A DNA stretch of 64,000 nt from Pontiella desulfatans (lineage in GTDB: Bacteria > Verrucomicrobiota > Kiritimatiellia > Kiritimatiellales > Pontiellaceae): NCBI RefSeq assembly GCF_900890425.1, contig NZ_CAAHFG010000003.1, positions 868,001 to 932,000 on the forward strand, written 5' to 3'. The notes below the pieces were generated by a model, which was given only the letters and a program-made list of their open reading frames with translations, was not told the DNA's origin and ran no database searches. The translations under genes and the position numbers were made by a program. How positions within the stretch are numbered: position 1 is the stretch's first letter; every line of letters starts with the position of its first letter. Shown here one piece after another: positions 1 to 64,000 of the stretch.

Positions 1-2
1 AT

Positions 3-272
3 GATCCGCTCTACCGCACCCGCCCCGGATCCGCCCTGCGCTTCGGGAAATGGAAGTTTCATGAATATTTTGAGGACGGGCGGATTGAGCTTTATGATCT
101 GGAAGCCGATATCGGCGAGCGGAATAATCTGGCATCGCTTTATCCGGAAAAAGCCCGGGAACTTCATGCGGAGATGAAACGGTGGCGGGCGACGATGGAG
201 GCACCGGTGCCGACGGAGTTGAACCCGAAGTATAAGCCCGGTGAGAATAAACGAAAAAAGAAGAATCAATGA
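3..272 (+). CDS. Sulfatase, C-terminal part (cut by window edge)
   Basis: An open frame enters from the left edge and ends at 272, encoding about 89 residues. It contains GSALRFGKWKFHEYFEDG and ELYDLEADIGERNNLA. This tryptophan-lysine strand followed by ELYDLxxDxxExxNLA is the usual C-terminal subdomain of type I (formylglycine) sulfatases. The catalytic N-terminal domain lies outside the window, so substrate class cannot be judged. The lysine-rich tail (NKRKKKNQ) is typical of the sulfatases in this cluster. The stop overlaps the next start as ATGA, so it is probably translationally coupled to the following sulfatase. Confidence 0.85.
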   Translation, partial: DPLYRTRPGSALRFGKWKFHEYFEDGRIELYDLEADIGERNNLASLYPEKARELHAEMKRWRATMEAPVPTELNPKYKPGENKRKKKNQ

Positions 273-1627
273 AGACAATCCTTTTTACCTTATGGTGTGT
301 CGCAACGGTCTGTTTTTCCGGCGACGTGCCGAATGTGCTGCTGATTGTGGCGGATGATCTGGGGTACAGTGACCTCTCGTGTTACGGCAATGATCGCGTG
401 CAGACGCCCAATATCGACAAACTGGCGGAGCAGGGGATGCGCATGACCCAATTCTATGCGGCGGGGCCGGTCTGTACACCGACGCGCGCATCGATTGTTA
501 CCGGAAAATATCCGCTGCGTTACAATATTGAATCGATTTTCCGGGACCGGGGTGAATACCTGCCCGCTGGACACTCGTTGCCGCAGTTAATGAAAGATGC
601 CGGTTATACCACGGCCCTGGTCGGAAAGTGGCATCTGGGCGGTTTGCGCCTTAAAGACCGTGAACGGCGTGATGAGGTAGATGGTCCCCACGAGCATGGC
701 TACGAGCACTATCTCTGTCAGATCGAGGAGCATCCGCTGCGTACGGAATATTTCAAACGGGGCGATCTCTATTCCCGCGGTGGAACCTGCCTGCTGGAAA
801 ACGAGCAGCCGATGGATGAAAATCATCGATACTTTTCCATGTTCTTTACTGATATCATGGGGGAGGAAACGATTCGGCTGATTAACATCTTTAATGAACA
901 GGATAAACCATTCTTTATTCATGCCAATTTCCAGGTTCCGCATCTGCCGCTGGAGCGCGCACCGGAACCGCACTGGAGTGCGACTGCGGAAGACGGACTT
1001 TCGGAAGAGCAACATCGGATCCGATCAATGCTGGCAAGGTTGGATTATCAGATCGGCCGCATTTTTGATGTGGTAGAGGATAACACGCTGATCATTTTCA
1101 CTTCCGATAACGGGGGGCACAAATTCTCCAACAATGGGCCGTGGCGCGGAATCAAGAGTGATCTTTACGAAGGTGGCATCCGTGTGCCGTTCATCGTCTG
1201 GTGGCCGGGACATATGGAGGCGGGCAGTATCTCGGATGAACGGGGGCATAGTAACGATATTCTTCCGACGCTCTGTGCGGCGGCGGGGATCGTGCTTCCG
1301 GCCGATGAAAATTTTGATGGTCAAAATCTTCTTCCGTTGCTTGAAGGCGATTTCCTCGACCGTTCCGCCCAGCCGGAATTCTGGTATTTTGATAAAAACC
1401 AGGGACGTAAAAAGAAGAAGCCTGGGACGCTCACGGGCGCAATACGCCTTGGCGACTGGAAGCTGCTGACGGCCTATGGAGAACCGAAGGAACTCTACAA
1501 CCTGACGGATGATCCGCAGGAAAAAATAAATCGTATGACCGATATGCCGGAAAAGACGGCCGAGCTGGCGGAACTGTTGGCCAACTGGCTGGCGGAGCCG
1601 CGTAACACATACAAAACCGCGAGATAG
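269..1627 (+). CDS. Type I sulfatase, secreted
   Basis: A 452-residue formylglycine-dependent sulfatase of the alkaline-phosphatase superfamily. Residues 1-18 form a signal peptide, so it acts outside the cytoplasm. The metal-binding pair is in VLLIVADDLGYSD (Asp29-Asp30). The modification motif is CTPTRASIVTGK, with Cys69 as the residue to be oxidised to formylglycine. GKWHLGG, IIFTSDNGGH and the C-terminal GDWKLLTAYGEPKELYNL strand complete the family pattern. It starts by ATGA overlap with the upstream sulfatase and ends 4 bp before the next one. The substrate is not identifiable from sequence; a sulfated algal sugar is likely from context. Confidence 0.93.
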   Translation: MKTILFTLWCVATVCFSGDVPNVLLIVADDLGYSDLSCYGNDRVQTPNIDKLAEQGMRMTQFYAAGPVCTPTRASIVTGKYPLRYNIESIFRDRGEYLPAGHSLPQLMKDAGYTTALVGKWHLGGLRLKDRERRDEVDGPHEHGYEHYLCQIEEHPLRTEYFKRGDLYSRGGTCLLENEQPMDENHRYFSMFFTDIMGEETIRLINIFNEQDKPFFIHANFQVPHLPLERAPEPHWSATAEDGLSEEQHRIRSMLARLDYQIGRIFDVVEDNTLIIFTSDNGGHKFSNNGPWRGIKSDLYEGGIRVPFIVWWPGHMEAGSISDERGHSNDILPTLCAAAGIVLPADENFDGQNLLPLLEGDFLDRSAQPEFWYFDKNQGRKKKKPGTLTGAIRLGDWKLLTAYGEPKELYNLTDDPQEKINRMTDMPEKTAELAELLANWLAEPRNTYKTAR

Positions 1628-1631
1628 AGAG

Positions 1632-3077
1632 ATGAAGCGAATAACATTTATCCTGCTGATGGTTTCGACTGCAATTTGCAGTCAGGCCCGGATGCCCAAT
1701 ATTATCTATATTCTGGCTGATGATCTGGGATACGGTGATTTAGGTTGCTACGGGCAGGAAAAGATTAAAACTCCGAATATTGATGCCCTGGCGACGCAGG
1801 GCATGCGTTTCACTCAGCACTACAGCGGACAGGCGGTTTGTGCTCCGTCGCGTTGCTCTTTCCTGACCGGGCTGCATCAGGGGCATGCCTATATCCGCAA
1901 CAACAAAGAACTTCCGCATGAGGGACAGGTTCCGATTCCTGCCGATAGCTTCACGATGGCCAAGATGCTGAAGACGAAAGGGTATGCGACGGCCTGCGTC
2001 GGCAAGTGGGGTCTGGGCTATCCCGGCAGCGAGGGGGATCCGAATAACCAGGGATTCGATCTTTTCTTCGGGAACAACTGCCAGCGCCATGCCCATCAGT
2101 ATTACCGCGACTATCTTTGGCGCAACCAGGGAAAGGTGATGTATCCTGACAACAGGGATATCGAAGGGCCGAATTACAGTGCTGATGAAATGCGAAAGGA
2201 GGCGTTGGCTTTCATGGAGCAAAATAAGGATCAGGCTTTTTTCCTCTATTATGCCTCTCCAATCCCGCACGTATCGCTGCAGGTGCCGGATGAGACACTG
2301 AAGGAGTATGAAGGTCTATGGCCCGAAACGCCCTTTAAGGGCGCCTATAAACCCGCTACGGGTAAAGGCTATACCGGACACAAGACGCCGCGCGCCGCTT
2401 ACGCCGCGATGGTCTCGCATATGGACCGCAATATCGGCATGCTTATGAATAAGCTCGATGAACTCGGAATTGCGGATCAGACGTTGATTATCTTTACAAG
2501 CGATAACGGGGCTACCTATGCGGGTGGTGCAGATCCAAAATTTTTCGATGGAACGGCCGGGCTGCGCGGGTTGAAGGGCTCGCATTATGAGGGCGGTCTT
2601 CGCGTTCCGTTCATTGCCAAATGGCCCGGAAAAATTCCGGCCGGCACAACCAACGAACATGTATCCGCTTTCTGGGATATGCTTCCGACATTTGCGGAAA
2701 TTACCGATGCCGAAGTACCGGTCAAGGTTGACGGCATCAGCATGCTGCCGTCAATGACCGGAAAACCTCAGAAGGCGCACGATTTTCTGTACTGGGAATT
2801 TAATGCAAAAAACTACAACGGCGGTCAGGTTACAGTTCGTATGGGCGACTGGAAGGGGATCAAAACCCAGCAGCTCAGCTCAGGAAAACGGAATAAAAAG
2901 AATAAAAGTAAAACGCCGCATGTTCCCGGAAAAATGCAGCTCTATAATCTGAAAACGGATCCTTTTGAAAAAAACAATATCGCCGATCGACATCCGGAAG
3001 TGGTCGCGCAGATCGAAGCCATTATCAAACGGGAACATACACCATCTGTTTTGTTCCCTTTCGAAACCCTTGATTAA
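1632..3077 (+). CDS. Type I sulfatase (arylsulfatase A-like), secreted
   Basis: A 481-residue sulfatase with signal peptide (about 1-19), metal ligands in IIYILADDLGYGD, and maturation motif CAPSRCSFLTG with Cys70. GKWGLGYPGSEGDP, HVSLQVPDE and IIFTSDNGATYAGG follow in the normal order. The start has a purine-rich site (agagag) just upstream. It is a close paralog of the sulfatase at 54159: long stretches such as NNKELPHEGQ and the region around HAHQYYRDYLW are nearly identical, so the two probably act on the same or closely related sulfate esters. A lysine-rich insertion (KRNKKNKSK, around residue 420) is specific to this copy. It is the third gene of the 3-4704 operon. Confidence 0.94.
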   Translation: MKRITFILLMVSTAICSQARMPNIIYILADDLGYGDLGCYGQEKIKTPNIDALATQGMRFTQHYSGQAVCAPSRCSFLTGLHQGHAYIRNNKELPHEGQVPIPADSFTMAKMLKTKGYATACVGKWGLGYPGSEGDPNNQGFDLFFGNNCQRHAHQYYRDYLWRNQGKVMYPDNRDIEGPNYSADEMRKEALAFMEQNKDQAFFLYYASPIPHVSLQVPDETLKEYEGLWPETPFKGAYKPATGKGYTGHKTPRAAYAAMVSHMDRNIGMLMNKLDELGIADQTLIIFTSDNGATYAGGADPKFFDGTAGLRGLKGSHYEGGLRVPFIAKWPGKIPAGTTNEHVSAFWDMLPTFAEITDAEVPVKVDGISMLPSMTGKPQKAHDFLYWEFNAKNYNGGQVTVRMGDWKGIKTQQLSSGKRNKKNKSKTPHVPGKMQLYNLKTDPFEKNNIADRHPEVVAQIEAIIKREHTPSVLFPFETLD

Positions 3078-3090
3078 ACGTGGAGTAGAC

Positions 3091-4704
3091 ATGAAATCAT
3101 TAATTGCTATGACAGCCTTTGCCGTTACCACTGCTTTTGCAGCCCCCGCCCTGATTCCCCAACCCGTGGATATGAAAGAGACGGGAGGAACGTTTGAACT
3201 TAAACCCGCTGCAGTGATCACCTATGCCGATGCCGCGGCCAAACCGACGGCTGTATTGCTGGCCGAACAGCTTCGGCCTGCAACAGGCTTTGAACTGCCG
3301 GTCAGGCCGGGAACCGAGGGTGATATTGTTTTCGAGGTCCGCAAAAAAGAATCGCTTGGGAAAGATGGATACGAATTTGTGGCCGGAGATTCGGTCATTA
3401 TTCGGGCCGCATCGCCGGCGGGCCTGTTTTATGGGGCACAAACGCTGCGGCAGTTGCTGCCGCCGGAAATTTACTCCCGGACGCAGATATCCAGGGATTG
3501 GAACATGCCTACGGTTGAAATTCGTGATGTTCCCCGGTTCGCATGGCGCGGGTTGATGCTGGATGCCAGTCGGTACTTTATGCCGAAGGAGGATGTTCTT
3601 AAATTTATCGATACGATGTCTATCTTTAAGTTGAATACCCTTCATTGGCACCTTACGGATGATCAGGGCTGGCGGATAGAAATTAAAAAATATCCCGAGC
3701 TGACTGAGGTCGGAGCATGGCGGGATAGTACGGTGATCGGGCATGCCCGGGAAAATCGAAAAAAACTGAATCTGGACGGCGTCCGCCACGGGGGCTTTTA
3801 CACGCAGGACGATATCCGTGAAATCGTGGCCTATGCGGCGGCGCGCCATATCACCATTGTTCCGGAGATCGATATGCCGGGCCATATGCAGGCCGCTATA
3901 GCGGCGTATCCGGAACTGGGCTGTATCGATGAGGACGTTTCCGTGAAGCCGATGTGGGGCATCAGCCAGATCATCCTGAACCCGGAAGAGTCCACGCTGC
4001 AGTTCTGTAAGGATGTCTTGATGGAGGTGATGGAACTGTTTCCTTCCGAGTTCATTCATATCGGCGGCGACGAAGCCAAGAAAAATCAATGGGAGTCCAG
4101 TGAACGCATCCAGCAACTGCGCGAGGAACGTGGTTTGGAGGATATGCATGAAATGCAGAGCTGGTTCATCAAGCAAATGGATGATTTCCTGGTGGAAAAC
4201 GGGCGGCGCCTGATCGGTTGGGATGAGATTGCCGAGGGCGGACTGGCTCAAAATGCGGCGGTGATGTGGTGGCGCGGTAAGAAAGGACGAGCGGGAACGG
4301 AGATTGCAAAAAAAGCGGCCCAGGATGGGCACGATCTTGTGATTGCCTCCAACAGCCATCTCTATTTTGACTATTACCAGGCCAAGGATAAAAAGAATGA
4401 ACCGCTTGCCATCGGTAACTTCCTTTCCTTGGAAACCGTCTATAGGTTTAACCCGGTTATGGAAGGGCTGACGGAGCAGGAAGCCGAACGTATTTTAGGG
4501 GTTCAGGGACAGCTCTGGCGTGAGTATATGCCGACGACCGAGCAGGTTGAGTATATGGCATTTCCGCGTGCGCTTGCACTGGCGGAGCTGGCCTGGTTGC
4601 CGGAAGAACAGAAGGATTTTGTGCCATTTGTGGAGCGCGTCACGGAGCAGGAAAAGCGGTTTAATGTAATGGGTGTGAATTATCGCCCAGTGAAAACAAA
4701 ATAG
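3091..4704 (+). CDS. GH20 beta-N-acetylhexosaminidase, secreted
   Basis: A 537-residue family GH20 exo-beta-hexosaminidase, which removes terminal GlcNAc or GalNAc by substrate-assisted catalysis. Signal peptide about 1-17. An N-terminal GH20b-like domain (about 20-140) precedes the TIM barrel. Barrel motifs are FAWRGLMLDASRYF, LNTLHWHLTDDQGWRIEIK, VPEIDMPGHMQAA, and the catalytic pair Asp327-Glu328 in FIHIGGDEAK. The start at 3091 is preferred over longer in-frame options because GGAG precedes it and the signal peptide begins there; a longer frame would overlap the upstream sulfatase. It lies 13 bp after that sulfatase. Desulfation followed by hexosaminidase action on a sulfated amino sugar is plausible but inferred. 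Confidence 0.94.
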   Translation: MKSLIAMTAFAVTTAFAAPALIPQPVDMKETGGTFELKPAAVITYADAAAKPTAVLLAEQLRPATGFELPVRPGTEGDIVFEVRKKESLGKDGYEFVAGDSVIIRAASPAGLFYGAQTLRQLLPPEIYSRTQISRDWNMPTVEIRDVPRFAWRGLMLDASRYFMPKEDVLKFIDTMSIFKLNTLHWHLTDDQGWRIEIKKYPELTEVGAWRDSTVIGHARENRKKLNLDGVRHGGFYTQDDIREIVAYAAARHITIVPEIDMPGHMQAAIAAYPELGCIDEDVSVKPMWGISQIILNPEESTLQFCKDVLMEVMELFPSEFIHIGGDEAKKNQWESSERIQQLREERGLEDMHEMQSWFIKQMDDFLVENGRRLIGWDEIAEGGLAQNAAVMWWRGKKGRAGTEIAKKAAQDGHDLVIASNSHLYFDYYQAKDKKNEPLAIGNFLSLETVYRFNPVMEGLTEQEAERILGVQGQLWREYMPTTEQVEYMAFPRALALAELAWLPEEQKDFVPFVERVTEQEKRFNVMGVNYRPVKTK

Positions 4705-4808
4705 ATAATGCTCTGTTCGGGCAAGCATTCGATGCATGATTTTATTTTGCATAAAAAAAGAAACGAAGCCTACTCATTTGACGGTATGTGGTTTATTGTG
4801 TCCCCGTT

Positions 4809-5417
4809 ATGAATGAGGAAACAAAGGGTACCTATCGCACACGGATGACGCTGCTGCAGAAGATGCAGAAACAGTATGATGAGAAGGCCTGGCAGGAGTT
4901 TGTGGATTCCTACAGCGGCTACATTTATACCATTATCAACAGCATGAATATTGCATCAAGTGATGCGGATGATCTGCGCCAGCAGATTTTTCTGAAGCTG
5001 TGGAAAAAGCTGCCGGATGTGGATCTGAATAAAATGACGCGCTTCCGGAGTTATCTGGCGGTGGTGGTCCGGAACTGCGTGAAGGATTTTCTGCGTAAAA
5101 AACAAAGGGATACCAACCGGTCCGATAAACTGGTGGATTCCGACTCCGAACTGACGGACTCTATTTCACTTCCGGATATCGATGGAATTATTGAGCGGGA
5201 ATGGAGCAATTATGTGGCGGCCCTGGCGTTTAAAAATATTGCCCAATATTTTTCTTCCGATGCGATGAAGCTTTTTGACGAATCCTTGAAGGGCAGGGAT
5301 ATTAAAGTGATTGCTGAAGAGCTGGGCATGCCCTTGAGTACCGCATATCGCCTGAAAAGTCGGGTTAAAGACAGTCTGATGGATGAAATTTCCGCACTGA
5401 ATGAATATATGGGATAA
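4809..5417 (+). CDS. ECF-type RNA polymerase sigma factor
   Basis: About 202 residues with sigma70 region 2 (DDLRQQIFLKLWKKL and the following RSYLAVVVRNCVKDFLRKK) and region 4 with a helix-turn-helix (VIAEELGMPLSTAYRLKSRVKDSL). Regions 1 and 3 are absent, as in extracytoplasmic-function sigma factors. The ATG at 4809 is chosen; a GTG 21 bp upstream in frame is possible and neither has a clear ribosome-binding site. The gene sits 32 bp before a transmembrane protein kinase, a pairing known for several PVC-group ECF families in which the kinase replaces the anti-sigma factor. It is the natural candidate to read the repeated ECF-like motif found upstream of several genes here, but this link is inference. 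Confidence 0.88.
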   Translation: MNEETKGTYRTRMTLLQKMQKQYDEKAWQEFVDSYSGYIYTIINSMNIASSDADDLRQQIFLKLWKKLPDVDLNKMTRFRSYLAVVVRNCVKDFLRKKQRDTNRSDKLVDSDSELTDSISLPDIDGIIEREWSNYVAALAFKNIAQYFSSDAMKLFDESLKGRDIKVIAEELGMPLSTAYRLKSRVKDSLMDEISALNEYMG

Positions 5418-5449
5418 TCCTTCAACGGGTCAGAAAATGAGAGCGGATC

Positions 5450-7540
5450 ATGAAGCACTTGGATGAAGAGTCGCCGGATTTCAGGAACCTGGGTTCCCGG
5501 ATCAATGATTTTCTGGATTCAGATCCGAAAGCGGACGAGGAATCAGAGCACGCGGGATCCGCACCCATTCTTCAATCGCTGGACGAATCCCGCTACCATT
5601 TTACCAACGAAGAGTTTCTGGTGGCGGGCGGTGCCAAAAAAATCTCGAGGGTCTATGACTCCCATTCCGGCCGTCACGTGGCCATGGCCAATCCGCTTCG
5701 CTGGAAAACCGAGTCGGAAAAGGAGGAGTTTCTGCGCGAAGCCCAGCTGACGGCCAAGCTGCAGCATCCGAATATTCTGCCGATTCATGAAGTCGGCCTG
5801 AACAGCGCGGGTGAACCCTATTTTATTATGCGCCTGCTCGAGGGCGAGGAGCTGAAAAATATTGTTCGGGAGCGTACGGCCGGGAATGAGGACTATCTTC
5901 AGCGTTTTGATCTGGATACACTGCTGGAAATATACCTGAAAGTCTGCGATGCCGTCATTTATGCCCATTCCCGGGGGGTACTTCATCTGGATCTTAAACC
6001 GGCCAATATCATGGTCGGTCGGTATGGATTGGTCACCTTGTTTGACTGGGGCCTGGCCCGGGTGGTGGGGGATGATGGAACGGTGATGATTGATCAGTCC
6101 GCGGAGGAGTTTGATCCGGACCTGCTGAATAATGTAACGCACTCCGGCATGTTAAAAGGAACACCGGGATATATGGCCCCGGAGCAGGTAACGGATTACG
6201 GGCAGGTTTGCGCCCGTACGGACGTCTATGCCCTGGGGGCGATTCTCTATTTTATTCTGACCGGTACCATTCCGGTCAGTGGCACCCACGCGGAAGAAGT
6301 AATTGAAAATACGGTTGCAGGAAATATCGTACGTCCCCGGATGCGGCGTCCCAATCGCAATATTCCAACCAGCCTGGGAGCCGTGGCCATGAAAGCCCTG
6401 CAATTGGAAACCCGCGACCGCTATGCCAGTGTCCAGGCGCTGCATGATGAAGTTACGCGCTATCTGCGCGGCTTCGCACCGGCGGCGGAAAATGCCCACA
6501 TTTTAAAACGTTCACAGCTGTTCATGCGCCGGCACAGTAAAATGGTATTCACGCTGATGATGTTCGGTATGGTGCTGACTGTGGTCATTGCCGTTTTACT
6601 TGCGCGCGTTTCCGTTCAGCGCAGTCAGGCCCTGACGGCTAAACGCGAGGCCATCCATAATCTGGCGCTGTATAAAGAGGAAACAAAAACCTCGCAGAAA
6701 CTCTATACCGATGTGCAGTCCTTTTTTGTGAATTCGATTATGCGGGGTGATATCTGGAACTATAGCCTCATGCGCCGCATGGTGAACAATGAATTGCAAA
6801 AGCCGGACCTGGATGAGAAATACCGCAAACAGTTATTCCAGATGAAAGCATATCTGCATTTCATCAATGAAGAGTTTAGCGCGGCGGTTCAGGCTTTCGA
6901 TCAGGCGAAATTTGATCAGAAGAATAATCTGTATAAACAGTGTCTATACTTCTTGGAGATCAAGCCGGATGACCAGCAACTTCTGGAACCGGCACATTTT
7001 TCTGAATTACTGGATATGCCGTATCGGAATACCTTGTTCCGTAAGAATATTTTATCCCGGTGTTATGAGCGGCACATGGCTCGGGCGGAAAGGTTGACGC
7101 CGCAGGAATACCTGCCGATTGCCATTGCGATCCTCAACCTGACCAATGATACGCTCGGCTGGGGCGATCATGTGAAACTGGAGCCTCGGGAGGGGGGGCA
7201 TCATTTGAATCTGAGGAATGCGCCCTATCACACCTTACGGCTTACAGAAACCCGTTGGGGTCAGGGGGCCAGTATTCTGCTGCCATTGGATCTTGTTTCG
7301 CTGGATTTGAGCGGTTCGCATATTCATGAGTTCCACGGGTTGAAGCTGCAGGATCGGTTTGAAGAGCTCATTCTGCTGGGATTGAAGTTTTATGATCCGG
7401 AACCCAACACCTATTGGTTGGGAAAAATTCCTATGGAGCGTCTGGTCATTACGGCAGGGGCCATACCTAGATATCATCTGGAACGCTTTCCTCAACACAT
7501 TGAAGTGATCGAAATTCCGCAAGGCCGTACCTATCCCTGA
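5450..7540 (+). CDS. Transmembrane Ser/Thr protein kinase, atypical ATP-site lysine
   Basis: A 696-residue protein: N-terminal kinase domain (about 50-345), one membrane helix (about 365-389, MVFTLMMFGMVLTVVIAVLL) and a roughly 300-residue C-terminal region, presumably periplasmic. Kinase landmarks: alpha-C Glu97 (EEFLREAQL), catalytic loop HLDLKPANI (Asp181, Asn186), DWG in place of DFG (Asp199), and GTPGYMAPEQ. The usual beta-3 VAIK is VAMA (77-80), with no lysine; the glycine-rich strand reads AGGAKKISRVYD with lysines at 63-64, recalling WNK kinases. After the membrane helix come helical, TPR-like segments (about 400-530) and leucine-rich segments (about 620-680, LVSLDLSGSHIHEF). Likely partner of the adjacent ECF sigma factor. 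Activity is unproven. Confidence 0.85.
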   Translation: MKHLDEESPDFRNLGSRINDFLDSDPKADEESEHAGSAPILQSLDESRYHFTNEEFLVAGGAKKISRVYDSHSGRHVAMANPLRWKTESEKEEFLREAQLTAKLQHPNILPIHEVGLNSAGEPYFIMRLLEGEELKNIVRERTAGNEDYLQRFDLDTLLEIYLKVCDAVIYAHSRGVLHLDLKPANIMVGRYGLVTLFDWGLARVVGDDGTVMIDQSAEEFDPDLLNNVTHSGMLKGTPGYMAPEQVTDYGQVCARTDVYALGAILYFILTGTIPVSGTHAEEVIENTVAGNIVRPRMRRPNRNIPTSLGAVAMKALQLETRDRYASVQALHDEVTRYLRGFAPAAENAHILKRSQLFMRRHSKMVFTLMMFGMVLTVVIAVLLARVSVQRSQALTAKREAIHNLALYKEETKTSQKLYTDVQSFFVNSIMRGDIWNYSLMRRMVNNELQKPDLDEKYRKQLFQMKAYLHFINEEFSAAVQAFDQAKFDQKNNLYKQCLYFLEIKPDDQQLLEPAHFSELLDMPYRNTLFRKNILSRCYERHMARAERLTPQEYLPIAIAILNLTNDTLGWGDHVKLEPREGGHHLNLRNAPYHTLRLTETRWGQGASILLPLDLVSLDLSGSHIHEFHGLKLQDRFEELILLGLKFYDPEPNTYWLGKIPMERLVITAGAIPRYHLERFPQHIEVIEIPQGRTYP

Positions 7541-7572
7541 CCGATAGAAACAGCTGCGGTGTTCCATTAATT

Positions 7573-7602
7573 TGAGAAACTTCCTGTTCATAGGCGTTTC
7601 TA
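7573..7602 (+). promoter_or_regulatory. ECF-like promoter motif, site 1
   Basis: TGAGAA (7573-7578), 14 bp, then GGCGTTTCTA (7593-7602), ending 48 bp before the beta-helix gene at 7651. The same two boxes with identical 14-bp spacing occur upstream of 11330 and 45651. Measured as GAGAA-N16-CGT, the geometry matches ECF promoters. No transcription data. Confidence 0.7.
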
Positions 7603-7650
7603 TGGTAATCAGGCCCATATACGGCCTGGTCAACCCTGGAAAAGAGGCCT

Positions 7651-10600
7651 ATGAAAAAACGTTTATTACTAGCGATTCCTGTTCTTGTCGGTGCTGTTTT
7701 TGCTGAAGAATACTATGTTGCGACCAACGGGGTGAATGCGCTGCCGGGCGGTACCCTGGCAGCCCCGTTTGCGACCATTCAATATGGGGTTGATCAGCTC
7801 GATGCAGGCGATACGCTGACTATCCGGGGTGGCCGTTATCATGAAGGTGTGATCATTTCCGATTTGAATGGAAGTCTATCCGGAAGTGTCGATTGGTCCG
7901 GAGGAGTGGGCTGGGACGGCGACTGGATATTGGGCATCAATACCGCTTCAGGATCATCGGGCGGAAACACAGCGGTCAGAATGGTGAAGGCGGGGTCCAT
8001 GACCCGCACCCTGTCGACTGGTGTTTCCGGTTCTGCACTCTCGTTTAAATGGGATATTGATTCGTTTAATAATGCTTCGGATGTCGCTTCTGCAGAAGTT
8101 TTTGATGGGGCGTGGCATACCGTCTGGAGTATGGATAATGCGGGTAATTCCGGAGATGGCAACGATTCGCCGGATAACCTACAGACCGAGATCATCTCTC
8201 TAGCTGCATATGGCACGGTTTCGCAGATTCGCTTCAGCATGAGTGCCAGTACAGGAACCGGAGACTATTTCTTTATTGATGACGTTCAGATTGGATCGGC
8301 TTTTCATGATTTTGAAGGGGCTGGTGGAGCGGGAATCATTATCCGTAATTATGCAGAGGAACAGGTGATCATTGATGGAACTATTCCGATCGTCGGTGCC
8401 TGGAGCCCGGTCTCGAACGGCATTTATAAAACCTCCGTTTCAACCGATATCTGGCAATTGTTTGTGGATGATGAAATGCAGACTTCTGCGCGTTGGCCGG
8501 ATGCCGAGGCATGGACGGAGGCAATGTGGGATAAAGACGACCACTGGATTCAGCAGGATGCACCCAGTACCGACGGCACCTTTATTGATGAAGCCGGCGG
8601 ACCTGAGCTGGCGGCTTCCGGAAAAGATTTTTCCGGGGCAATCGCCATCATGAACACGGGCTCCTGGCTGTCGTTTGCCCGAGAGGTGACGGGGCATTCT
8701 GCGGGAAGCAACACCTTTACTTATGCACCTATCGGGAATCAGTATCATCATAAAATTATCAATGGTGCGGCATTCTTTGAGGCTTCCTATGCCTGTCTGA
8801 GCACAAACAGGGAATGGTTTTACAATGCATTAACCGATGAACTGTTTCTGATTCCGGACGACGGGGTTAATCCCTCAGGCAGGGAGATTCGCGGAAAGAC
8901 CCTGACGTACGGTCTGGATATATCCAATTCACAGAACATTGCGGTACGGGGTATCGATTTTTTCGCCTGTACCTTTAAGGTCGATACCTCCGATTCAATC
9001 ACGATTGAAGATGCTGATGTGCTTTTTCCTAGCTATTCGAAACGTATGCTCGGCAGCACAGCAAAAGCGGAGGCCACATTTTTTGATGGCGATGGCAACC
9101 AATTGCGTAATTGCACCTTCCAATATGCCGATGGAGCGGGCATTGAATTTGTCGGCGACGGCGGCCTGATTGAAAACTGTCTCTTTTATCAAATCGACTA
9201 CAGCTGTGTTGGAACATTGCATGATGTCATGGTGAATATCCGCAATGCATCGAATCTGACCTTTCGTCAGAATACCCTGGATACCGGAGGTAATTCGGTT
9301 GGCATTAAAGGAGGTCCCGCAAGTGTTTTCGAACTGAACCGGGTGACGAATCAGGGGATGCTGCAGCACGACGGTTCCGCTATTCAGACCGATGCCGACT
9401 ATACCGACGGCACCATTATGCAGCAAAACTGGGTTCATGATCATATCAAGTTTGCATTGCGTTTTGATTCTCCCTGGCTGGACCCGGCGGTATACGGAAC
9501 CAACGGGGTGATGCGTTATAACGTGCTTTGGAATACCCAGCCCATGGTCCCGAAGGGGGACTATCATCATATTTATAACAACACCGGATTTGATAATGAT
9601 GTGGTCGATATTTCGATTTTTTCCGATGTCACCCATGGCGGGGTTAATTCCAATACGGTGACGCGCAACAATGCCGTCAACCTGATCAGCGGCAGTCGGT
9701 CGGCGGCCGAGCCTTATCCGGGTATCGCGGATCATAACTGGTCGGGCAGCGAAGTGAAAAATGAACTTGTTGATCCGGCTCAATGGGATTTTCGGCCTGC
9801 CGTCGGTTCAGCGTTGATTGATGCAGGGACTAATGTTCCGGGACAGGTATCAGGTTACGTTGGTGTTGCGCCGGATATGGGCGCCTACGAATTTGGAAGC
9901 ACCAATTACTGGATTCCCGGTTTTATTCCGGCGCAGGCCGGCATGCCGATTCCAAACCTTGGAAGCGTGAATCAGCTCGAAGGCCGTGAACTGATTTTTC
10001 AACCGGGCTACGGGGCGGTCAGCGTTAAGGTCTATTTCGGAACCAATGCCGCAACGCTCCCAATGCTTGGGCATTTTCCGGCCGCACACAACGTGATTGA
10101 TCCGCGTGATCATGGCGTTATACCGCAGGGGAATACCGAGTATTATTGGCGGGTCGATACCGTGCTTTCGAATAATTCGGAAATTGCAGGTGAGGTCTGG
10201 AATTATACCACTGCCGATTATACCCCGACGGCGCCCGGCGTTGTTTTTTCTGATGATTTTGAGTCCTATATCCCGGGGTCCTCGCCGGCATCGAGCAACT
10301 GGGCCACGCAGATCACACTGGGTTCCGGAAGCATTCTGGTGGCCGAAAAGGGGGCGAGTCAGGTTGTTCGTTTGAACAACGCGTCAACCGTCGATGATCG
10401 CACCGTGCTTGGGGCGACCGATGTATTTCCGGAAGAAGGACTGATTACGCTCAGTTTTGACAGCTTTCATGATGGAGCGATTTCCATGACCGGACCCATG
10501 TCGCTTTCGGCCGGAATCGACAGCATCAGCAGCCATCTCAACCAGGCGCGGAAGGTCAGCCTGGCTCCGTACATTGCCACGAATATCTGGCATCATTTTG

Positions 10601-11241
10601 ACTGGGTCGTCAATCAAAGCGGTGCGGCTGTCGTGTATACGGTGGATGGGATTACCCATTCCGTTGCGAACGGCAGTGCCGATCTTTGGCAGGATGGATC
10701 GCTGGTTGTTGACAACGGCATCGACAAACCAGGGAATGGCAATGTTCTGACCGATACCACGAAGGTGGACAGTTTTGGCTGGACGGTCAATAAGGCGGAT
10801 GCCGCCGATTGGTATATGGATAATGTCGAGGTTCGGAACTACGCCTATGCGGAATACACCGCTCAAACTCCGCTCGAGGACTGGATGGCCATTTACGGTC
10901 TATCCGATCCGATGGCTGATCCTGATAGCGATGGACTGAATACGTTAAGCGAATTTGCTATGGGGGGTAATCCTACAAACGGCGCAGATATCGGGTATGA
11001 ATCGATTTTGGACAACCGCTCCGATCCGATGGTTTTCGTATATCCGCGCCGGCTCAATGCAGGACTAGTGTACTGGCTCGAAACCTCAACCAACCTGGTT
11101 TCCAATGTCTGGACGAACGGAGGATACACCGAGCTTCCTGCAACAGGAATGCTGGATCCGGAGTTTGAATCGGTGACCAATGAGGTCCCCGTTATTCTGC
11201 CTCAAACCTTCATCCGACTGATGATTGATCCCGTTCCATAA
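7651..11241 (+). CDS. Secreted multidomain parallel beta-helix protein
   Basis: 1196 residues, signal peptide about 1-18, start supported by AAAAGAGG. The N-terminal DUF1565-like start of a right-handed beta-helix (YYVATNGVNALPGGTLAAPFATIQ) is interrupted at about 72-215 by a lectin-like beta-sandwich ending in YFFIDDVQIGS; the helix then resumes (VIIDGTIPI) to about 750 and ends in APDMGAYEFG. Next come a YWIPG...WRVD...VWNYT Ig-like module (about 752-858), a second lectin-like domain (about 862-1070) and a C-terminal domain (about 1078-1196; DPDSDGLNTLSEFAMGGNP, FESVTN, FIRL) shared with the products of 11330 and 14576. The helix part resembles pectate-lyase-like and GH141-like enzymes, but no catalytic class can be assigned. 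Its upstream ECF-like motif suggests co-regulation with the cluster. Confidence 0.85.
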   Translation: MKKRLLLAIPVLVGAVFAEEYYVATNGVNALPGGTLAAPFATIQYGVDQLDAGDTLTIRGGRYHEGVIISDLNGSLSGSVDWSGGVGWDGDWILGINTASGSSGGNTAVRMVKAGSMTRTLSTGVSGSALSFKWDIDSFNNASDVASAEVFDGAWHTVWSMDNAGNSGDGNDSPDNLQTEIISLAAYGTVSQIRFSMSASTGTGDYFFIDDVQIGSAFHDFEGAGGAGIIIRNYAEEQVIIDGTIPIVGAWSPVSNGIYKTSVSTDIWQLFVDDEMQTSARWPDAEAWTEAMWDKDDHWIQQDAPSTDGTFIDEAGGPELAASGKDFSGAIAIMNTGSWLSFAREVTGHSAGSNTFTYAPIGNQYHHKIINGAAFFEASYACLSTNREWFYNALTDELFLIPDDGVNPSGREIRGKTLTYGLDISNSQNIAVRGIDFFACTFKVDTSDSITIEDADVLFPSYSKRMLGSTAKAEATFFDGDGNQLRNCTFQYADGAGIEFVGDGGLIENCLFYQIDYSCVGTLHDVMVNIRNASNLTFRQNTLDTGGNSVGIKGGPASVFELNRVTNQGMLQHDGSAIQTDADYTDGTIMQQNWVHDHIKFALRFDSPWLDPAVYGTNGVMRYNVLWNTQPMVPKGDYHHIYNNTGFDNDVVDISIFSDVTHGGVNSNTVTRNNAVNLISGSRSAAEPYPGIADHNWSGSEVKNELVDPAQWDFRPAVGSALIDAGTNVPGQVSGYVGVAPDMGAYEFGSTNYWIPGFIPAQAGMPIPNLGSVNQLEGRELIFQPGYGAVSVKVYFGTNAATLPMLGHFPAAHNVIDPRDHGVIPQGNTEYYWRVDTVLSNNSEIAGEVWNYTTADYTPTAPGVVFSDDFESYIPGSSPASSNWATQITLGSGSILVAEKGASQVVRLNNASTVDDRTVLGATDVFPEEGLITLSFDSFHDGAISMTGPMSLSAGIDSISSHLNQARKVSLAPYIATNIWHHFDWVVNQSGAAVVYTVDGITHSVANGSADLWQDGSLVVDNGIDKPGNGNVLTDTTKVDSFGWTVNKADAADWYMDNVEVRNYAYAEYTAQTPLEDWMAIYGLSDPMADPDSDGLNTLSEFAMGGNPTNGADIGYESILDNRSDPMVFVYPRRLNAGLVYWLETSTNLVSNVWTNGGYTELPATGMLDPEFESVTNEVPVILPQTFIRLMIDPVP

Positions 11242-11257
11242 TTATTTTCATTCGAAA

Positions 11258-11287
11258 TGAGAAGCCCGCAGACGAGTGGCGTTTCTA
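11258..11287 (+). promoter_or_regulatory. ECF-like promoter motif, site 2
   Basis: TGAGAA (11258-11263), 14 bp, GGCGTTTCTA (11278-11287), 42 bp before the start at 11330. Both boxes are identical to site 1 while the 14-bp spacer is unrelated, which argues against simple duplication of the region. Confidence 0.7.
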
Positions 11288-11329
11288 GGTTGGATTGCTT
11301 GACTTCATAAACACACAGAGGAGTGATAA

Positions 11330-13675
11330 ATGAAATTATTCAGTACATTAAGTTTAATTGCAGGGACGATGCTTATTGCAGGAACCACTCAGGGAGCGGT
11401 TTTAGCCAGTGAGGATTTTGAATCCGGAAACAGCATGAGCACAAGGGCAACCGGTGGTGCGGCCATTTCCCGTATTGACGACCCGACGAATCCTGGAAAC
11501 AAGGTCATGTATCTGACCACCCGAACCAATGGCGTGGACCATGTGAATGGCACGGTGTCGTTGTATGCGAATCAATGGTTTCCGGAAACTGCGCTGGTGA
11601 CGATGAGTTTCGATGTCTATTACAAGGACGGTCAGGGTGACCCCAATGACTTTAATGACGGTGTTTTTGCCCGGTTGGCTACCCTGGATGCCAAGGGCTT
11701 CCAGAATGACCCCGCTGACCCGGTTGTTTATGTATCCGATTTGCAAAACCGTAACGGTGTTACGTCAAATACCTGGCATCACATCGATCTGGTGGCCATG
11801 GGAGAAACCGGAACGGCGACCAATTACAGCGTATTGGGTTACATTGACCGAGATCTGGATCCGGATGAAATTCACATGTATGTGGATGGGGTTTTTATTG
11901 CCCAGATTTCTTCAAAAAATGCTGGTAATACGAATGACATTTCCAGCATCTGCATTGAAACCATTTCAGGAAACGGCAGCGGAAACCGAGCCGATCTCTA
12001 TGTGGATAATGTGGTGGTGCGCGATGAAATCGTAGTCGGCAGTGTGCCCGGTTCAGCGGACCTGGGGATTCTGAGCATCCCGCCGGAAAACAATGTCATT
12101 GAATCGTTTGAAGCCACGCAGGGATCATCTTTTGGCCCGGCCCGTAAAGCAGATACGCCGGTCGCGGCAAGCGATAACCGGATTGTGGGCCAGACGTTTA
12201 CGATCAGTGGTACGAATACCTATGTTCTCGACGCAGTCACGCTCAAGAGCGGCAGTACGAAAAACCTGACCGGTGCGTCCCAGAACCTGGCGGTCGCGAT
12301 TCTGAAAGATACCAATGCGGATGGACGTGGGGATCTGCAGATCGGCTCCACCTACACATATGACGTTACGGATCTGAGCATCCGTCCCGGCGCCTACCTG
12401 AGCTTCCCGCTGGGTGAAGGTATTTCCAATGTAGTGGCCGGAACGTATCAGATTGAAACCTATTATGATGAAGTCGATGCGGATAATTTCGGTCTGAACT
12501 GGGACCGCAATGAATCCGTTGATGCGTATGGTGGCGGTCAGCAGGTTTCGGTGGGATCCAACGACGGCACCTTCCCGCTCGGCGATGGGCTTGGCAAAGC
12601 GTCCAATGCCGATCTGACCTTCTACGTTCAGGGCCGGGATATGGCCGGTGTACTTCCCTCGTTCGGATCCTTTTCGCTGAGTGCCGCGGCTCCGGTAACG
12701 GACATCCTCGAGTCGTATGAAGCGGTGTCCAACCTGAGTTCATTCAGCTCGACCCGTATTACAGATTCACCCGTTGTGAATTCGGATAACCGGGTGCTTG
12801 GGCAGAGTTTTGAGCTTTCCGGCATTGCGGGCACGGCGACTATTGATGCCGTCACGATGTTGAAACCGGAAACGGCAGGTAATCTTGCATATACGAATGC
12901 GTCGCATACCTATCAGCTCGCTCTGATGAAGGATACCAATGCGGACGGTAAGGGTGATCTGCAGGTTGGAGATACCTATAACTTTGAGTTTACGGGTGAG
13001 ACCTTTACGTCAAACGAAACCTACATTACCTTCAATCTGAACTCCGGTATTACCGGCGTTGTGGATGGGGTATACCATGTTGAATTCTACTGGGGCGAAG
13101 TGGATCCCCTGCATACCGGCTTCCCGCTGGGACGTTCGGTGAATGGAAACGGGTATGCTGCAGGCGGGCAGCTCGCTAAGTTTAAGAATGAAGGTACCTT
13201 TCCAGTCGGCTCCGGAATGGGGAATCCCAGCGCAGAAGCTGACCTGACCTTTTTCATTCAGGGCACGGTCGATGCGCCGGCGGATTATGACAGCTGGGCG
13301 GATGGATTCGGTCTGATCGGTTCAGACCGGGATCTGGATGCCGACCTCGAGCCCGATGGAATGGACAACCTGACGGAATATGCCCTGGGCGGAAATCCGA
13401 ATGTGGATGATGCCGCAGCTGTGCTTCCGACCTACTCATCAAAAAGTGCCTATATTGAGTATGTCCATCGCGAACGATCCGATGCGGTATCCCGCGGGCT
13501 GGATTATAACGTGCAGTCCACTGCGGCTCTGAGTATGCCGGCCTGGACCAATGACAGCACCATTACCTATGTGGGCAAAGGTGCCATTGATGGTGAATTT
13601 GAGTCGGTAACAAACCGTCTGGATACGGCATCCGGCGATGCCTATTTCATTCGTCTGCACATTCAACAGGATTAA
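11330..13675 (+). CDS. Secreted repeat protein with lectin-like domain
   Basis: 781 residues, signal peptide about 1-22, strong ribosome site (GAGGAG). Residues about 25-235 form a lectin or laminin-G-like beta-sandwich (DFESGN near the start, ADLYVDNVVVRDE at the end). Two tandem copies of a roughly 185-residue domain follow (about 253-435 and 456-646). Each has an N-terminal I(I/L)ESxEA, SDNR(I/V)xGQ, a calcium-loop-like KDTNADGxGDLQxG, and a C-terminal FPxGxGxG...ADLTFxxQG. The C-terminal domain (about 653-781; DGMDNLTEYALGGNP, FESVTN, FIRL) is shared with 7651 and 14576. No enzyme motif was recognised; a glycan-binding or surface role is likely. Single copies of the tandem domain occur in the next two genes. 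Confidence 0.8.
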   Translation: MKLFSTLSLIAGTMLIAGTTQGAVLASEDFESGNSMSTRATGGAAISRIDDPTNPGNKVMYLTTRTNGVDHVNGTVSLYANQWFPETALVTMSFDVYYKDGQGDPNDFNDGVFARLATLDAKGFQNDPADPVVYVSDLQNRNGVTSNTWHHIDLVAMGETGTATNYSVLGYIDRDLDPDEIHMYVDGVFIAQISSKNAGNTNDISSICIETISGNGSGNRADLYVDNVVVRDEIVVGSVPGSADLGILSIPPENNVIESFEATQGSSFGPARKADTPVAASDNRIVGQTFTISGTNTYVLDAVTLKSGSTKNLTGASQNLAVAILKDTNADGRGDLQIGSTYTYDVTDLSIRPGAYLSFPLGEGISNVVAGTYQIETYYDEVDADNFGLNWDRNESVDAYGGGQQVSVGSNDGTFPLGDGLGKASNADLTFYVQGRDMAGVLPSFGSFSLSAAAPVTDILESYEAVSNLSSFSSTRITDSPVVNSDNRVLGQSFELSGIAGTATIDAVTMLKPETAGNLAYTNASHTYQLALMKDTNADGKGDLQVGDTYNFEFTGETFTSNETYITFNLNSGITGVVDGVYHVEFYWGEVDPLHTGFPLGRSVNGNGYAAGGQLAKFKNEGTFPVGSGMGNPSAEADLTFFIQGTVDAPADYDSWADGFGLIGSDRDLDADLEPDGMDNLTEYALGGNPNVDDAAAVLPTYSSKSAYIEYVHRERSDAVSRGLDYNVQSTAALSMPAWTNDSTITYVGKGAIDGEFESVTNRLDTASGDAYFIRLHIQQD

Positions 13676-13690
13676 TTGTACCTTTTTAAC

Positions 13691-13714
13691 GCCCTGTTTC
13701 GGAAGGAACAGGGC
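13691..13714 (+). terminator. Intergenic hairpin without T-run
   Basis: GCCCTGTT (13691-13698) pairs with AACAGGGC (13707-13714), an 8-bp perfect stem, 15 bp after the stop of the 11330 gene and ahead of the PEP-CTERM gene. No U-tract follows, so it may be an mRNA processing or stabilising hairpin rather than a true terminator. Confidence 0.45.
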
Positions 13715-13737
13715 CCCAACCTTGAAGGAATAGAAAG

Positions 13738-14463
13738 ATGAAAAGTACCATTTTATTGTTCAGTATAGCCTCTGCGGCGGTGACCTCTGCCGGAACATTT
13801 GCCATTTCGACAACGGCTCCGGATGCGAACGTGTTGGAATCGTTTAATACACTCGATTATACGAATACCACAGCGGTTCTGGGGACGATGGGGCCCGCCC
13901 GTAAACAGCTGGGGACCGTGAATGGCGATAACCGCATGGCCGGGCAGCGACTGACGCTTTCCCAGAGCACCAATGTGCAGGCCAGCTCGATCACCTTTCG
14001 TGTGGCATCTTCAAAAAGTTTCAGTGGCGGAGGTGATGTAAATACTTTGTTGCTCTCCATTGTTGATGCTTCCCATGCCCAGATCGCCAGTTATTCCTAT
14101 GACCTCAGTAGTACGGATTTTGTTAAAGGCGATTATGTGAAGCTGGATCTCAATAATGTGGAACTGGCATCCACTACTACTGGGGTTGAATATGAATTCC
14201 AGTTGTATTTTGGTGAAACCGATACGGAAAATGCCCTGGCGTTGGAACGGGACAACGGTGGAAATTCGTATGCTGATGGGGCGTTGATCAGTATGGCCTC
14301 CACGACGGATGTGCTGAGTCTGCCTATTGCGTCGCCGAGCGGGGGGAATTCCGACCTGACCTTTTTCCTGGAAGGGAATGTGATTCCTGAGCCGGCTACC
14401 TTAGGTTTGATCAGTGCTTTCGGAGGAGGTGTTTTTCTGATCCGTCGATGGTTTTCCATCTAA
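13738..14463 (+). CDS. PEP-CTERM protein with the shared repeat domain
   Basis: 241 residues: signal peptide about 1-18, one copy of the domain found twice in the 11330 product (VLESFN, NGDNRMAGQ, then NSDLTFFLEGN), and a C-terminal PEP-CTERM sorting signal. That signal is VIPEPATLGL, then a hydrophobic stretch with GGG, then basic RRWF at the end. PEP-CTERM tails are recognised by an exosortase, which removes the tail and routes the protein to the cell surface or exopolysaccharide; no exosortase gene is in the window. The KDTNADG loop of the other copies is replaced by a shorter segment. A ribosome site (AAGGA) precedes the start. Ligand unknown. Confidence 0.85.
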   Translation: MKSTILLFSIASAAVTSAGTFAISTTAPDANVLESFNTLDYTNTTAVLGTMGPARKQLGTVNGDNRMAGQRLTLSQSTNVQASSITFRVASSKSFSGGGDVNTLLLSIVDASHAQIASYSYDLSSTDFVKGDYVKLDLNNVELASTTTGVEYEFQLYFGETDTENALALERDNGGNSYADGALISMASTTDVLSLPIASPSGGNSDLTFFLEGNVIPEPATLGLISAFGGGVFLIRRWFSI

Positions 14464-14480
14464 TTACCTGTTTTGAGCTT

Positions 14481-14529
14481 CCCCGTCACTTTTTCCAGTG
14501 TTGTTATCAAACATACTGAAGTGGCGGGG
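14481..14529 (+). terminator. Stem-loop, possible terminator
   Basis: CCCCGTCACTT (14481-14491) pairs with AAGTGGCGGGG (14519-14529), an 11-bp stem with one wobble and a 27-base loop, followed by TTCTATATTT. It lies between the PEP-CTERM gene and the next beta-helix gene and could terminate the first or act in the leader of the second. Confidence 0.5.
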
Positions 14530-14575
14530 TTCTATATTTAGAGCAATATGAAATTCGTACTAATAAGAGGGAAAA

Positions 14576-17500
14576 ATGCGAAAATTGATTTTTATACTTT
14601 GTTGTGTCAGTGCGGGGTGGATTCAGGCGGCTGATGTCTATGTGGCCACAAACGGAGTGGATGCCGGTTCCTCCAGTTCGATAGGCGCCCCATTTGCTAC
14701 TGTTTCGTATGCGGCCTCTAAAATGAGCGCCGGAGATACCTGCTATATCCGGGGAGGTTCCTATCATGATGAGGTCATTCTTTCCGGTGAAAACAACCTG
14801 ACGTTCAAGGCCTATCCGGGCGAGCAGGTCACCATGGATGGTACCGTTGCAATCACCACACCCTGGACGCTGCACTCCGGAAGTATTTATAAAACCACGC
14901 TGTCGCAGGATATCTGGCAGCTGTTTGCCGGTGAAGAAATGATGATGCCGGCGCGCTGGCCAAATGCTTTTCTTCATGATGATTCCGTGTGGGATCTGAA
15001 TAATCACTGGGCAAGAATCGATCATAATTTAAATACAACGACGACCATGGTCGATGATCCTACGGGGCACTCGGATTTGGCTGCACTTCCGTTCAGCATT
15101 ACCAATGCGATTGCAGTACTTAATGTGGGCAGTTTTAAAACCTATGCGCGTTTGGTGAATACGCATGCAGTGGGCTCCGATACCTTTGCCGTGAATGCGG
15201 TCGGCAGCCTGAAAAGTTCGCTTCAGTACTATTTCCTTGAAGGAAAGCTGGAATTTCTGGATGTGGAAAAGGAGTGGTACTTTAACAAGGATACCGACGA
15301 GTTGTATTTCTGGGGTAATACGAATGCAACCATTCGCGGAAAGGTTCAGGACTACGCTTTCCAGTTTACCAACTGCGATGACATCACGATCAGCGGAATC
15401 GATTTTTTTGCGACGACGGTCTATTTCAGCGGATGCCACCGGGTTTGGGTTGAAAAAGGAGACTATAATTTCCCGAGCTGTACAAAACGGATGCTGGGAG
15501 CGCATTCCGTTTCCCCGAATGCCACGGCGTTTATCGGCGGATCCGATAATGCCTTTTATGATAACACGATGCGCTTTGCAGAAACGCAAGCCATTTACAT
15601 GGACAACGGAACGGACAACCTTATTGAAAACTGCCTGTTCGAATATATCGACTGGAGTGTGGCCGATCTGCCAAGTCTCATGGGCACCGTTTATATGCGT
15701 GGGAGCGGTTCGGTTTATCGCGGGAACACGGCGCATACCACCGGGGCATCGGAATTTTTTGATGTGAATGATAACCCCGTCGCTGAGCTGAACCTGATTT
15801 ATAATATCGGGCTCGTACAGAATGACGGCGCGGCGATTCAGTTGACCGTCGGCGCGCAGCCCGAAACTGTGGTGGCCTATAACTGGTTCTTTGAATCCGA
15901 CAAATACGGCGCGCGTTTCGATGCTTCAACGGCATTGGGCAGTCCTACCGGAATGGATGGCCTGATGCATCACAATGTTGGTTTTCATGTGAAAAGCACT
16001 ATTATGCAAAAGGGCGATTACCATGAGTGCTACAACAACACGTCTTTGAATACAGAAAATAACGGGATCATTATTCTGGCTGATAATGTGTCGGACAGTC
16101 TGGGCACCATTGTGCAAAACAATGCGGCGGAACGCCTGGGATCGTCCCGTTCCGGAAACGATCCGCTCGCTCCGGTCACCATTCATGATCATAACTGGAA
16201 TGGCTATGAATACGGTAATGCGGATGCCCGAACGGTACTGCGCGATCCGGATAACCTGGACTTTCGGCCCATCCCGAATTCAATACTGGTCGATGGCGGC
16301 ACTCCGGTTTCCGGCATTACAGACGCCTACACCGGACGGGCACCCGATATCGGTGCGTATGAACATGGGGCCGCAACCTACTGGATCGCAGGCCGTCAGG
16401 AAAAAGGAGCGTCTACAGCCATTCCGCCGGACGGGTCAACTACGGTTAAAGCCTCGGCTTCGCTGATGTGGCTGAAGGGATTGGAGTCGACCTCCAGCGA
16501 TGTCTATCTGGGCACGGCTTCGAATGCGGTGGCCACGGCCTCCACCAACAGCAGCGAGTTTGTGGGTAACCAGCTGAATAATATTTATGATCCATTGGGC
16601 TTATTTGCGCAGACCTATTTCTGGCGGGTTGATGAACATACACCCTCCGGCATTGTGACGGGAGCCGTCTGGACCTTTACGGTACCTTCGGCAACGCTGG
16701 CCGCACCGGGCATCGTAAACCTTCCGGCTCAGGATATCACCGGCACGTCGGCGACCCTCGGAGGGCAGATTACGGATGGCGGAACCAGTTCTAAGGTCTG
16801 GATCTATTGGTGGCCCGACGGCGGGGCGACCAATGAAGTGTATATAGGCAAAAATGCCGGTTACTATGGGCTGCCGGTATCAGGACTGCAAAGTAACGCC
16901 ACGTATAACTATTATGCGTATGCTGAGAACAGATATGGATCCAATACAACAGCATCCGTAGAAATTTTCACCACAGGGGATGTCGAACCACCGGAGCCGG
17001 AAGGCCCGCAGGCAATGTATTTTACCGAACTGGCTGCTGTTCCATCCACCGGGGTTGAGGTTTCCTGGACGACGCTCAACAGTACGTGGAACAACATTAC
17101 CGTTGCTGCAAATGATGGCAGTGGTGATGAGCAGCTGTATGGTCAGACATTCTCGAGCACCACGGATTTCAATCTGTCAGCGATTTCTTTCCATGCAACA
17201 GCGGATACGAGAACGTATGGAACGAATCAGGTGCTGGAGTTGGCTCTACTGGAAGATACCGATACCAACGGGGTGCCGGATACGATCCTCGGCGCGGTAT
17301 ACTCGGTTCAGTTCCCGTCAATTGATGGTTCAAAACCTTGGAAAAAAATGAGTTTTGCCAACGCGATTCCGCTCAAGGGGGATACCGCCTATGGTTTTGT
17401 TTATACATTGATCGGTCCGGTATCGAATGATCTAAGGGTTTCAACGGATAAAAATGATGGCTATTCCGATGGTAATGCGGTTAAAGGTGTTTATCCTGCC

Positions 17501-17980
17501 GGGGCATTTCCGGGAAGCCTGCCGCCGACACTTAATAATCTGCGGGATCTGGCCTTTGTCATCCAAGGCGATGCCGAAGGCGATACGCTCTATGGGGATT
17601 GGCTGGGTGAATACACCGCAGGGGGCCAGACCGCTCTGGAAGATAATCCCGACCTGGATACGCTCAATAACCTACAGGAGTATGCATTTGGTGGTGGCCC
17701 GGATAATCCCAATGATCCGGCGGATATTTTTCCGGCTTACAGCATAACCAATTCAGCTGATTTCGAGTTTATCTATCGTCGGCGCAAAGATGCCGAAGCA
17801 CGTGGATTAAGCTACTGGGTGGAAGCCGGTACGAATCTTCTGTCTGATACATGGACAACGAACGGGGTTCAGGAAACGGGCGTCGGTGCAGTTGATGCTG
17901 ATTTTGAATCGGTCACCAATCTGTTGGATGCCTCATTGCAGAATGAATCCTTTATCCGTCTGCGGGTTCGTAAGAACTAA
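14576..17980 (+). CDS. Secreted multidomain parallel beta-helix protein
   Basis: 1134 residues, signal peptide about 1-18, ribosome site AGAGGGA. The beta-helix (about 19-600) begins DVYVATNGVDAGSSSSIGAP and ends APDIGAYEHG. It is colinear with the 7651 product but lacks the lectin-like insertion: YHDEVILSGENNLTFKAYPG runs straight through. A YWIAG...WRVD...VWTFT module (about 600-705), a fibronectin-III-like segment (about 712-800, TSATLGGQITDGG) and one copy of the repeat domain of 11330 (about 812-1002) follow. The C-terminal shared domain (about 1003-1134; NNLQEYAFGGGP, RRRKDAEARGLSYWVEAGTN, FESVTN, FIRL) closes the protein. Probably a polysaccharide-active or binding protein; reaction not assignable. 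Confidence 0.85.
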   Translation: MRKLIFILCCVSAGWIQAADVYVATNGVDAGSSSSIGAPFATVSYAASKMSAGDTCYIRGGSYHDEVILSGENNLTFKAYPGEQVTMDGTVAITTPWTLHSGSIYKTTLSQDIWQLFAGEEMMMPARWPNAFLHDDSVWDLNNHWARIDHNLNTTTTMVDDPTGHSDLAALPFSITNAIAVLNVGSFKTYARLVNTHAVGSDTFAVNAVGSLKSSLQYYFLEGKLEFLDVEKEWYFNKDTDELYFWGNTNATIRGKVQDYAFQFTNCDDITISGIDFFATTVYFSGCHRVWVEKGDYNFPSCTKRMLGAHSVSPNATAFIGGSDNAFYDNTMRFAETQAIYMDNGTDNLIENCLFEYIDWSVADLPSLMGTVYMRGSGSVYRGNTAHTTGASEFFDVNDNPVAELNLIYNIGLVQNDGAAIQLTVGAQPETVVAYNWFFESDKYGARFDASTALGSPTGMDGLMHHNVGFHVKSTIMQKGDYHECYNNTSLNTENNGIIILADNVSDSLGTIVQNNAAERLGSSRSGNDPLAPVTIHDHNWNGYEYGNADARTVLRDPDNLDFRPIPNSILVDGGTPVSGITDAYTGRAPDIGAYEHGAATYWIAGRQEKGASTAIPPDGSTTVKASASLMWLKGLESTSSDVYLGTASNAVATASTNSSEFVGNQLNNIYDPLGLFAQTYFWRVDEHTPSGIVTGAVWTFTVPSATLAAPGIVNLPAQDITGTSATLGGQITDGGTSSKVWIYWWPDGGATNEVYIGKNAGYYGLPVSGLQSNATYNYYAYAENRYGSNTTASVEIFTTGDVEPPEPEGPQAMYFTELAAVPSTGVEVSWTTLNSTWNNITVAANDGSGDEQLYGQTFSSTTDFNLSAISFHATADTRTYGTNQVLELALLEDTDTNGVPDTILGAVYSVQFPSIDGSKPWKKMSFANAIPLKGDTAYGFVYTLIGPVSNDLRVSTDKNDGYSDGNAVKGVYPAGAFPGSLPPTLNNLRDLAFVIQGDAEGDTLYGDWLGEYTAGGQTALEDNPDLDTLNNLQEYAFGGGPDNPNDPADIFPAYSITNSADFEFIYRRRKDAEARGLSYWVEAGTNLLSDTWTTNGVQETGVGAVDADFESVTNLLDASLQNESFIRLRVRKN

Positions 17981-18063
17981 TTCAGGGCCTTTCGCTGAAC
18001 CTGTAGCTCATTGCGGTCGACGGAAGTCAGGAAAGGGTACTCTGTTATTGAACGGATGCAGGT

Positions 18064-18144
18064 GTAGAGAACGCTTAACCTCTAGGAGGAAAGCGTTTTA
18101 CCGATCACTGCAGGCAACGTTTCACTCGCGCAAACGTTCTCTAC
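18064..18144. repeat. Nested inverted repeats beside the insertion sequence
   Basis: GTAGAGAACG (18064-18073) is the exact reverse complement of CGTTCTCTAC (18135-18144). Inside, AACGCTT (18070-18076) pairs with AAGCGTT (18091-18097), and AGGCAACG (18112-18119) pairs with CGTTGCCT (18149-18156), which reaches into the left end of the insertion sequence. The block could fold into a branched structure. It may be an older element remnant or the target structure chosen by the insertion sequence; no coding potential was seen. Confidence 0.4.
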
Positions 18145-18206
18145 CCCGCGTTGCCTCAAAAATAAATGACACCGTAGAGGTGCGGATGAGGAGTCGTTTG
18201 ACTGCA

Positions 18207-19439
18207 TTAATGGGTACCCTCTAATTCGGGGGTTGTCAAGGTGGGGAGGCAGTCGGGGAACCCGGGTTCCCCGACTGCGGCGGACTCGCCGGTTTTCTTC
18301 ATTTTTTCGATCTTGCGACGTCGGCGCTGGATGCGATTGCCCAGCTCGAAAGGGTCGAGCGTTTCGTATTCGCGTTGCAGAGCAGCCTCCTGTTGTTCGC
18401 CAAGGATGCCGCTGACCTTCAGGCGGTCAAAGGGCGTGGCGGGGGCATCGTATTTCTTTTTGTACCGGCTTTTGACGCGAACCTTGCTTTTTAGCTTGAA
18501 CGAGGGTTTGAAGAAGTTGTTGAGCCGTTCCCAGTCGCGGTAGAGTGCGTTGAGCTCTCTGATCATGGCCGGGTTGTCGAGCCGGTCGTAGCCGAGCAAC
18601 TCGCGCACGTGCGTCCAGTTCTTTTGTTCGACATGGGCGTTGTCGTTCTTGTGGTACGGTCTGCTGCGTGTAAAACAGACGGGCTGTTTGCGTTGCAGGA
18701 AGTAGCGCGTGAGATGGTGGTTGAGGAACTCGCTGCCGTTGTCGCAGTCGAAGCCCAGGATGGCGAAGGGCAGCTTGTTTTCCACGTCGTGGGTTTGGTG
18801 CATCACGCCTTCAGCGCCTTTGTTCCAGACCGCGCGGGTTACCGTCCAGGTGCTTATGATATCCGTATAGGTGATCGACCAGATGAAGTCCCCGCTCATC
18901 GATCCGCCACAGTGGGCTACTGTGTCGGCTTCGAGATAGCCGGGCCGGTCGATGTCCTCGGTGGAGGTGCGGATTGGGATCTGATTCTTGAGCAGCGAGC
19001 CGGGCTTGGTACCGGTATTGCGCCTTCGCTGGTACTGCGCTTTGAAGGGTTTGAGCACCCGGTCGATGCTTGCCGGGCTGATTCTCAGTAGCTTTTCACG
19101 GCATTCGGTCGATAGCGGTTCGTAATGTTTTTCATAGTGCTTCAGCCAATGTGGCATAGCAGGCTTGAGGCGCTTCCCGCACAGTTGTCCAGAACGAAGC
19201 CACAGAGTTTTGAGGGTCTTGCGCAATTCAGCAGAGTCGTACTCGCCTTTGCGGCCGCGTTTGCCCCTGGAGGGCGTAAACGAGTCGTTGAGCAGCTTGG
19301 TGGCATGCTTGCGATCATAGCCGCATACCGCGCATACTTCATCGAGCAACCGGGTCTTGTAGGCCTTTTCCGCGCGCCTATAGCGGCGTTTTTGTACCGC
19401 GATGTATTCCATTCTGGTTTCGCAACTCATCTCTTTCAT
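18207..19439 (-). CDS. DDE integrase-type transposase
   Basis: 410 residues. N-terminal helix-turn-helix region (about 25-60, VCGYDRKHATKLLND) and an rve-like integrase core with the DDE triad: Asp in YLEADTVAHCGGSMSGDF, Asp in GFDCDNGSEFLNHHL, Glu in HVEQKNWTHVRELLGY. A basic C-terminal region (RVKSRYKKK) follows. Two start codons are possible: 19439, whose ribosome site GGAGG abuts it, or 19430 with better spacing. The gene appears intact and is bounded by the element's inverted repeats, so the element could be active. Confidence 0.88.
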   Translation of the reverse strand: MKEMSCETRMEYIAVQKRRYRRAEKAYKTRLLDEVCAVCGYDRKHATKLLNDSFTPSRGKRGRKGEYDSAELRKTLKTLWLRSGQLCGKRLKPAMPHWLKHYEKHYEPLSTECREKLLRISPASIDRVLKPFKAQYQRRRNTGTKPGSLLKNQIPIRTSTEDIDRPGYLEADTVAHCGGSMSGDFIWSITYTDIISTWTVTRAVWNKGAEGVMHQTHDVENKLPFAILGFDCDNGSEFLNHHLTRYFLQRKQPVCFTRSRPYHKNDNAHVEQKNWTHVRELLGYDRLDNPAMIRELNALYRDWERLNNFFKPSFKLKSKVRVKSRYKKKYDAPATPFDRLKVSGILGEQQEAALQREYETLDPFELGNRIQRRRRKIEKMKKTGESAAVGEPGFPDCLPTLTTPELEGTH

Positions 19440-19442
19440 CCT

Positions 19443-19456
19443 CCCTGTATACAGGG
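19443..19456. promoter_or_regulatory. 14-bp perfect palindrome at the transposase ribosome site
   Basis: CCCTGTATACAGGG is a perfect 14-bp palindrome, reading on the minus strand directly into the GGAGG ribosome site of the transposase. As RNA, a 7-bp foldback would be too tight to close completely, so a protein operator (autorepression) is more likely than RBS occlusion. Function is inferred from position only. Confidence 0.4.
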
Positions 19457-19609
19457 TGTGATTTTTTGTGAGTCAACGAATCCTTTCCGCCCGCATCCTA
19501 TCGGATGCTTCGGTGTCATTTAATTTGAGGCAACTCGCGTCAAAAGGTTTTGATTCCCGGAGGGAGCTTTTTTCGTCAAATTACGCCATTTCCGCGCAGT
19601 TAATTTTAT

Positions 19610-19639
19610 TGAGAAAACTCCGTTTTGGGGGCGTCTTTT
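19610..19639 (+). promoter_or_regulatory. ECF-like promoter motif, site 5
   Basis: TGAGAA (19610-19615), 14 bp, GGCGTCTTTT (19630-19639), 45 bp before the sulfatase start at 19685. The CGTC variant matches the canonical ECF -10 core. It lies outside the insertion sequence, so the downstream operon keeps its own promoter. Confidence 0.65.
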
Positions 19640-19684
19640 GAATAGATGCGGTAAAAGGCATCCAATATTGAATAAGGGATCAGG

Positions 19685-21391
19685 ATGAATACGATTAAAT
19701 TTCTTTTAGTAGTTTGGGTCATTGCAATGCTCGGTGGGAATGCCCGGGCATCAAAACCGAATATTCTCTTTATTATGTCGGATGACCACACCTCGCAGGC
19801 CATCGGGGCCTACGGCAGCCGGTTGGCGAAGCTGAATCCGACGCCGACGATCGATAAACTGGCCGAAGAGGGCATGGTGATGGAAAATGCCTTCTGCCAT
19901 AATGCCATCTGTACCCCAAGCCGCGCCTGCATCATGACCGGGCAATACAGCTCCATTAATGGATGTCCCACGCTGAACGATCCGCTGCCGGAGGAAAAGC
20001 AGTACCTGGCCCATGAAATGAAAAAGGCGGGGTATCAGACAGCGGTCATCGGTAAGTGGCATCTCAAGGCGCTTCCGACCGCATTCGATTACTACAAAGT
20101 CCTGCAGGGGCAGGGGGACTACTTTGATCCATTCTTTTTTGAAACCGGAGCGACCGGTGTGATCAAACGGCAGATGACCTGGGGCAATAAACCCTGGAAA
20201 ACCTTTGAAGGTGCCGTGGAGATGAAAGGCCACTCTACCGACTGCATTGCGGATTCCGCGCTGGAATGGTTTAAAGAAAAACGCGATCCGGATCAGCCGT
20301 TTTTCCTGAAGTTGCATTTTAAAGCCCCGCACGATTATTTTGAATATGCCCCGCGGTATGAAAGCTATCTCGAAGATGTGGAAATTCCGGAACCTTCCAA
20401 TCTTTGGAAACGGGAAAGCAACGGATCGCTTGCGACACGCGGTCACAACGATGAACTGCTGCCCTACATTGGAACGTCGGTCGGTCGCCGCAACCTGCGC
20501 CGGAATTATGCCGAGGACGAAAAAACGCCGTGGGCCGACAAGATGGATCACAGCCTGAATGATGAAGATATCAAACGTCAGGCTTACCAACTTTATCTGA
20601 AAGCCTACCTTCGCTGTGTAAAGGGGGTGGATGACAACCTCAAGCGTGTTGTTGATTACCTGAAGGCGGAAGGGCTCTATGATAATACCGTCATTATGTA
20701 TACCGGCGATCAGGGGTTCTATCTCGGCGAGCATGACTATATTGACAAGCGCTGGGCTTATGAAGAATCCATGCGCATGCCGTTTATTGTACGCTATCCG
20801 AAATCCATTCCTGCGGGCAGCCGTACCGACGCGGTGGTCGAAAATGTGGACTATGCACCGACGATGCTCGAGTTTGCCGGCGTGGAAACGCCGGACTATA
20901 TGCAGGGGCGCAGTTTTAAAAGTATCATCGAAACAGGCAAAGAGTCCAATGATTGGAAAAAGGCCGCGTACTATCATTATCAGATGCATATGTCGGCCCA
21001 TGATAATCCGGCCCACATCGCCATCCGCACCAAGCGCTATAAACTGATCCTGTTTTATGGAACCGGATGGAAGGGCGAGTCTGAGCCCGACACCCCGCCT
21101 GCCTGGGAACTCTACGACCTGAAACAGGATCCATCTGAAAACAACAATGTATACGACAATCCGGAATATGCTGAAGTGGTTCAGGAGCTGAAAGATGATT
21201 TGAAGGCGTTGCGGAAACAGTACAAAGTGGATGGATCTGAATTTGCGTATAACAAGGTGATCAATGAATTCTGGGAATATGGCGTAGCCGAACGGATCCG
21301 CGCGATCGAAATTTCCAACCAGATGGTGCAGAAGCATAAAGACGGTACCTGGACACATAATGTGAAGCGTACGCCGAAAAAGAAAAAATAG
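19685..21391 (+). CDS. Type I sulfatase, secreted
   Basis: 568 residues. Signal peptide about 1-22; metal ligands in [18 protein letters not shown]; maturation motif [14 protein letters not shown] with Cys76. [40 protein letters not shown] and [16 protein letters not shown] follow in family order. The SDDHT plus GDQGFxLGEH signatures group it with the sulfatase at 47837, which is alike over the full length; the present copy has an extra insertion near 165-185 ([13 protein letters not shown]). The basic tail ends in PKKKK. It has its own upstream ECF-like motif and is followed after 7 bp by another sulfatase and then GH29, probably one operon. Confidence 0.93.
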
Positions 21392-21398
21392 GGATAGG

Positions 21399-23252
21399 AT
21401 GAACATACTGAAACTATGTGTTGTTACAGGGCTTGTTTTCGGCGCAGTAGCTGCATCCGCTGAAAAGCCGAATGTGGTGATCGTGATTACGGACGATCAG
21501 GGCTATGGCGATCTCGGTTGCAATGGCAACACCGTCATCCAGACGCCGAACATTGACCGCCTGCGCGCTCAGGGTATACAGCTGGATAATTATCATGTGG
21601 ACCCCACCTGTGCGCCGACGCGTTCAGCCCTCATGACCGGTCGCTATTCTGCCCGGGTCGGGGTATGGCATACGGTGCAGGGGCGCAATATGCTGCGGGA
21701 ACGTGAAGTTACCATGGCCGATATTTTTAAAGATAATGGATATGAAACCGGCATCTTCGGGAAGTGGCATTTGGGCGACTGCTATCCCTACCGTCCGGAA
21801 GATCGTGGGTTCACCTATACGGTTTATCATGGCGCCGGCGGGGTCGGTCAGGCACCGGATTATTGGGGAAATGACTATTTTGATGACAGCTACATGAAAA
21901 ACGGAACCTGGCAAAAATTTACAGGGTTCTGCACGGATGTTTGGTTTGAGGAGGGCATCGCCTTCATCGAGGACAATGTTAAAAAGGATCAGCCGTTCTT
22001 TGCCTACATTGCGCCGAATGCACCCCATGGCCCGTTTTATTGTCCGGAGGAATATACCAAACCCTACGAAGGGAAAGAGGGCGTATCACGCACCGAGTTT
22101 TACGGTATGGTGACCAATATTGATGACAATATGGCCAAACTGATGAAGCGCCTGGATGAGCTGGGTATTGCCGATAACACCATTCTGATCTTTACCACGG
22201 ATAACGGCACCTCCGGCGGACTGCATAAAGGCGTCGGTTTTAATGCCGGGATGCGCGGTCAGAAAAATTCGGAGTATGACGGTGGTCATCGTGTGCCGTT
22301 TATCATGCGCTGGCCCGACGGAAAAATTCCGGCCGGTAAAAGTGTGAAACAGCTGACGGCCCATCTTGATATGCTGCCTACGTTTATTGATCTCTGCGGA
22401 TTGGAAGCACCGGAACTCGAATTTGACGGAACCAATATCCGTGACCTGCTCTATTCCGATGGAAGTCATTGGCCGGATCGCTCTCTGGTTGTGGAATCCC
22501 AACGGGTGGTCGATCCGATAAAATGGCGCAAGAGTGCCGTAATGACCGATCAATGGCGGCTGGTGAACGGAGAAGAACTTTTTGATATCCGAAACGACCC
22601 CGGTCAGGTGACGGATGTGAAAGACCAGCATCCCGAAGTTTTTGAACAGCTGCGCGGAAAGTATGAAACCTTCTGGAAGGATGTTTCCAGTGAACATAAC
22701 CTGACCAGCTATATGAAAATCGGTTCGGATGAATCGCCGGTGGTGGCCCTGTCCTCACACGACTGGCTGACGGCGAATGTGCCATGGTATCAGCCGCACA
22801 TCATGCATGGCGCCATGGCCAAGCCGGCCCACTGGGCGGTGGAGGTGGTTCGTGATGGAGAATATGAAATTTCACTGCGCCGCTGGCCGGTCGAAGCCGA
22901 TAAGCCGATCAATGCGGCCAATGGGTATAAAGGATTCGATTTTAAGCAGGCGCGTATGCGTGTTGCCGATGTGGATAAAACCAGGGAAATCCCTGAGGGC
23001 GCCAAAGAGGTGACCTTTAACGTGAAGTTGAAAAAGGGGCTGGTGGAACTGTCGCCTTTATTCATCGGCGGTGGCCGCGAAGCTACGCCGTATTATGTAT
23101 ATATCACCCATCAGCCGAAAGCCGGATGGCAAACACCGGAGGGAATGGGGGTTACTGTTTATGATCCATCCTATGGACGCGTCCCCCCGCAAAGACTGGA
23201 TCAGGATCATCCGACCCGGAACTGGGAGCCGAAGCCCGGCAAAAACCAATAG
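21399..23252 (+). CDS. Type I sulfatase with C-terminal extension
   Basis: 617 residues, longer than the roughly 450-500 of simple members. Signal peptide about 1-21; metal ligands in [18 protein letters not shown]; maturation motif [14 protein letters not shown] with Cys71. [30 protein letters not shown] and [11 protein letters not shown] follow. After the normal C-terminal subdomain ([16 protein letters not shown], about 390-405) comes an extra region of about 150 residues (about 455-610; [20 protein letters not shown]) that looks like a beta-sandwich and may bind substrate or shield the active site. It sits 7 bp after the previous sulfatase and 22 bp before GH29, so a sulfatase-sulfatase-fucosidase operon is likely. 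Confidence 0.92.
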
Positions 23253-23274
23253 AATGATTTACGGAGAGAAAATA

Positions 23275-24813
23275 ATGAAAAAAATGATGATTACTGCATT
23301 GGCTCTGACGGCCGTTACGGCCTCTTTTGCAGAGAAAACCTATGAGCCGACCTGGGAATCGCTCGATTCCCGCGAAACCCCGCAATGGTTCCCGGATGCC
23401 AAGTTCGGCATCTTTATTCACTGGGGGCTCTACTCCGTTCCGGCGTTTGCGCCGCGCGGAACCTATGCGGAATGGTACTGGCATTCCAAGGACGGTGACC
23501 AGTCCGGTAAGCATGCTGCCGCTGTCGGCCGGGCGGATGCCACACAGCAATTTCATAACCGGGTGTATGGTGAGGATTTTGAATATGCCGATTTTCGCGA
23601 TCAGTTTACCTGCGAAATGTTTGAGCCGGAGCATTGGGCGAAAGTCTTCAAGCGCAGCGGTGCAAAATATGTGGTACTGACCTCCAAACACCATGACGGC
23701 TACTGCCTCTGGCCGAGCAAGGAAGCTTCCAAGAGTTTTGGCATGGCCTGGAACTCGGTCGATTCAGGTCCGCGCCGTGACCTCGTCGGCGATCTGACCC
23801 AGGCTGTGCGCGACGAGGGTGGCATTAAGATGGGACTCTATTATTCCATCTGGGATTGGTTTAATCCCTACTGGCCGGAAGCCGAGCAACCGACCACCGG
23901 GGCCAAGCGCAAGATGAATCTGCCTGAAGAGGGGCGTAAGAAATATATTGATGAAGTCATGGTACCACAGATCAAGGATATCGTGACTAGGTATGAACCC
24001 GCGGTGATCTTTTCCGACGGTGACTGGTGGATGGATGATGACAAGTGGGGCACAAAGCCGGCGTTAGCCTGGCTCTATAATCACGCGCCTAACAAAGATG
24101 AAGTCGTCATCAACGACCGTTGGGGCAAGGTGCGCAAGAAACACGGCGGTTATTTTACTACGGAATACGGATCCGGCTTTGCAGATCCTAGCATTCTCTG
24201 GGAAGAAAACCGCGGCATTGGAAAATCCTTCGGTTTCAGCCGGGTAGAAACCTTCGATGATTATAATACCGGAGAGCTGCTGATCTATATGCTTTGCGAT
24301 ATTGTATCGCGCGGCGGGAACTTCCTGTTGGACATCGGACCGACCGCAGATGGCCGTATTCCGATTGTCATGGAAGATCGTCTGATCCAGATCGGCGAAT
24401 GGCTTGAAGTGAATGGCGAAGCGATCTTCGAAACGCGCCGTTGGAAAAAGGACTGCCAGTGGAGTGCGGGTGAAATTAAGGAATACACCAAAGAGGAATT
24501 CCATCACGGCGTACCGGACCCGATCATTGAAATGGCCAAATATCCGAAAGAAGGCCAGGCGCGCAAGGAATGTTACTTTACCGCCAAGGGCGATACGGTC
24601 TACGCCATGATCACGGAACTGCCGGATGAGGATGAGTTTGAGATTAAAGATATTGAACTCAGCAAAGGATCCAAAGTCACCATGCTGGGCGTCGATGGTG
24701 AACTGGAATGGGAAAAAGAAGGCAACGGCATCGAAGTCGAACTGCCTCGTCTCAATCCAAGTAAACTGCCCTGCAACCACGTCTTTACACTGAAGATTAC
24801 CGGCGTTAAATAG
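23275..24813 (+). CDS. GH29 alpha-L-fucosidase, secreted
   Basis: 512 residues. The ATG at 23275 with GGAGAG upstream is chosen over longer frames because the signal peptide (1-19) begins there. GH29 barrel motifs: AKFGIFIHWGLYSVPAF, TSKHHDGYCLWPS (about 136-148), GLYYSIWDWFNPYWP, and VIFSDGDWW, where Asp248 aligns with the GH29 nucleophile. GGNFLLDIGPTADGRIP closes the catalytic domain and a short beta domain follows. The family hydrolyses terminal alpha-L-fucosides with retention. It is the last gene of the 19685 operon and is followed by a good terminator. Confidence 0.93.
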   Translation: MKKMMITALALTAVTASFAEKTYEPTWESLDSRETPQWFPDAKFGIFIHWGLYSVPAFAPRGTYAEWYWHSKDGDQSGKHAAAVGRADATQQFHNRVYGEDFEYADFRDQFTCEMFEPEHWAKVFKRSGAKYVVLTSKHHDGYCLWPSKEASKSFGMAWNSVDSGPRRDLVGDLTQAVRDEGGIKMGLYYSIWDWFNPYWPEAEQPTTGAKRKMNLPEEGRKKYIDEVMVPQIKDIVTRYEPAVIFSDGDWWMDDDKWGTKPALAWLYNHAPNKDEVVINDRWGKVRKKHGGYFTTEYGSGFADPSILWEENRGIGKSFGFSRVETFDDYNTGELLIYMLCDIVSRGGNFLLDIGPTADGRIPIVMEDRLIQIGEWLEVNGEAIFETRRWKKDCQWSAGEIKEYTKEEFHHGVPDPIIEMAKYPKEGQARKECYFTAKGDTVYAMITELPDEDEFEIKDIELSKGSKVTMLGVDGELEWEKEGNGIEVELPRLNPSKLPCNHVFTLKITGVK

Positions 24814-24833
24814 CGTTCACGAAATAGTGGATG

Positions 24834-24866
24834 AAAAGCGGCTCACCAGTTGGGCCGCTTTTTTTA
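24834..24866 (+). terminator. Rho-independent terminator
   Basis: AGCGGC (24837-24842) pairs with GCCGCT (24854-24859) across an 11-base loop, extended by A-T pairs from the flanking AAA, followed by a run of seven T. It ends the 19685-24813 sulfatase/fucosidase operon. Confidence 0.85.
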
Positions 24867-24895
24867 TCTGAGGGACAAATAAAAGATTCATGTCC

Positions 24896-25100
24896 GATTG
24901 GCACCTCCTTAAGCACTGTTTGCATGGGTATCTCAGTTTCTGGCTTTGTTTCGGGCAGGCGAGCCGCCGGCGGCACGTTTTTCCGTATCGCCCGCTTCTA
25001 GCGGGTCCCAAAGCCACTGGGGACAGCGGAACGAGTTGTACCGCAGGCGGCTCGCCTGCTCCCTTAGTGGGCGGTAGTTATGCTTAAGGAAGTGCCATTC
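24896..25100. mobile_element. 205-bp MITE-like element with target duplication
   Basis: Terminal inverted repeats of 20 bp (GATTGGCACCTCCTTAAGCA at 24896-24915; the reverse complement of 25081-25100 is GAATGGCACTTCCTTAAGCA) match at 18 of 20 positions. They are flanked by an exact 11-bp direct repeat GATTCATGTCC (24885-24895 and 25101-25111), as expected for a target duplication. Inside are a 14-bp perfect inverted repeat (24955-24968 with 25046-25059, extending imperfectly to about 23 bp) and a small hairpin, CCCGCT-TCT-AGCGGG (24991-25005). No coding capacity. It probably moves with a transposase encoded elsewhere. Confidence 0.75.
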
Positions 25101-25111
25101 GATTCATGTCC

Positions 25112-25304
25112 CATTTCCGGGAGAGGTTCTGATGGAATGCACGTTTCCCATGCTCCGCAGTGGGTAAACGTGAGCTGCACCAAGGAGTGGGTGCAGTTAA
25201 CGCTTACCTGAAGAATGAAACTGGGTGCGAATGCAACCAGCGTTCTTTCCGCAGGAGAGCGATGGATCAAACAAAACCTGCATTCATAGAAATTTATATT
25301 CTTT
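25112..25304 (+). other. Structured intergenic region, no gene seen
   Basis: Between the MITE-like element and the beta-helix gene. ACGTTT (25141-25146) can pair with AAACGT (25166-25171), and CTGCACC (25175-25181) with GGTGCAG (25190-25196). The two adjacent hairpins could belong to a leader or a small RNA. No convincing open frame, tRNA or known riboswitch fold was recognised. Confidence 0.3.
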
Positions 25305-25334
25305 TGAGATTTCCGGCGGCGATGTACGTTTCTT
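25305..25334 (+). promoter_or_regulatory. Weak ECF-like motif, site 7
   Basis: TGAGAT (25305-25310), 14 bp, TACGTTTCTT (25325-25334). It fits 5 of 6 and 7 of 10 positions of the pattern with correct spacing. It ends only 5 bp before the chosen start at 25340, so it would imply a nearly leaderless transcript. Confidence 0.35.
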
Positions 25335-25339
25335 TGGGT

Positions 25340-27511
25340 ATGAAATATATTTTACTGATAGGTTTGTTGATTTCAGCTTTTGCACAGGCGGAGTCGGTTG
25401 TTGAAGTGTCTCCGAGCGGAGAGTTCCAATCCTTGGAAGCGGCTCGGGATGAGGTCCGGCGTCTGAAAAAGGCCGGGCAGAATCCGCCGTTTAAGGTGGT
25501 GGTGCGCGGGGGCGACTATGTGATGGAAGAGGGACTGTTCCTCGGCAAGGTCGATTCGGGCATTTCGTTTGTCGCGGCCGATGGGGAGAAGCCCCGTTTT
25601 TTCGGCGGAAAGATTATTGAGCCCGCCTGGTTTAAACCGCTTCAGGATCGCCGTTTTCTCTCCCGTTTGGTTGATCCGAAGGTTGGAAAACGAATTCGAG
25701 TCGTCGACCTGAAGAAACACGGTATTACGGACTATGGTCAAATCAGCCATCATGGCTGGAGCAATGAACCGAAAGACAGGGTGCCGCCCGCTTCCCTTAA
25801 TATCGGCGGGCAGCGCATGACGCTGGCGCGTTGGCCGAATGCCGGTGAAGAGAGTCCGTATATGGTGTATCAGCACTATCTGCCGGAAGAACGGCCGCTC
25901 CGGGGCTATGAGCTCAAAGTGCAGGAAATTATTGAAAAGGTCCGGCTGCCGGGAGAAGTAACCCTTTCTAACGTGATCGATCCCGGAGGCTCCATCCGCA
26001 ACAAAGAATCCCATGGCGGAACCTTCGAGGTGGCCTTTGATCGCATGAAATATTGGAACGAAGCTGAAAATGTATGGCTCGATGGTGTGCTGGGTTCGAC
26101 ATGGGAATGGACGTATAACCGGGTGGCTTCAGTCGATGCAGCCAAAAAGCAAATCACACTGGCTTATCCTGAGTTGGGCGGGGTTGGTGTGGGGGCTTCG
26201 GTGCGTTTGCCGCATTTCTATTTTGAAAATATTCCGGAAGAGATTGATCAGCCCGGGGAATACTACATCGATCGCAATAACGGGTTGCTCTATTTGTATC
26301 CGCCGAAGGACCGGGGCGTCATTGTCCTGTCTTCGCTGGCGGAGCCGATGGTAGTCATCGCGAATGCGAATACGATCCGGTTCCAGGGATTGGAATTTGA
26401 TACCGGACGGAACCTCGGTTTAAAAATAAGTAAAAGTTCGGATGTGGTGGTGGATCAGTGCCGGGTGGCCAATTTTACAGCCGGCGGTGTGGACGTCGAT
26501 GCCGAAAAGGTACGGATTATCAACTCGCATATCCACGGGATCGGTGCATTTGGGGTCCGGCTCCGGGGCGGAAAGATCGCGACGCTGGAACCAGCCGACA
26601 ACGAGGTGGTCAACTGCCAGATCCATGATTTCGGATGGGAGCAAAAATCGCAGCAGGCGGGGGTTTGCGCCTATGGAGTAGGGCATCGGATTGCCCACAA
26701 CGAGATCCACGACGCCACCCACTTTGGCATTCTTCTCCGGAAAGCGAACGATGTGGTTATTGAATTCAACGAAATTCACAGTCTCCCCAAATACCATAAG
26801 TTTGACGGCGGCTCCCTCTATGTAGGAACCGGGGAACAGCCACAGTGTCGCGGCCTTGTGGTGCGCAATAACTATTTCCACGATGTGCCTACCATCGGGG
26901 TCTATCCCGATAACTTTTCGTGGGGGGTTGAGGTTTCGCATAACCTCTTTCACAATGTCGGGGTGAAGGCCGGCCGGCCTCCAATCTACAACAACGGCGG
27001 CGGTGAAGGACGGATCTTTAATAATATCGCGGTCGATTGTGTGCAACTTTACGGTCAGGGTGCTCGTCCAAAAGAAGAACGCTGGTTCGATTACTGGAAT
27101 CAGACCTTGGAACGCTATGGCGATGGAAAGGTGAAGGAAACTGCCTACAACAAGTATGACGATTTTAAGGCGTGGCTGACCAAGAAAGAAAAGGAAGAGT
27201 TTTTCCGGCCGCGCAGTGATATCTGGAATAATGTGCTCTATCATCCCCACCATGAAATTCATATCGATGCCAGTTCGTTGGCGTTGCAGCAGGGGATTTT
27301 CCAGAAGCGCATGAAAGAACCGGGCGTGATCGATCATTCGGGGAACCTGCGGTCGAAAGGGAATTGGATCACGCAGGAGGATCCGGGTTTTGTCGATTAT
27401 GCCAATGGCAACTTTATGTTGCGCAAGGATGCTACCGTATTTAAACAGGTCAAAGGGTTTGAGCCGATTCCGTTTGACCAGATGGGCCGTTTGGAAAAAC
27501 CGGTGCTTTAA
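25340..27511 (+). CDS. Secreted parallel beta-helix glycosidase, GH141-like
   Basis: 723 residues from the ATG at 25340, which begins a signal peptide (about 1-17, ISAFAQA). A further in-frame ATG lies at 25322; neither has a clear ribosome site. N-terminal EVSPSGEFQSLEAARDEVRR leads into a right-handed beta-helix with an inserted region (LARWPNAGEESPYMV; EYYIDRNNGLLYLYPPKD) and later repeats (VVIEFNEIHSLPKYHKFDGG; LVVRNNYFHDVP). This order resembles family GH141, which I recall includes alpha-L-fucosidase activity and would fit the context, but the assignment is by pattern memory. Unlike the other beta-helix proteins here it lacks the YWIPG/WRVD module and the DFRP...APDIGAYE ending. The next operon's promoter motif begins 2 bp after its stop. 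Confidence 0.75.
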   Translation: MKYILLIGLLISAFAQAESVVEVSPSGEFQSLEAARDEVRRLKKAGQNPPFKVVVRGGDYVMEEGLFLGKVDSGISFVAADGEKPRFFGGKIIEPAWFKPLQDRRFLSRLVDPKVGKRIRVVDLKKHGITDYGQISHHGWSNEPKDRVPPASLNIGGQRMTLARWPNAGEESPYMVYQHYLPEERPLRGYELKVQEIIEKVRLPGEVTLSNVIDPGGSIRNKESHGGTFEVAFDRMKYWNEAENVWLDGVLGSTWEWTYNRVASVDAAKKQITLAYPELGGVGVGASVRLPHFYFENIPEEIDQPGEYYIDRNNGLLYLYPPKDRGVIVLSSLAEPMVVIANANTIRFQGLEFDTGRNLGLKISKSSDVVVDQCRVANFTAGGVDVDAEKVRIINSHIHGIGAFGVRLRGGKIATLEPADNEVVNCQIHDFGWEQKSQQAGVCAYGVGHRIAHNEIHDATHFGILLRKANDVVIEFNEIHSLPKYHKFDGGSLYVGTGEQPQCRGLVVRNNYFHDVPTIGVYPDNFSWGVEVSHNLFHNVGVKAGRPPIYNNGGGEGRIFNNIAVDCVQLYGQGARPKEERWFDYWNQTLERYGDGKVKETAYNKYDDFKAWLTKKEKEEFFRPRSDIWNNVLYHPHHEIHIDASSLALQQGIFQKRMKEPGVIDHSGNLRSKGNWITQEDPGFVDYANGNFMLRKDATVFKQVKGFEPIPFDQMGRLEKPVL

Positions 27512-27512
27512 G

Positions 27513-27542
27513 TGGGAATCTGCGCGCCCATGGGCGTTCATA
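27513..27542 (+). promoter_or_regulatory. ECF-like promoter motif, site 4
   Basis: TGGGAA (27513-27518), 14 bp, GGCGTTCATA (27533-27542), 28 bp before the first GH117-like gene at 27571 and directly after the stop of the preceding gene. It probably drives the coupled GH117-like trio. Confidence 0.6.
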
Positions 27543-27570
27543 GAATATAGACCCTTTAAAGGAGCATTTT

Positions 27571-28794
27571 ATGAAACGTGCAACAGCCTGTTGCCTCGCG
27601 ATTTTACCGATTATTTCAGTTGCTGAAATATTTCCGGCGCTGATCCCCGAAGAAAAACCGGACTATCCCGTAAGCGCGGCCGTCGCGCGTTTATACGATC
27701 AATGGAATCCGCACGAAGACCGGGGAAATGAACTCTATTCCAACTTTAAATACACCCCGGTTGAAGGGTTGGAGCGGAAGGCCACCATTTCACGTCGCGA
27801 TCCCAGTAAAGTGATCTTGGTCGATGGCGTGTATCATGTCTGGTACACCTGCCGAAAAACAGCCGGCATTCCTGTCGGGAAAAAAGCAACCGAATCCATA
27901 CCTTCCTTTGACTGGGACTTGTGCGATCTATGGCACGCGACGAGCTCCAATGGTTGGAACTGGGTGGAGGATGAAAAACCGGCGGTTACCCGCCTTGCAA
28001 AACCGGGCTATGGCTGGCGCTCGATCTCCACGACAGACGTGCTGATCTGGGAAGGTAAATATTATCTCTACTACCAAGGCTTTAATGAAATCCCCGGTCT
28101 GAATGCCGGTGATCGCGCGGCGGTAACCGTGGCCGAAGCGGATTCACCTAACGGTCCCTGGAAACCACTGGGTAAAGTGGTGGTTGATTTCGGTAAGGAA
28201 GGCGAATGGGATTCCGACGCTATACACGATCCCTATCCAATCATCTACAAGGGAAAGATCTACCTCTACTATAAGGGTTCGCCACAAAAAGGCGGCCGCG
28301 ACGGAACGCTCATCCGTGCGCAGGGTGTGGCTATTGCGGAGCATCCGCTGGGTCCATTTAAAAAGTCGCCGCTCAATCCGGTGATCAATTCCGGCCACGA
28401 AACCTGCATGTTTCCGTTCAAGGACGGAGTCGCGGCCATCGTGAGTCTCGATGGCGCTGAAAAGAACACGGTTCAGTATGCACCGGACGGCATCAATTTT
28501 GAGGTGAAGTCGCTCATCCAGATTCCGCCGGTTGCGCCGGGGCCGTTCTGCTACGACGCGTTTGCGGGCAATGGTGACGGGCGTGGCATCAGCTGGGGAC
28601 TTTGTCATATTATGGACAAGGAGAGCGGGAACAATAATTCCATCCTCGCCCGCTTCGACTGCGACCTTTCGCTCGATGTCGACCGCCAATATTTCAAGCG
28701 CAACAACCTGCGTTTTAACGATGAAACCTATTTCCAGAAGAGCACCAAAATGAACGGTTGGTTAAGTACGCAGATTGAAGGAGGTGCAAAATGA
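27571..28794 (+). CDS. GH117-like alpha-1,3-(3,6-anhydro)-L-galactosidase, secreted
   Basis: 407 residues, signal peptide about 1-18, good ribosome site (AAGGAG, 8 bp spacing). Five-bladed propeller motifs match neoagarobiose hydrolases: SRRDPSKVILVDGVYHVWYT, DLWHATSSNGWNWVE, EADSPNGPW, HDPYPIIYKGKIYLYYKG and NPVINSGHETCMF. Conserved acidic and acid-catalyst positions are present: Asp77 (RRDP), Asp220 (HDP), His276-Glu277 (SGHE). GH117 enzymes release 3,6-anhydro-L-galactose or related alpha-1,3-linked residues from agar-type oligosaccharides; some members have other specificities. First of three tandem paralogs with ATGA overlaps. Confidence 0.85.
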   Translation: MKRATACCLAILPIISVAEIFPALIPEEKPDYPVSAAVARLYDQWNPHEDRGNELYSNFKYTPVEGLERKATISRRDPSKVILVDGVYHVWYTCRKTAGIPVGKKATESIPSFDWDLCDLWHATSSNGWNWVEDEKPAVTRLAKPGYGWRSISTTDVLIWEGKYYLYYQGFNEIPGLNAGDRAAVTVAEADSPNGPWKPLGKVVVDFGKEGEWDSDAIHDPYPIIYKGKIYLYYKGSPQKGGRDGTLIRAQGVAIAEHPLGPFKKSPLNPVINSGHETCMFPFKDGVAAIVSLDGAEKNTVQYAPDGINFEVKSLIQIPPVAPGPFCYDAFAGNGDGRGISWGLCHIMDKESGNNNSILARFDCDLSLDVDRQYFKRNNLRFNDETYFQKSTKMNGWLSTQIEGGAK

Positions 28795-30032
28795 GATCGC
28801 TGATTTTACCTATGCTGATGGTTGCAGGCGTCGTGGTGGCCGAGACGAAACCTTTCCCGGCGGTAATCCCTAATGAGAAGCCGGACTTCCCGATCAGTGC
28901 GGCCATGGAGCGGCTGTACGACGAATGGAATCCCCATGAAGACCGGGCCAATGAGCTCTATTCCAATTTTAAGTATACCGAACTGAATTTTAAGCGGGAA
29001 AAGAACGTCAGCCGCCGGGATCCAACCAAGGTGATCAAGGTCGATGGGATTTATCATGTCTGGTACACAGGCCGCCGTACCGAGTGCCCGCCGGTCGGAT
29101 TGAAAAAGATGACTGAAACACAACCGGGTACAGACTGGGATTTGGCGGATATCTGGCATGCCACCAGTTCGAATGGAATCGACTGGGTGGAGGATGCTGC
29201 ACCCGCCGTACGGCGTCCGCCGAAGCCGGAGCAGGGGCATCGTTCCATCTGCACACCGGGTATTCTGGTCTGGGAAGGAAAATATTATCTCTATTTTCAG
29301 GCCTATAACCAGGTAGGCGGTCAGGAATACTGCCCGGTCCGCGTGGCCTATGCGGATTCCCCGAACGGACCATGGACGCATCATCCGGCAAACGTGGTGG
29401 AACCGAGCCCGGAAGGAACCTGGGGCAATATTAAAATCAACGATCCCTGTCCTGTGGTGCACAACGGCCGCATTCTGATCTATTACAAAGGTGCGCCGAT
29501 TGAGCGCGGACCGGAATATGTGCTGCGTATGCAAGGTGTTTCTTTTTGTGATAATCCACTCGGTCCGTTTGAAGCTTCGACGCTTAATCCGGTAATCAAT
29601 TCGGGGCATGAAACCTGCATGTTTGCCTGGAAAGACGGCGTGGCTGCGCTCGTGGCGTTGGACGGTCCGGAAAAAAATACGATCCAGTGGTCGCCGGACG
29701 GAGAAAACTTCAAGGTGATGTCGATGATCCAGGTTCCGCCGGTCGCACCGGGGCCGTATTGCCCGACGACGTTTGAAGGCAAAGGGGATGGCCGCGGATT
29801 TACGTGGGGGCTCTGCCATATCAATCCCGATGGTGGCGGTGCGGCCAATGAATCCATTCTGGCGCGTTTCGATTGTGACCTTTCGCTGGACCATGATGTG
29901 CCGGTTTTTAAACGCAATAACCTGCGCTTTAACGAGCAGACCTATTTGCAGCAGGGCGTTCGACTTGCGCCGAACGTAAAGGCGCAGATCGATGCAAGCC
30001 GCAAGCGACTGGACAAGGAGACTATCCGATGA
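28791..30032 (+). CDS. GH117-like glycosidase, second paralog
   Basis: 413 residues, signal peptide about 1-17, start overlapping the previous stop (ATGA). It is strongly similar to the preceding product along its length: EWNPHEDRANELYSNFKYTE, SRRDPTKVIKVDGIYHVWYT, INDPCPVVHNGRILIYYKG, NPVINSGHETCMF. Conserved residues Asp77, Asp218 and His273-Glu274 are all present, so it should be active. Tandem duplication followed by specialisation is likely. The next gene overlaps it by 4 bp. Confidence 0.85.
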   Translation: MRSLILPMLMVAGVVVAETKPFPAVIPNEKPDFPISAAMERLYDEWNPHEDRANELYSNFKYTELNFKREKNVSRRDPTKVIKVDGIYHVWYTGRRTECPPVGLKKMTETQPGTDWDLADIWHATSSNGIDWVEDAAPAVRRPPKPEQGHRSICTPGILVWEGKYYLYFQAYNQVGGQEYCPVRVAYADSPNGPWTHHPANVVEPSPEGTWGNIKINDPCPVVHNGRILIYYKGAPIERGPEYVLRMQGVSFCDNPLGPFEASTLNPVINSGHETCMFAWKDGVAALVALDGPEKNTIQWSPDGENFKVMSMIQVPPVAPGPYCPTTFEGKGDGRGFTWGLCHINPDGGGAANESILARFDCDLSLDHDVPVFKRNNLRFNEQTYLQQGVRLAPNVKAQIDASRKRLDKETIR

Positions 30033-31042
30033 AGCGACTGTTGATGTTATTTATGTGCGCCGTATCCATCTCTTTCGCTGAAGAACACCAGAGTGCGGCA
30101 ACGAAACGGCAGAATGGGATTAACAGTCAGAACGAACTGTATACCCGCTTCCGCTATAAGCCGATCAAAGGGCTGGGCTATGAGCCCGGTATAAACCGAC
30201 GCGATCCGAGTTCCATTATCAAGGTCGATGGAAAATATTATGTCTGGTACACACGCAACCAGAGCACAACCTCAAAATGGCTGGATGCCGATATTTGGTA
30301 TGCCACCAGTCCGGATGGGATAAACTGGAAAGAGCAGGGGCCGGCGGTAAAGCGTGGCCCCGAGGGCGCCTATGATGATTACAGCGTGTTCACCTGCAAC
30401 ATCCTGGTCGCCGAGGGAAAATATTATCTCTGCTATCAGGCCGAAACCAAAACCCATGATCCGGCAACTAAAACAGGTTGCGGCATTAACGTCGTCGGTA
30501 TGGCCAAAGCCGATTCCCCGGATGGACCGTGGACCTATGCCCACGAGGGACTTTTGCTGACTCCGGAGATCGATGATTCGAACGCCTGGGATCATCTGTT
30601 TGTGGCGAACCCCCGCATCGAGTATTTCAACGGAAAATGGTTCATATATTACAAGGGGAAGGGGCTCGCCAGCACCAAGACTCTTAACGGGGTGGCCACC
30701 TCGGATAACCTCCTTGGGCCCTACACCAAGTATTCAGGCAATCCTCTGATGGGCGGCCATTCCGCGAATCTGGTGAAATACAAGAACGGCCTGATCTATA
30801 TGAACTACCACAAGCATGCGTTCTACTGGACCGAAGACGGCTTCACGTTCACGCTCATCAAACGGTTTGGAAAGGGAACCGGAATGGCTGAAGAGTTGAA
30901 CTGGTCGAGTTTCTGGCAGCCCAACAACCCCCTTCATGGCGGCGACCCGCCCAGGCCCTATGCAGCAGAGCTGTGGGGCGTGAGCTCCCGGTGGGCCTAC
31001 CCGTCGGAGGGCTATCGCAAGGCCGTTGTAAACGCCGGTTGA
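30029..31042 (+). CDS. Divergent GH117-like protein, 3' end replaced by IS21
   Basis: 337 residues, signal peptide about 1-17, ATGA overlap with the previous gene. RRDPSSIIKVDGKYYVWYT is well conserved (Asp59), but the HDP position is ANP (Asn194) and the GHE position is GHS (His244-Ser245). Two of three conserved acidic residues are therefore gone, implying altered chemistry, a binding role or decay. The last residues and the stop (VNAG then TGA) lie inside the left end of IS21 copy 1, which begins at 31027, so the native C-terminus (probably the last propeller strands) is lost. Expression is still possible since the frame is otherwise intact. Confidence 0.8.
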   Translation: MKRLLMLFMCAVSISFAEEHQSAATKRQNGINSQNELYTRFRYKPIKGLGYEPGINRRDPSSIIKVDGKYYVWYTRNQSTTSKWLDADIWYATSPDGINWKEQGPAVKRGPEGAYDDYSVFTCNILVAEGKYYLCYQAETKTHDPATKTGCGINVVGMAKADSPDGPWTYAHEGLLLTPEIDDSNAWDHLFVANPRIEYFNGKWFIYYKGKGLASTKTLNGVATSDNLLGPYTKYSGNPLMGGHSANLVKYKNGLIYMNYHKHAFYWTEDGFTFTLIKRFGKGTGMAEELNWSSFWQPNNPLHGGDPPRPYAAELWGVSSRWAYPSEGYRKAVVNAG

Positions 31043-31160
31043 AAAGTGCACCGGGCGGCGGGGCGGTCTAAAAGTGTAACACTCCAACTAAAACTTCCGG
31101 ATTTCCGGACGGATCGGGCAACGTGGTTGCCTAACCGTTTCGGAACCGGGAGGTAAAGGA

Positions 31161-32663
31161 GTGTACATAGACATGCAATGGTGGACCGATATCAGACGAA
31201 AGGTGCTTGTTGAAGGCGTCAGCAAGCGACAGGTTAAGGCCGAGTACAGGATTCACACCAAGACGCTGGAGAAGATTCTGGCGCACCCCAAGCCTCCGGG
31301 ATACCGGATGGCCCAGCCGAGGCCGAAGCCCATGATCGGGCCGTTTCTCGGTCGGATCGACGAGATTCTCCGGCAGGACCGGGAGTTGCCAAAAAAGCAA
31401 CGGCATACGGCCAAGCGGATTTTTGATCGCCTGAAAGAGGAAGGATACACCGGCGGGTATACGCAGGTGAAAGATGCCGTGCGCAACGCCCGGGTGCGTC
31501 TGAAGGATGTCTACATTCCGCTGGCCCATCGGCCCGGAGAGGCGCAGATGGATTTCGGCTATGCCCTCGCTAAAATAAACGGCCAGCTTCGGAAGGTCGC
31601 ATTTTTTGTGATGAGCCTGCCGTATTCGGATGCGGTTTATGTGCAGGCCTACGAAAAGATCTGCACGGAGGTTTTCTGGGATGGGCATGTGAGGGCCTTC
31701 ACCTTTTTCGATGGCGTACCCTGCCGTATCAGCTACGACAACGAGCGGGTGATGGTGGCCAAGGTGATGAAGCGCCACCAACGCAAGCTCACCGACGGGT
31801 TCCTCCAGCTCCAGAGCCACTATCTGTTCAAGGAACACTTCTGCAACGTGGCCCGAGGTAACGAAAAGGGCGTGGTCGAATCGATGGTGCGCTATACTCG
31901 TTCCAACTTCATGGTTCCGGTGCCGGAGGTTCGTAGCTTTGATGAGCTCAACCGCATGCTTGAAGAGCGTTGCCGGGAGGAGCTTGGGCGTAAACTGCGG
32001 GGCAAGGACGGAACGAAGGGGCAGTTGCTGGCCGATGAGCGTGGCCGTTTTATTGATCTGCCGGTCGTGCCGTTCGAGTCCTGCCGGGTGCGAACCTGCA
32101 CCGCCAGCTCCTTGTCGCTCGTGCGTTTCGACGGCAACGATTATTCGGTGCCCGTGCGCTACGCCCACTACGAAACGGTGGTCAAGGGCTATATCGACCG
32201 GATTGTGGTCTGCCGGGGCGATGAATGCATCGCCGAACATCCCCGGTTGTGGGGCAAGGCCGGCGTCCATTTCAACCCCGTGCACTATCTCGCACTGCTC
32301 GAACGCAAGCCCGGCGGGCTCGACCACGCCCGGCCATTGGAAGACTGGAAACTGCCATCCTGCTTTCGGGATCTGCGCAGCAGGCTGGAGGCCGATCTCG
32401 ATGGCGAAGGAACCCGGGAGTACATCAAGGTGCTGCGTCTGCTCGAAAAGCATTCACCCAAGGAACTGGCCCGGGCCGTTGAGCAGGGGCTGCGTTGCGG
32501 GGCCTCCTCCCGAGACGCCATTGCCCAGTTCCTCATTCCCCGGCCGGAATGGCGATGCACCCGGTTCAACCTGGATGGACACGAGCATCTACGCCACGTG
32601 CAGGTCGCCAGCGCAGATGTGGCCGATTACAATCGCCTGCTCGGACAGGAGGTGGGCGCATGA
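31161..32663 (+). CDS. istA: IS21 transposase IstA
   Basis: 500 residues. N-terminal helix-turn-helix region (VEGVSKRQVKAEYRIHTKTL), then an integrase core with Asp131 (AQMDFGYALAKING), Asp193 (ISYDNERVMV) and Glu240 (EKGVVESMVRYTRSNF), and a C-terminal beta domain (YSVPVRYAHYETVV). The GTG start at 31161 follows GGGAGGTAAAGGAG; an ATG 12 bp further in is also possible. It is nearly identical to the copy at 50596 except near the C-terminus. Confidence 0.95.
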   Translation: MYIDMQWWTDIRRKVLVEGVSKRQVKAEYRIHTKTLEKILAHPKPPGYRMAQPRPKPMIGPFLGRIDEILRQDRELPKKQRHTAKRIFDRLKEEGYTGGYTQVKDAVRNARVRLKDVYIPLAHRPGEAQMDFGYALAKINGQLRKVAFFVMSLPYSDAVYVQAYEKICTEVFWDGHVRAFTFFDGVPCRISYDNERVMVAKVMKRHQRKLTDGFLQLQSHYLFKEHFCNVARGNEKGVVESMVRYTRSNFMVPVPEVRSFDELNRMLEERCREELGRKLRGKDGTKGQLLADERGRFIDLPVVPFESCRVRTCTASSLSLVRFDGNDYSVPVRYAHYETVVKGYIDRIVVCRGDECIAEHPRLWGKAGVHFNPVHYLALLERKPGGLDHARPLEDWKLPSCFRDLRSRLEADLDGEGTREYIKVLRLLEKHSPKELARAVEQGLRCGASSRDAIAQFLIPRPEWRCTRFNLDGHEHLRHVQVASADVADYNRLLGQEVGA

Positions 32664-33442
32664 GTGCACAGACCTCGTCACACGTACTGCTGGAGCACTA
32701 CCTCAAAACGCTCAAGCTGCCGAGTATCCTGCGGGAGCACCGCAAGATGGCCTCGGTCTGCCAGGCCGAAGGGGCCGACTACTCGACCTACCTGCTGCGG
32801 CTCATCGAACAGGAGATTCATGACCGGGAACAACGGGCCGCCGAACGCCGGCTCAAGTCCGCCCGTTTCCCCGTCGTGAAAACCCTCGATAGCTTCCGGT
32901 TCGAGGAGCAGCCATCGATCAACCAGCCGCTAGTGCGGGAGCTTGCCCACGGCGAGTTTATCAAGGAGCGGGAGAACGTATTGCTGATCGGCAACAGCGG
33001 AACCGGAAAAACCCACCTCGCCACCGCCTTGGCGTTCGCCGCCTGCCAGATGGGCTTCAAGGTGCGGTTCTTCGGCGTCACCGCCCTGGTCACGCAGTTG
33101 CTCGAACGCCGGGAGGAAAGGCAGCTTGACCGGTTCTTCAAGCAACTCGAGCGCTCCGACCTGCTCGTTCTCGATGAACTCGGCTACGTTCCGTTCTCCA
33201 AGCTGGGGGCTGAACTGCTTTTCGAAGTCGTCAGCCGGGCCTACGAACGCACCAGCCTCGTGGTGACCACGAACCTGCCCTTCGAATCATGGACGGAGGT
33301 GCTGGGCTCCCAGCGGCTTACCGGAGCCTTGCTCGACCGCCTGACCCACCGGGTCCATATCCTCGAGGCCAATGGTGAAAGCTTCAGGTTGCAGGACTCA
33401 TTGCGCCGCCGGGGACAGCGGCAGAAAACAAAGAAACCGTAG
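32660..33442 (+). CDS. istB: IS21 helper ATPase IstB
   Basis: 260 residues, DnaA/AAA-type ATPase that assists IstA in target capture. Walker A LLIGNSGTGKTHLATAL (about 108-124) and Walker B DLLVLDELGYVPFS. The start at 32660 overlaps the istA stop as ATGA and gives the same length as the second copy; longer in-frame starts lie inside istA. Confidence 0.95.
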   Translation: MSAQTSSHVLLEHYLKTLKLPSILREHRKMASVCQAEGADYSTYLLRLIEQEIHDREQRAAERRLKSARFPVVKTLDSFRFEEQPSINQPLVRELAHGEFIKERENVLLIGNSGTGKTHLATALAFAACQMGFKVRFFGVTALVTQLLERREERQLDRFFKQLERSDLLVLDELGYVPFSKLGAELLFEVVSRAYERTSLVVTTNLPFESWTEVLGSQRLTGALLDRLTHRVHILEANGESFRLQDSLRRRGQRQKTKKP

Positions 33443-33537
33443 GAGCAATTGACACCCGCAAGGAAGCGGGGTAATTAACGAAAAAGTGTTACACTTTTGG
33501 GCCGCCGCCCGGTGCACTTTTCAACCGGCGTTTACAG

Positions 33538-34131
33538 GATAAAAAACCAAAGAAATGGTGGAGGCGTTCCGATGGCAGCATGATGCCGGTAGCCACCGTG
33601 CTGCCGGGAACAGCCGATCATAACATGCGCGAAGCGGGCGCTTCCTGGAAATACCTGCGCGATCCGGCCAATTATGATTTTCGCCCGAAAGCCGGTTCGC
33701 CGCTTGTTGATGCCGGTGCAGCAGTAAAGAAAAGCGAAATTCCCAGCCCGGTTTTAAATTTTCCCGGTTTAAAATTTGAGGGCGCGGCACCCGATATCGG
33801 GGCTTACGAATCCAATGCGAAGCGCTACTGGATTCCCGGCCGACGGCAAGGCGTTGCAACCACACCTGTCCCGCAAGACGGCGCAGAGAATGTTCCTCTG
33901 GATGCCGACCTGATGTTTCTCGAGGCTTATAAATGTACCAGGCACAGAGTAATGTTCGGAACACGTTCATCAAACCTGAAGCAGATAGCGGCGTTTAAAG
34001 ATTTAAGCAGCAACGTTGCGACGCCCCAAAAACTGGAAAAAAACACGCAGTATTTTTGGCGGGTCGATGCGCTGGATTCAAGCGGTCGGATGATTGAAGG
34101 GCCGGTGTGGCAGTTTACAACCGGGAAATAA
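33538..34131 (+). pseudogene. Beta-helix protein, C-terminal fragment cut by IS21
   Basis: The frame is open from the IS21 boundary (33537) to 34131, about 197 residues, with no start of its own before an internal ATG at 33580. It contains NMREAGASWKYLRDPANYDF, APDIGAYESNAKRYWIPG and the NTQYFWRVDALDSSGRMIEG plus VWQFTTG module. These match the C-terminal thirds of the beta-helix proteins at 35724 and 55572. The signal peptide and beta-helix body, probably 500-600 residues, were lost when IS21 inserted or recombined here. An independent product would be unlikely to be exported. Confidence 0.85.
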
Positions 34132-34134
34132 AAT

Positions 34135-35649
34135 ATGTTAAAAAAGCGGGTGGTATTTGTTCTAACGTCCTTGATTGTCGTATGCACGCAAGCTGCAAAG
34201 CGGCCGAACATTATTTTTATCCTGTCCGATGATGCGGGATTTGAAGAGTTCGGCATCTATGATGTGAAGAAGGGCGAAAAGTCGAATACGCCGAATATAG
34301 ATAAGCTGGGCGAGCGGGGCGTGGCGTTTGCGCATTGCTGGGGGCAGGCGATTTGCGGTCCTTCGCGGGCCATGCTAATTTCCGGTAACTATGCCGTAAA
34401 CAACGGGGCCTACGATAACAAGCTGGCCTTTCTACCCGGAATGAAAGGCCGAATTGGAACGAATAGGGAAAATCGTCCGCATTTTACACGTATTCTGAAA
34501 GACGCCGGTTATAAAGTCGCGGTGAGCGGGAAATGGCACAACCCGGGCGGTTACATGGTGTTGCAGGATGCGGAAGCTCTGGGTCTGGATGCCTACTGTG
34601 TCTGGGATGCTTCGCCGGAACCCTTTGAAGAACGGCTGGGCCACAAACTGGTTCCGGATCAAGACTGGGAAATCGCGGCGATTTCCGGTGAACCGAAAAT
34701 TTCCAGATATTGGAAACCGGGTATTATTCAGGACGACAAGGTTATGCCGACCACGATGGCGGATTATGGTCCGGATATCTTCAACGGCTACGTGCTCGAT
34801 TTTATTGAGGCGAATGCCGAGGGCGAGCAACCGTTTCTGATGTATTACACGCAGGTGCTGCCGCACGGCGCGCACTGTCCAACACCCGATCTGGTCGCGC
34901 AGGGGGAGCCGGTCACCAATGAAAGTTTTAAGAAGGGAACCGAAAAGGGCGCGAAGATGTTTCATGCTCAGGTCAACTATGCCGATAAACTGGTGGGTAA
35001 GGTCGTTGCCAAAGTGGAGGAAATGGGCATCGCGGATAACACCATCATACTCTATGCCTCCGACAACGGCACCACCTCGTCCGCCAAGGGCAAAGGCGTC
35101 GAGTACGGCGTGCATGTGCCGTTTATGGTGGCGGGCGCTGGGATTAAACAGCGAGGCATGACCACGGAGCTGATGGATTTTACCGATGTGCTGCCAACGT
35201 TGGCTGATTTTGCGGGCGCGACCATTCCTGAAAAATACAACATAGATGGATCCAGCCTGAAGCCGTTCCTGACCGGCGAGTCAGAAACCACCAAGCCGGC
35301 GATCTATTCGTTTCCGGGGCCGACGCGGTTGGTGCGGACGAAGGAGTTTATGCTCGAAGCGGTCTGTCCGCTTTATGATCAGCCGCAGGGCCGGTTTTAT
35401 AAAACCAACGAATCCTGGGATGGGCGCGGGTATGAAAATATTACGCATAATCCTGAGTTCGCCGATGAACGAAAAAAGTTTGATCGTTTGTTGCAGGTCC
35501 ATCCAACCCAACTGCCCGACTCCTGGGATGATCCGCTCTGGAAAGATGAATCGGTGCGGAAAGGGTTTAAGTTTTACACCAATCCGAAAATGAAAGAACG
35601 GCATCTGCAACTGCCGATGGCCTATCGCTTCTACGATCCTTCATTCTAA
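34135..35649 (+). CDS. Type I sulfatase, secreted
   Basis: 504 residues, signal peptide about 1-20, only a weak ribosome site, 3 bp after the stop of the preceding fragment. Metal ligands in IIFILSDDAGFEEFGIYD; maturation motif CGPSRAMLISGNYAVNNG with Cys74. SGKWHNPGGYMV replaces the commoner GKWHLG; IILYASDNGTTSS and VPFMVAGAG follow. The C-terminal region differs from the usual ELYDL pattern (MLEAVCPLYDQPQGRFY; NPEFADERKKFDRLLQ), so it is a different subfamily from its neighbours. With the upstream gene broken by IS21, its expression may depend on readthrough from the element. Confidence 0.92.
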   Translation: MLKKRVVFVLTSLIVVCTQAAKRPNIIFILSDDAGFEEFGIYDVKKGEKSNTPNIDKLGERGVAFAHCWGQAICGPSRAMLISGNYAVNNGAYDNKLAFLPGMKGRIGTNRENRPHFTRILKDAGYKVAVSGKWHNPGGYMVLQDAEALGLDAYCVWDASPEPFEERLGHKLVPDQDWEIAAISGEPKISRYWKPGIIQDDKVMPTTMADYGPDIFNGYVLDFIEANAEGEQPFLMYYTQVLPHGAHCPTPDLVAQGEPVTNESFKKGTEKGAKMFHAQVNYADKLVGKVVAKVEEMGIADNTIILYASDNGTTSSAKGKGVEYGVHVPFMVAGAGIKQRGMTTELMDFTDVLPTLADFAGATIPEKYNIDGSSLKPFLTGESETTKPAIYSFPGPTRLVRTKEFMLEAVCPLYDQPQGRFYKTNESWDGRGYENITHNPEFADERKKFDRLLQVHPTQLPDSWDDPLWKDESVRKGFKFYTNPKMKERHLQLPMAYRFYDPSF

Positions 35650-35661
35650 ATAAAAATGCAT

Positions 35662-35681
35662 GCATGGGATAATTCCCGTGC
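35662..35681 (+). repeat. 8-bp-stem hairpin between two genes
   Basis: GCATGGGA (35662-35669) pairs with TCCCGTGC (35674-35681) around a TAAT loop, with one G-T pair. No T-run follows directly. It overlaps the -35 part of the weak ECF-like site 8 and could be an operator or a weak terminator for the sulfatase gene. Confidence 0.45.
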
Positions 35682-35696
35682 GGAAGGACGTTTCTT
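35667..35696 (+). promoter_or_regulatory. Weaker ECF-like motif, site 8
   Basis: GGATAA (35667-35672), 14 bp, GACGTTTCTT (35687-35696). It fits 4 of 6 and 8 of 10 positions of the pattern and lies exactly 27 bp before the start at 35724, the same distance as sites 3 and 6 from their genes. Confidence 0.45.
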
Positions 35697-35723
35697 GTTT
35701 GAAAGCTAAACGTTTGGAGCAGC

Positions 35724-38183
35724 ATGAAGAACTTTTTTTGGATCGGGGCGGTAATGGTCCCGCTGTTTTGCGGAGCCGCAAAATGGCGGGTGAACCCGCA
35801 GAATGTGAATGAAATCATCGCGAAGGCCCGAGCGGGCGATACCGTTTATTTCGAGGCGGGCCGCTATGCGGATCCGGTTGAGTTTGAAAAGCTGAAGGGA
35901 AAACCGGATGCTCCGATTACCATCACTGCAGCGCCCGGTGCGGGCGTTGTTTTTGATGGAACCGACGAACTTTCCAATGATTGGAAAAAGGTTACGCCGG
36001 ATTCGGCGGAAGGCCAGCGCATTCAAGGGGCGCAATGGGAGCGGATTAAAACGCCGGTTTACAGCCTCAAACTCGCAGAGCCGATTCATGCCTTGTTGTA
36101 TGAAGGACGATTGATGAGTGATGCGCGCTGGCCGAATGCGCGCTGGGACGATCCCTGGCGGCTGGATCGCTATATGGTATTGCGCCGGGCGGATGTCGGC
36201 AGTGAAAAGGGGCGGTTGCTGGATGGCCTGCCCACGGAAAACACCCTGGAGGAATCTGAAAAATGGATTCATTATGATCGTTCGCAGCTGACACACCGGG
36301 ATGAAATGCTGGCCGATACCGGGATTAGTTTTAAAGATGCGGTCGTGCTGATGAGTCACACCTGGGGCAGTTGGGCCACGCGGGTCACCGGGCATGAAGC
36401 CGGGGATAACGTGCTGGAATATGATACCTCGTTTAACGGAAGCGGAAGTATTCAATCTGAAGCCAAAGGATTTCTGAATAACCGGATCGGCTGGGGGCGC
36501 GGCACGAAAAAGTTTGAAAAAAGCGGTCATGCCGGAATCCATTTTTCGATGTGGGGTCTGCCGGCTCTGGATATTGAAGAGGAGTGGTGGTATGACGCGC
36601 CGACAAAGACTCTCTATTTTATTCCGCCGAATGGAAAAAAGCCGGCCCCAGGCTCCGTACGCGGAAAACGACGCGACTATCTGCTGACGGCTTCGGCATG
36701 CAGCAACCTGATCATAAAAGGGTTTAAGTTTTATGGATCCGCAGCCCTGTTGAATGAGTGTACGGACAGCCGTCTGGAGGACTGTGCATTTATCACCGGC
36801 TCCTATAATAAATTTTCGGTCGCTAATTTTGATATGCCGGTAACGACGCGGATCTATAACCGCGGCTCAAAAGTCATGCATGGCAATACGCTGCTCAACT
36901 GCAGTTTTACCTATTGCGACGGTAATGCCTTTGAAGGGCGCAGCGCGGGGCTGTCGATTGATAACGTTTTAATAAAACACACGCAACAGACGACGCTGGG
37001 CCTGGATTCCCGATCCATGAGCATTAACCGGCCGTTATTGGTGCGCCGTGTGACGATTGAAGATGTCGGCGCCTCAGTGGGCATTAAAGGCGGCGGGATT
37101 GATTCGGTCTATGAGTTGAATAATATCTCCCGCTTCGGCGGTTTGCAGTATGACGGCGCCAGCCTGCAGATGGGGGGACGGGAAAAGTTTATCTACCGCT
37201 ACAACTGGTCACATGATCATCCGAAACGGTCGTATCGCTTTGATGCCGGAAGTTATCCGGACTTTGCCAATGCCTTCGGCGAAATGAGTTATAATGTCGC
37301 GTGGAATACCCCTGGTGGTTTTGCGCTGAAGGGGGACGACCTGCTGTTGCATAACAACACGCTGATCGGCGGCGGATTTGAGCTGTTCAATATGAAGCGC
37401 TGGGCCAGTAAAAATGAGCGGACGGTGGTGGCGAATAATATTGTTCAATATATGTCGGCCGGAAACTATGACTGGGATAAGCCGGCCGTTAAGAAAAGTA
37501 CGACCGAAAATAAATTGATTACCGATGAGGATTACTGGCTGAAGGAAACCAAGGTGCCTGATACGCATCCCACTCTGATCGGTAAAAATGGTGGCGAATT
37601 TGATGACGGGCATGCGCGGGGTCCAAAGAAATCGCCGGTGCTGGCCATCCTGAAAAATAACGTCCTCGAAGAACCATCGTCCATGCTCAGGGATCCGTCC
37701 AATCTGGACTTCCGGCCGAAAACGGGATCAGCCCTCATTGGAGGCGGAGTAAAACTCACTGAAAATGATGTGCTCTGGAAAGAGGTCCCGTTTACCGGTT
37801 CCAATGCCTGGAAAAAACGGGCGCCGAGTGTCGGGGCCTATGAAGCCGGGGCGCAGGTATATTGGATTCCCGGATATAAATTCAGCCACGCGTCGACGCC
37901 GGTTCCGCCGGATGGAACGGTGACTGCGAGGCCTGATTGCGGGTTGATGTGGCTGGGTGGATATCTGGCCGATACACACCATCTCTTTGTGGGTACATCA
38001 GCTGAAGTGGTGGAAAGGGCGGAAAAATTGGATCCGGCCTATCGGGGAAGCTTTAAAGATGAACGGAATGTATATGCCTTCAATAAGGCGTTGCCCGCAG
38101 GGACTCAGGTGTTCTGGCGGGTGGATGCCGAACGTGATGGAACGCTTGTAAAAGGACCGGTCTGGCATTTTAGCGTCAAATAG
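35724..38183 (+). CDS. Secreted parallel beta-helix protein with WRVD module
   Basis: 819 residues, signal peptide about 1-19, GGAG ribosome site. The beta-helix begins NVNEIIAKARAGDTVYFEAG and contains the inserted segment seen in relatives (LLYEGRLMSDARWPNARWDD; LDIEEEWWYDAPTKTLYFIP). Helix rungs follow (LEDCAFITG; LLNCSFTYCDGNAFEG; VTIEDVGASVGIKGG; YRYNWSHDHPKRSYRFDAG), then DPSNLDFRPKTGSALIGGG and VGAYEAGAQ. The C-terminal module (about 712-819) runs YWIPGYKFSHASTPVPPDG to FWRVDAERDG and VWHFSVK. It is paralogous to 55572 and 14576. Probably a polysaccharide lyase or glycosidase; no catalytic residues can be named with confidence. Confidence 0.82.
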   Translation: MKNFFWIGAVMVPLFCGAAKWRVNPQNVNEIIAKARAGDTVYFEAGRYADPVEFEKLKGKPDAPITITAAPGAGVVFDGTDELSNDWKKVTPDSAEGQRIQGAQWERIKTPVYSLKLAEPIHALLYEGRLMSDARWPNARWDDPWRLDRYMVLRRADVGSEKGRLLDGLPTENTLEESEKWIHYDRSQLTHRDEMLADTGISFKDAVVLMSHTWGSWATRVTGHEAGDNVLEYDTSFNGSGSIQSEAKGFLNNRIGWGRGTKKFEKSGHAGIHFSMWGLPALDIEEEWWYDAPTKTLYFIPPNGKKPAPGSVRGKRRDYLLTASACSNLIIKGFKFYGSAALLNECTDSRLEDCAFITGSYNKFSVANFDMPVTTRIYNRGSKVMHGNTLLNCSFTYCDGNAFEGRSAGLSIDNVLIKHTQQTTLGLDSRSMSINRPLLVRRVTIEDVGASVGIKGGGIDSVYELNNISRFGGLQYDGASLQMGGREKFIYRYNWSHDHPKRSYRFDAGSYPDFANAFGEMSYNVAWNTPGGFALKGDDLLLHNNTLIGGGFELFNMKRWASKNERTVVANNIVQYMSAGNYDWDKPAVKKSTTENKLITDEDYWLKETKVPDTHPTLIGKNGGEFDDGHARGPKKSPVLAILKNNVLEEPSSMLRDPSNLDFRPKTGSALIGGGVKLTENDVLWKEVPFTGSNAWKKRAPSVGAYEAGAQVYWIPGYKFSHASTPVPPDGTVTARPDCGLMWLGGYLADTHHLFVGTSAEVVERAEKLDPAYRGSFKDERNVYAFNKALPAGTQVFWRVDAERDGTLVKGPVWHFSVK

Positions 38184-38209
38184 TGCGCGGTTTATGGAGT
38201 TATCTCAGT

Positions 38210-39673
38210 ATGAAGATACAACGTAGAAAATTTATGGCCGGTCTTGGTCTGGCATCCCTGGCGATGGGGGCTTCGGGCGTTCAGGAAAAGAAGCCTAACA
38301 TCCTGTTCTTTTTGGCCGATGACCAGATGTATGACACGATTCGGGCGCACGGAAACGATGAAATATTTACGCCGAACCTGGACCGGCTGGTCCAGCGCGG
38401 AATGTCATTCAGCAATTGTTACAATCCGGGCTCCTTTTCCGGCGCGGTCTGTATTGCGAGCCGCACCATGCTGAATACGGGAATGAATATCTGGCAGGCC
38501 AAACAGTATTTCAACGACTTTAAAAAGAACAAACTCAAGACCGACGATAAGCTCTGGTCGGTCTGCATGCAGCAGGCCGGTTATGATACCTATGGCGCGG
38601 GCAAGTGGCATGTGAAACCGAGTTTTGACGCCGCGTTTAAATATAAAGGAACCGAACGACCCGGCATGCCGAATCAGACGCCGGAAGGCTATGGCCGCCC
38701 CGATCCTTCCAATCCCTGGAAACCCTGGGATCCGAAATATGAAGGATTCTGGAAGGGCGGAAAACATTGGAGCGAAGTGCTGGCCGATGAGTCGGTCGGT
38801 TTTATCGAACAGGCAGCCCAATCGGATAATCCGTTTTTCATGTATCTGGCGTTCAATGCGCCGCACGATCCGCGGCAGGCTCCGAAAAAGTTTGTAGAGA
38901 TGTATCCGACTGAAAAGCTGAGCGTACCGGAAAGTTTTATACCCACCTATCCCGAAGCCAATGACATCGGTATCGGCGATCAATGTCGTGATGCACAGAT
39001 AGCGCCGTTTCCCCGGTCCGAAGAAGCGGCCTTACTGCATAAGCAGGAATATTATGCCCTGATCAGTCATATGGATGAACAGATCGGTAAAATTCTTGAT
39101 GCGTTGGATGCCTCAGGTAAGGCTGATAATACGTACATTTTCTTTACGGCTGATCATGGACTCGCGGTCGGAGAACATGGGATGATGGGCAAACAGAATA
39201 TGTATGATCATTCCATGTGTCCACCCTTCATTGTGGTGGGGCCCGATGTGAAAGCCGGCTCAAAAAATGAAACGCCGATTTATCTGCAGGATATTATGCC
39301 GACCACCCTGGAACTAGGCGGTGCGAAGGCGCAACGGCCGGTCGGGTTCAAGAGTATTGCGCCGCTGATACGCGGTCAGAATGCCGAACATTACGATGTG
39401 ATCACCGGCGCGTTTTCGAGCATCAGTAAAGACAAGAAGATCAAGTTTGAACAACGTATGATTGCCGAGGGGGATTATTCCCTGATTCTCTATCCCTTGC
39501 TGGGCAGCGTGAAGCTGTTTAATACCAAGGAAGATCCGCATCAAATTGAAAATCTTGCCCTCAATGCGGAAAATAAGAGCCGCATTACGTCTCTAATAAA
39601 GAAGCTGCATTCTAAACAAAAGGATAATGGCGACCCGCTGGATCTTGCTGAATACTATGCAGGATGGTTGTAG
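38210..39673 (+). CDS. Type I sulfatase with Tat-type signal
   Basis: 487 residues from the ATG at 38210 (GGAG upstream). This start puts the twin-arginine motif QRRKFMAGLGLASLAMGAS at the very N-terminus, so Tat export of a folded enzyme is likely, unlike the Sec signals of the other sulfatases here. Metal ligands Asp37-Asp38 in ILFFLADDQMYDTIRAHG; maturation motif CIASRTMLNTG with Cys81, the CxAxR variant. GAGKWHVKPSFDAAF, YIFFTADHGLAVGEHGMMGK and VKLFNTKEDPHQIENLA follow. It begins 26 bp after the beta-helix gene. Confidence 0.92.
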   Translation: MKIQRRKFMAGLGLASLAMGASGVQEKKPNILFFLADDQMYDTIRAHGNDEIFTPNLDRLVQRGMSFSNCYNPGSFSGAVCIASRTMLNTGMNIWQAKQYFNDFKKNKLKTDDKLWSVCMQQAGYDTYGAGKWHVKPSFDAAFKYKGTERPGMPNQTPEGYGRPDPSNPWKPWDPKYEGFWKGGKHWSEVLADESVGFIEQAAQSDNPFFMYLAFNAPHDPRQAPKKFVEMYPTEKLSVPESFIPTYPEANDIGIGDQCRDAQIAPFPRSEEAALLHKQEYYALISHMDEQIGKILDALDASGKADNTYIFFTADHGLAVGEHGMMGKQNMYDHSMCPPFIVVGPDVKAGSKNETPIYLQDIMPTTLELGGAKAQRPVGFKSIAPLIRGQNAEHYDVITGAFSSISKDKKIKFEQRMIAEGDYSLILYPLLGSVKLFNTKEDPHQIENLALNAENKSRITSLIKKLHSKQKDNGDPLDLAEYYAGWL

Positions 39674-39734
39674 TGGATCATCAAACTGTCCGGGGTGCGC
39701 GGGGTTTCATGATTGAATTTAAACAGGAGTGCAC

Positions 39735-41267
39735 ATGAAGAGATGGATGTTGGTGGTCATTGGTTGCGGAGTGCTTTTTCCAGCCTTTGGAAAAACGTAT
39801 GATGCGAATTGGGATTCGCTGGGGAACTATGAAGTGCCCGAATGGTATCAGGATGCCAAGTTCGGAATCTGGCCGCACTGGGGCGTCTACTCGGTTCCCG
39901 CCTTCCGGGGCGACCATGCGGCGGAATGGTATGGCCGCTGGATTCATTGTGTAGAAAAAGGTGAAACCCGACTGGATAAAAAAGGGCGGGTATTAAGCGA
40001 CTATTTTGAAGCGCGCGGCATGAAGACCAAGGCCTTTCATGAAAAGACCTACGGTCCGGTGAATGAGTTTGGCTATCACGATGTGATTCCGTTGTGGAAG
40101 GCGGAAAAATGGGATGCCGATGCCTGGGCGCAGCTGGCGGTCGATTCCGGCGCAAAGTTTTTCTGCATGATGGGCATGCACCACGACGGCTTTGCCCTCT
40201 ATGACTCAGACCTGACCCGCTGGGATTCCGTGGAAATGGGACCGAAGCGTGATCTAGTGGGCGAGATGCGGGATGCCAGCCGCAAAAAAGGCCTGAAGTT
40301 CGGCGTCTCCAATCACTTTGCCTGGAACTATGAATTCTTCGGCTATTATCATCGCAATGGATTCGGAAAAGCACAGCCCGAACTGGCCGACTTTTATTCT
40401 GAAGGGGTGGTGGATGAAGCCTATCTGGAACGCTGGTGGGATCGCACCACCGAACTGGTGGATAAATCGGATTGTGATCTCTACTACTTTGACTGGGGCT
40501 GGAATAAACCCGAATGGCGAGATGGGAACTACCACGCAAAATTTGCCGCTTACCTGTACAACAAAGGCATCGAAACCGGGAAGGGAACCTTCGGTTCGCC
40601 GGGCATGGTGCTGTGTTCCAAACGTAATGATATTCCAACCCACGCCGGGGTTCGCGATCTGGAGCGGCGGCAGATGTCGGACATCCAGAAAGATGTTTGG
40701 CAGACCGATACCTCTATCAGCATCTATTCCTGGGGCTATTCGACGGAAGATGAATACCGCTCCGCCGACCAGTTGATCGATTCGCTGATTGATACCGTTT
40801 CCAAGAACGGTGTGATGATGCTCAACTTCGGCCCGAAGGCCGATGGCACCGTTCCGCCTGAATACAAGCAGCCTTTGCTCGACATGGGCGCATGGCTGAA
40901 GGTCTGCGGTGAAGCGATTTATTCGACGCGTCCCTATGCTTCATTTGGAGAGGGACCGGAGCTGAAGGATCAGCGCGCTCAGCACGATCATCATACGGTC
41001 TATACCGGCGAACATATCCGTTTTACGCGGAATAAAGAGAATACGGTGCTCTACGCGACCGCCCTGGATTGGCCTGGCGATCGTATGCTGATTAAATCGC
41101 TGGCTGACGTTGAGCTGTCGACGATCAAATCGGTACGACTGCTGGGTGTTGAAGGAGAGTTGAAGTGGAAGCAGACTGCTCAGGGGCTGGAAATTAACCT
41201 GCCGGATCAGCCGACCTATGGTATGGCCTATCCCGTGCGGATTGAATTTGAAGGGGTGTTGCCGTGA
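39735..41267 (+). CDS. GH29 alpha-L-fucosidase, secreted
   Basis: 510 residues; the ATG at 39735 follows CAGGAG and starts the signal peptide (1-19, VVIGCGVLFPAFG). GH29 motifs: AKFGIWPHWGVYSVPAF, MMGMHHDGFALYDSD, GPKRDLVGEMRDASRKKGLK, and DLYYFDWGWNKPEW with Asp253 as candidate nucleophile. NGVMMLNFGPKADGTVPPE follows. It belongs to a divergent GH29 group (FDWGW rather than FSDGDWW of the 23275 product), suggesting a different linkage or substituted fucose. Its stop overlaps the next start (GTGA). Confidence 0.92.
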   Translation: MKRWMLVVIGCGVLFPAFGKTYDANWDSLGNYEVPEWYQDAKFGIWPHWGVYSVPAFRGDHAAEWYGRWIHCVEKGETRLDKKGRVLSDYFEARGMKTKAFHEKTYGPVNEFGYHDVIPLWKAEKWDADAWAQLAVDSGAKFFCMMGMHHDGFALYDSDLTRWDSVEMGPKRDLVGEMRDASRKKGLKFGVSNHFAWNYEFFGYYHRNGFGKAQPELADFYSEGVVDEAYLERWWDRTTELVDKSDCDLYYFDWGWNKPEWRDGNYHAKFAAYLYNKGIETGKGTFGSPGMVLCSKRNDIPTHAGVRDLERRQMSDIQKDVWQTDTSISIYSWGYSTEDEYRSADQLIDSLIDTVSKNGVMMLNFGPKADGTVPPEYKQPLLDMGAWLKVCGEAIYSTRPYASFGEGPELKDQRAQHDHHTVYTGEHIRFTRNKENTVLYATALDWPGDRMLIKSLADVELSTIKSVRLLGVEGELKWKQTAQGLEINLPDQPTYGMAYPVRIEFEGVLP

Positions 41268-42274
41268 GGCAGATAAAGCCTGGGCTGATTTGGTGCATCA
41301 TTGCAATACATTGCACCGCGCATGCCAATGAAGCGCCGGTCATTAAAAAATTCTTCGTGGCTAAACAGCTGCAGGGCGAGCAGGGCATTGAACAGATCAT
41401 TCTGCGTGGCTCGGCGGAAGATGCCGAGGATGGCCCAAGACTGACTTACAGCTATCGGATTGTTTCCGGCGGTGGTAAACTGGAGCCGGTAAAGCGGTAT
41501 TCAATTTATCATCCGGAAGGTAATGGATTGGCGGTCTTCGAGCTAACCGTTACAGATTCTGCCGGAGCGGTTTCAAAAGCGACCGCGGAATATCAGGTCG
41601 GCGCACTGGATCCCGCAAAACTGTATACCGATAAAGCAACCTGGATGGCGGCCCTGGCCCCGAAATCAAGAAAACAGCCGACCTTTGCTTTTGTGGAGTG
41701 CGATCCGGATCTTCCGAACGTGCTGCTGATCGGCGATTCCATCTCCATTGGCTACACGCCATATGTTCGCGCAGCATTGAAAGGTCAATGCAACGTGTAT
41801 CGCATTCCGGAAAACGGGGGCGATTCGAAGAAGGCATTGAATCAGTTTGATTATTGGATGGGGCAGCGAATGTGGGATGTAATCCATTTTAATACGGGGC
41901 TGCACGATATGAAACGCATCGTGAATAATCAGCTCGATATTTCGGGCGAACCCGTGAACAGCCCGGAAGCCTACCGTAAAAACCTCGAAGCCTATTTCCA
42001 ACGTCTGGAAACCACCGGTGCCAAGCTGATCTGGGCCAATACCACCGTGGTGCCTGAAGGGGCCGGCGGACGTGTGAAGGGCGAAGAAATGGAATATAAT
42101 CAAATTGCCCGTGAGGTGCTGAAAAATCATCCGGATATTGGAATGAATGACCTCTATGCGCTTACCGCAGCCCATCCCGCCGACCAGAAACCAGCCAATG
42201 TTCATTTTGAAGCGTCGGGCATGAAACGGCAGGGCCAGCAGGTGGCCGGGAAGATCCTTGAGGCCCTGAAATAG
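41264..42274 (+). CDS. SGNH/GDSL-family hydrolase, secreted
   Basis: 336 residues with GTG start overlapping the previous stop. Signal peptide about 1-21. A cadherin/PKD-like beta domain (about 23-112; LRGSAEDAEDGPRLTYSYRI, FELTVTDSAGAVSKATAEY) precedes an SGNH hydrolase domain: block I NVLLIGDSISIGY (nucleophile Ser159), block III HFNTGLHD (about 208-215, in place of GxND), and block V His314 in ANVHFEASG. Such enzymes remove acetyl or other acyl esters; coupling with two GH29 enzymes suggests deacetylation of a substituted fucan, which is inference. The DxxH aspartate is an alanine here, so activity may rest on a Ser-His dyad. Confidence 0.85.
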   Translation: MRQIKPGLIWCIIAIHCTAHANEAPVIKKFFVAKQLQGEQGIEQIILRGSAEDAEDGPRLTYSYRIVSGGGKLEPVKRYSIYHPEGNGLAVFELTVTDSAGAVSKATAEYQVGALDPAKLYTDKATWMAALAPKSRKQPTFAFVECDPDLPNVLLIGDSISIGYTPYVRAALKGQCNVYRIPENGGDSKKALNQFDYWMGQRMWDVIHFNTGLHDMKRIVNNQLDISGEPVNSPEAYRKNLEAYFQRLETTGAKLIWANTTVVPEGAGGRVKGEEMEYNQIAREVLKNHPDIGMNDLYALTAAHPADQKPANVHFEASGMKRQGQQVAGKILEALK

Positions 42275-42279
42275 AATAT

Positions 42280-42309
42280 TGAGAAAATATGCGTTTCCCG
42301 ACGTCTGTA
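42280..42309 (+). promoter_or_regulatory. ECF-like promoter motif, site 6
   Basis: TGAGAA (42280-42285), 14 bp, GACGTCTGTA (42300-42309), 27 bp before the GH29 start at 42337. It overlaps an upstream in-frame ATG at 42289, which supports 42337 as the true start. Confidence 0.65.
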
Positions 42310-42336
42310 GAAGTAGAATCAACCAACAGGAACGGA

Positions 42337-43983
42337 ATGAGTAAAAGTGCATATTTTTTAATGATGGCAGCCATTGCGGCTGTGCCGGCCTTTGCGGAAT
42401 ACAAAGCCGACTGGAATGATCTGGCCCGGGTAAATGAATCGCCGGAATGGTTTAAAGATGCCAAATTCGGGATCTATTTCCATTGGGCGCCGTATTCGGT
42501 TCCAGCCTATGGAAATGAGCATTATCCGCGCACGATGTATGGGCATCCCTCCGGTAAAAAACCGGTTCCGAACCAGCATAAACGAAACTATATGCTGGGC
42601 GTTGGGTTCCAGACCTATCGGGAACATGATTTCCACCAGCGCACCTATGGCGAACCGAAGGACTTTGAATATCACGATCTATTCCCGAAGTTTACGGCAG
42701 AACGCTATGATGCCGAAGAGTGGGCGGAGCTGTTTGTGCAGGCCGGGGCAAAATTTGCCGGCCCGGTGGCGATGCATCATGATGGCTATGCCCTATGGGA
42801 TTCCAAGGTCACGCCGTGGAATGCGAAGCAGGTGGGGCCTAAGCGCGATCTCGTCGGAGAGCTGGCGCAGGCCATTCGTAAGCGGGATATGAAATTTGTG
42901 GCCACGTTTCACCATGCCAAAGTTGGGCAGGCCGCGGCCGATGCCCCGGAAAAGGAGCAACGTCGCTGGCATTATTACGGCCGGCAGAAATACCTTGAAC
43001 GCGAAGCTCCGGATCGGGTGGGTAACGATTCCGAAGAGCTGCAGAAACTCTACGGCACCATGGGCTGGGAAAATTTCTGTGAATGGTGGAATGAGATTCT
43101 CGAAGAAGTAATCGACAATTATCAGCCGGATATCATCTGGTTCGATTCCTGGCTCGACCGCCTGCCGCAGGAAAACCGCGCGCGTTTTGCCGCCTACTAT
43201 TTTAATGCTGCCGAAAAATGGGGCAAAGAAGTGCTAACCACTTATAAACAGCATGACCTGCCGCAGAATGTCGGCGTGGTTGATTTTGAAAAGGGCCGAC
43301 TGGATCAGCTGACGGAATATAACTGGCTGACGGACGATACAATCAGTGCCGGGCAGTGGACCAAAACCGGCAGTTGGTCCTATACCGAAGAGCTCGATAT
43401 TAAGTCTGCTAAAACCATGCTGCATATGCTCATCGATATCGTTTCGAAAAACGGCAACCTGTTGCTGAATATTTCCCCGACCGCGGACGGAATTATAGAC
43501 GATGCCCAGCGCCGTTCCCTGCTCGATATGGGTACGTGGCTGCGGGCCAACGGGGAAGCTATCTATGGCACCCGGCCGTTTGTGACCTTCGGGGAAGGCC
43601 CGAAGCGTATCGCATCGTCCGAGCATGGCGGGCACTTTACCCAGATGAGCGGGGACTATAATGCAGAAAACATCCGCTTCACCACCAAAGGAAATACTCT
43701 CTATGCCATCCAGCTGGGCTGGGCCGGTTCGGAAGTGGATGTGCTGATTAAAAGCCTCGCAAAAGATCTGCTCGGAAAAACAAAAATAACCGGAGTTTCC
43801 GTACTGACGTCCGATGAGAAAATTGACTGGAATGTAACCAAAGAGGGGTTGCGGGTGAAAACGCCCTTCAAAGCACCGAATAAAACCGCAGTGGTGTTCA
43901 AGATCGAAACGAAAGATGGCTGGGATACTGTGAAAACCGATGTGCCGGTGAAGAAAATGGATCCGATCTCGGTGGATGGTTAA
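42337..43983 (+). CDS. GH29 alpha-L-fucosidase, secreted
   Basis: 548 residues from the ATG at 42337 (AGGAACGG upstream), which starts a clear signal peptide (1-20, MMAAIAAVPAFA). GH29 motifs: AKFGIYFHWAPYSVPAYG, AMHHDGYALWDS, PDIIWFDSWLDRLP with Asp270 as nucleophile, and NGNLLLNISPTADGIID. A C-terminal beta domain (about 440-548) follows. It is closest to the 39735 product among the three GH29 enzymes but is longer, with extra segments around 200-235. Its own ECF-like motif makes it the first gene of a new transcription unit just ahead of the transporters. Confidence 0.93.
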   Translation: MSKSAYFLMMAAIAAVPAFAEYKADWNDLARVNESPEWFKDAKFGIYFHWAPYSVPAYGNEHYPRTMYGHPSGKKPVPNQHKRNYMLGVGFQTYREHDFHQRTYGEPKDFEYHDLFPKFTAERYDAEEWAELFVQAGAKFAGPVAMHHDGYALWDSKVTPWNAKQVGPKRDLVGELAQAIRKRDMKFVATFHHAKVGQAAADAPEKEQRRWHYYGRQKYLEREAPDRVGNDSEELQKLYGTMGWENFCEWWNEILEEVIDNYQPDIIWFDSWLDRLPQENRARFAAYYFNAAEKWGKEVLTTYKQHDLPQNVGVVDFEKGRLDQLTEYNWLTDDTISAGQWTKTGSWSYTEELDIKSAKTMLHMLIDIVSKNGNLLLNISPTADGIIDDAQRRSLLDMGTWLRANGEAIYGTRPFVTFGEGPKRIASSEHGGHFTQMSGDYNAENIRFTTKGNTLYAIQLGWAGSEVDVLIKSLAKDLLGKTKITGVSVLTSDEKIDWNVTKEGLRVKTPFKAPNKTAVVFKIETKDGWDTVKTDVPVKKMDPISVDG

Positions 43984-44098
43984 AGTTATGTGTTTTATCC
44001 GTCAAAAAAAATGTATCCAGGGCATTTAATGAATGAGATCTAGCACCGCCATGTGCTCAAAAGTCTCATGAGGTAAAAACTAATCCAAAGGGAAGAAA

Positions 44099-45475
44099 AT
44101 GAGTGAGTCAGTTGAGAAAACGCCAGTTGTATCCAAGGCCTTATTAGGTTCGTTTATTCTGGTAACCTGTTTATTTGCACTATGGGGATTTGCAAATGAC
44201 ATTACCAATCCGCTGGTCGCGGCGTTCAAGGGAGTGATGGAACTTAGCAATGCCGAAAGTACGTGGATTCAGGCTGCGTTTTACGGGGGCTACGCCACTA
44301 TGGCCATTCCCGCGGCATTGTTCATTCGCAAGTTTTCCTACAAGGCGGGCATTCTGTTGGGATTGACGTTGTATGCCACCGGGGCACTGTTGTTTATTCC
44401 TGCGGCCGTGACCATGAAATTTGTCTGGTTCCCGGTTTCCCTCTATATTCTCACGTTCGGCCTCGCGTTTCTGGAAACGACAGCCAATCCGTTCATTCTG
44501 TCGATGGGCGATGAGCGTACCGCCACCCAGCGTTTGAATCTCGCACAGGCGTTCAATCCGATTGGTTCGTTGATGGGTATGGTGGTGGCGAGTAAGCTGA
44601 TTCTTGCGAAGCTTTCCACTTCCCAGTTCCGCACAGATTGGATCGCAGATCATCCCGAGTCCGCGACCATGGGCGCGGCGGAGCTCAATGAAAAGGTGGC
44701 CGCGGCCTACGCGGCGTTTAAGGCCGCACAACCCGACGTGTTCGCCGCGAATCAAGTTGCCGATGTCGCGATCATTCGTAACCCTTATGCCATTCTCGGT
44801 GTCGTGGTTTTGATTATGTTCGTTGTCTTTGTTTTCAAGAAGTTTCCTGCAGCGGAGCATAAGGGCGAGCAACTGCATCCGATTGAAACCGCAAGGCGTC
44901 TCTTCTCCACCAACCGCTGGTGGGAGGGCGTCATTGCACAGACCTTCTATGTGGCCGCTCAGATCACCTGCTGGACGTTTGTAATTCAATACGCGATGGA
45001 AAATGTTCCGGGCATGACGCTCGAAAAGGCGCAGAATTACAACATTGGCGCTATGGTACTCTTTCTCGTCAGCCGCTTCATTTGCACTTTCTTGCTGAAA
45101 TATCTCTCGGCCGGCAAGTTGCTCATGCAACTCGCGGCTCTCGCTGGCGTGCTGATGCTCTGCACCATCTTCCTGCAAAACTATGCGGGTCTGCTCTGCC
45201 TTATCGGTATTTCCGGCTGCATGTCGCTCATGTTCCCGACCATTTACGGCATCGCGCTGGACGGACTCGGCGAAGACGCGAAATTGGGTTCCGCCGGTCT
45301 CGTATTCGCGATCGTCGGTGGCGCAGCGATGCCTCTGGCCATGGGAAAAATTATGGATGGTGACGGCATCGGTATGCTCAACGCGGTGAGCACCTCGTTC
45401 TTTATGCCGTTCGTTTCGTTTGTGATCATCGCGATCTTCGGCTTCCGGACCTACACCGTTCATCACCGGAAATAA
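44099..45475 (+). CDS. MFS sugar symporter, FucP (L-fucose:H+) type
   Basis: 458 residues, 12 predicted membrane helices, inner-membrane. LFALWGFANDITNPLVAAFK near the N-terminus and LETTANPFILSMGDERTATQ with RLNLAQAFNPIGSLMG are diagnostic of the FucP family (L-fucose:proton symport; relatives carry glucose or galactose). The central loop (about 190-235) is long and alanine-rich, as in PVC and Bacteroidetes homologs. Position beside three GH29 enzymes supports fucose as substrate. AGGGAAG precedes the start. No clear ECF-like motif lies upstream (115-bp gap). Confidence 0.9.
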   Translation: MSESVEKTPVVSKALLGSFILVTCLFALWGFANDITNPLVAAFKGVMELSNAESTWIQAAFYGGYATMAIPAALFIRKFSYKAGILLGLTLYATGALLFIPAAVTMKFVWFPVSLYILTFGLAFLETTANPFILSMGDERTATQRLNLAQAFNPIGSLMGMVVASKLILAKLSTSQFRTDWIADHPESATMGAAELNEKVAAAYAAFKAAQPDVFAANQVADVAIIRNPYAILGVVVLIMFVVFVFKKFPAAEHKGEQLHPIETARRLFSTNRWWEGVIAQTFYVAAQITCWTFVIQYAMENVPGMTLEKAQNYNIGAMVLFLVSRFICTFLLKYLSAGKLLMQLAALAGVLMLCTIFLQNYAGLLCLIGISGCMSLMFPTIYGIALDGLGEDAKLGSAGLVFAIVGGAAMPLAMGKIMDGDGIGMLNAVSTSFFMPFVSFVIIAIFGFRTYTVHHRK

Positions 45476-45531
45476 GACCTATACGCATCTTTCCCGAGTT
45501 GTCGGCATCGTTCGAATTTATTCTTTTATGT

Positions 45532-45567
45532 AAAAGGAGTTCTGCCCAAGGCAGGGCTCCTTTTTTC
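45532..45567 (+). terminator. Rho-independent terminator
   Basis: AAAAGGAG (45532-45539) pairs with CTCCTTTT, with an inner CTGCC/GGCAG stem, ending in a T-run at 45561-45566. It lies 57 bp after the FucP-type gene and separates it from the RhaT-type gene, which has its own promoter motif. Confidence 0.85.
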
Positions 45568-45593
45568 TTATCTGGAGATAAAGCATTTCGGTG

Positions 45594-45623
45594 TGAGAAT
45601 TTTGTGAACGTCCGGCGTTTCTA
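45594..45623 (+). promoter_or_regulatory. ECF-like promoter motif, site 3
   Basis: TGAGAA (45594-45599), 14 bp, GGCGTTTCTA (45614-45623), 27 bp before the transporter start at 45651 and right after a terminator, as expected for a genuine promoter. Confidence 0.75.
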
Positions 45624-45650
45624 ACATCATTAACCTACAGGAGTATGGGA

Positions 45651-46667
45651 ATGATGTTTGCAGGAGTTGTTTGGGCATTGATCGCAGGAGTGATGCTGGG
45701 GCTGTATGCTTTGCCGGAAAAATATACCAAGGGATATGCATACGAAAATACATGGGGACTGTTCTTCATTCTTACCATGTTTGTTGTTCCGGTAATTGCA
45801 TCCTACGTGCTGCTGGGCGGCCTGCAGGTTTTCGGGATGGTTGATTCTTCCATTATCTTGAAAATGGCTATTGCTTCGGTGCTTTGGGGAACCGGGGTGA
45901 TGATGTGGGGTAAGGCTATCAACCACATTGGGCTTTCACTCGGATTTTCGCTCTTTATTGGCACCGTGATTCTTGTTGGATCCATTATCCCGTTTTTTGT
46001 AAACGGCATCCCTCCTTCAAATGTATTTATGACCGTTCTGGGCGGGCTGGCGGTTGTGCTGGCAGGTGTAGTGCTGAACGGCAATGCCGGGTTGGTTCGC
46101 GAAAAAGATGAAAAGGATGGTGACGCTCCCGGGAATGAAACCGGGGGTTCTATGCTTACGGGGATCTTGATCGCTATTGTGGGTGGTTTGCTGGCTACGG
46201 GATTCAGTTTTGCAAATGCGGTAGGTGCGGAACCGCTCGGCGCGGCCGTAGCGGAGCTGGGACTTGCCCCATGGAAAACTGCAGTAGCCGTTATGTTCCC
46301 GATCTTCATCAGCGGGGGTGTGGTGATGGGGCTCTACTTTGCCCAACAGCTAACCGTCAAGAAGCGTTGGGCTGATTTCAAAACGGTGCACGTTGTTCCT
46401 AACTTTTTTCTGATTTTGATCATGGCCATTTTCCACTATACCGCATCTGCCCTGTTTGCCTATGCGGCATCCAAACTGGGTGATGCGGGCAATACCGTGG
46501 GCTATGCTATTTTTAATGCGTCATGCGTTTGTACGGCCATTATGAGCGGTATCATCACCGGCGAATGGAAGCGGGCATCCGGGAGAGCAAAAGCATTGCT
46601 CTATGCCGGTTTAGGTTGCATGGTTATTGGAATTATTATCATCGCGTCCGGTAACGGGCTAGGTTAA
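45651..46667 (+). CDS. RhaT-like sugar:H+ symporter
   Basis: 338 residues with about ten membrane helices, of the L-rhamnose-proton symporter (RhaT) family in the drug/metabolite transporter superfamily. VLWGTGVMMWGKAINHIGLS followed by GFSLFIGTVILVGSIIPFF match the RhaT pattern, as do the C-terminal FNASCVCTAIMSGIITGEW and VIGIIIIASG. The start at 45651 is chosen because AGGAG lies 7 bp upstream; an ATG two codons earlier would be too close to it. Substrate may be rhamnose, fucose or another 6-deoxyhexose. Followed after 19 bp by an aldose 1-epimerase gene. Confidence 0.85.
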   Translation: MMFAGVVWALIAGVMLGLYALPEKYTKGYAYENTWGLFFILTMFVVPVIASYVLLGGLQVFGMVDSSIILKMAIASVLWGTGVMMWGKAINHIGLSLGFSLFIGTVILVGSIIPFFVNGIPPSNVFMTVLGGLAVVLAGVVLNGNAGLVREKDEKDGDAPGNETGGSMLTGILIAIVGGLLATGFSFANAVGAEPLGAAVAELGLAPWKTAVAVMFPIFISGGVVMGLYFAQQLTVKKRWADFKTVHVVPNFFLILIMAIFHYTASALFAYAASKLGDAGNTVGYAIFNASCVCTAIMSGIITGEWKRASGRAKALLYAGLGCMVIGIIIIASGNGLG

Positions 46668-46686
46668 ATAAACAGGAGAGAAGATT

Positions 46687-47721
46687 ATGTCCATTACTCA
46701 AGTTCCTTTTGGGTCGGTCGACGGGATCGATGTCGACCTTTACTGTCTGGAGAATGCAAACGGGATAATCGCCAAAATTACAAACTATGGCGGTATCATC
46801 ACTTCACTCATTGTTCCGGACAGCCGGGGCGGTCGTGCAGATATCGTCTGTGGCTTCGATACGCTGGAAGCTTATTTTTCGGAAGCGTATAAGGCAAACT
46901 CACCGTATTTCGGGTGTATTGTCGGGCGCTATGCGGCACGCATCAAGGATGCACAGTTTTCGGTGGACGGGGTGCAATATCCGGTGGCCGCAAATGACGG
47001 AACAAACCACATTCATGGTGGAATAAAAGGATTCGATAAGTGTGTCTGGAATGCGGAAGTGGAAGGGAATAAACTTAAACTTTCGCTTGTAAGTCCTGAG
47101 GGCGATGAAGGCTATCCCGGTCAGGTTGAAGTAACGGTGGTTTACTCGCTGACGGATGAGAATGAACTGGTCATCGACTATTCCGCGACAACAGAGAAGG
47201 CCACGCCGCTTTCGCTGACCAATCATACCTACTTTAATCTGGGTGGTTTTCAGGAGCAGATCCTGGAAACGGAAGCGATGATTGTATCCGATAAACTGTT
47301 AACAGTTGATGAAACGAATGTGCAGCTGGGTGAAGAGTTTCCTGTGGCTGGAACCGTATGGGACTACAACCGGCCCAAACCGTTCAGTGCCGTTTTTGAA
47401 GAAAAGGAAATGGGTTTTGAAACCTACTACATCTTCAGCAAACCGGTGGGGGCGTTTGCGAAGGTTGCTGAATTTTACGATTCTACCAGTGGCCGGAAGC
47501 TCGAGGTGCAGACATCCGAACCCAGTATGCTGATGTATACCGGCTTCTATACGTCCGATGAGCTCAAACGCGAAAGCGGTGATCAGTTTGGGCAGTTCAG
47601 GGGATTCTGCTGTGAAACTTCACGCTATCCAAATGGAATGAATATTGAGGGTGCGCCGGACAGTATTACATGGCCGGGTGAAATCTATTCGCAGAAAACC
47701 GTCTTCGGGCTCTCGTGGTAG
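46687..47721 (+). CDS. galM: Aldose 1-epimerase (mutarotase)
   Basis: 344 residues, no signal peptide, so cytoplasmic. GalM motifs: NDGTNHIHGGIKGFDKCVW (substrate-binding His), PLSLTNHTYFNLGG (catalytic acid His), and FCCETSRYPNGMN (catalytic base Glu). It interconverts alpha and beta anomers of free sugars after import. Its place directly behind the RhaT-type transporter (GGAGAG ribosome site) suggests it feeds an isomerase with the right anomer of the imported sugar. Confidence 0.92.
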   Translation: MSITQVPFGSVDGIDVDLYCLENANGIIAKITNYGGIITSLIVPDSRGGRADIVCGFDTLEAYFSEAYKANSPYFGCIVGRYAARIKDAQFSVDGVQYPVAANDGTNHIHGGIKGFDKCVWNAEVEGNKLKLSLVSPEGDEGYPGQVEVTVVYSLTDENELVIDYSATTEKATPLSLTNHTYFNLGGFQEQILETEAMIVSDKLLTVDETNVQLGEEFPVAGTVWDYNRPKPFSAVFEEKEMGFETYYIFSKPVGAFAKVAEFYDSTSGRKLEVQTSEPSMLMYTGFYTSDELKRESGDQFGQFRGFCCETSRYPNGMNIEGAPDSITWPGEIYSQKTVFGLSW

Positions 47722-47836
47722 ATTGATTATTTATGATCATTGAGACGGTGAATGCCGGTGAACTAAAGCGCATGAAATAGAATGCATGCTAATGGCGCTG
47801 TGCTTACATGCGATGTCGGGAATGGAGGAGTGGGGC

Positions 47837-49528
47837 ATGAATAAATTATTATCTGTTGTGGCCGGTTTGGTGGTTGCTTTATCAGCCGGTGCTGAAAAAC
47901 CGAATATTCTGTTTATCATGTCGGATGATCATACATGGCAGGCGGTAGGGGCATATCATTCACGCTTTGCTTATTTGAATCCGACACCGAACATTGATGC
48001 GCTGGCGGAAAAGGGGGTGGTGTTTGAAAATGCCTTTTGCGGCAATGCCATCTGCACCCCGAGCCGCGCGTCGATAATGACCGGGCAGTACAGCCACAAA
48101 AACGGGGCCTTGACTCTGGATGGCGAACTGGAAAAAGAACGACAGTTCCTGGCCCTGGAAATGAAGAAGGCCGGATATCAGACCGCGGTGGTGGGCAAAT
48201 GGCATCTCAAAGCGCTGCCGGAGGCCTTTGATTATTACAAGGTGCTGCCGGGGCAGGGTAACTACTTTGATCCGGTGTTTTATGAAACCGGCGGAGGAAC
48301 CAACCTGATCAAAATGACCGGTCACTCTTCGGATTGTGTCATGGACTCCGCGCTGAGCTGGTTTAAAGAGAAGCGCGATCCGGAGACGCCGTTTTTCCTG
48401 AAACTGCATTTTAAAGCCCCGCACGATTATTTTGAAAATGCACCGCGGTATGACTCCTATCTGGAAAAGATCAACATGCCGGAGCCGCTGAGCCTGTGGG
48501 AACGGGGGACCGGTTCCATGGCCACCCGGGGGTATGACGGCGAGCTGGATCAGGTGCTGGCAACGTCGATTGGTCGACGTAATTTCCGGCGCTCCTACGA
48601 CGTCGATTTTGAAGTGGACCCGAATCTCGATGACGTGGCGGCGAAGCGCGAAGCCTATAACATTTACATGAAAAAATATTTCCGCTGTGTGAAAGGCGTA
48701 GACGACAACCTAGGCCGGCTTTTCCAATACATGGAAAAAGAAGGCCTGATGGACAATACCGTGATCATGTATACCGGGGACCAGGGCTTTTTCCTCGGGG
48801 AGCACGATATGCAGGATAAACGCTGGGCCTACGAACCCTCCTTCCGCATGCCGTTTATCGCGTATTACCCCAAATCGATCGTGCCCGGCCGTACCGATGC
48901 CATTATTGAAAATGTCGATTATCCGGTAACCATGCTGGATTATGCCGGGATTGCATTACCGGACTATATGCAGGGCCGCTCCTTCCGCAGCGTGCTGGAT
49001 CAGGGGACAGAGCCGGAAGGGTGGAAACAGGAAGCCTACTATCAATACTGGATGCATATGGCGCATCACGATGTGCCTGGGCACATTGCCATGCGCACCA
49101 AACGCTATAAGCTCATTCTTTTCCATGGCACGCAGGGCACAACCGGTTTCGGATCCGAGCGGTCGGAACATGCAACGCCGCCGGCCTGGGAATTGTATGA
49201 TCTGAAAAACGATCCGAATGAAATGGTGAATGTGTATGACGATCCCGCCTATGCCGATGTCATTCCCGGCCTGAAAGATCAGTTTAAAGCGTTGCGGAAA
49301 CGGATCAAAGCCGACGACCCATCCATCGCCCCGAATAAACCGTCGCAGGAACGCATGGAAGCCGTAAATGCGGTAATCGATGAATACTGGGACTATTCTC
49401 CCGAAGATCGTCAGAAAGCCATCCGTATATCAAAGGACTATCTGGAACAGTTCGGCGACCCGGCTACCTGCAAAAAATATCTCGCCCCCTGGCTCCGGCC
49501 GGACGATCTTGATCCGAGCGAGATGTAA
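47837..49528 (+). CDS. Type I sulfatase, secreted
   Basis: 563 residues from the ATG at 47837 (GGAGGAG, 6 bp spacing), which begins the signal peptide (1-19). Metal ligands in [20 protein letters not shown]; maturation motif CTPSRASIMTGQYSHKNG with Cys73. [38 protein letters not shown] and YTGDQGFFLGEHDMQDKRW match the sulfatase at 19685 almost word for word, so the two are paralogs; this one lacks the 13-residue insertion near 170 and has a longer C-terminal tail (PEDRQKAIRISKDYLEQFG). No ECF-like motif was found upstream. Confidence 0.93.
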   Translation: MNKLLSVVAGLVVALSAGAEKPNILFIMSDDHTWQAVGAYHSRFAYLNPTPNIDALAEKGVVFENAFCGNAICTPSRASIMTGQYSHKNGALTLDGELEKERQFLALEMKKAGYQTAVVGKWHLKALPEAFDYYKVLPGQGNYFDPVFYETGGGTNLIKMTGHSSDCVMDSALSWFKEKRDPETPFFLKLHFKAPHDYFENAPRYDSYLEKINMPEPLSLWERGTGSMATRGYDGELDQVLATSIGRRNFRRSYDVDFEVDPNLDDVAAKREAYNIYMKKYFRCVKGVDDNLGRLFQYMEKEGLMDNTVIMYTGDQGFFLGEHDMQDKRWAYEPSFRMPFIAYYPKSIVPGRTDAIIENVDYPVTMLDYAGIALPDYMQGRSFRSVLDQGTEPEGWKQEAYYQYWMHMAHHDVPGHIAMRTKRYKLILFHGTQGTTGFGSERSEHATPPAWELYDLKNDPNEMVNVYDDPAYADVIPGLKDQFKALRKRIKADDPSIAPNKPSQERMEAVNAVIDEYWDYSPEDRQKAIRISKDYLEQFGDPATCKKYLAPWLRPDDLDPSEM

Positions 49529-49544
49529 GTTCAGAATATTGGAC

Positions 49545-49570
49545 TGACCCCTTTTTCTGACCCCTTTTTC
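49545..49570. repeat. Two tandem 13-bp repeats
   Basis: TGACCCCTTTTTC occurs twice in a row (49545-49557 and 49558-49570) between the converging sulfatase gene and the nuclease-like fragment. Too short to assign. Confidence 0.5.
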
Positions 49571-50461
49571 TAAATCTTCTGCTTATTCGCTTTGTTTTTA
49601 TGGGGAGACCATGGCTCCATTTTCAGATTCAACTGATGTGTTCTCTCGCAAAGTTGGCAGAAATCGCTATGCGTATGATTGGCGTAGGCTTTATGTTTCG
49701 AGCTTGCTTTCTCCCATGCCGACGACAGTCCGAATGAATCAGCGAATAGTTCAATCCCTGTCAGTATCAATATGTTGTTATGCTGTTGGCCTTGCTTTAT
49801 CTTTCTTCTGTAGTTGCGCACAAGAGGTTGGAGCAAGGTAATTTCATTGTTGCTTAGTTCATCTTTTAACGACGCAAATACTATCGTTGACTTAGGGAAC
49901 TCAGTGCCAATTTTTTTCATGCGATCAACGTCGCGCTTATCGAAGGAATTGAAAGATTTGCATTCTACGAGAATTAAACGTTTTTTAGATTCTAGATATT
50001 GAGTTTCCTCAAAAAGCATTCCCAGATCAGCCTCTAGATGGTGTGTTTTTCCTTCTATTTCTTTAGTCGCATAGAAAGACATCATGGCTGTAGTAGACCC
50101 ATCGAGAACGGTGCTAAAGAATCTGTATGTGAGCAGGACGGAATATGCTCCATACGCGCTTTTCGGCAAACCAAATGGTCCGATAGCTCGATAGCTCCAT
50201 TTGATAGAATCGGGATCGCTCGATGGAATGTCAAAATCATCAAGGCATTTGGGACACATCAAGGTGTAATCTGCTTCGCTGATAGAAAACCAGGAACGTT
50301 GTGAGCAAGTTGGGCATTGGCACTCTATCCCAAGCTGGAGAGCTTTTCTGCTCAAAAGGAAATCGATAACACCTGCTCCTCCGTCATATAGACCATCCTC
50401 GTTTGCTATACGTTTAAATCGCGCCTTGAGCTGATACTTATCTATAGTTTTTCCCCCATAG
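49570..50461 (-). pseudogene. Zinc-ribbon/PD-(D/E)XK nuclease-like protein, 5' end cut by IS21
   Basis: The minus-strand frame is open from the IS21 boundary (50461) to 49570, about 296 residues, with no good start. A zinc ribbon (IECQCPTCSQRSWF...LMCPKCLDDFDIP) is followed by a nuclease-like core: acidic residues in LEADLGMLFEE, then LILVECKSFNSFDKRDVDRM with the E-x-K signature, strands ILILTGIELF, and a terminal Cys/His cluster (SDFCQLCERTHQL). This layout resembles the C-terminal half of large uncharacterised proteins I associate with defence islands (memory, not a search). Lower GC and different codon use from the neighbours suggest horizontal origin. The missing N-terminal part probably held several hundred residues. 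Confidence 0.6.
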
Positions 50462-50595
50462 TGTAAACGCCGGTTGAAAAGTGCACCGGGCGGCGGGGCG
50501 GTCTAAAAGTGTAACACTCCAACTAAAACTTCCGGATTTCCGGACGGATCGGGCAACGTGGTTGCCTAACCGTTTCGGAACCGGGAGGTAAAGGA

Positions 50596-52098
50596 GTGTA
50601 CATAGACATGCAATGGTGGACCGATATCAGACGAAAGGTGCTTGTTGAAGGCGTCAGCAAGCGACAGGTTAAGGCCGAGTACAGGATTCACACCAAGACG
50701 CTGGAGAAGATTCTGGCGCACCCCACGCCTCCGGGATACCGGATGGCCCAGCCGAGGCCGAAGCCCATGATCGGGCCGTTTCTCGGTCGGATCGACGAGA
50801 TTCTCCGGCAGGACCGGGAGTTGCCAAAAAAGCAACGGCATACGGCCAAGCGGATTTTTGATCGCCTGAAAGAGGAAGGATACACCGGCGGGTATACGCA
50901 GGTGAAAGATGCCGTGCGCAACGCCCGGGTGCGTCTGAAGGATGTCTACATTCCGCTGGCCCATCGGCCCGGAGAGGCGCAGATGGATTTCGGCTATGCC
51001 CTCGCTAAAATAAACGGCCAGCTTCGGAAGGTCGCATTTTTTGTGATGAGCCTGCCGTATTCGGATGCGGTTTATGTGCAGGCCTACGAAAAGATCTGCA
51101 CGGAGGTTTTCTGGGATGGGCATGTGAGGGCCTTCACCTTTTTCGATGGCGTACCCTGCCGTATCAGCTACGACAACGAGCGGGTGATGGTGGCCAAGGT
51201 GATGAAGCGCCACCAACGCAAGCTCACCGACGGGTTCCTCCAGCTCCAGAGCCACTATCTGTTCAAGGAACACTTCTGCAACGTGGCCCGAGGTAACGAA
51301 AAGGGCGTGGTCGAATCGATGGTGCGCTATACTCGTTCCAACTTCATGGTTCCGGTGCCGGAGGTTCGTAGCTTTGATGAGCTCAACCGCATGCTTGAAG
51401 AGCGTTGCCGGGAGGAGCTTGGGCGTAAACTGCGGGGCAAGGACGGAACGAAGGGGCAGTTGCTGGCCGATGAGCGTGGCCGTTTTATTGATCTGCCGGT
51501 CGTGCCGTTCGAGTCCTGCCGGGTGCGAACCTGCACCGCCAGCTCCTTGTCGCTCGTGCGTTTCGACGGCAACGATTATTCGGTGCCCGTGCGCTACGCC
51601 CACTACGAAACGGTGGTCAAGGGCTATATCGACCGGATTGTGGTCTGCCGGGGCGATGAATGCATCGCCGAACATCCCCGGTTGTGGGGCAAGGCCGGCG
51701 TCCATTTCAACCCCGTGCACTATCTCGCACTGCTCGAACGCAAGCCCGGCGGGCTCGACCACGCCCGGCCATTGGAAGACTGGAAACTGCCATCCTGCTT
51801 TCGGGATCTGCGCAGCAGGCTGGAGGCCGATCTCGATGGCGAAGGAACCCGGGAGTACATCAAGGTGCTGCGTCTGCTCGAAAAGCATTCACCCAAGGAA
51901 CTGGCCCGGGCCGTTGAGCAGGGGCTGCGTTGCGGGGCCTCCTCCCGAGACGCCATTGCCCAGTTCCTCATTCCCCGGCCGGAATGGCGATGCACCCGGT
52001 TCAGCCTCGACGGCCATGAGCATCTACGAGAGGTCCAGGTGGACTGCGTCGATGTGGCCGACTACAACCGTCTGCTCGGACAGGAGGTGGGCGCATGA
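50596..52098 (+). CDS. istA: IS21 transposase IstA (copy 2)
   Basis: 500 residues with Asp131, Asp193 and Glu240 as in copy 1. Differences: Thr for Lys at residue 44 (HPTPPGYR) and a cluster at the C-terminus (FSLDGHEHLREVQVDCVDV). Catalytically complete. Confidence 0.95.
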   Translation: MYIDMQWWTDIRRKVLVEGVSKRQVKAEYRIHTKTLEKILAHPTPPGYRMAQPRPKPMIGPFLGRIDEILRQDRELPKKQRHTAKRIFDRLKEEGYTGGYTQVKDAVRNARVRLKDVYIPLAHRPGEAQMDFGYALAKINGQLRKVAFFVMSLPYSDAVYVQAYEKICTEVFWDGHVRAFTFFDGVPCRISYDNERVMVAKVMKRHQRKLTDGFLQLQSHYLFKEHFCNVARGNEKGVVESMVRYTRSNFMVPVPEVRSFDELNRMLEERCREELGRKLRGKDGTKGQLLADERGRFIDLPVVPFESCRVRTCTASSLSLVRFDGNDYSVPVRYAHYETVVKGYIDRIVVCRGDECIAEHPRLWGKAGVHFNPVHYLALLERKPGGLDHARPLEDWKLPSCFRDLRSRLEADLDGEGTREYIKVLRLLEKHSPKELARAVEQGLRCGASSRDAIAQFLIPRPEWRCTRFSLDGHEHLREVQVDCVDVADYNRLLGQEVGA

Positions 52099-52877
52099 GC
52101 ACGAAGACCCCGTCGCATGTACTGCTCGAGCACTACCTTAAAACGCTGAAGCTGCCGAGTGTCCTGCGGGAGCACCGCAAGATGGCCTCGGTCTGCCAGG
52201 CCGAACGGGCCGATTACTCGACCTATTTGCTGCGGCTCATCGAACAGGAGATTCACGACCGGGAACAACGGGCCGCCGAACGCCGCCTCAAGTCCGCCCG
52301 TTTCCCCGTTGTGAAAACCCTCGACAGCTTCCGGTTCGAGGAGCAGCCCTCGATCAACCAGCCGCTGGTGAGGGAACTAGCCCATGGCGAGTTTATCAAG
52401 GAGCGGGAGAACGTGCTGCTGATCGGCAACAGCGGAACCGGAAAAACCCACCTCGCCACCGCCCTGGCCTTCGCCGCCTGCCAGATGGGCTTCAAGGTGC
52501 GGTTCTTCGGCGTCACCGCCCTGGTCACGCAGTTGCTCGAACGCCGGGAGGAAAGGCAGCTTGACCGGTTCTTCAAGCAACTCGAGCGCTCCGACCTGCT
52601 CGTGCTCGATGAACTCGGCTACGTTCCGTTCTCCAAGCTGGGGGCAGAACTGCTTTTCGAAGTCGTCAGCCGGGCCTACGAACGCACCAGCGTCGTGGTC
52701 ACCACGAACCTGCCCTTCGAATCATGGACGGAGGTGCTGGGCTCGCAGCGGCTCACTGGCGCTTTACTCGATCGATTGACCCACCGGGTCCATATCCTCG
52801 AAGCCAATGGTGAAAGTTTCAGGCTGCAGGACTCATTGCGCCGCCGGGGACAACGGCAGAAAACAAAGAAACCGTAG
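52095..52877 (+). CDS. istB: IS21 helper ATPase IstB (copy 2)
   Basis: 260 residues, Walker A LLIGNSGTGKTHLATAL and Walker B LLVLDELGYVP intact; ATGA overlap with istA. It differs from copy 1 mainly at the N-terminus (MSTKTPSH, PSVLREH, AERADYS) and in one residue (TSVVVT), with many synonymous changes. Confidence 0.95.
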   Translation: MSTKTPSHVLLEHYLKTLKLPSVLREHRKMASVCQAERADYSTYLLRLIEQEIHDREQRAAERRLKSARFPVVKTLDSFRFEEQPSINQPLVRELAHGEFIKERENVLLIGNSGTGKTHLATALAFAACQMGFKVRFFGVTALVTQLLERREERQLDRFFKQLERSDLLVLDELGYVPFSKLGAELLFEVVSRAYERTSVVVTTNLPFESWTEVLGSQRLTGALLDRLTHRVHILEANGESFRLQDSLRRRGQRQKTKKP

Positions 52878-52971
52878 GAGCAATTGACACCCGCAAGGAA
52901 GCGGGGTAATTAACGAAAAAGTGTTACACTTTTGGGCCGCCGCCCGGTGCACTTTTCAACCGGCGTTTACA

Positions 52972-54159
52972 GTTTGTTCCGCATCGCGCGCAGCCCTGCT
53001 GACCGGTCGCTATCCACAGCGGTCGGGCATTAAAGGGGCGTTGTTTCCCTGGTCGAAAAACGGGCTTCCGGCTTCAGAAACAACATTGGCGGAAATGCTG
53101 AAAACTCAGGGGTATGCAACCGGTATGGCAGGAAAATGGCATTTGGGCCATTTACCTGAATTCCTTCCGGTAAACCACGGCTTTGATGAATGGTTGGGGC
53201 TGCCGTATTCCAATGATATGTGGCCGGTTGATTTTGATGGGGTGCCTCTTCCGGAAGATCACCGGAAAAAGAAATATTCACCGCTTCCTCTCATTGATGG
53301 ACTGGAGACTGTGGATACGATTGATACGCTGGAGGATCAGGGGATGCTGACCCCTCGGTATACAGAGCGGGCAGTGGACTTTATCCGGCGCAGCAAGGAA
53401 AAGCCGTTTTTCCTCTATTTAGCCCACAGCATGCCGCATGTGCCGATCTATGCTTCGCCGCGTTTTCTGGGGAAAAGCGGCGCGGGGCTCTATGGGGATA
53501 TGATGATGGAAATCGACTGGTCGGTCGGTGAAGTCATGAACGCCTTGGATGACGCCGGTGTTGCGGGAAATACGCTGGTGATTTTTACCAGTGACAATGG
53601 CCCCTGGTTAAACTTCGGGGATCATGGGGGCACCTGCGATGGTTTGCGTGAAGGCAAAGGAACCGCATTTGAAGGCGGTATGCGTGTGCCGTGCATCATG
53701 CGGTGGCCGGCTGGAATGCCGGCAGAAAAGACGTGCGATGAATTTGCATCCACACTGGACCTTTTTCCAACCCTTGGAACGTTGGCTGACGCAAAGCTTC
53801 CGAAAACAAAGTTGGACGGCATTGATATTTCAGTACTTCTGGCCGGCGAGACTTCGCTGAAGCAAAAGCGCGAATTCTGGTATTATTATGGAACGCCCTT
53901 GTGCGGTGTTTCTGACGGTCGTTGGAAGCTTGTGCTTCCACACAAGCATCGGTCCTATGTGGGGGTTGAACCGCGGAATGGAGGGCATCCCGGGCCGTAT
54001 GCCAAGGGCGTTGCAAAGAAAGCGCTCTATGACCTGGAAAAGGATCCCGGAGAGGCAAATGATCTGCAGGATCAATATCCTGAAATTATGGAACGACTTG
54101 AGAAGATGGCCGCGCGGGCGCGCGCTGATCTGGGTGATGTGGAGAAGGGGAGTAAATAA
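52972..54159 (+). pseudogene. Type I sulfatase missing its N-terminus (IS21 junction)
   Basis: The coding frame begins exactly at the IS21 boundary with VCSASRAALLTGRYPQRSG, so the maturation motif (CSASR) is kept but the signal peptide and the DD metal ligands, roughly the first 50-60 residues, are gone. GKWHLGHLPEFLPVNHGFDE, IFTSDNGPWLNFGDHGG, VPCIMRWPAGMP and ALYDLEKDPGEANDL show an otherwise complete sulfatase. A GTG at 52921 inside the IS end gives an in-frame 17-codon leader, so a cytoplasmic, metal-ligand-deficient protein could be made; it should be inactive. The stop overlaps the next start (TAATG). Confidence 0.85.
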
Positions 54160-55571
54160 TGAAAAACTGGATAATGATAGCTTTGCTTTTAGGCACTCAG
54201 GCCTTTGCTGAACGTTCGCGTCTGCCGAACATTATTTATATTCTCGCGGATGATCTCGGCTATGGGGATCTGGGCTGTTATGGGCAGGAAAAAATCAAGA
54301 CTCCGAATATTGACCGGATTGCGGCGGAGGGGATGAAATTTACCCAGCATTACAGCGGGCAGGCGGTCTGTGCGCCGTCGCGCTGTTCTTTCCTGACGGG
54401 ATTGCATCAGGGGCATGCGTATATCCGGAATAACAAAGAGCTTCCGCATGAAGGACAGACGCCGATTCCAGCCGATACGTTTACCATTGCGAAAATGCTG
54501 AAGACCAAAGGCTATGCCACCGCGTGTGTAGGAAAATGGGGGCTGGGCTATCCAGGGAGTGAAGGTGATCCGAACCATCAGGGTTTTGATCTTTTTTTCG
54601 GCTATAACTGTCAACGGCATGCGCACCAGTATTACCGCGACTATCTATGGAAAAATGACACGAAGGTTTTGTATCCGGATAATAAGGATATCGAAGGGTC
54701 GAACTATGCGGCCGATGAAATGCGTAAAGAAGCATTGGCCTTTGTGGAAGAACATAAGGATCAGCCGTTTTTTCTCTATTGGGCCACGCCCATTCCCCAT
54801 GTGTCGCTTCAGGTTCCTGACGAATCGCTAAAGCAGTATGAAGGGCAGTGGCCGGAGACTCCGTTTAAAGGCCGGTACAGGCCGGAAACAGGCCAGGGCT
54901 ATACCGGGCATGAAACGCCCCGCGCAGCCTATGCGGCCATGGTTTCCCATATGGACCGGAATATCGGCCGGTTGCTGGATCAGCTTGATGCTCTGGGGCT
55001 TGCTGAAAATACGCTGCTGATTTTTACGAGCGACAATGGCGCTTCTTCGGCCGGCGGGGCGGATTATAAATTTTTCAACAGCACGGGCGGCTTGCGCGGT
55101 AAAAAGGGGCAGCTCTATGAAGGTGGAATCCGGGTTCCTTTTCTGGCCAAGTGGCCGGGACATGTTGGCGCGGGAACGACCAGCGATCATATTTCGGCCT
55201 TCTGGGATATGCTTCCAACCTTTGGAGAAATTACGGGTGCGGAGGTGCCGGACGGTTTGGATGGGATCAGTCTGCTGCCGGAGCTGACGGGTCGGCCTCA
55301 GGCGGCTCACGATTTTTTATATTGGGAATTTAATGCCCGGAATTATAACGGCGGTCAGGTTGCGGTTCGAATGGGCGACTGGAAGGGTATTAAGGTGAAC
55401 CAGTTGAAAGGTAAGCGGGGACATCTCGAGCTGTATAACCTGAACATTGATGCTGCAGAACAAAAGGATGTGGCCAATACATATCCGGAAATTTGTCGAA
55501 AAATGGAGGAGATCATCCGTCGTGAACACGTGCCTTCGAAGCTATTTCCCTTCGCAAGCCTGGATGATTGA
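54159..55571 (+). CDS. Type I sulfatase (arylsulfatase A-like), secreted
   Basis: 470 residues, signal peptide about 1-17, start overlapping the previous stop. Metal ligands in IIYILADDLGYGDLGCYG; maturation motif CAPSRCSFLTG with Cys71. ACVGKWGLGYPGSEGDPNHQ and LLIFTSDNGASSAGGADYKF follow. Close paralog of the 1632 product, lacking that copy's lysine-rich insertion. Because the upstream gene is beheaded by IS21, expression probably depends on transcription from the IS end. It meets the beta-helix gene on the other strand with zero bases between the stops. Confidence 0.94.
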   Translation: MKNWIMIALLLGTQAFAERSRLPNIIYILADDLGYGDLGCYGQEKIKTPNIDRIAAEGMKFTQHYSGQAVCAPSRCSFLTGLHQGHAYIRNNKELPHEGQTPIPADTFTIAKMLKTKGYATACVGKWGLGYPGSEGDPNHQGFDLFFGYNCQRHAHQYYRDYLWKNDTKVLYPDNKDIEGSNYAADEMRKEALAFVEEHKDQPFFLYWATPIPHVSLQVPDESLKQYEGQWPETPFKGRYRPETGQGYTGHETPRAAYAAMVSHMDRNIGRLLDQLDALGLAENTLLIFTSDNGASSAGGADYKFFNSTGGLRGKKGQLYEGGIRVPFLAKWPGHVGAGTTSDHISAFWDMLPTFGEITGAEVPDGLDGISLLPELTGRPQAAHDFLYWEFNARNYNGGQVAVRMGDWKGIKVNQLKGKRGHLELYNLNIDAAEQKDVANTYPEICRKMEEIIRREHVPSKLFPFASLDD

Positions 55572-57866
55572 TCAATTGCTTTCCACGGTAAATGTCCAGA
55601 TGTCCCCTTCGATGATTGAGTTGTCCGGCATAATGGCATCCACCCGCCAGGTATAGGTTTGACCAGGTTGTAACTGGCCGGGATCAATAATATTGGAGGC
55701 GGTTACCTCAACTCGGCCTTTGTGGTCTTTTCCGGCATTCATGAAATTTACAATATGTTTTGTGGCTTTATAGGCACCAAGAAACATCAGGTCGGCATTG
55801 CTTTTTATAGCCATGGATTTGTTTGGCGGAATGGGGGTTGAGGCCCTTTTCTGCCGACGTCCGGGAATCCAGTATGTTTCGTCGTTTGCTTCATAGGCGC
55901 CGATATCCGGAGCACTTCCGACATAGTCGGGAATCTGAACCTGAATATGTTCTCCGGGCAACTGCGTAATATTGAAACCGGCATCAATCAGGGGGGATCC
56001 CGGCTTCGGCCGAAAATCGAGATGTTCCGGATCCCGCAGGTTGTTTACCACGGAGCCGGCTCCTGTTAGGTTATGTTCAAGTCGTGCATTCAGTTTTTCA
56101 TCCGGCTTCCGCGTGCTCCAGGCGACCATGGTGTCCGCCAGCGTATTACAAACCAGGGTGTTCTGATTGTGAGGAGGTGTATTTCCGTAACCGTTCGGAA
56201 CTGCAAAGACCGTGTCGTGAAAGGTGTTGTTAAACAACAAATGATGATCGCCCTTAAATTTGCTTCCGCCATGACCTAGGTTGAACACCACGTTATGGTG
56301 AACACAACCCTCGGAACCCATACGGGAAGTGGTGGAATCAAAACGAATACCCTGCCGATTGGTGTCGTGCACCCAGTTGTGGCGAACCACGGTTCCGATC
56401 TGCGATCCGGTTCCGATATTAATGGCTGATCCATCGTGTTGCAGATTACCCATATTCCAGAGGCGGTTGTATTCCACGGTGGAGCCGGGACCGGGGCGGA
56501 TACCTTCTGAGTTTCCGCCGGAATGAATGGTGTTGCCGCGTATGATGGCCCCGCGTCCGGTCGGAATGGATCCGCTTCCGCCGCTGGAATTCACATCCCA
56601 TTCAATATTATGGATATAACAGTTCTCCAGAATGCTCCCCGGACTGTCGATATAGATGGCGGGAGAATTCGGGTAGGCAATCTCGCAGTTACGAATGATG
56701 TTTCCAAACGGACCTTCGCCTTCGTTTAATACATGGGTCATTACATTGGCCCGCGACTTATAGCGTTGTTTACGTTTATCATCCGGATCATTGCTGGTTT
56801 CATAAAACCAGCCGAATTCTCCGAGCATAAATTTATGGGTTGAGGGATAAGAAAGCGTGCTGTTCTCAATGATGACGTGGCTACATTCGGTCATGGAAAA
56901 AGTGCTGGCAAAAAATTCCAGTCCCTGGAAAATCAGGTTTGAGCATTCGGAAATCTTAAGGCTGAAATCGCGCGTTTTTCCAGAGATTGGAAGTTTATTG
57001 GGATTCCTGTCATCCGCTGCCCGGAAATAGGCGGTTTCTGATTCGGCGTCATACCACCATTCATTAGGTTGGTCCAGTGCGGGCAGGCCGAGGATGTAGT
57101 AGGCGACATATTTCGACATGCGTGTGCCGGTTTGATCGTATTCAAACCAGTCCTGTCCGGCTTTATGTTGTGTAATCGGCCGCGACCAGGTCAGCCAATG
57201 GCCGAGATTAAGAACGGCGACCGCTCCCGTGAAATCAGTTTTTGTTTCCGCCAGGGTGGTCTGGTTCACATGCTCTTTGACTTTAAGCTTAACCACACCT
57301 TCATCATCGGAACCGTTACTGTGTGGTTCGGGATTACGATCGCTGATGATGCCGTCCGCCGTTTTTCCGGAAAACTGTCCTTTGGCAAATGTCCGGTCGG
57401 TAAAGCGCATCGATTCCTCCATGCGCCAGATTGAGCCGTCATCAAACGAGGTATTCGGCCAACGGGCCACGTAGACCAGCTTACTGCCGGAAAAGAGCTG
57501 CCAGACCGGTTCTTTCAGCCGCATCCTGTAAATGCCGTTTTTCCATCGGCTCCACTTTGCGGGCAGAATCATCGTCCCATCCATTACTGCCCGTTCTCCG
57601 GGCCATACTTTGAATGAGATGGGGTTGTCAGCCGTTCCATGGAGCCCGGAAATTAGAGATGTTGTCTGATATCTCCCATTCCGTAACCAGCAGATATCGC
57701 CGGGCTGAAGCTCCTCAGTCGCTTTTTCAAGCGTTTGAAACGGACTGGATATACTCCCGTTATTGCGGTCACTCCCTTTGGACGGAGAGACGTGATATTC
57801 CGCACTCCATGAAACCTGTAGAGAGAGCGTGAATGTGATCGTCAAAACTGTGGATATGGGTTTCAT
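55572..57866 (-). CDS. Secreted parallel beta-helix protein with WRVD module
   Basis: 764 residues on the minus strand, signal peptide about 1-21. It starts EYHVSPSKGSDRNNGSISSP with PFQTLEKATEELQPGD, the standard entry of this beta-helix family, then WQLFSGSKLVYVARWPNTSF, LPALDQPNEWWYDAESE, rungs such as IIRNCEIAYPNSPAIYID and VEYNRLWNMGNLQHDGSAIN, DPEHLDFRPKPGSPLIDAG and SAPDIGAYEANDE. The C-terminal module runs YWIPGRRQKRASTPIPPNKS to YTWRVDAIMPDNS and IWTFTVESN. It is the best-preserved full-length relative of the fragment at 33538. It is the only large enzyme gene of the cluster on this strand. No ECF-like motif was found upstream. Confidence 0.83.
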   Translation of the reverse strand: MKPISTVLTITFTLSLQVSWSAEYHVSPSKGSDRNNGSISSPFQTLEKATEELQPGDICWLRNGRYQTTSLISGLHGTADNPISFKVWPGERAVMDGTMILPAKWSRWKNGIYRMRLKEPVWQLFSGSKLVYVARWPNTSFDDGSIWRMEESMRFTDRTFAKGQFSGKTADGIISDRNPEPHSNGSDDEGVVKLKVKEHVNQTTLAETKTDFTGAVAVLNLGHWLTWSRPITQHKAGQDWFEYDQTGTRMSKYVAYYILGLPALDQPNEWWYDAESETAYFRAADDRNPNKLPISGKTRDFSLKISECSNLIFQGLEFFASTFSMTECSHVIIENSTLSYPSTHKFMLGEFGWFYETSNDPDDKRKQRYKSRANVMTHVLNEGEGPFGNIIRNCEIAYPNSPAIYIDSPGSILENCYIHNIEWDVNSSGGSGSIPTGRGAIIRGNTIHSGGNSEGIRPGPGSTVEYNRLWNMGNLQHDGSAINIGTGSQIGTVVRHNWVHDTNRQGIRFDSTTSRMGSEGCVHHNVVFNLGHGGSKFKGDHHLLFNNTFHDTVFAVPNGYGNTPPHNQNTLVCNTLADTMVAWSTRKPDEKLNARLEHNLTGAGSVVNNLRDPEHLDFRPKPGSPLIDAGFNITQLPGEHIQVQIPDYVGSAPDIGAYEANDETYWIPGRRQKRASTPIPPNKSMAIKSNADLMFLGAYKATKHIVNFMNAGKDHKGRVEVTASNIIDPGQLQPGQTYTWRVDAIMPDNSIIEGDIWTFTVESN

Positions 57867-58147
57867 TACTAATTAAACCCCAGGAATGAGCTTAATTTTG
57901 ATAAGTTTCTGCATGTACCAAGTCCAAAGGTGGTCGGTACGGAAACTAATCTGAGCGGAAAATGACCGTGATCATTGGGCGAAATTAAAGAATCCATCTG
58001 AAATGAAATCCGAATTGAGTTGGCAAGGGGGTGGTAGTGAGTGCTGTTTCGATAGAAAGTGAGCAGATTCCCGCTGTCAGGGTGTGACGGATTAGACGCT
58101 CATGATGAGCGGATAGTGGTGTGTTGATGATGCTGGTGGGAGTAGGG
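57867..58147. other. Intergenic region with a short palindrome
   Basis: Holds the promoter region of the minus-strand beta-helix gene and the outer flank of the integrase gene. A 15-bp palindrome CGCTCATGATGAGCG lies at 58097-58111; ATGAGCGG also occurs at the integrase start on the other side (59211-59218), which hints at element ends but does not define them. Confidence 0.3.
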
Positions 58148-59218
58148 TTAAGCGGCGGCCCTGTAGTAATACGAGATCACTCCGCCGAGACGTTGCTCCC
58201 TTTTAATCTCACCCTTTTCGGTAGGGCGGAAGTCAACATCAAGCACCTTGTTATCAATCTCTTTTCCCTGATGAGGACGGTGGAAATTGTAGTAATCAAG
58301 CCACTCTCTGTTAATGTGGTTCAAATGATCAAGGCTGAAGCAGATAAAGTGGTTAAGACATTGTTTCTTAACGATGGCGATGCCGGCTTCCGCGTATCCA
58401 TTCGCTTGAGGAGTGCGTGGCGGTGTTTTAACAATTTTTGTTCCTGCAGCCTTCCAGAGTTCATCAAACGAAAAGGCATATTTGGTATCCCTGTCGCGGA
58501 TAAGATGAGTAGCTTTTATACCAATCTCGTCCAGCCATATCGAGGCGTTACGCGCTTGTTGGTTTACCCATTCTTCAGTCGGGTTAAAGGTCGCTGGACT
58601 CATAAACACACGGCGACTGCCAAGGTGAATAAACATCAGTACGTAGGCATTAACTTTTCCTTTGAAGGTGTAGATCGGTTTCGTGAAAAAGTCACATGCA
58701 ATCAAAGTATCCATATGGGAGCTAATGAACTGATTCCATGTACTGGAGGGCAACCTTCGGCCTTTGTCGGGAACTGGGTGGTGCCCTTCCCGTTTAAGGA
58801 TGTCGCTGATGGTCGTGATGCCGATTCGTATGCCCAGTTTTTTCAATTCGCCATAAATCCGTTCATATCCCCATGTGATGTTCTCGGTGGCGAACTGCAT
58901 AACCAGGTTTATAGTTGCTTGTGGTGTGCGCGGTCTTCCCGGTCGTTTACGCTGGGTTTCTTTCGGTCTGCGCCATTTGTGATAGGTTGCGGGCTGAACA
59001 ACGAGCATCACGTCGGAGATGTCATGATCAAGCTGTTTGCCAAGGCGAAGCAGCTCAGCTCGTTCCTTAGGTGTCGTGTAAATCTTGGAATCATCAATCC
59101 TGCTTCGCAGCATTCTAACCTGATAAGTCAGCAATTGAAGCCGGGCATCGTATCGAGGACGGAATTTCTCCTGAAGAAGCATCATGAAGACCTGAATAAT
59201 ACTCAAATAACCGCTCAT
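58148..59218 (-). CDS. Orphan DDE integrase/transposase
   Basis: 356 residues. N-terminal helical region with a helix-turn-helix (ISDVMLVVQPATYHKWRRP), then an rve-type core: Asp in LIACDFFTKPIYTFKGK, Asp in HLIRDRDTKYAFSFDEL, Glu in NGYAEAGIAIVKKQCL. WLDYYNFHRPHQGK ends the core. It resembles the IS481/IS3-like integrases common in PVC genomes that rarely have defined ends. A start at the later MMLLQEK (about residue 12) is possible. No clear terminal repeats or target duplication were found. Confidence 0.85.
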   Translation of the reverse strand: MSGYLSIIQVFMMLLQEKFRPRYDARLQLLTYQVRMLRSRIDDSKIYTTPKERAELLRLGKQLDHDISDVMLVVQPATYHKWRRPKETQRKRPGRPRTPQATINLVMQFATENITWGYERIYGELKKLGIRIGITTISDILKREGHHPVPDKGRRLPSSTWNQFISSHMDTLIACDFFTKPIYTFKGKVNAYVLMFIHLGSRRVFMSPATFNPTEEWVNQQARNASIWLDEIGIKATHLIRDRDTKYAFSFDELWKAAGTKIVKTPPRTPQANGYAEAGIAIVKKQCLNHFICFSLDHLNHINREWLDYYNFHRPHQGKEIDNKVLDVDFRPTEKGEIKREQRLGGVISYYYRAAA

Positions 59219-59563
59219 CTACCCTTACACCCCGTAAATCAAAACAGACTCTACTCCAACCTGTTAAGTCAGAGGACATGTTTTCGTACCCCTCGGAAAC
59301 TCAATGAATTCATGAACCTACCGAAGAGGAAGGTTCTGAGCCACTCCAAAGCCGGATTAGAAGACGAAAAAATCCAGCGAAAGATGTCTGGAATGCCATT
59401 CGCACAACTGGGGTTGAAAGGGGGCTCAAGTTCGCCTTTCCATCCAATCAGGAGTAGCTGGTTGGATGGTGATTCAAAAAGCGAAAATCGGGTCGATTTG
59501 GCTCAGTTTCGCACTTTTTTGATGCAACTCGTTGTCTTCACGGAACTTAAATTTCGGAAAACC

Positions 59564-59634
59564 AAGTTCGCATTACCATCATGATCGTACCGACCCGAAT
59601 GGAGAGTCGTTATAGAGAAGTTCGCATTACCATC
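59564..59634. repeat. 17-bp direct repeat, 54-bp period
   Basis: AAGTTCGCATTACCATC occurs exactly at 59564-59580 and 59618-59634. It could be a remnant element end or attachment-site duplication; no further copies were seen in the window. Confidence 0.6.
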
Positions 59635-60064
59635 CACTTTAAGCTGCATTTAAACCATGAAGCGCGTTGCATGTCGTTTCTTTATCAACCTTGTAATCAA
59701 TATGATACATGAATGTGTCTGGGTGTCAATAAGCGGTGCAACTTTCTGAAAAACGGTGAGTTTTGCTGGGCAAAACCCGAAGTTTCCCCCGAAGTTTTAC
59801 AGAGCCATTTTTGATGAATTGAGAGTTTCTGAGAATTCGTTCGCGGGAAACGCCGATGATGAATACGGCGAGATCCATATCCAGAAAATGGACAGTGGTC
59901 TCATGCCTCTGGTATTCCGGAATGACCACTCTCCGATTTGAACCTGTCAGCTCAGCGGATAAAGCAATAGAGTCAGATATATTGGTTCCAATATATAGCA
60001 TCTTTCATACGGGTTTATGGGTATTGCTCCCAAAGAGGTCGTCAAAAGGCTCCAGGCGTTGATC

Positions 60065-60080
60065 GAAACACCGGTGTTTC
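60065..60080. promoter_or_regulatory. 16-bp perfect palindrome
   Basis: GAAACACCGGTGTTTC, self-complementary over all 16 bases, 68 bp beyond the 3' end of the AbiEii-like gene. It could bind a dimeric regulator or be a cruciform; no gene next to it explains it. Confidence 0.35.
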
Positions 60081-60147
60081 AGAGCACCAGTGACATTTCC
60101 GGAGCCTTCTCTTTTTCGCGGAAGCTGCGTAAAATATTACATGCTCT

Positions 60148-61068
60148 CTACTGCCATTGGCCCGAGGACGCCCATGTTGAAGAAAACGGCTCGCCGGATA
60201 GTTGGGCTTCTACCATTGGACGGAAGAAACCGTGAAGAATACGGATTACTTCTCGAAAGCTGGCTGGAGCGATGTCCTCAAGTTCCTGCTTGCGGACAAA
60301 GGCGGCCCATTGTTCTTCTTTCCCGAATGATTCCGGGAATTCTTCTAAAAAGAAACGAGGGTTCAGGTCGAGCGGGGTTTCGCGCTGTTCAAAGGTGGCA
60401 ACACAGGCTTTTTGCAGTTCTTCTCCGGCAATTTCCTCATGCTGGATGATATTCCAGACATCGTAAAAATCTTTCATGCGGCTGTTGAGCTCGCCCAGTT
60501 TGATCATCGCCTCAAATTTTTCGGCGATTACGGTCAGTTGGTGATAGCACCGCAGTTCCGGAGCAGGGAAGTCCAGCAGGGTGGGTACGGTTGCCTCAAT
60601 AGCACCGGGAACCAACGCATCGCCGAATCCGATGTCGATTTGTATTGGAATGCGACTTTGCCCGATAAATGCAAACCCCCGAATCCGGACGCCTTCATAG
60701 TCGGCATCTTCTTTAATCCGTTCCGCCCGAATGTTGTCGCTGTCAAATTCGATACCGTCCCCTTCAACATGGGTCTTGCAAATCTCTTGGGCGATGGCTG
60801 TCAGGTTGTCGAGCGAGTTTTCCGTGAAGCCGAGCAGATCGATGTCTTTGGTGCTGCGCCGGCCATAGTCCGGTTCCCAGACCATGAAAAGAAGGGCGCC
60901 TTTCAGGACGAAATTTTCCGAATGCTCCGATTTTGAAAGCCGGTAAAGAAAGCGCTCCATGGCATAGCGGGAAAGCAGACGGTTGAAGTCTTCTCCATGC
61001 TCTTTTGCATAATTGCGCAGGCGTTGGAAAACGGAGTGAGCAAGGTTGCTGGGAGTGGGGTTGCTCAT
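60148..61068 (-). CDS. abiEii: AbiEii-type nucleotidyltransferase toxin
   Basis: 306 residues. An N-terminal DNA polymerase beta-like nucleotidyltransferase fold: FVLKGALLFMVWEPDYGRRS followed by TKDIDLLG, with Asp75 and Asp77 as the metal-binding pair, then PIQIDIGFGD and the conserved helix YHQLTVIAEKFEAMIKLGE with MKDFYDVWNI. This is the pattern of AbiEii (DUF1814/COG2253), the toxin of type IV abortive-infection/toxin-antitoxin systems, which I recall modifying tRNA ends. The start overlaps the stop of the AbiEi-like gene (ATGA), the normal order of antitoxin then toxin. Probably functional. Confidence 0.88.
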   Translation of the reverse strand: MSNPTPSNLAHSVFQRLRNYAKEHGEDFNRLLSRYAMERFLYRLSKSEHSENFVLKGALLFMVWEPDYGRRSTKDIDLLGFTENSLDNLTAIAQEICKTHVEGDGIEFDSDNIRAERIKEDADYEGVRIRGFAFIGQSRIPIQIDIGFGDALVPGAIEATVPTLLDFPAPELRCYHQLTVIAEKFEAMIKLGELNSRMKDFYDVWNIIQHEEIAGEELQKACVATFEQRETPLDLNPRFFLEEFPESFGKEEQWAAFVRKQELEDIAPASFREVIRILHGFFRPMVEAQLSGEPFSSTWASSGQWQ

Positions 61069-61658
61069 ACAATGGCCTCCATGTAAGGGCGCATTACATT
61101 ATACATACGGCAGGCTTTTGCGGCTTCGACCAGTTCATCGGCAGTGGCTTTTCGATCCCTCCAGACTTCTTTAAGAGCTTCGAGGGCTACATCCATGCCG
61201 ATTTTGTTGCGGAATTTAAAACAATCCGCGACGGTTTTTGCCGGACTGTAGACCTTTAGAGGTACCCCGTTTTCAATATGTTCCTGTATGCCGAACGAGT
61301 AGGCGGTTCCTGTGACATAGGTGAGATTAAGCGGGTATTCGACGGTCGGCTTCCATGTGCTTTTGGGAACACTGATCCAGATGACATGTGGGCTTTGGGT
61401 TCCGATGTTGTGAAAGGACAGGGCCGACAGCAGACAGAATACGGCGCTTGGAATGCGCTTGGCGACTTCTTCCAGTTCGTAGTTTTGGGTTATTGGCGCG
61501 TCGATGCGCGCATACAGCCCCCTGGAGCGTCTCTCAAGTTGGCCGGATTTACACAGTATTGAAAGGTAGGCACGCGGGATGCCGGCGGCCTCAACATCGC
61601 GCGGACGGATAATTCCCCTCTGGTCTGCCAGTTTCAGTATCTGTTCTGTTCGCGTCAT
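61065..61658 (-). CDS. abiEi: AbiEi-type antitoxin, transcriptional regulator
   Basis: 197 residues from the ATG at 61658 (GGAAAG upstream); a longer frame to 61709 lacks a ribosome site. An N-terminal winged helix (TEQILKLADQRGIIRPRDVE, IPRAYLSILCKSGQLERRSR, GLYAR) is followed by the AbiEi C-terminal domain (PSAVFCLLSALSFHNIGTQS; VWISVPKSTWKP; VYSPAKTVADCFKFRNKIG). AbiEi neutralises the toxin and represses the operon by binding its promoter. Coupled to abiEii by ATGA. Confidence 0.88.
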   Translation of the reverse strand: MTRTEQILKLADQRGIIRPRDVEAAGIPRAYLSILCKSGQLERRSRGLYARIDAPITQNYELEEVAKRIPSAVFCLLSALSFHNIGTQSPHVIWISVPKSTWKPTVEYPLNLTYVTGTAYSFGIQEHIENGVPLKVYSPAKTVADCFKFRNKIGMDVALEALKEVWRDRKATADELVEAAKACRMYNVMRPYMEAIV

Positions 61659-61735
61659 TACATCTTTCCGTTTCCAAGGTATATATGCATAAGTAACTTG
61701 GATTGGCAAACATTGGTTCTGCTTAAATTTAAGTG

Positions 61736-61912
61736 ATGATGACGGCCGCGGTTGAGATCGTTATGGAGTACTATTTCAAACCCCAGCGCGCCCAGTTAAA
61801 ACAAGCCCTCCAACGCAACATGCCCAGCATGCTTACGTTCGGGGTAGCCCCGCCCGCAGAAGCCGCCGCCGTATTGCGAACTGCCATTTCAAAAACTGGA
61901 AAGCGACAATAG
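61736..61912 (+). CDS. Small hypothetical ORF, doubtful
   Basis: 58 codons from an ATG at 61736 to TAG at 61912 (ends ISKTGKRQ; internal QRAQLKQALQRNMPSMLTFG). No ribosome site or recognised domain. It may be the tail of a degraded gene, since it is divergent from abiEi in an otherwise decayed stretch. Confidence 0.2.
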   Translation: MMTAAVEIVMEYYFKPQRAQLKQALQRNMPSMLTFGVAPPAEAAAVLRTAISKTGKRQ

Positions 61913-61975
61913 AAAAGCATTGAAGCTTTTGGAAGGGGTGTCGGATCAATAATGGTTTTCAGTGACTCTCGGATT

Positions 61976-62026
61976 TGAGCTTGTTAATCTCTTGGTCGGG
62001 GTGTTCAAGCCCCTCCGGACCCACCA
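61976..62026 (+). other. tRNA-like 3' fragment, possible attachment-site remnant
   Basis: The segment reads like the last 50 bases of a tRNA: an anticodon-like loop TTGTTAA (61981-61987) with partial stem, a T-loop GTTCAAGC (62003-62010) in a weak stem, a 3' acceptor strand CGGACCC, and an encoded ACCA ending at 62026. No matching 5' acceptor GGGTCCG or D-arm is present upstream, so this is not a complete tRNA gene. Such 3' fragments arise where integrative elements recombine at tRNA genes. Confidence 0.4.
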
Positions 62027-62242
62027 CTCTTTTGTTTCATCTTGTCCAATGTTTACAGGGGTTTGGTACATATTTTGCGCTTCGTCCCTCTCCTTGATAG
62101 CCCCTGATATTTTACGCAAAAACCCGATCTTTGACCAAAGAAGTGGCAAAGAAGTGGCAAAGATTTTGGCCGCACCCAACGCGGGGGAATCAACGGCAAG
62201 CACGATGCCGATCCGTAGATCCCGTAATGGCGGGCAAAAAAG
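62027..62242. other. Non-coding or decayed stretch after the tRNA-like fragment
   Basis: No supported gene. An open frame on the plus strand crosses it but overlaps the tRNA-like segment and has no recognisable domain. The repeat GAAGTGGCAAA occurs twice in tandem near 62140-62162. Confidence 0.3.
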
Positions 62243-62566
62243 TCAGTTCCTCGAGAGGAAGCCTTCGATTGTTTCCATCAGTAGCTTGGCCAGTCGGTTC
62301 AGCAGGAAGATGTCCTCTGGACGGGCCTGCTTCAGTTCCAGCGTTTCCAATACGCCCCGATGCTGCAGCATCAGATCCTCGGCCGGCAAGCGGGAGGTTT
62401 CCGCCTCGTTGCCGAAGCAGTAGGGCGAAAGGTAACGCTGTCATGCAGATTGCGGTGGGCGCAGCAACGCGGGTCCGACGGCAGGATAAAGTCAAGGGAA
62501 CGCCCCTCCCGGACAGAGACATAGAGATCTTCATATGCGCGGTAGCCGCAGATCGGCTCTCCCCGC
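62243..62566 (-). pseudogene. Frameshifted gene fragment cut by the IS3 element
   Basis: On the minus strand, reading away from the IS3 end at 62566, one frame encodes RGEPICGYRAYEDLYVSVRE and HRNLHDSV. After a frame change near 62420 the other encodes PYCFGNEAETSRLPAEDLML and PEDIFLLNRLAKLLMETIEG, ending at TGA 62243-62245. Both parts look like real protein with charged, amphipathic helices, so a once-continuous gene has lost its 5' end to the insertion sequence and gained a frameshift. I do not recognise the family. Confidence 0.5.
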
Positions 62567-62595
62567 TGACGTGCCCCCATATGCGAGTCCACGTT

Positions 62596-63504
62596 TTAAG
62601 TTAGGATTTGGGTTAAGTCAACAGCTGGTGGGGAGCGCAGTGGCACCACGGCCAACGGCCGGGGTCTGACGGCCTCCGGTACCGGAGGCCGATAGCCCAG
62701 CGAGCTATGCGGTCTGACCGTGTTGTATCCCTGACGCCACCATTCGCACAGAACCTCCACTTCCCTCAACGTATCGAAGATTTCGAGATTAAGAAGCTCA
62801 TCCCGCATCTTGCCATTAAAGGATTCGATGTATCCATTCTCCCACGGGCTGCCAGGCTCGATGTAGAGCGTTTTTACTCCGAGCTTCTGCAGCCACTCAC
62901 GCAGTTTCACGGCTATGAACTCGCTTCCGTTGTCTGAGCGAATGTATCCAGGAATGCCCCGGTGAATGAACAACTTTCCAAGCGCCTCCAGAACATCCTT
63001 GCTCTGCAGTTTCCTCGCCACCTTGATCGCCAGACATTCCCGGGTGAACTCATCGATAATATTGAGTATCCGGAACGCCCGACCATCATGGGTACGACTA
63101 TGTACAAAGTCATAACTCCATACATGGTTTTTTCCCGAGGGGCGCAGCCGCACGCATGATCCGTCATTCAACCACAGTCTACGCCGCTTGGGCTGTTTAG
63201 ACGGCACCTTGAGCCCTTCCCGTCGCCACATCCGTTCGATCCGTTTATGATTCACTTTCCATCCCCGATGCCGAAGCATGGCGGTTATACGCCGGTAACC
63301 ATAGCGGCCGTACTGTGTCGCCAGTTCAATCATCTCCTGCACCAGCATAGGTTCATCTTCTTTGATCCTCAGTTCCCTGCGCTGGGTGCTGCGGGGTTGT
63401 CCAAGAACCCGGCATGCCCGGCGCTCAGAGATCCGGTCTATACCGAAGCTATCCCGTATATGAATAATCGCCCGCCGGCGTTTGGCAGGCGTCAGAAGTT
63501 TCCC
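62596..63504 (-). CDS. IS3 OrfB transposase part (read by -1 frameshift)
   Basis: The frame runs from the slippery site (63504) to 62596, about 302 codons, with no start codon near its beginning. HTH_21-like segment (YGRYGYRRITAMLRHRGWKV), then the DDE core: Asp in HVWSYDFVHSRTHDGRAFRI, Asp in YIRSDNGSEFIAVK, Glu in WENGYIESFNGKMRDELLN. It ends GYNTVRPHSSLGYRPPVPEA plus a short tail. Made as an OrfAB fusion by ribosomal slippage at GGGAAAC, where orfA overlaps. Confidence 0.92.
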   Translation of the reverse strand, partial: GKLLTPAKRRRAIIHIRDSFGIDRISERRACRVLGQPRSTQRRELRIKEDEPMLVQEMIELATQYGRYGYRRITAMLRHRGWKVNHKRIERMWRREGLKVPSKQPKRRRLWLNDGSCVRLRPSGKNHVWSYDFVHSRTHDGRAFRILNIIDEFTRECLAIKVARKLQSKDVLEALGKLFIHRGIPGYIRSDNGSEFIAVKLREWLQKLGVKTLYIEPGSPWENGYIESFNGKMRDELLNLEIFDTLREVEVLCEWWRQGYNTVRPHSSLGYRPPVPEAVRPRPLAVVPLRSPPAVDLTQILT

Positions 63505-63770
63505 GAGGCGGCTTCCTTCAGGATCGCTTTATCCAACTCAGCTTCGGCCAGCAGCTTTTTCAGCCTGCTGTTTTCTTTTTCGAGATCCTTAAGCCGCTTG
63601 GCATGGGAGACCTTCATGCCTCCGTATTCCTTACGCCAGCGGTAATAGGTCTGTTCGGCGATCCCCAGCTTCTTACTGGCCATGGCCACCGTGTTACCTT
63701 CGGCCAGCAGGATCTCGGCATCTCGGAGTAATCCGATGATCTGTTCCGTCGTGTATTTCTTAATAGGCAT
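63492..63770 (-). CDS. IS3 OrfA, helix-turn-helix protein
   Basis: 92 residues with strong ribosome site (AAGGAGGG). Helix-turn-helix (EGNTVAMASKKLGIAEQTYY, RWRKEYGG) followed by a leucine-zipper-like coiled coil (AKRLKDLEKENSRLKKLLAE), the usual OrfA layout. Its last codons overlap orfB; the sequence G GGA AAC (63504-63498, minus strand) precedes its stop by six bases. Confidence 0.93.
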   Translation of the reverse strand: MPIKKYTTEQIIGLLRDAEILLAEGNTVAMASKKLGIAEQTYYRWRKEYGGMKVSHAKRLKDLEKENSRLKKLLAEAELDKAILKEAASGNF

Positions 63771-63844
63771 CTTGCCCTCCTTATCAGGTTTATACCCGCA
63801 GAAAACTAACTCTGCGAGTGGGTTCCTTTAAAGGGGGCACGTCA

Positions 63845-64000
63845 GAAGCGATACATACAGATTCAAGTTGGAAGGTATCGGCAGACCCGAGCTGGAATAA
63901 TGATGCCCCGCTCATGGCACGCTTTCATCCCGAACGATGTGATGATGTAGATTTTCGTATGGCATTCTGGGACTGGATGACGCTGGATTATGAGGACAGC
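63845..64000 (+). pseudogene. Glycosidase-like fragment at right edge, interrupted by IS3
   Basis: An open frame runs from the IS3 end (63845) through the window edge, 52 codons: EAIHTDSSWKVSADPSWNND then FHPERCDDVDFRMAFWDWMT. TDxSWK-type motifs are common in the N-terminal beta domains of alpha-L-rhamnosidases (GH78) and some other exo-glycosidases, which would fit the cluster, but this is a motif-level guess. No start codon of its own near the IS end; the 5' part is missing from this side. Confidence 0.4.

Follow-up and report, generated by a model that had tools for sequence, protein, structure and literature searches.

An ECF sigma factor and a transmembrane kinase encoded side by side most likely control the cluster of fucosidase and sulfatase genes beside them, since a promoter motif stands at the cluster genes, is rare elsewhere and is found again in a sister species, in the cluster syntenic with this one. 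The reading preferred here, with a probability of about 0.62, is a local switch made of one sigma factor and one kinase, serving a cluster directed at fucose- and sulfate-rich polysaccharide. Pontiella is a marine bacterium rich in enzymes for sulfated seaweed sugars, and the window, meaning the whole stretch of 64,000 nucleotides of Pontiella desulfatans that was analysed, contains the pair as follows:

4809..5417, + strand: ECF sigma factor gene, 202 aa from the ATG at 4809, with Pfam and NCBIfam domains
5450..7540, + strand: Hanks-type membrane kinase gene, 696 aa

Both genes lie on the + strand with a gap of 32 bp, and an alternative GTG start at 4788 would make the sigma factor 7 aa longer. 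Regarding the sigma factor, it matches Sigma70_r2 of Pfam (8.6e-14) and, over residues 27-190, TIGR02937 sigma70-ECF of NCBIfam (6.7e-19, 68.1 bits, cut-off 42.9), and its match to region 4 is weak (HTH_23 0.0013, Sigma70_r4_2 0.039). From these domains it is assigned to the ECF type, having regions 2 and 4 without region 3; TIGR02989, the Rhodopirellula/Verrucomicrobium ECF subfamily, reaches 45.1 bits, below its curated cut-off of 124.55. The kinase possesses a Pkinase domain at residues 59-334 (4.8e-33, Pfam) and a single strong hydrophobic transmembrane helix at residues 366-384, followed by a C-terminal part with no Pfam match, in which an AF2 model from 20 sequences (pLDDT 89.9, pTM 0.83) places a long helix, hairpins of TPR-like helices and a region of LRR-like strands; the matches of this part to solved structures are weak (best Z 8.9). 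The preliminary description had proposed a membrane kinase with a long, leucine-rich and TPR-like C-terminal region downstream of the sigma gene, in the place of an anti-sigma gene, and this arrangement is upheld, as the Pfam scans of the neighbouring open reading frames revealed no anti-sigma gene.

Judging from its motifs, the kinase is of the Hanks-type fold, with the alpha-C Glu, HxD, Asn and DxG, and lacks the ATP-binding VAIK lysine: Ala80 occupies the beta3 position, and Lys63 sits in the glycine loop, in the position of its third glycine, where a predicted beta strand begins (AF2). The retained catalytic residues are Glu97, Asp181, Asn186 and Asp199, with HLD replacing HRD and DWG replacing DFG. 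The displacement of the lysine, which the preliminary description did not mention, is shared by 17 of the 20 kinases paired with a sigma factor in the same genome, where the beta3 position is alanine and the glycine-loop lysine invariant in all 17, as compared with six canonical kinases of that genome. In the remaining pairs, p18-p20, the kinases are canonical, of 1199-1489 aa, with an additional small gene in between. Among 80 loci of other genomes, all 94 readable kinases, two rows with unreadable positions having been dropped, carry a lysine at exactly one of the two positions; leucine takes the place of the HRD arginine in 36 of the 37 with the relocated lysine. Moreover, a tree of 117 kinase domains, built by a quick method with the trait columns omitted, requires the trait to have changed twice, and for one of these changes the branches that demand it are well supported; thus, the relocated lysine may have a single origin, which the tree allows without demonstrating it.

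A comparable arrangement is known from the WNK kinases of eukaryotes, described in 2007, in passages of PMC1821047, as the sole functional family of ePKs to lack the beta3 lysine. As in the window kinase, their lysine belongs to the glycine loop, where beta2 begins, and the alpha-C glutamate is retained; by hhalign, K63 and A80 fall in the same columns as the Lys and Cys of WNK1, with the same 17-residue spacing (WNK1 letters verified against PDB 4pwn). The window kinase differs in being a bacterial membrane kinase with HLD for HRD, DWG and a beta3 alanine instead of cysteine. WNK chains are absent among the 50 structural matches listed by Foldseek and by VIA-align and the 60 of another listing, where bacterial kinases come first, though this absence carries no weight against a kinship with WNK, and PknB of Mycobacterium tuberculosis superposes on the kinase fold with Z 30.4 over 255 residues at 31% identity. 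Since the closest matches among solved folds come from bacteria, the resemblance to WNK probably arose by convergence. PknB shares the fold of the window kinase; its beta3 lysine is in the canonical place, and its gene is not known to adjoin that of an ECF sigma factor. Another proposed displacement of positive charge, from position 72 to 55, concerns the CAK-chloro kinase-like subfamily, which, as far as passages of PMC1821047 describe it, is unlike the window kinase in being of the choline/aminoglycoside type (CAK), with Met72/Arg55 and the alpha-C Glu replaced by Phe.

The loss of the beta3 lysine also invites a reading of the kinase as a pseudokinase or scaffold, which would bind the sigma factor and release it on a signal in the manner of an anti-sigma factor, Lys63 merely aiding nucleotide binding. 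This loss belongs to the three usual criteria for pseudokinases given in passages of PMC12599244, and the HRD arginine and DFG phenylalanine are altered as well. However, the alpha-C Glu, HxD Asp, catalytic-loop Lys and Asn, and DxG Asp are invariant in all 17 relocated-lysine paralogs, and the strict one-lysine rule across the 94 kinases suggests that selection has maintained a catalytic lysine, and speaks against decay. A pseudokinase is consequently unlikely, though it keeps more weight than the two alternatives weighed below. As far as passages of PMC12599244 describe its seven pseudokinase families, with motifs such as GLW for HRD, a beta3 Arg and a lost DFG Asp, they look different from the window kinase, which keeps the HxD and DxG Asp and combines a beta3 Ala with a loop Lys.

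Regarding the pairing itself, each of the 20 clear sigma paralogs that the genome contains adjoins a kinase, so that the pairing in the window exceeds chance. The gaps range from a 53-bp overlap to 1324 bp, and of the 20 pairs 13 are tandem and 6 convergent. In four sister genomes, a kinase lies beside 33 of 35 sigma hits, 31 of these 33 kinases having the relocated lysine; the two sigma hits not so paired are the orphan L262 and a partial one whose distance to a kinase is 3.1 kb. In the 80-locus set, which shares part of its loci with the sister-genome set, an ECF sigma factor adjoins 26 of the 37 relocated-lysine kinases vs 1 of the 57 canonical ones. In a phylum-wide scan of 79 genomes at E <= 1e-50, the sigma family turned up in 4, of which three belong to the same genus; in the fourth, G042, no kinase was seen within 1.5 kb of the sigma gene. 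Some PVC-phylum ECF sigmas, for example of planctomycete groups, likewise adjoin Ser/Thr kinases, as in the window pair.

It could be argued that the kinase phosphorylates other proteins, of the envelope or of metabolism, while the sigma factor is constitutive or transcriptionally controlled and the two genes are simply neighbours moving together. The 6 convergent pairs, which for that reason are not co-transcribed, and the 11 of 37 relocated-lysine kinases with no sigma gene within 300 bp, some of them on short contigs, fit this view; however, the pairing outlasts changes of orientation (tandem, convergent and kinase first), with 4-bp overlaps and in several phyla, and other targets as the main role are quite improbable.

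One ECF43 sigma/kinase pair is EcfP/PknT of Vibrio. In another, EcfK/PknS of Xanthomonas citri, the ECF43 sigma factor is controlled by a Hanks-type kinase, and in sigma2.2 of the ECF43 group uncharged residues stand where DxxD has acidic ones, together with a conserved Thr whose phosphorylation makes up for them (PMC13147305). EcfK also has a site, T106, in the linker between sigma2 and sigma4. The window pair resembles these systems in joining an ECF sigma factor to a transmembrane Ser/Thr kinase, and the solved PknS kinase domain ranks fifth in Foldseek among the nearest folds. The family nevertheless differs in its relocated kinase lysine, its acidic sigma2.2 and a linker in which no Ser/Thr is conserved. 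The window sigma factor retains sigma2.2 DxxDxxQ (D52, D55 and Q58), and in an alignment of 79 sigmas, from which those of <170 or >300 aa were dropped and in which L262 was kept, position 52 is acidic (D/E) in 99% and position 55 in 100%, so that the charge-replacement switch of ECF43 does not fit and is ruled out. The conserved Ser/Thr that had been sought in the region 2-4 linker did not materialize, no column there reaching 50% Ser/Thr in the 79 sigmas, and no Ser/Thr conservation was found at positions 45-62. At the N-terminus, TRx(T/S)L is invariant in the sigmas, with TRxTL (T11 and T14) in the window; it occurs too in the sigmas of p18 and p20, whose partner kinases are canonical, and may merely cap the first helix.

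The evidence for the target genes comes from the motif TGRGAA-N14-GRCGTY, which has six exact matches in the window, each 26-86 bp 5' of a cluster gene and all 3' of the pair, compared with a mean of 0.05 in the shuffled window. These sites, and one putative target operon, are:

7573..7598, + strand: promoter motif, 53 bp before the gene of a 1196-aa protein (7651-11241), conserved before the G028 orthologue
11258..11283, + strand: promoter motif, before the gene of a protein at 11330/11369-13675
19610..19635, + strand: promoter motif, 50 bp before the sulfatase at 19685, then sulfatase 21399 and alpha-L-fucosidase 23071/23254
19685..24813, + strand: sulfatase, sulfatase and alpha-L-fucosidase, the putative target operon, with G028 orthologues 80-91% identical in the same order
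27513..27538, + strand: promoter motif, 33 bp before three GH43-like genes, the first at 27571
42280..42305, + strand: promoter motif, 56 bp before an alpha-L-fucosidase given the start 42361; if the gene begins at 42289 instead, the motif lies partly within it
45594..45619, + strand: promoter motif, 26 bp before a RhaT-like sugar transporter at 45645, then aldose epimerase 46687 and sulfatase 47786

In the whole 8.66-Mb genome there are 14 matches, eight of them outside the window. Seven are intergenic and precede a gene, namely the six window sites and one before a copied sulfatase, within a 96.8% copy of window positions 19538-21134; one further match outside the cluster lies 45 bp before a gene, inside the end of the preceding gene (contig 5). 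The sister species G028 has 12 matches, 5 of them within the syntenic 35 kb, and in G004 the sole match in about 1.2 Mb precedes the fucosidase adjoining its pair. A separate count of dyads returned the same words at the window locus and at none of 38 others. Because the motif was first spotted by aligning the upstream regions of three sets of orthologues, the sites that count as independent evidence are just 3 of the 6 in the window (P 6e-5) and 2 of the 5 in G028 (P 0.002). The placement of the pair at the head of the cluster and the idea of a cluster-specific promoter motif, both put forward in the preliminary description, are thereby borne out.

The sigma gene itself carries no TGRGAA-N14-GRCGTY, no promoter was found upstream of it and that region is not conserved in G028; self-amplification, given the missing motif, shows no sign. 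At the other 18 pair loci, no cluster-specific dyads were found except one three-copy word at L064, so that an own promoter for every pair cannot be claimed. With a spacer of N16 instead of N14, TGRGAA and GRCGTY gave no result. Another candidate, GAAAC-N20-TATG, matched exactly six times when the spacing was allowed to vary, twice in front of cluster genes, and showed no clear pattern at one mismatch; it was dropped, the G028 sigma gene having no such conserved motif in its upstream region.

That the motif serves another sigma factor, or acts as operator for a different regulator, the pair simply lying next to it, would agree with a link to this sigma factor that rests on location and ECF-like form, and with a sigma gene lacking the motif, but it is rather doubtful given that the window holds no second member of the sigma family, that motif clusters and the orthologous pair co-occur in G000 and G028, with a single motif beside the G004 relative, and that G002 and G019, whose best sigma relatives are 45-46% identical, have 1 and 6 matches, scattered as judged by position.

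The association with sulfatase loci, also suggested earlier, stands for the orthologous clade and falls for the family as a whole. All six pairs of the clade (the window, its nearest paralog, two G028 loci and one each in G004 and G005) reside at sulfatase loci; across the 17 other pair loci, 10 sulfatases in 333 kb vs 14 in 400 kb of control stretches led to rejection of a family-wide association. As sulfatases are dense throughout the genome (555 first-look candidates, of which 150 were scored), nearness alone tells little.

According to the local switch favoured here, the kinase domain would be cytoplasmic and active, with Lys63 taking over the role of the missing beta3 lysine, and the part beyond the membrane would receive a signal, perhaps an oligosaccharide or an envelope cue. 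The kinase would then activate the sigma factor, most simply by phosphorylation and perhaps at the N-terminal TRx(T/S)L, and the sigma factor would guide RNA polymerase to TGRGAA-N14-GRCGTY. A bolder extension, considered a speculative and improbable one, is that a bacterial WNK-like design arose independently, in which ECF-paired membrane kinases are active through the glycine-loop lysine, the sigma factor is switched by phosphorylation at N-terminal TRx(T/S)L and not in sigma2.2 or in the linker, and the pocket left empty by the lysine serves as a regulatory site for an ion or metabolite.

The passages searched in the literature on these sulfatase-rich bacteria mention neither an ECF sigma factor nor a Ser/Thr kinase. 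A bacterial family with the same lysine move as WNK, a one-lysine rule and a link to transcription would offer a second natural experiment on the catalytic lysine, in a small clonable system, and the sigma factor, kinase and promoter together are a candidate regulatory code for some of the sulfatases that these bacteria possess in their hundreds.

The ECF-like sigma factor and the transmembrane kinase lie on the same strand, the kinase gene beginning 32 bp downstream of the sigma gene, in agreement with the preliminary description:

4809-5417, plus strand: gene of an ECF-like sigma factor
5450-7540, plus strand: kinase gene, 32 bp from the sigma gene
60148-61068, minus strand: gene of an AbiEii-like nucleotidyltransferase toxin

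Two sulfatases and a GH20 hexosaminidase are located 5' of the pair, and 3' of it sulfatases, alpha-L-fucosidases, GH43-like enzymes, beta-helix proteins and sugar transporters follow in a row. The genome (8.66 Mb in six contigs) is rich in sulfatases, 521 being reported for strain F1 (PMC6388578). An IS21-type transposase/IstB pair is present in two copies in the sulfatase cluster (31161-33442 and 50596-52877), which may have a bearing on its rearrangement relative to the sister species (G028).

The proposed link between the pair and the cluster is a candidate promoter motif, TGRGAA-N14-GRCGTY, derived from upstream alignments of orthologues of the window and G028, with conserved blocks before 7651, 19685 and 27571. 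Six exact matches occur in the window, all intergenic, on the plus strand and 26-86 bp 5' of a gene, compared to a mean of 0.05 in shuffled sequences (0/100 reaching six); spacers of 12, 13, 15 or 16 gave no exact match in the window. Twenty control stretches totalling 400 kb contained a single match, as did the 353 kb of 18 other pair loci. The whole genome holds 14, against two for the reversed-pattern control: six in the window, one in a copied sulfatase region and seven elsewhere, of which five are within genes and two are intergenic without a gene close downstream. The match in the copied region is on contig 4 (L301, near 344 kb of G000:C4), where window 19538-21134 recurs at 96.8% identity; it precedes the duplicate of sulfatase 19685, a gene that may belong to this regulon from outside the cluster. 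One of the five matches within genes (L302, G000:C5:31555-31580, minus strand) stands alone in a gene end, with 45 bp between it and the following gene, and could be chance or a further member. G028 has 12 matches vs 9 for the reversed control, five of the 12 falling in the syntenic cluster within a 35-kb span, and the single match in G004 precedes a fucosidase divergent from the sigma-kinase pair. An unguided dyad count of upstream regions picked out the words of this motif in the window and in 0/38 other loci, and the sites independent of motif discovery gave P values of 6e-5 (3/11, own genome) and 0.002 (2/9, G028). None of the motif matches lies before the sigma gene. Regulation of the fucosidase/sulfatase cluster by the pair through this motif is thus considered likely.

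The expected association of such pairs with polysaccharide loci held for the orthologous clade (window, nearest paralog, two loci of G028, and one each of G004 and G005) and failed beyond it. In this clade, sulfatases are found at 6/6 loci and fucosidases at 4/6. The sulfatases number 20 in 155 kb; with the window left out, 11 remain in 91 kb (P 0.0005), compared to 14 in 400 kb of controls, which come from the own genome only, the clade loci being partly from other genomes. The other 17 pair loci carry 10 sulfatases in 333 kb (P 0.73). Cluster order is conserved in G028, with the proteins of the main genes 71-91% identical and the orthologous pair 79% (sigma) and 72% (kinase) identical. A second sigma-kinase pair is present in the same polysaccharide cluster of the sister species (G028:C1:2418360-2421055), 51% identical to the window sigma.

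Pairing itself is a nearly constant feature of the family. The own-genome searches returned 20 sigma paralogs at E <= 1.6e-14, plus three weak ones, and 25 kinase matches, and all 20 sigma paralogs adjoin a kinase, being arranged sigma-then-kinase in 13 cases (five with a 4-bp overlap), convergently in six and kinase-then-sigma in one. The six convergent pairs, p02 to p07, are those of the closest paralogs of the window sigma; the window pair, unlike them, is tandem, as are its G028 orthologue and its relatives in G004 and G005. A transposase-like ORF separates the convergent genes of p03 (L003, G000:C1:2202293-2203821). In four sister genomes all 35 sigma matches were taken, so that selection was not by kinase, and 33 adjoin one, with a displaced lysine in 31 kinases and a canonical one in two; the remaining sigmas are an orphan and a fragment. 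The convergent core pair p04 (L051, L250, L259, L270 and L277) has as neighbours a HAD-like protein and one of ~550 aa that is rich in lysine; its sigma is 90-98% identical between species, its kinase only 68-80%. In pairs L064, L065 and L066, with canonical-lysine kinases of 1199-1489 aa, a conserved protein of ~150 aa stands between sigma and kinase.

The kinase lacks the usual beta3 lysine. In the 17 kinases most like it, Ala80 at that position and Lys63 in the glycine loop are invariant, as are Glu97, Asp181, Lys183, Asn186 and Asp199, suggesting an enzyme that is probably active through Lys63. By contrast, the beta3 lysine is in its usual place, and the loop lysine absent, in six other kinases of the genome (p18 to p20 plus three others); visual inspection suggests that one further protein is canonical too. 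Relatives were taken as the best 80 of 571 from a one-genome-per-species scan with the kinase alignment; among the 94 ORFs at these loci readable at both positions, 37 have only the loop lysine and 57 only the beta3 lysine, none having both or neither. In this same set of the best 80, leucine replaces the HRD arginine in 36/37 loop-lysine and 1/57 beta3-lysine kinases, a family ECF sigma lies at most 300 bp away in 26/37 vs 1/57 (Fisher P 2e-13, ignoring relatedness), and the relocated lysine is distributed among Kiritimatiellales/Pontiellaceae, Lentisphaer-/Victivallaceae-type bacteria, Verrucomicrobiota and one Planctomycetota bin. On a tree of 117 kinase domains, built with the trait columns excluded, the trait needs two changes, compared to a shuffled mean of about 39, and one of them is forced by well-supported branches. 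Shorter displaced-lysine ORFs (367-422 aa; L104, L113, L115, L117 and L121) occur in Lentisphaeria/Victivallaceae MAGs, with no ECF sigma within 300 bp, contig ends cutting some of these loci.

In an hhalign comparison with WNK1 (a segment matching PDB 4pwn exactly), Lys63 falls in the column of the glycine-loop lysine and Ala80 in that of the cysteine, with no gap between them. Kannan and others described Wnk as the sole functional ePK family without K72, K55 substituting (PMC1821047). When the full-length kinase was modelled with AF2 (17 sequences; pLDDT 79.6, pTM 0.48), Lys63 came at the start of strand 63-70, Ala80 in strand 75-82 and Glu97 in helix 88-103. The resemblance to WNK is most likely convergent, since the modelled kinase part best matches bacterial kinases: M. 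tuberculosis PknB came first (Z 30.4, rmsd 2.3, 255 residues), and X. citri PknS, the kinase of an ECF43 sigma, ranked fifth in Foldseek. Modelled separately, the C-terminal part forms TPR-like helices followed by an LRR-like region, with matches of Z up to 8.9, weak by the tool's yardstick, and LRR proteins among the top rows; this putative outer domain may sense a glycan, though that is less likely than not.

Regarding activation, a phosphate replacing a missing charge has been proposed for ECF43, where the sigma2.2 consensus DxxDxxQE is lost (PMC13147305). The window family retains this charge: of 79 family sigmas, 99% have an acidic residue at position 52, 89% at 54 and 100% at 55, with Gln58 invariant, and therefore the ECF43 route is not needed here. 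The final E of the consensus is Gln in the window sigma and acidic in only 20% of the 79. The conserved Ser/Thr sought in the region 2-4 linker did not appear, no column having Ser/Thr in at least half of these sigmas. Near the N terminus, all 77 sigmas that extend far enough have Thr11 and either Thr or Ser at position 14. The resulting TRx(T/S)L motif is also present in the p18 and p20 sigmas, beside canonical kinases, and is therefore a marker of the sigma family, not of the odd kinase; it may be structural, and its being a phosphorylation site is unlikely. Whether the kinase acts through phosphorylation of the sigma stands at even odds.

The open-access literature, subscription journals being largely outside it, yielded no recognised description of bacterial displaced-lysine kinases or of ECF-kinase pairs of these phyla; key works on ECF-kinase groups include Iyer 2020, Casas-Pastor 2021 and Jogler 2012. 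The whole sigma-kinase switch, with a phosphorylation step that would "most simply" complete it left open, is given a probability of about 0.62. As p04, the most widespread pair, is flanked by genes other than sulfatases in five genomes and the other pair loci show no excess of sulfatases, these sigma-kinase pairs seem to form a signalling module of general use, with the orthologous clade apparently serving fucose-rich sulfated polysaccharides.

Follow-up and report, generated by a model that had tools for sequence, protein, structure and literature searches.

The window, that is the whole stretch of 64,000 nucleotides of the Pontiella desulfatans genome analysed here, contains three long genes whose products begin with an export signal and end in a common domain, called the tail below (Table 1). 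A sigma-70-region-2 gene and, next to it, the gene of a membrane Ser/Thr kinase (4788-7540) immediately precede the first tail gene, and a transposase-like ORF of 410 aa (18207-19439, minus strand; no Pfam match at 1e-5) lies beside the cluster on the opposite strand. Compared with the first tail, the window tails show 32-43% identity, and 29 columns are invariant. In each of them the calcium loop is followed by an R-rich stretch ending in GLxY, then by FESVTN, placed exactly 19 residues before the end, and by FIRL, 5-6 residues before the end. This is the order of motifs put forward in an earlier note on this DNA, except that the third calcium loop lacks the DG; the start proposed there for the first tail (10880) is correct to within a few bases. 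In agreement with the same note, the tail has no hydrophobic segment (maximum 19-residue hydropathy: median 0.71, highest 1.44). None of the three window tails is recognised by Pfam or NCBIfam.

The upstream domains had been described as different. This is true for tail protein 2, but tail proteins 1 and 3 have homologous bodies (34% identity over 707 aa); tail protein 1 also gives a weak match with choice_anch_Q. A module of about 150 aa occurs in two copies in tail protein 2 and as a single copy both in tail protein 3 and in a PEP-CTERM protein whose gene lies between those of these two. It stands flush to the PEP-CTERM segment in the latter and flush to the tail in the two others. The structural model of this module was mediocre (pLDDT 69) and gave no informative match.

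Table 1. Tail proteins, PEP-CTERM protein and their parts in the window (aa, amino acids).
Feature	Position	Strand	Remarks
Tail protein 1, 1196 aa	7651..11241	+	export signal; body homologous to that of protein 3; tail domain at the C-terminus
Tail domain of protein 1	10876..11238	+	W-helix, calcium loop, helix, Ig-like beta domain (predicted)
Calcium loop of protein 1	10918..10953	+	EF-hand-like, DPDSDGLNTLSE
Tail protein 2, 781 aa	11330..13675	+	export signal; shared module (two copies); tail domain
Shared module, copy 1, protein 2	12134..12649	+	
Shared module, copy 2, protein 2	12743..13279	+	adjoins the tail domain on its N-side
Tail domain of protein 2	13286..13672	+	
Calcium loop of protein 2	13343..13378	+	EF-hand-like, DLEPDGMDNLTE
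PEP-CTERM protein, 241 aa	13738..14463	+	shared module; ends in PEP-CTERM, not in a tail; TIGR02595 16.4 bits, cut-off 16
Shared module, PEP-CTERM protein	13885..14385	+	directly N-terminal to PEP-CTERM
PEP-CTERM segment	14386..14460	+	PEPATLGLISAFGGGVFLIRRWFSI
Tail protein 3, 1134 aa	14576..17980	+	export signal; beta-helix body; shared module; tail domain
Shared module, protein 3	17084..17578	+	directly N-terminal to the tail domain
Tail domain of protein 3	17591..17977	+	sequence used for structure prediction (pLDDT 92.5, pTM 0.85)
Calcium loop of protein 3	17645..17680	+	EF-hand-like, degenerate, NPDLDTLNNLQE

The common tail was confirmed on a larger scale when a profile built from the three window tails was run against the own genome (8.66 Mb, labelled G000): at least 150 places were matched, far beyond chance, about 100 of them at full length. 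A profile built from 95 tails gave at least 149 copies among the best 150 of 385 candidates scored, and all these copy counts are lower bounds. The mean pairwise identity of the family is 30%, which indicates that its members have diverged and are not recent duplicates. All but a few of the 147 tail ORFs of this genome have a tail that ends at most a few residues before the stop codon; where two tails stand in tandem, this applies to the second. In 109 of 112 full tails, a set that excludes the few internal copies, 6-9 residues follow the last conserved Phe. In other named genomes (80 loci), 99 of the 103 closed tail matches end at the terminus or at most 45 residues from it. The expectation that the tail is always C-terminal thus holds for nearly all copies, but a few are genuinely internal. 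One, at C1:2079685, has 645 aa C-terminal to the tail. Another, at C1:2436798 in the middle of an ORF (L348, G000:C1:2431500-2437300), is directly followed by 491 aa of sulfatase-like sequence and looks like a gene fusion. Further internal copies are located at C4:94384 and at loci L270 and L346. They count against a strictly terminal signal, since such a signal should not be internal.

The AlphaFold2 model, computed with 95 sequences as input (scores in Table 1), predicts a helix carrying a near-invariant Trp (residues 7-18), the calcium loop, a second helix (residues 39-45) and six strands in an Ig/FN3-like sandwich. The loop consensus is D/N-x-D/E-x-D-G-x-x-N-x-x-E, the ligand pattern of an EF-hand, which suggests that the loop binds calcium; 110 of 112 tails keep its third Asp and its Glu. 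With Foldseek and VIA-align, the best matches of the model were FN3 domains of cytokine receptors (Z 8.9, rmsd 2.9 over 79 residues) and otherwise Ig domains of MHC/CD1. Such a likeness of the predicted sandwich is that of a common fold and says nothing on function. Neither a carbohydrate-binding module (CBM) nor a type IX secretion (T9SS) C-terminal domain (CTD) was among the fold matches listed, an absence that excludes nothing.

Family membership was examined with the 95 tails. No dockerin, CBM, PEP-CTERM or TSP3 match was obtained in Pfam, and no PEP-CTERM, T9SS or other sorting model was matched in NCBIfam. Three of the 95 tails gave weak matches with Amuc_1099_fam of NCBIfam (best E 3.6e-4), which may be due to chance. 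A sequence search of the PDB with the tail returned only the EF-hand of calcineurin B (E 0.27). By profile, membership of the CBMs and of the type IX CTDs was therefore rejected, as was that of PEP-CTERM (TIGR02595/PF07589), in this case also because of the missing hydrophobic segment. Dockerin membership was rejected on the lack of a profile match, on the single calcium loop instead of two and on the absence of cohesin (PF00963) from G000 and G016. The earlier note had named frequent internal copies and a match with a CBM or dockerin family as findings that would tell against its reading; internal copies are few and neither family was matched.

A signal-peptide-like start was found in 142 of 147 carriers with a simple heuristic, which is not SignalP and uses the best start; the sigma factor, kinase and transposase-like genes of the window score low with it. 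The carriers are typically long proteins (median 967 aa), and their bodies fall into 27-34 groups even under generous single linkage. The domains recognised in 139 of them include sulfatase (17), Big_9, cadherin-like and Ig repeats, lambda-carrageenase-like domains, GH10, GH43, GHL15, CBMs, beta-helix, SASA esterase and subtilase. A C25-family peptidase occurs in a 1431-aa frame with a tail (h132, G000:C3:842904-846269); the C25 peptidases of Bacteroidota have a type IX CTD in that place. Autotransporter-repeat-like passenger proteins ending in a tail were observed at loci L113 and L298, among them h128 and h141 with two tandem tails. Nine sulfatases of the window (412-617 aa; 269-3077, 19685-23252, 34135-35649, 38183-39673, 47786-49528 and 52921-55571) and two alpha-L-fucosidases (39729-41267 and 42289-43983) have no tail, and most of these eleven look exported by the same heuristic. 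The tail should therefore mark a subset of the exported proteins and be unneeded for leaving the cytoplasm.

The arrangement seen in the window, with one module ending either in a tail or in PEP-CTERM, is repeated elsewhere. About 98 PEP-CTERM genes were counted in the own genome with a short and permissive model; to judge from some of the chain ends, this number probably includes a few false positives. Twenty-two of the 98 are located on the same strand as a tail gene and at most 1.7 kb downstream of it (random mean 1.35, maximum 6 in 500), and none lies near a tail gene on the opposite strand. This adjacency is strong in the own genome and weak, with no clear repeat, in G016 and G184. When 68 PEP-CTERM proteins of the own genome were examined, 32 had a body homologous to tail-protein bodies, and in 14 flush cases the homology stops no more than 20 residues short of the PEP motif and no more than 25 short of the tail. 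A match to some tail body was found for 30 of 49 PEP-CTERM genes near a tail gene versus 2 of 19 others, and 19 of the 49 are homologous to that very neighbour. Further flush pairs of tail and PEP-CTERM proteins were found between species. One body with two alternative endings is as expected if these endings do comparable jobs.

The profile search beyond the window that the earlier note had called for detected homologues in all 20 near relatives searched and, across the phylum, in 125 of the 194 genomes sampled. Among the hosts with a name are Pontiella sulfatireligans, Pelagicoccus, Haloferula, Luteolibacter, Rariglobus and many metagenome-assembled genomes of Verrucomicrobiota and Kiritimatiellales. 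The titles in the sample of 80 named loci are those of PVC bacteria with two exceptions: one names an uncultured bacterium, and the other, on a contig that may have been binned wrongly (L302), names Gammaproteobacteria. Weaker C-terminal relatives occur at L281, L286, L293 and L311; their last strands resemble FYRL or FFKVEA, which suggests a wider superfamily of C-terminal beta domains. No paper describing the tail domain was found in the open-access literature.

Co-occurrence with one secretion system was another check that the earlier note had suggested. Four or more tails were present in 86 of the 194 genomes, and exosortase (PF09721) was detected in all 86, while none of the 50 genomes devoid of exosortase has more than three tails; the link is correlative and confounded by phylogeny and genome size, which inflate its significance. 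Sulfatase-rich genomes without exosortase (G131, G110, G100 and G127) contain 0-3 tails, and 20-24 scored tails were found in G063, G161, G174 and G177, where exosortase is present and no sulfatase was matched, a comparison that is a partial control for lifestyle. No receptor, translocon or protease was found for the tail, exosortase being the sole co-occurring machinery. Having no membrane segment, the tail is not expected to be cut by exosortase in the way that PEP-CTERM is. The two systems may rather share a destination, for example an exopolysaccharide-bearing surface; the exosortase/PEP-CTERM system has been tied to exopolysaccharide by Haft et al. (PMC1569441).

Taken as a whole, we give a little better than an even chance to the proposal that the tail, as a folded C-terminal domain that binds calcium, sorts or retains Verrucomicrobiota exoproteins and is an alternative ending to PEP-CTERM. 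The carriers would exit from the cytoplasm via their N-terminal signal peptide, as the heuristic points to, and the tail (W-helix, EF-hand-like loop, helix and Ig-like sandwich) would fold with Ca2+ after export, the last strand of the sandwich finishing just short of the chain end. The folded tail would be recognised as a unit, by a putative receptor or translocon and with or without cleavage, and large multi-domain glycan-degrading enzymes and adhesin-like proteins would thereby reach, or stay at, the outer surface. The suggestion of a sorting or secretion signal is in this way partly sustained, by the near-constant terminal position, the number of copies, the many exported bodies, the lack of a hydrophobic segment and of a known-family match and the alternation with PEP-CTERM; it is weakened by the few internal copies and by the homology of two of the three window bodies.

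The main rival, which we regard as unlikely, is that the tail binds a surface or matrix glycan in a calcium-dependent way, as a CBM-like or matrix-retention module, and that export follows another route. The carriers are largely polysaccharide-active or adhesin-like, the calcium loop is present and occasional internal and tandem copies are as expected of a binding module. The tails are also strongly acidic (net charge per 100 aa of -11.5 versus -7.0 for the bodies), and the link to exosortase genomes, with their tie to exopolysaccharide, goes in the same direction. However, the missing CBM match, the fixed distance to the chain end, the use of a single family on bodies with very different substrates and the 20 or more copies in genomes without sulfatases do not fit well with it, nor do the listed fold matches, which are Ig/FN3 proteins, though a missing match excludes nothing. 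Between sorting and matrix binding, the fixed chain end and the swap with PEP-CTERM slightly favour sorting, whereas the internal copies slightly favour matrix binding.

It is improbable that the tail caps the C-terminus passively, stabilising long exported proteins, and plays no part in targeting. The domain is compact and confidently predicted, and tails diverge in step with their bodies, but neither the alternation with PEP-CTERM on homologous bodies nor the tracking of exosortase across the phylum would be expected of a cap. Still less probable is a dockerin-like plug docking the enzymes on a cohesin-like receptor of a surface scaffold: the one calcium loop followed by a helix does recall half a dockerin, an EF-hand-like arrangement also seen in dockerin type I (PF00404), but the tail has a fused beta-sandwich, the genomes lacking cohesin hold at least 149 (G000) and 73 (G016) tails, and the neighbouring PEP-CTERM proteins have bodies in common with the tail proteins, not one common receptor fold. 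A divergent type IX CTD in a phylum possessing T9SS is hardly tenable, for although T9SS CTDs (TIGR04183 and relatives) are likewise folded Ig-like C-terminal sandwiches with a conserved, constrained chain end and very low mutual identity on many exported enzymes (PMC11285876, PMC4804311), the predicted sandwich is weak evidence, this fold being common, the tails match no sorting model and add the W-helix and a calcium-loop half that these CTDs lack, and no T9SS parts were detected, with SprA in 0 of 194 genomes (no control genome gave a match either) and C25 peptidases (PorU class) absent from the tail-rich G016, G051 and G001, the own genome having two.

The sorting or retention domain that we favour thus resembles the type IX CTD in predicted shape and PEP-CTERM in usage, and neither by sequence. 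Like the tail, PEP-CTERM of the exosortase system (TIGR02595, PF09721) is C-terminal, reaches tens to about 100 copies per genome and is borne by diverse exported as well as homologous bodies; unlike the tail, a folded domain of about 130 aa, it consists of about 25 aa with the PEP motif, a transmembrane helix and a basic end. Bacterial TSP3 repeats (PF18884) and other DxDxDG repeats have similar letters in their calcium loops, and two whole carriers match TSP3_bac, but the tail has a single loop in a fixed domain context. The choice-of-anchor domains of NCBIfam (e.g. NF041518) are, like the shared module, bodies with alternative C-terminal anchors; these names designate the bodies, whereas the new element here is the anchor-like end. 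Tentatively, and with less confidence than in the domain itself, an unrecognised sorting or outer-membrane delivery pathway of Verrucomicrobiota could be proposed, which would read a C-terminal domain made of a calcium loop and an Ig-like part, serve more than 100 substrates per genome and act beside or through the exosortase/PEP-CTERM surface.

In the 2019 study of van Vliet (PMC6388578) and in the Pontiella agarivorans paper (PMC10880615), enzyme export is treated no further than signal peptides, and the route outward of the sulfatases and glycan-degrading enzymes of Verrucomicrobiota and Kiritimatiellia is not described beyond them. A domain marking an exported subset would allow the prediction of surface-acting proteins. 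The tail profile would permit the annotation of many hypothetical proteins, the tail could serve as a bait for its machinery, and the correlation with exosortase provides a connection, open to testing, with a sorting system about which little is understood.
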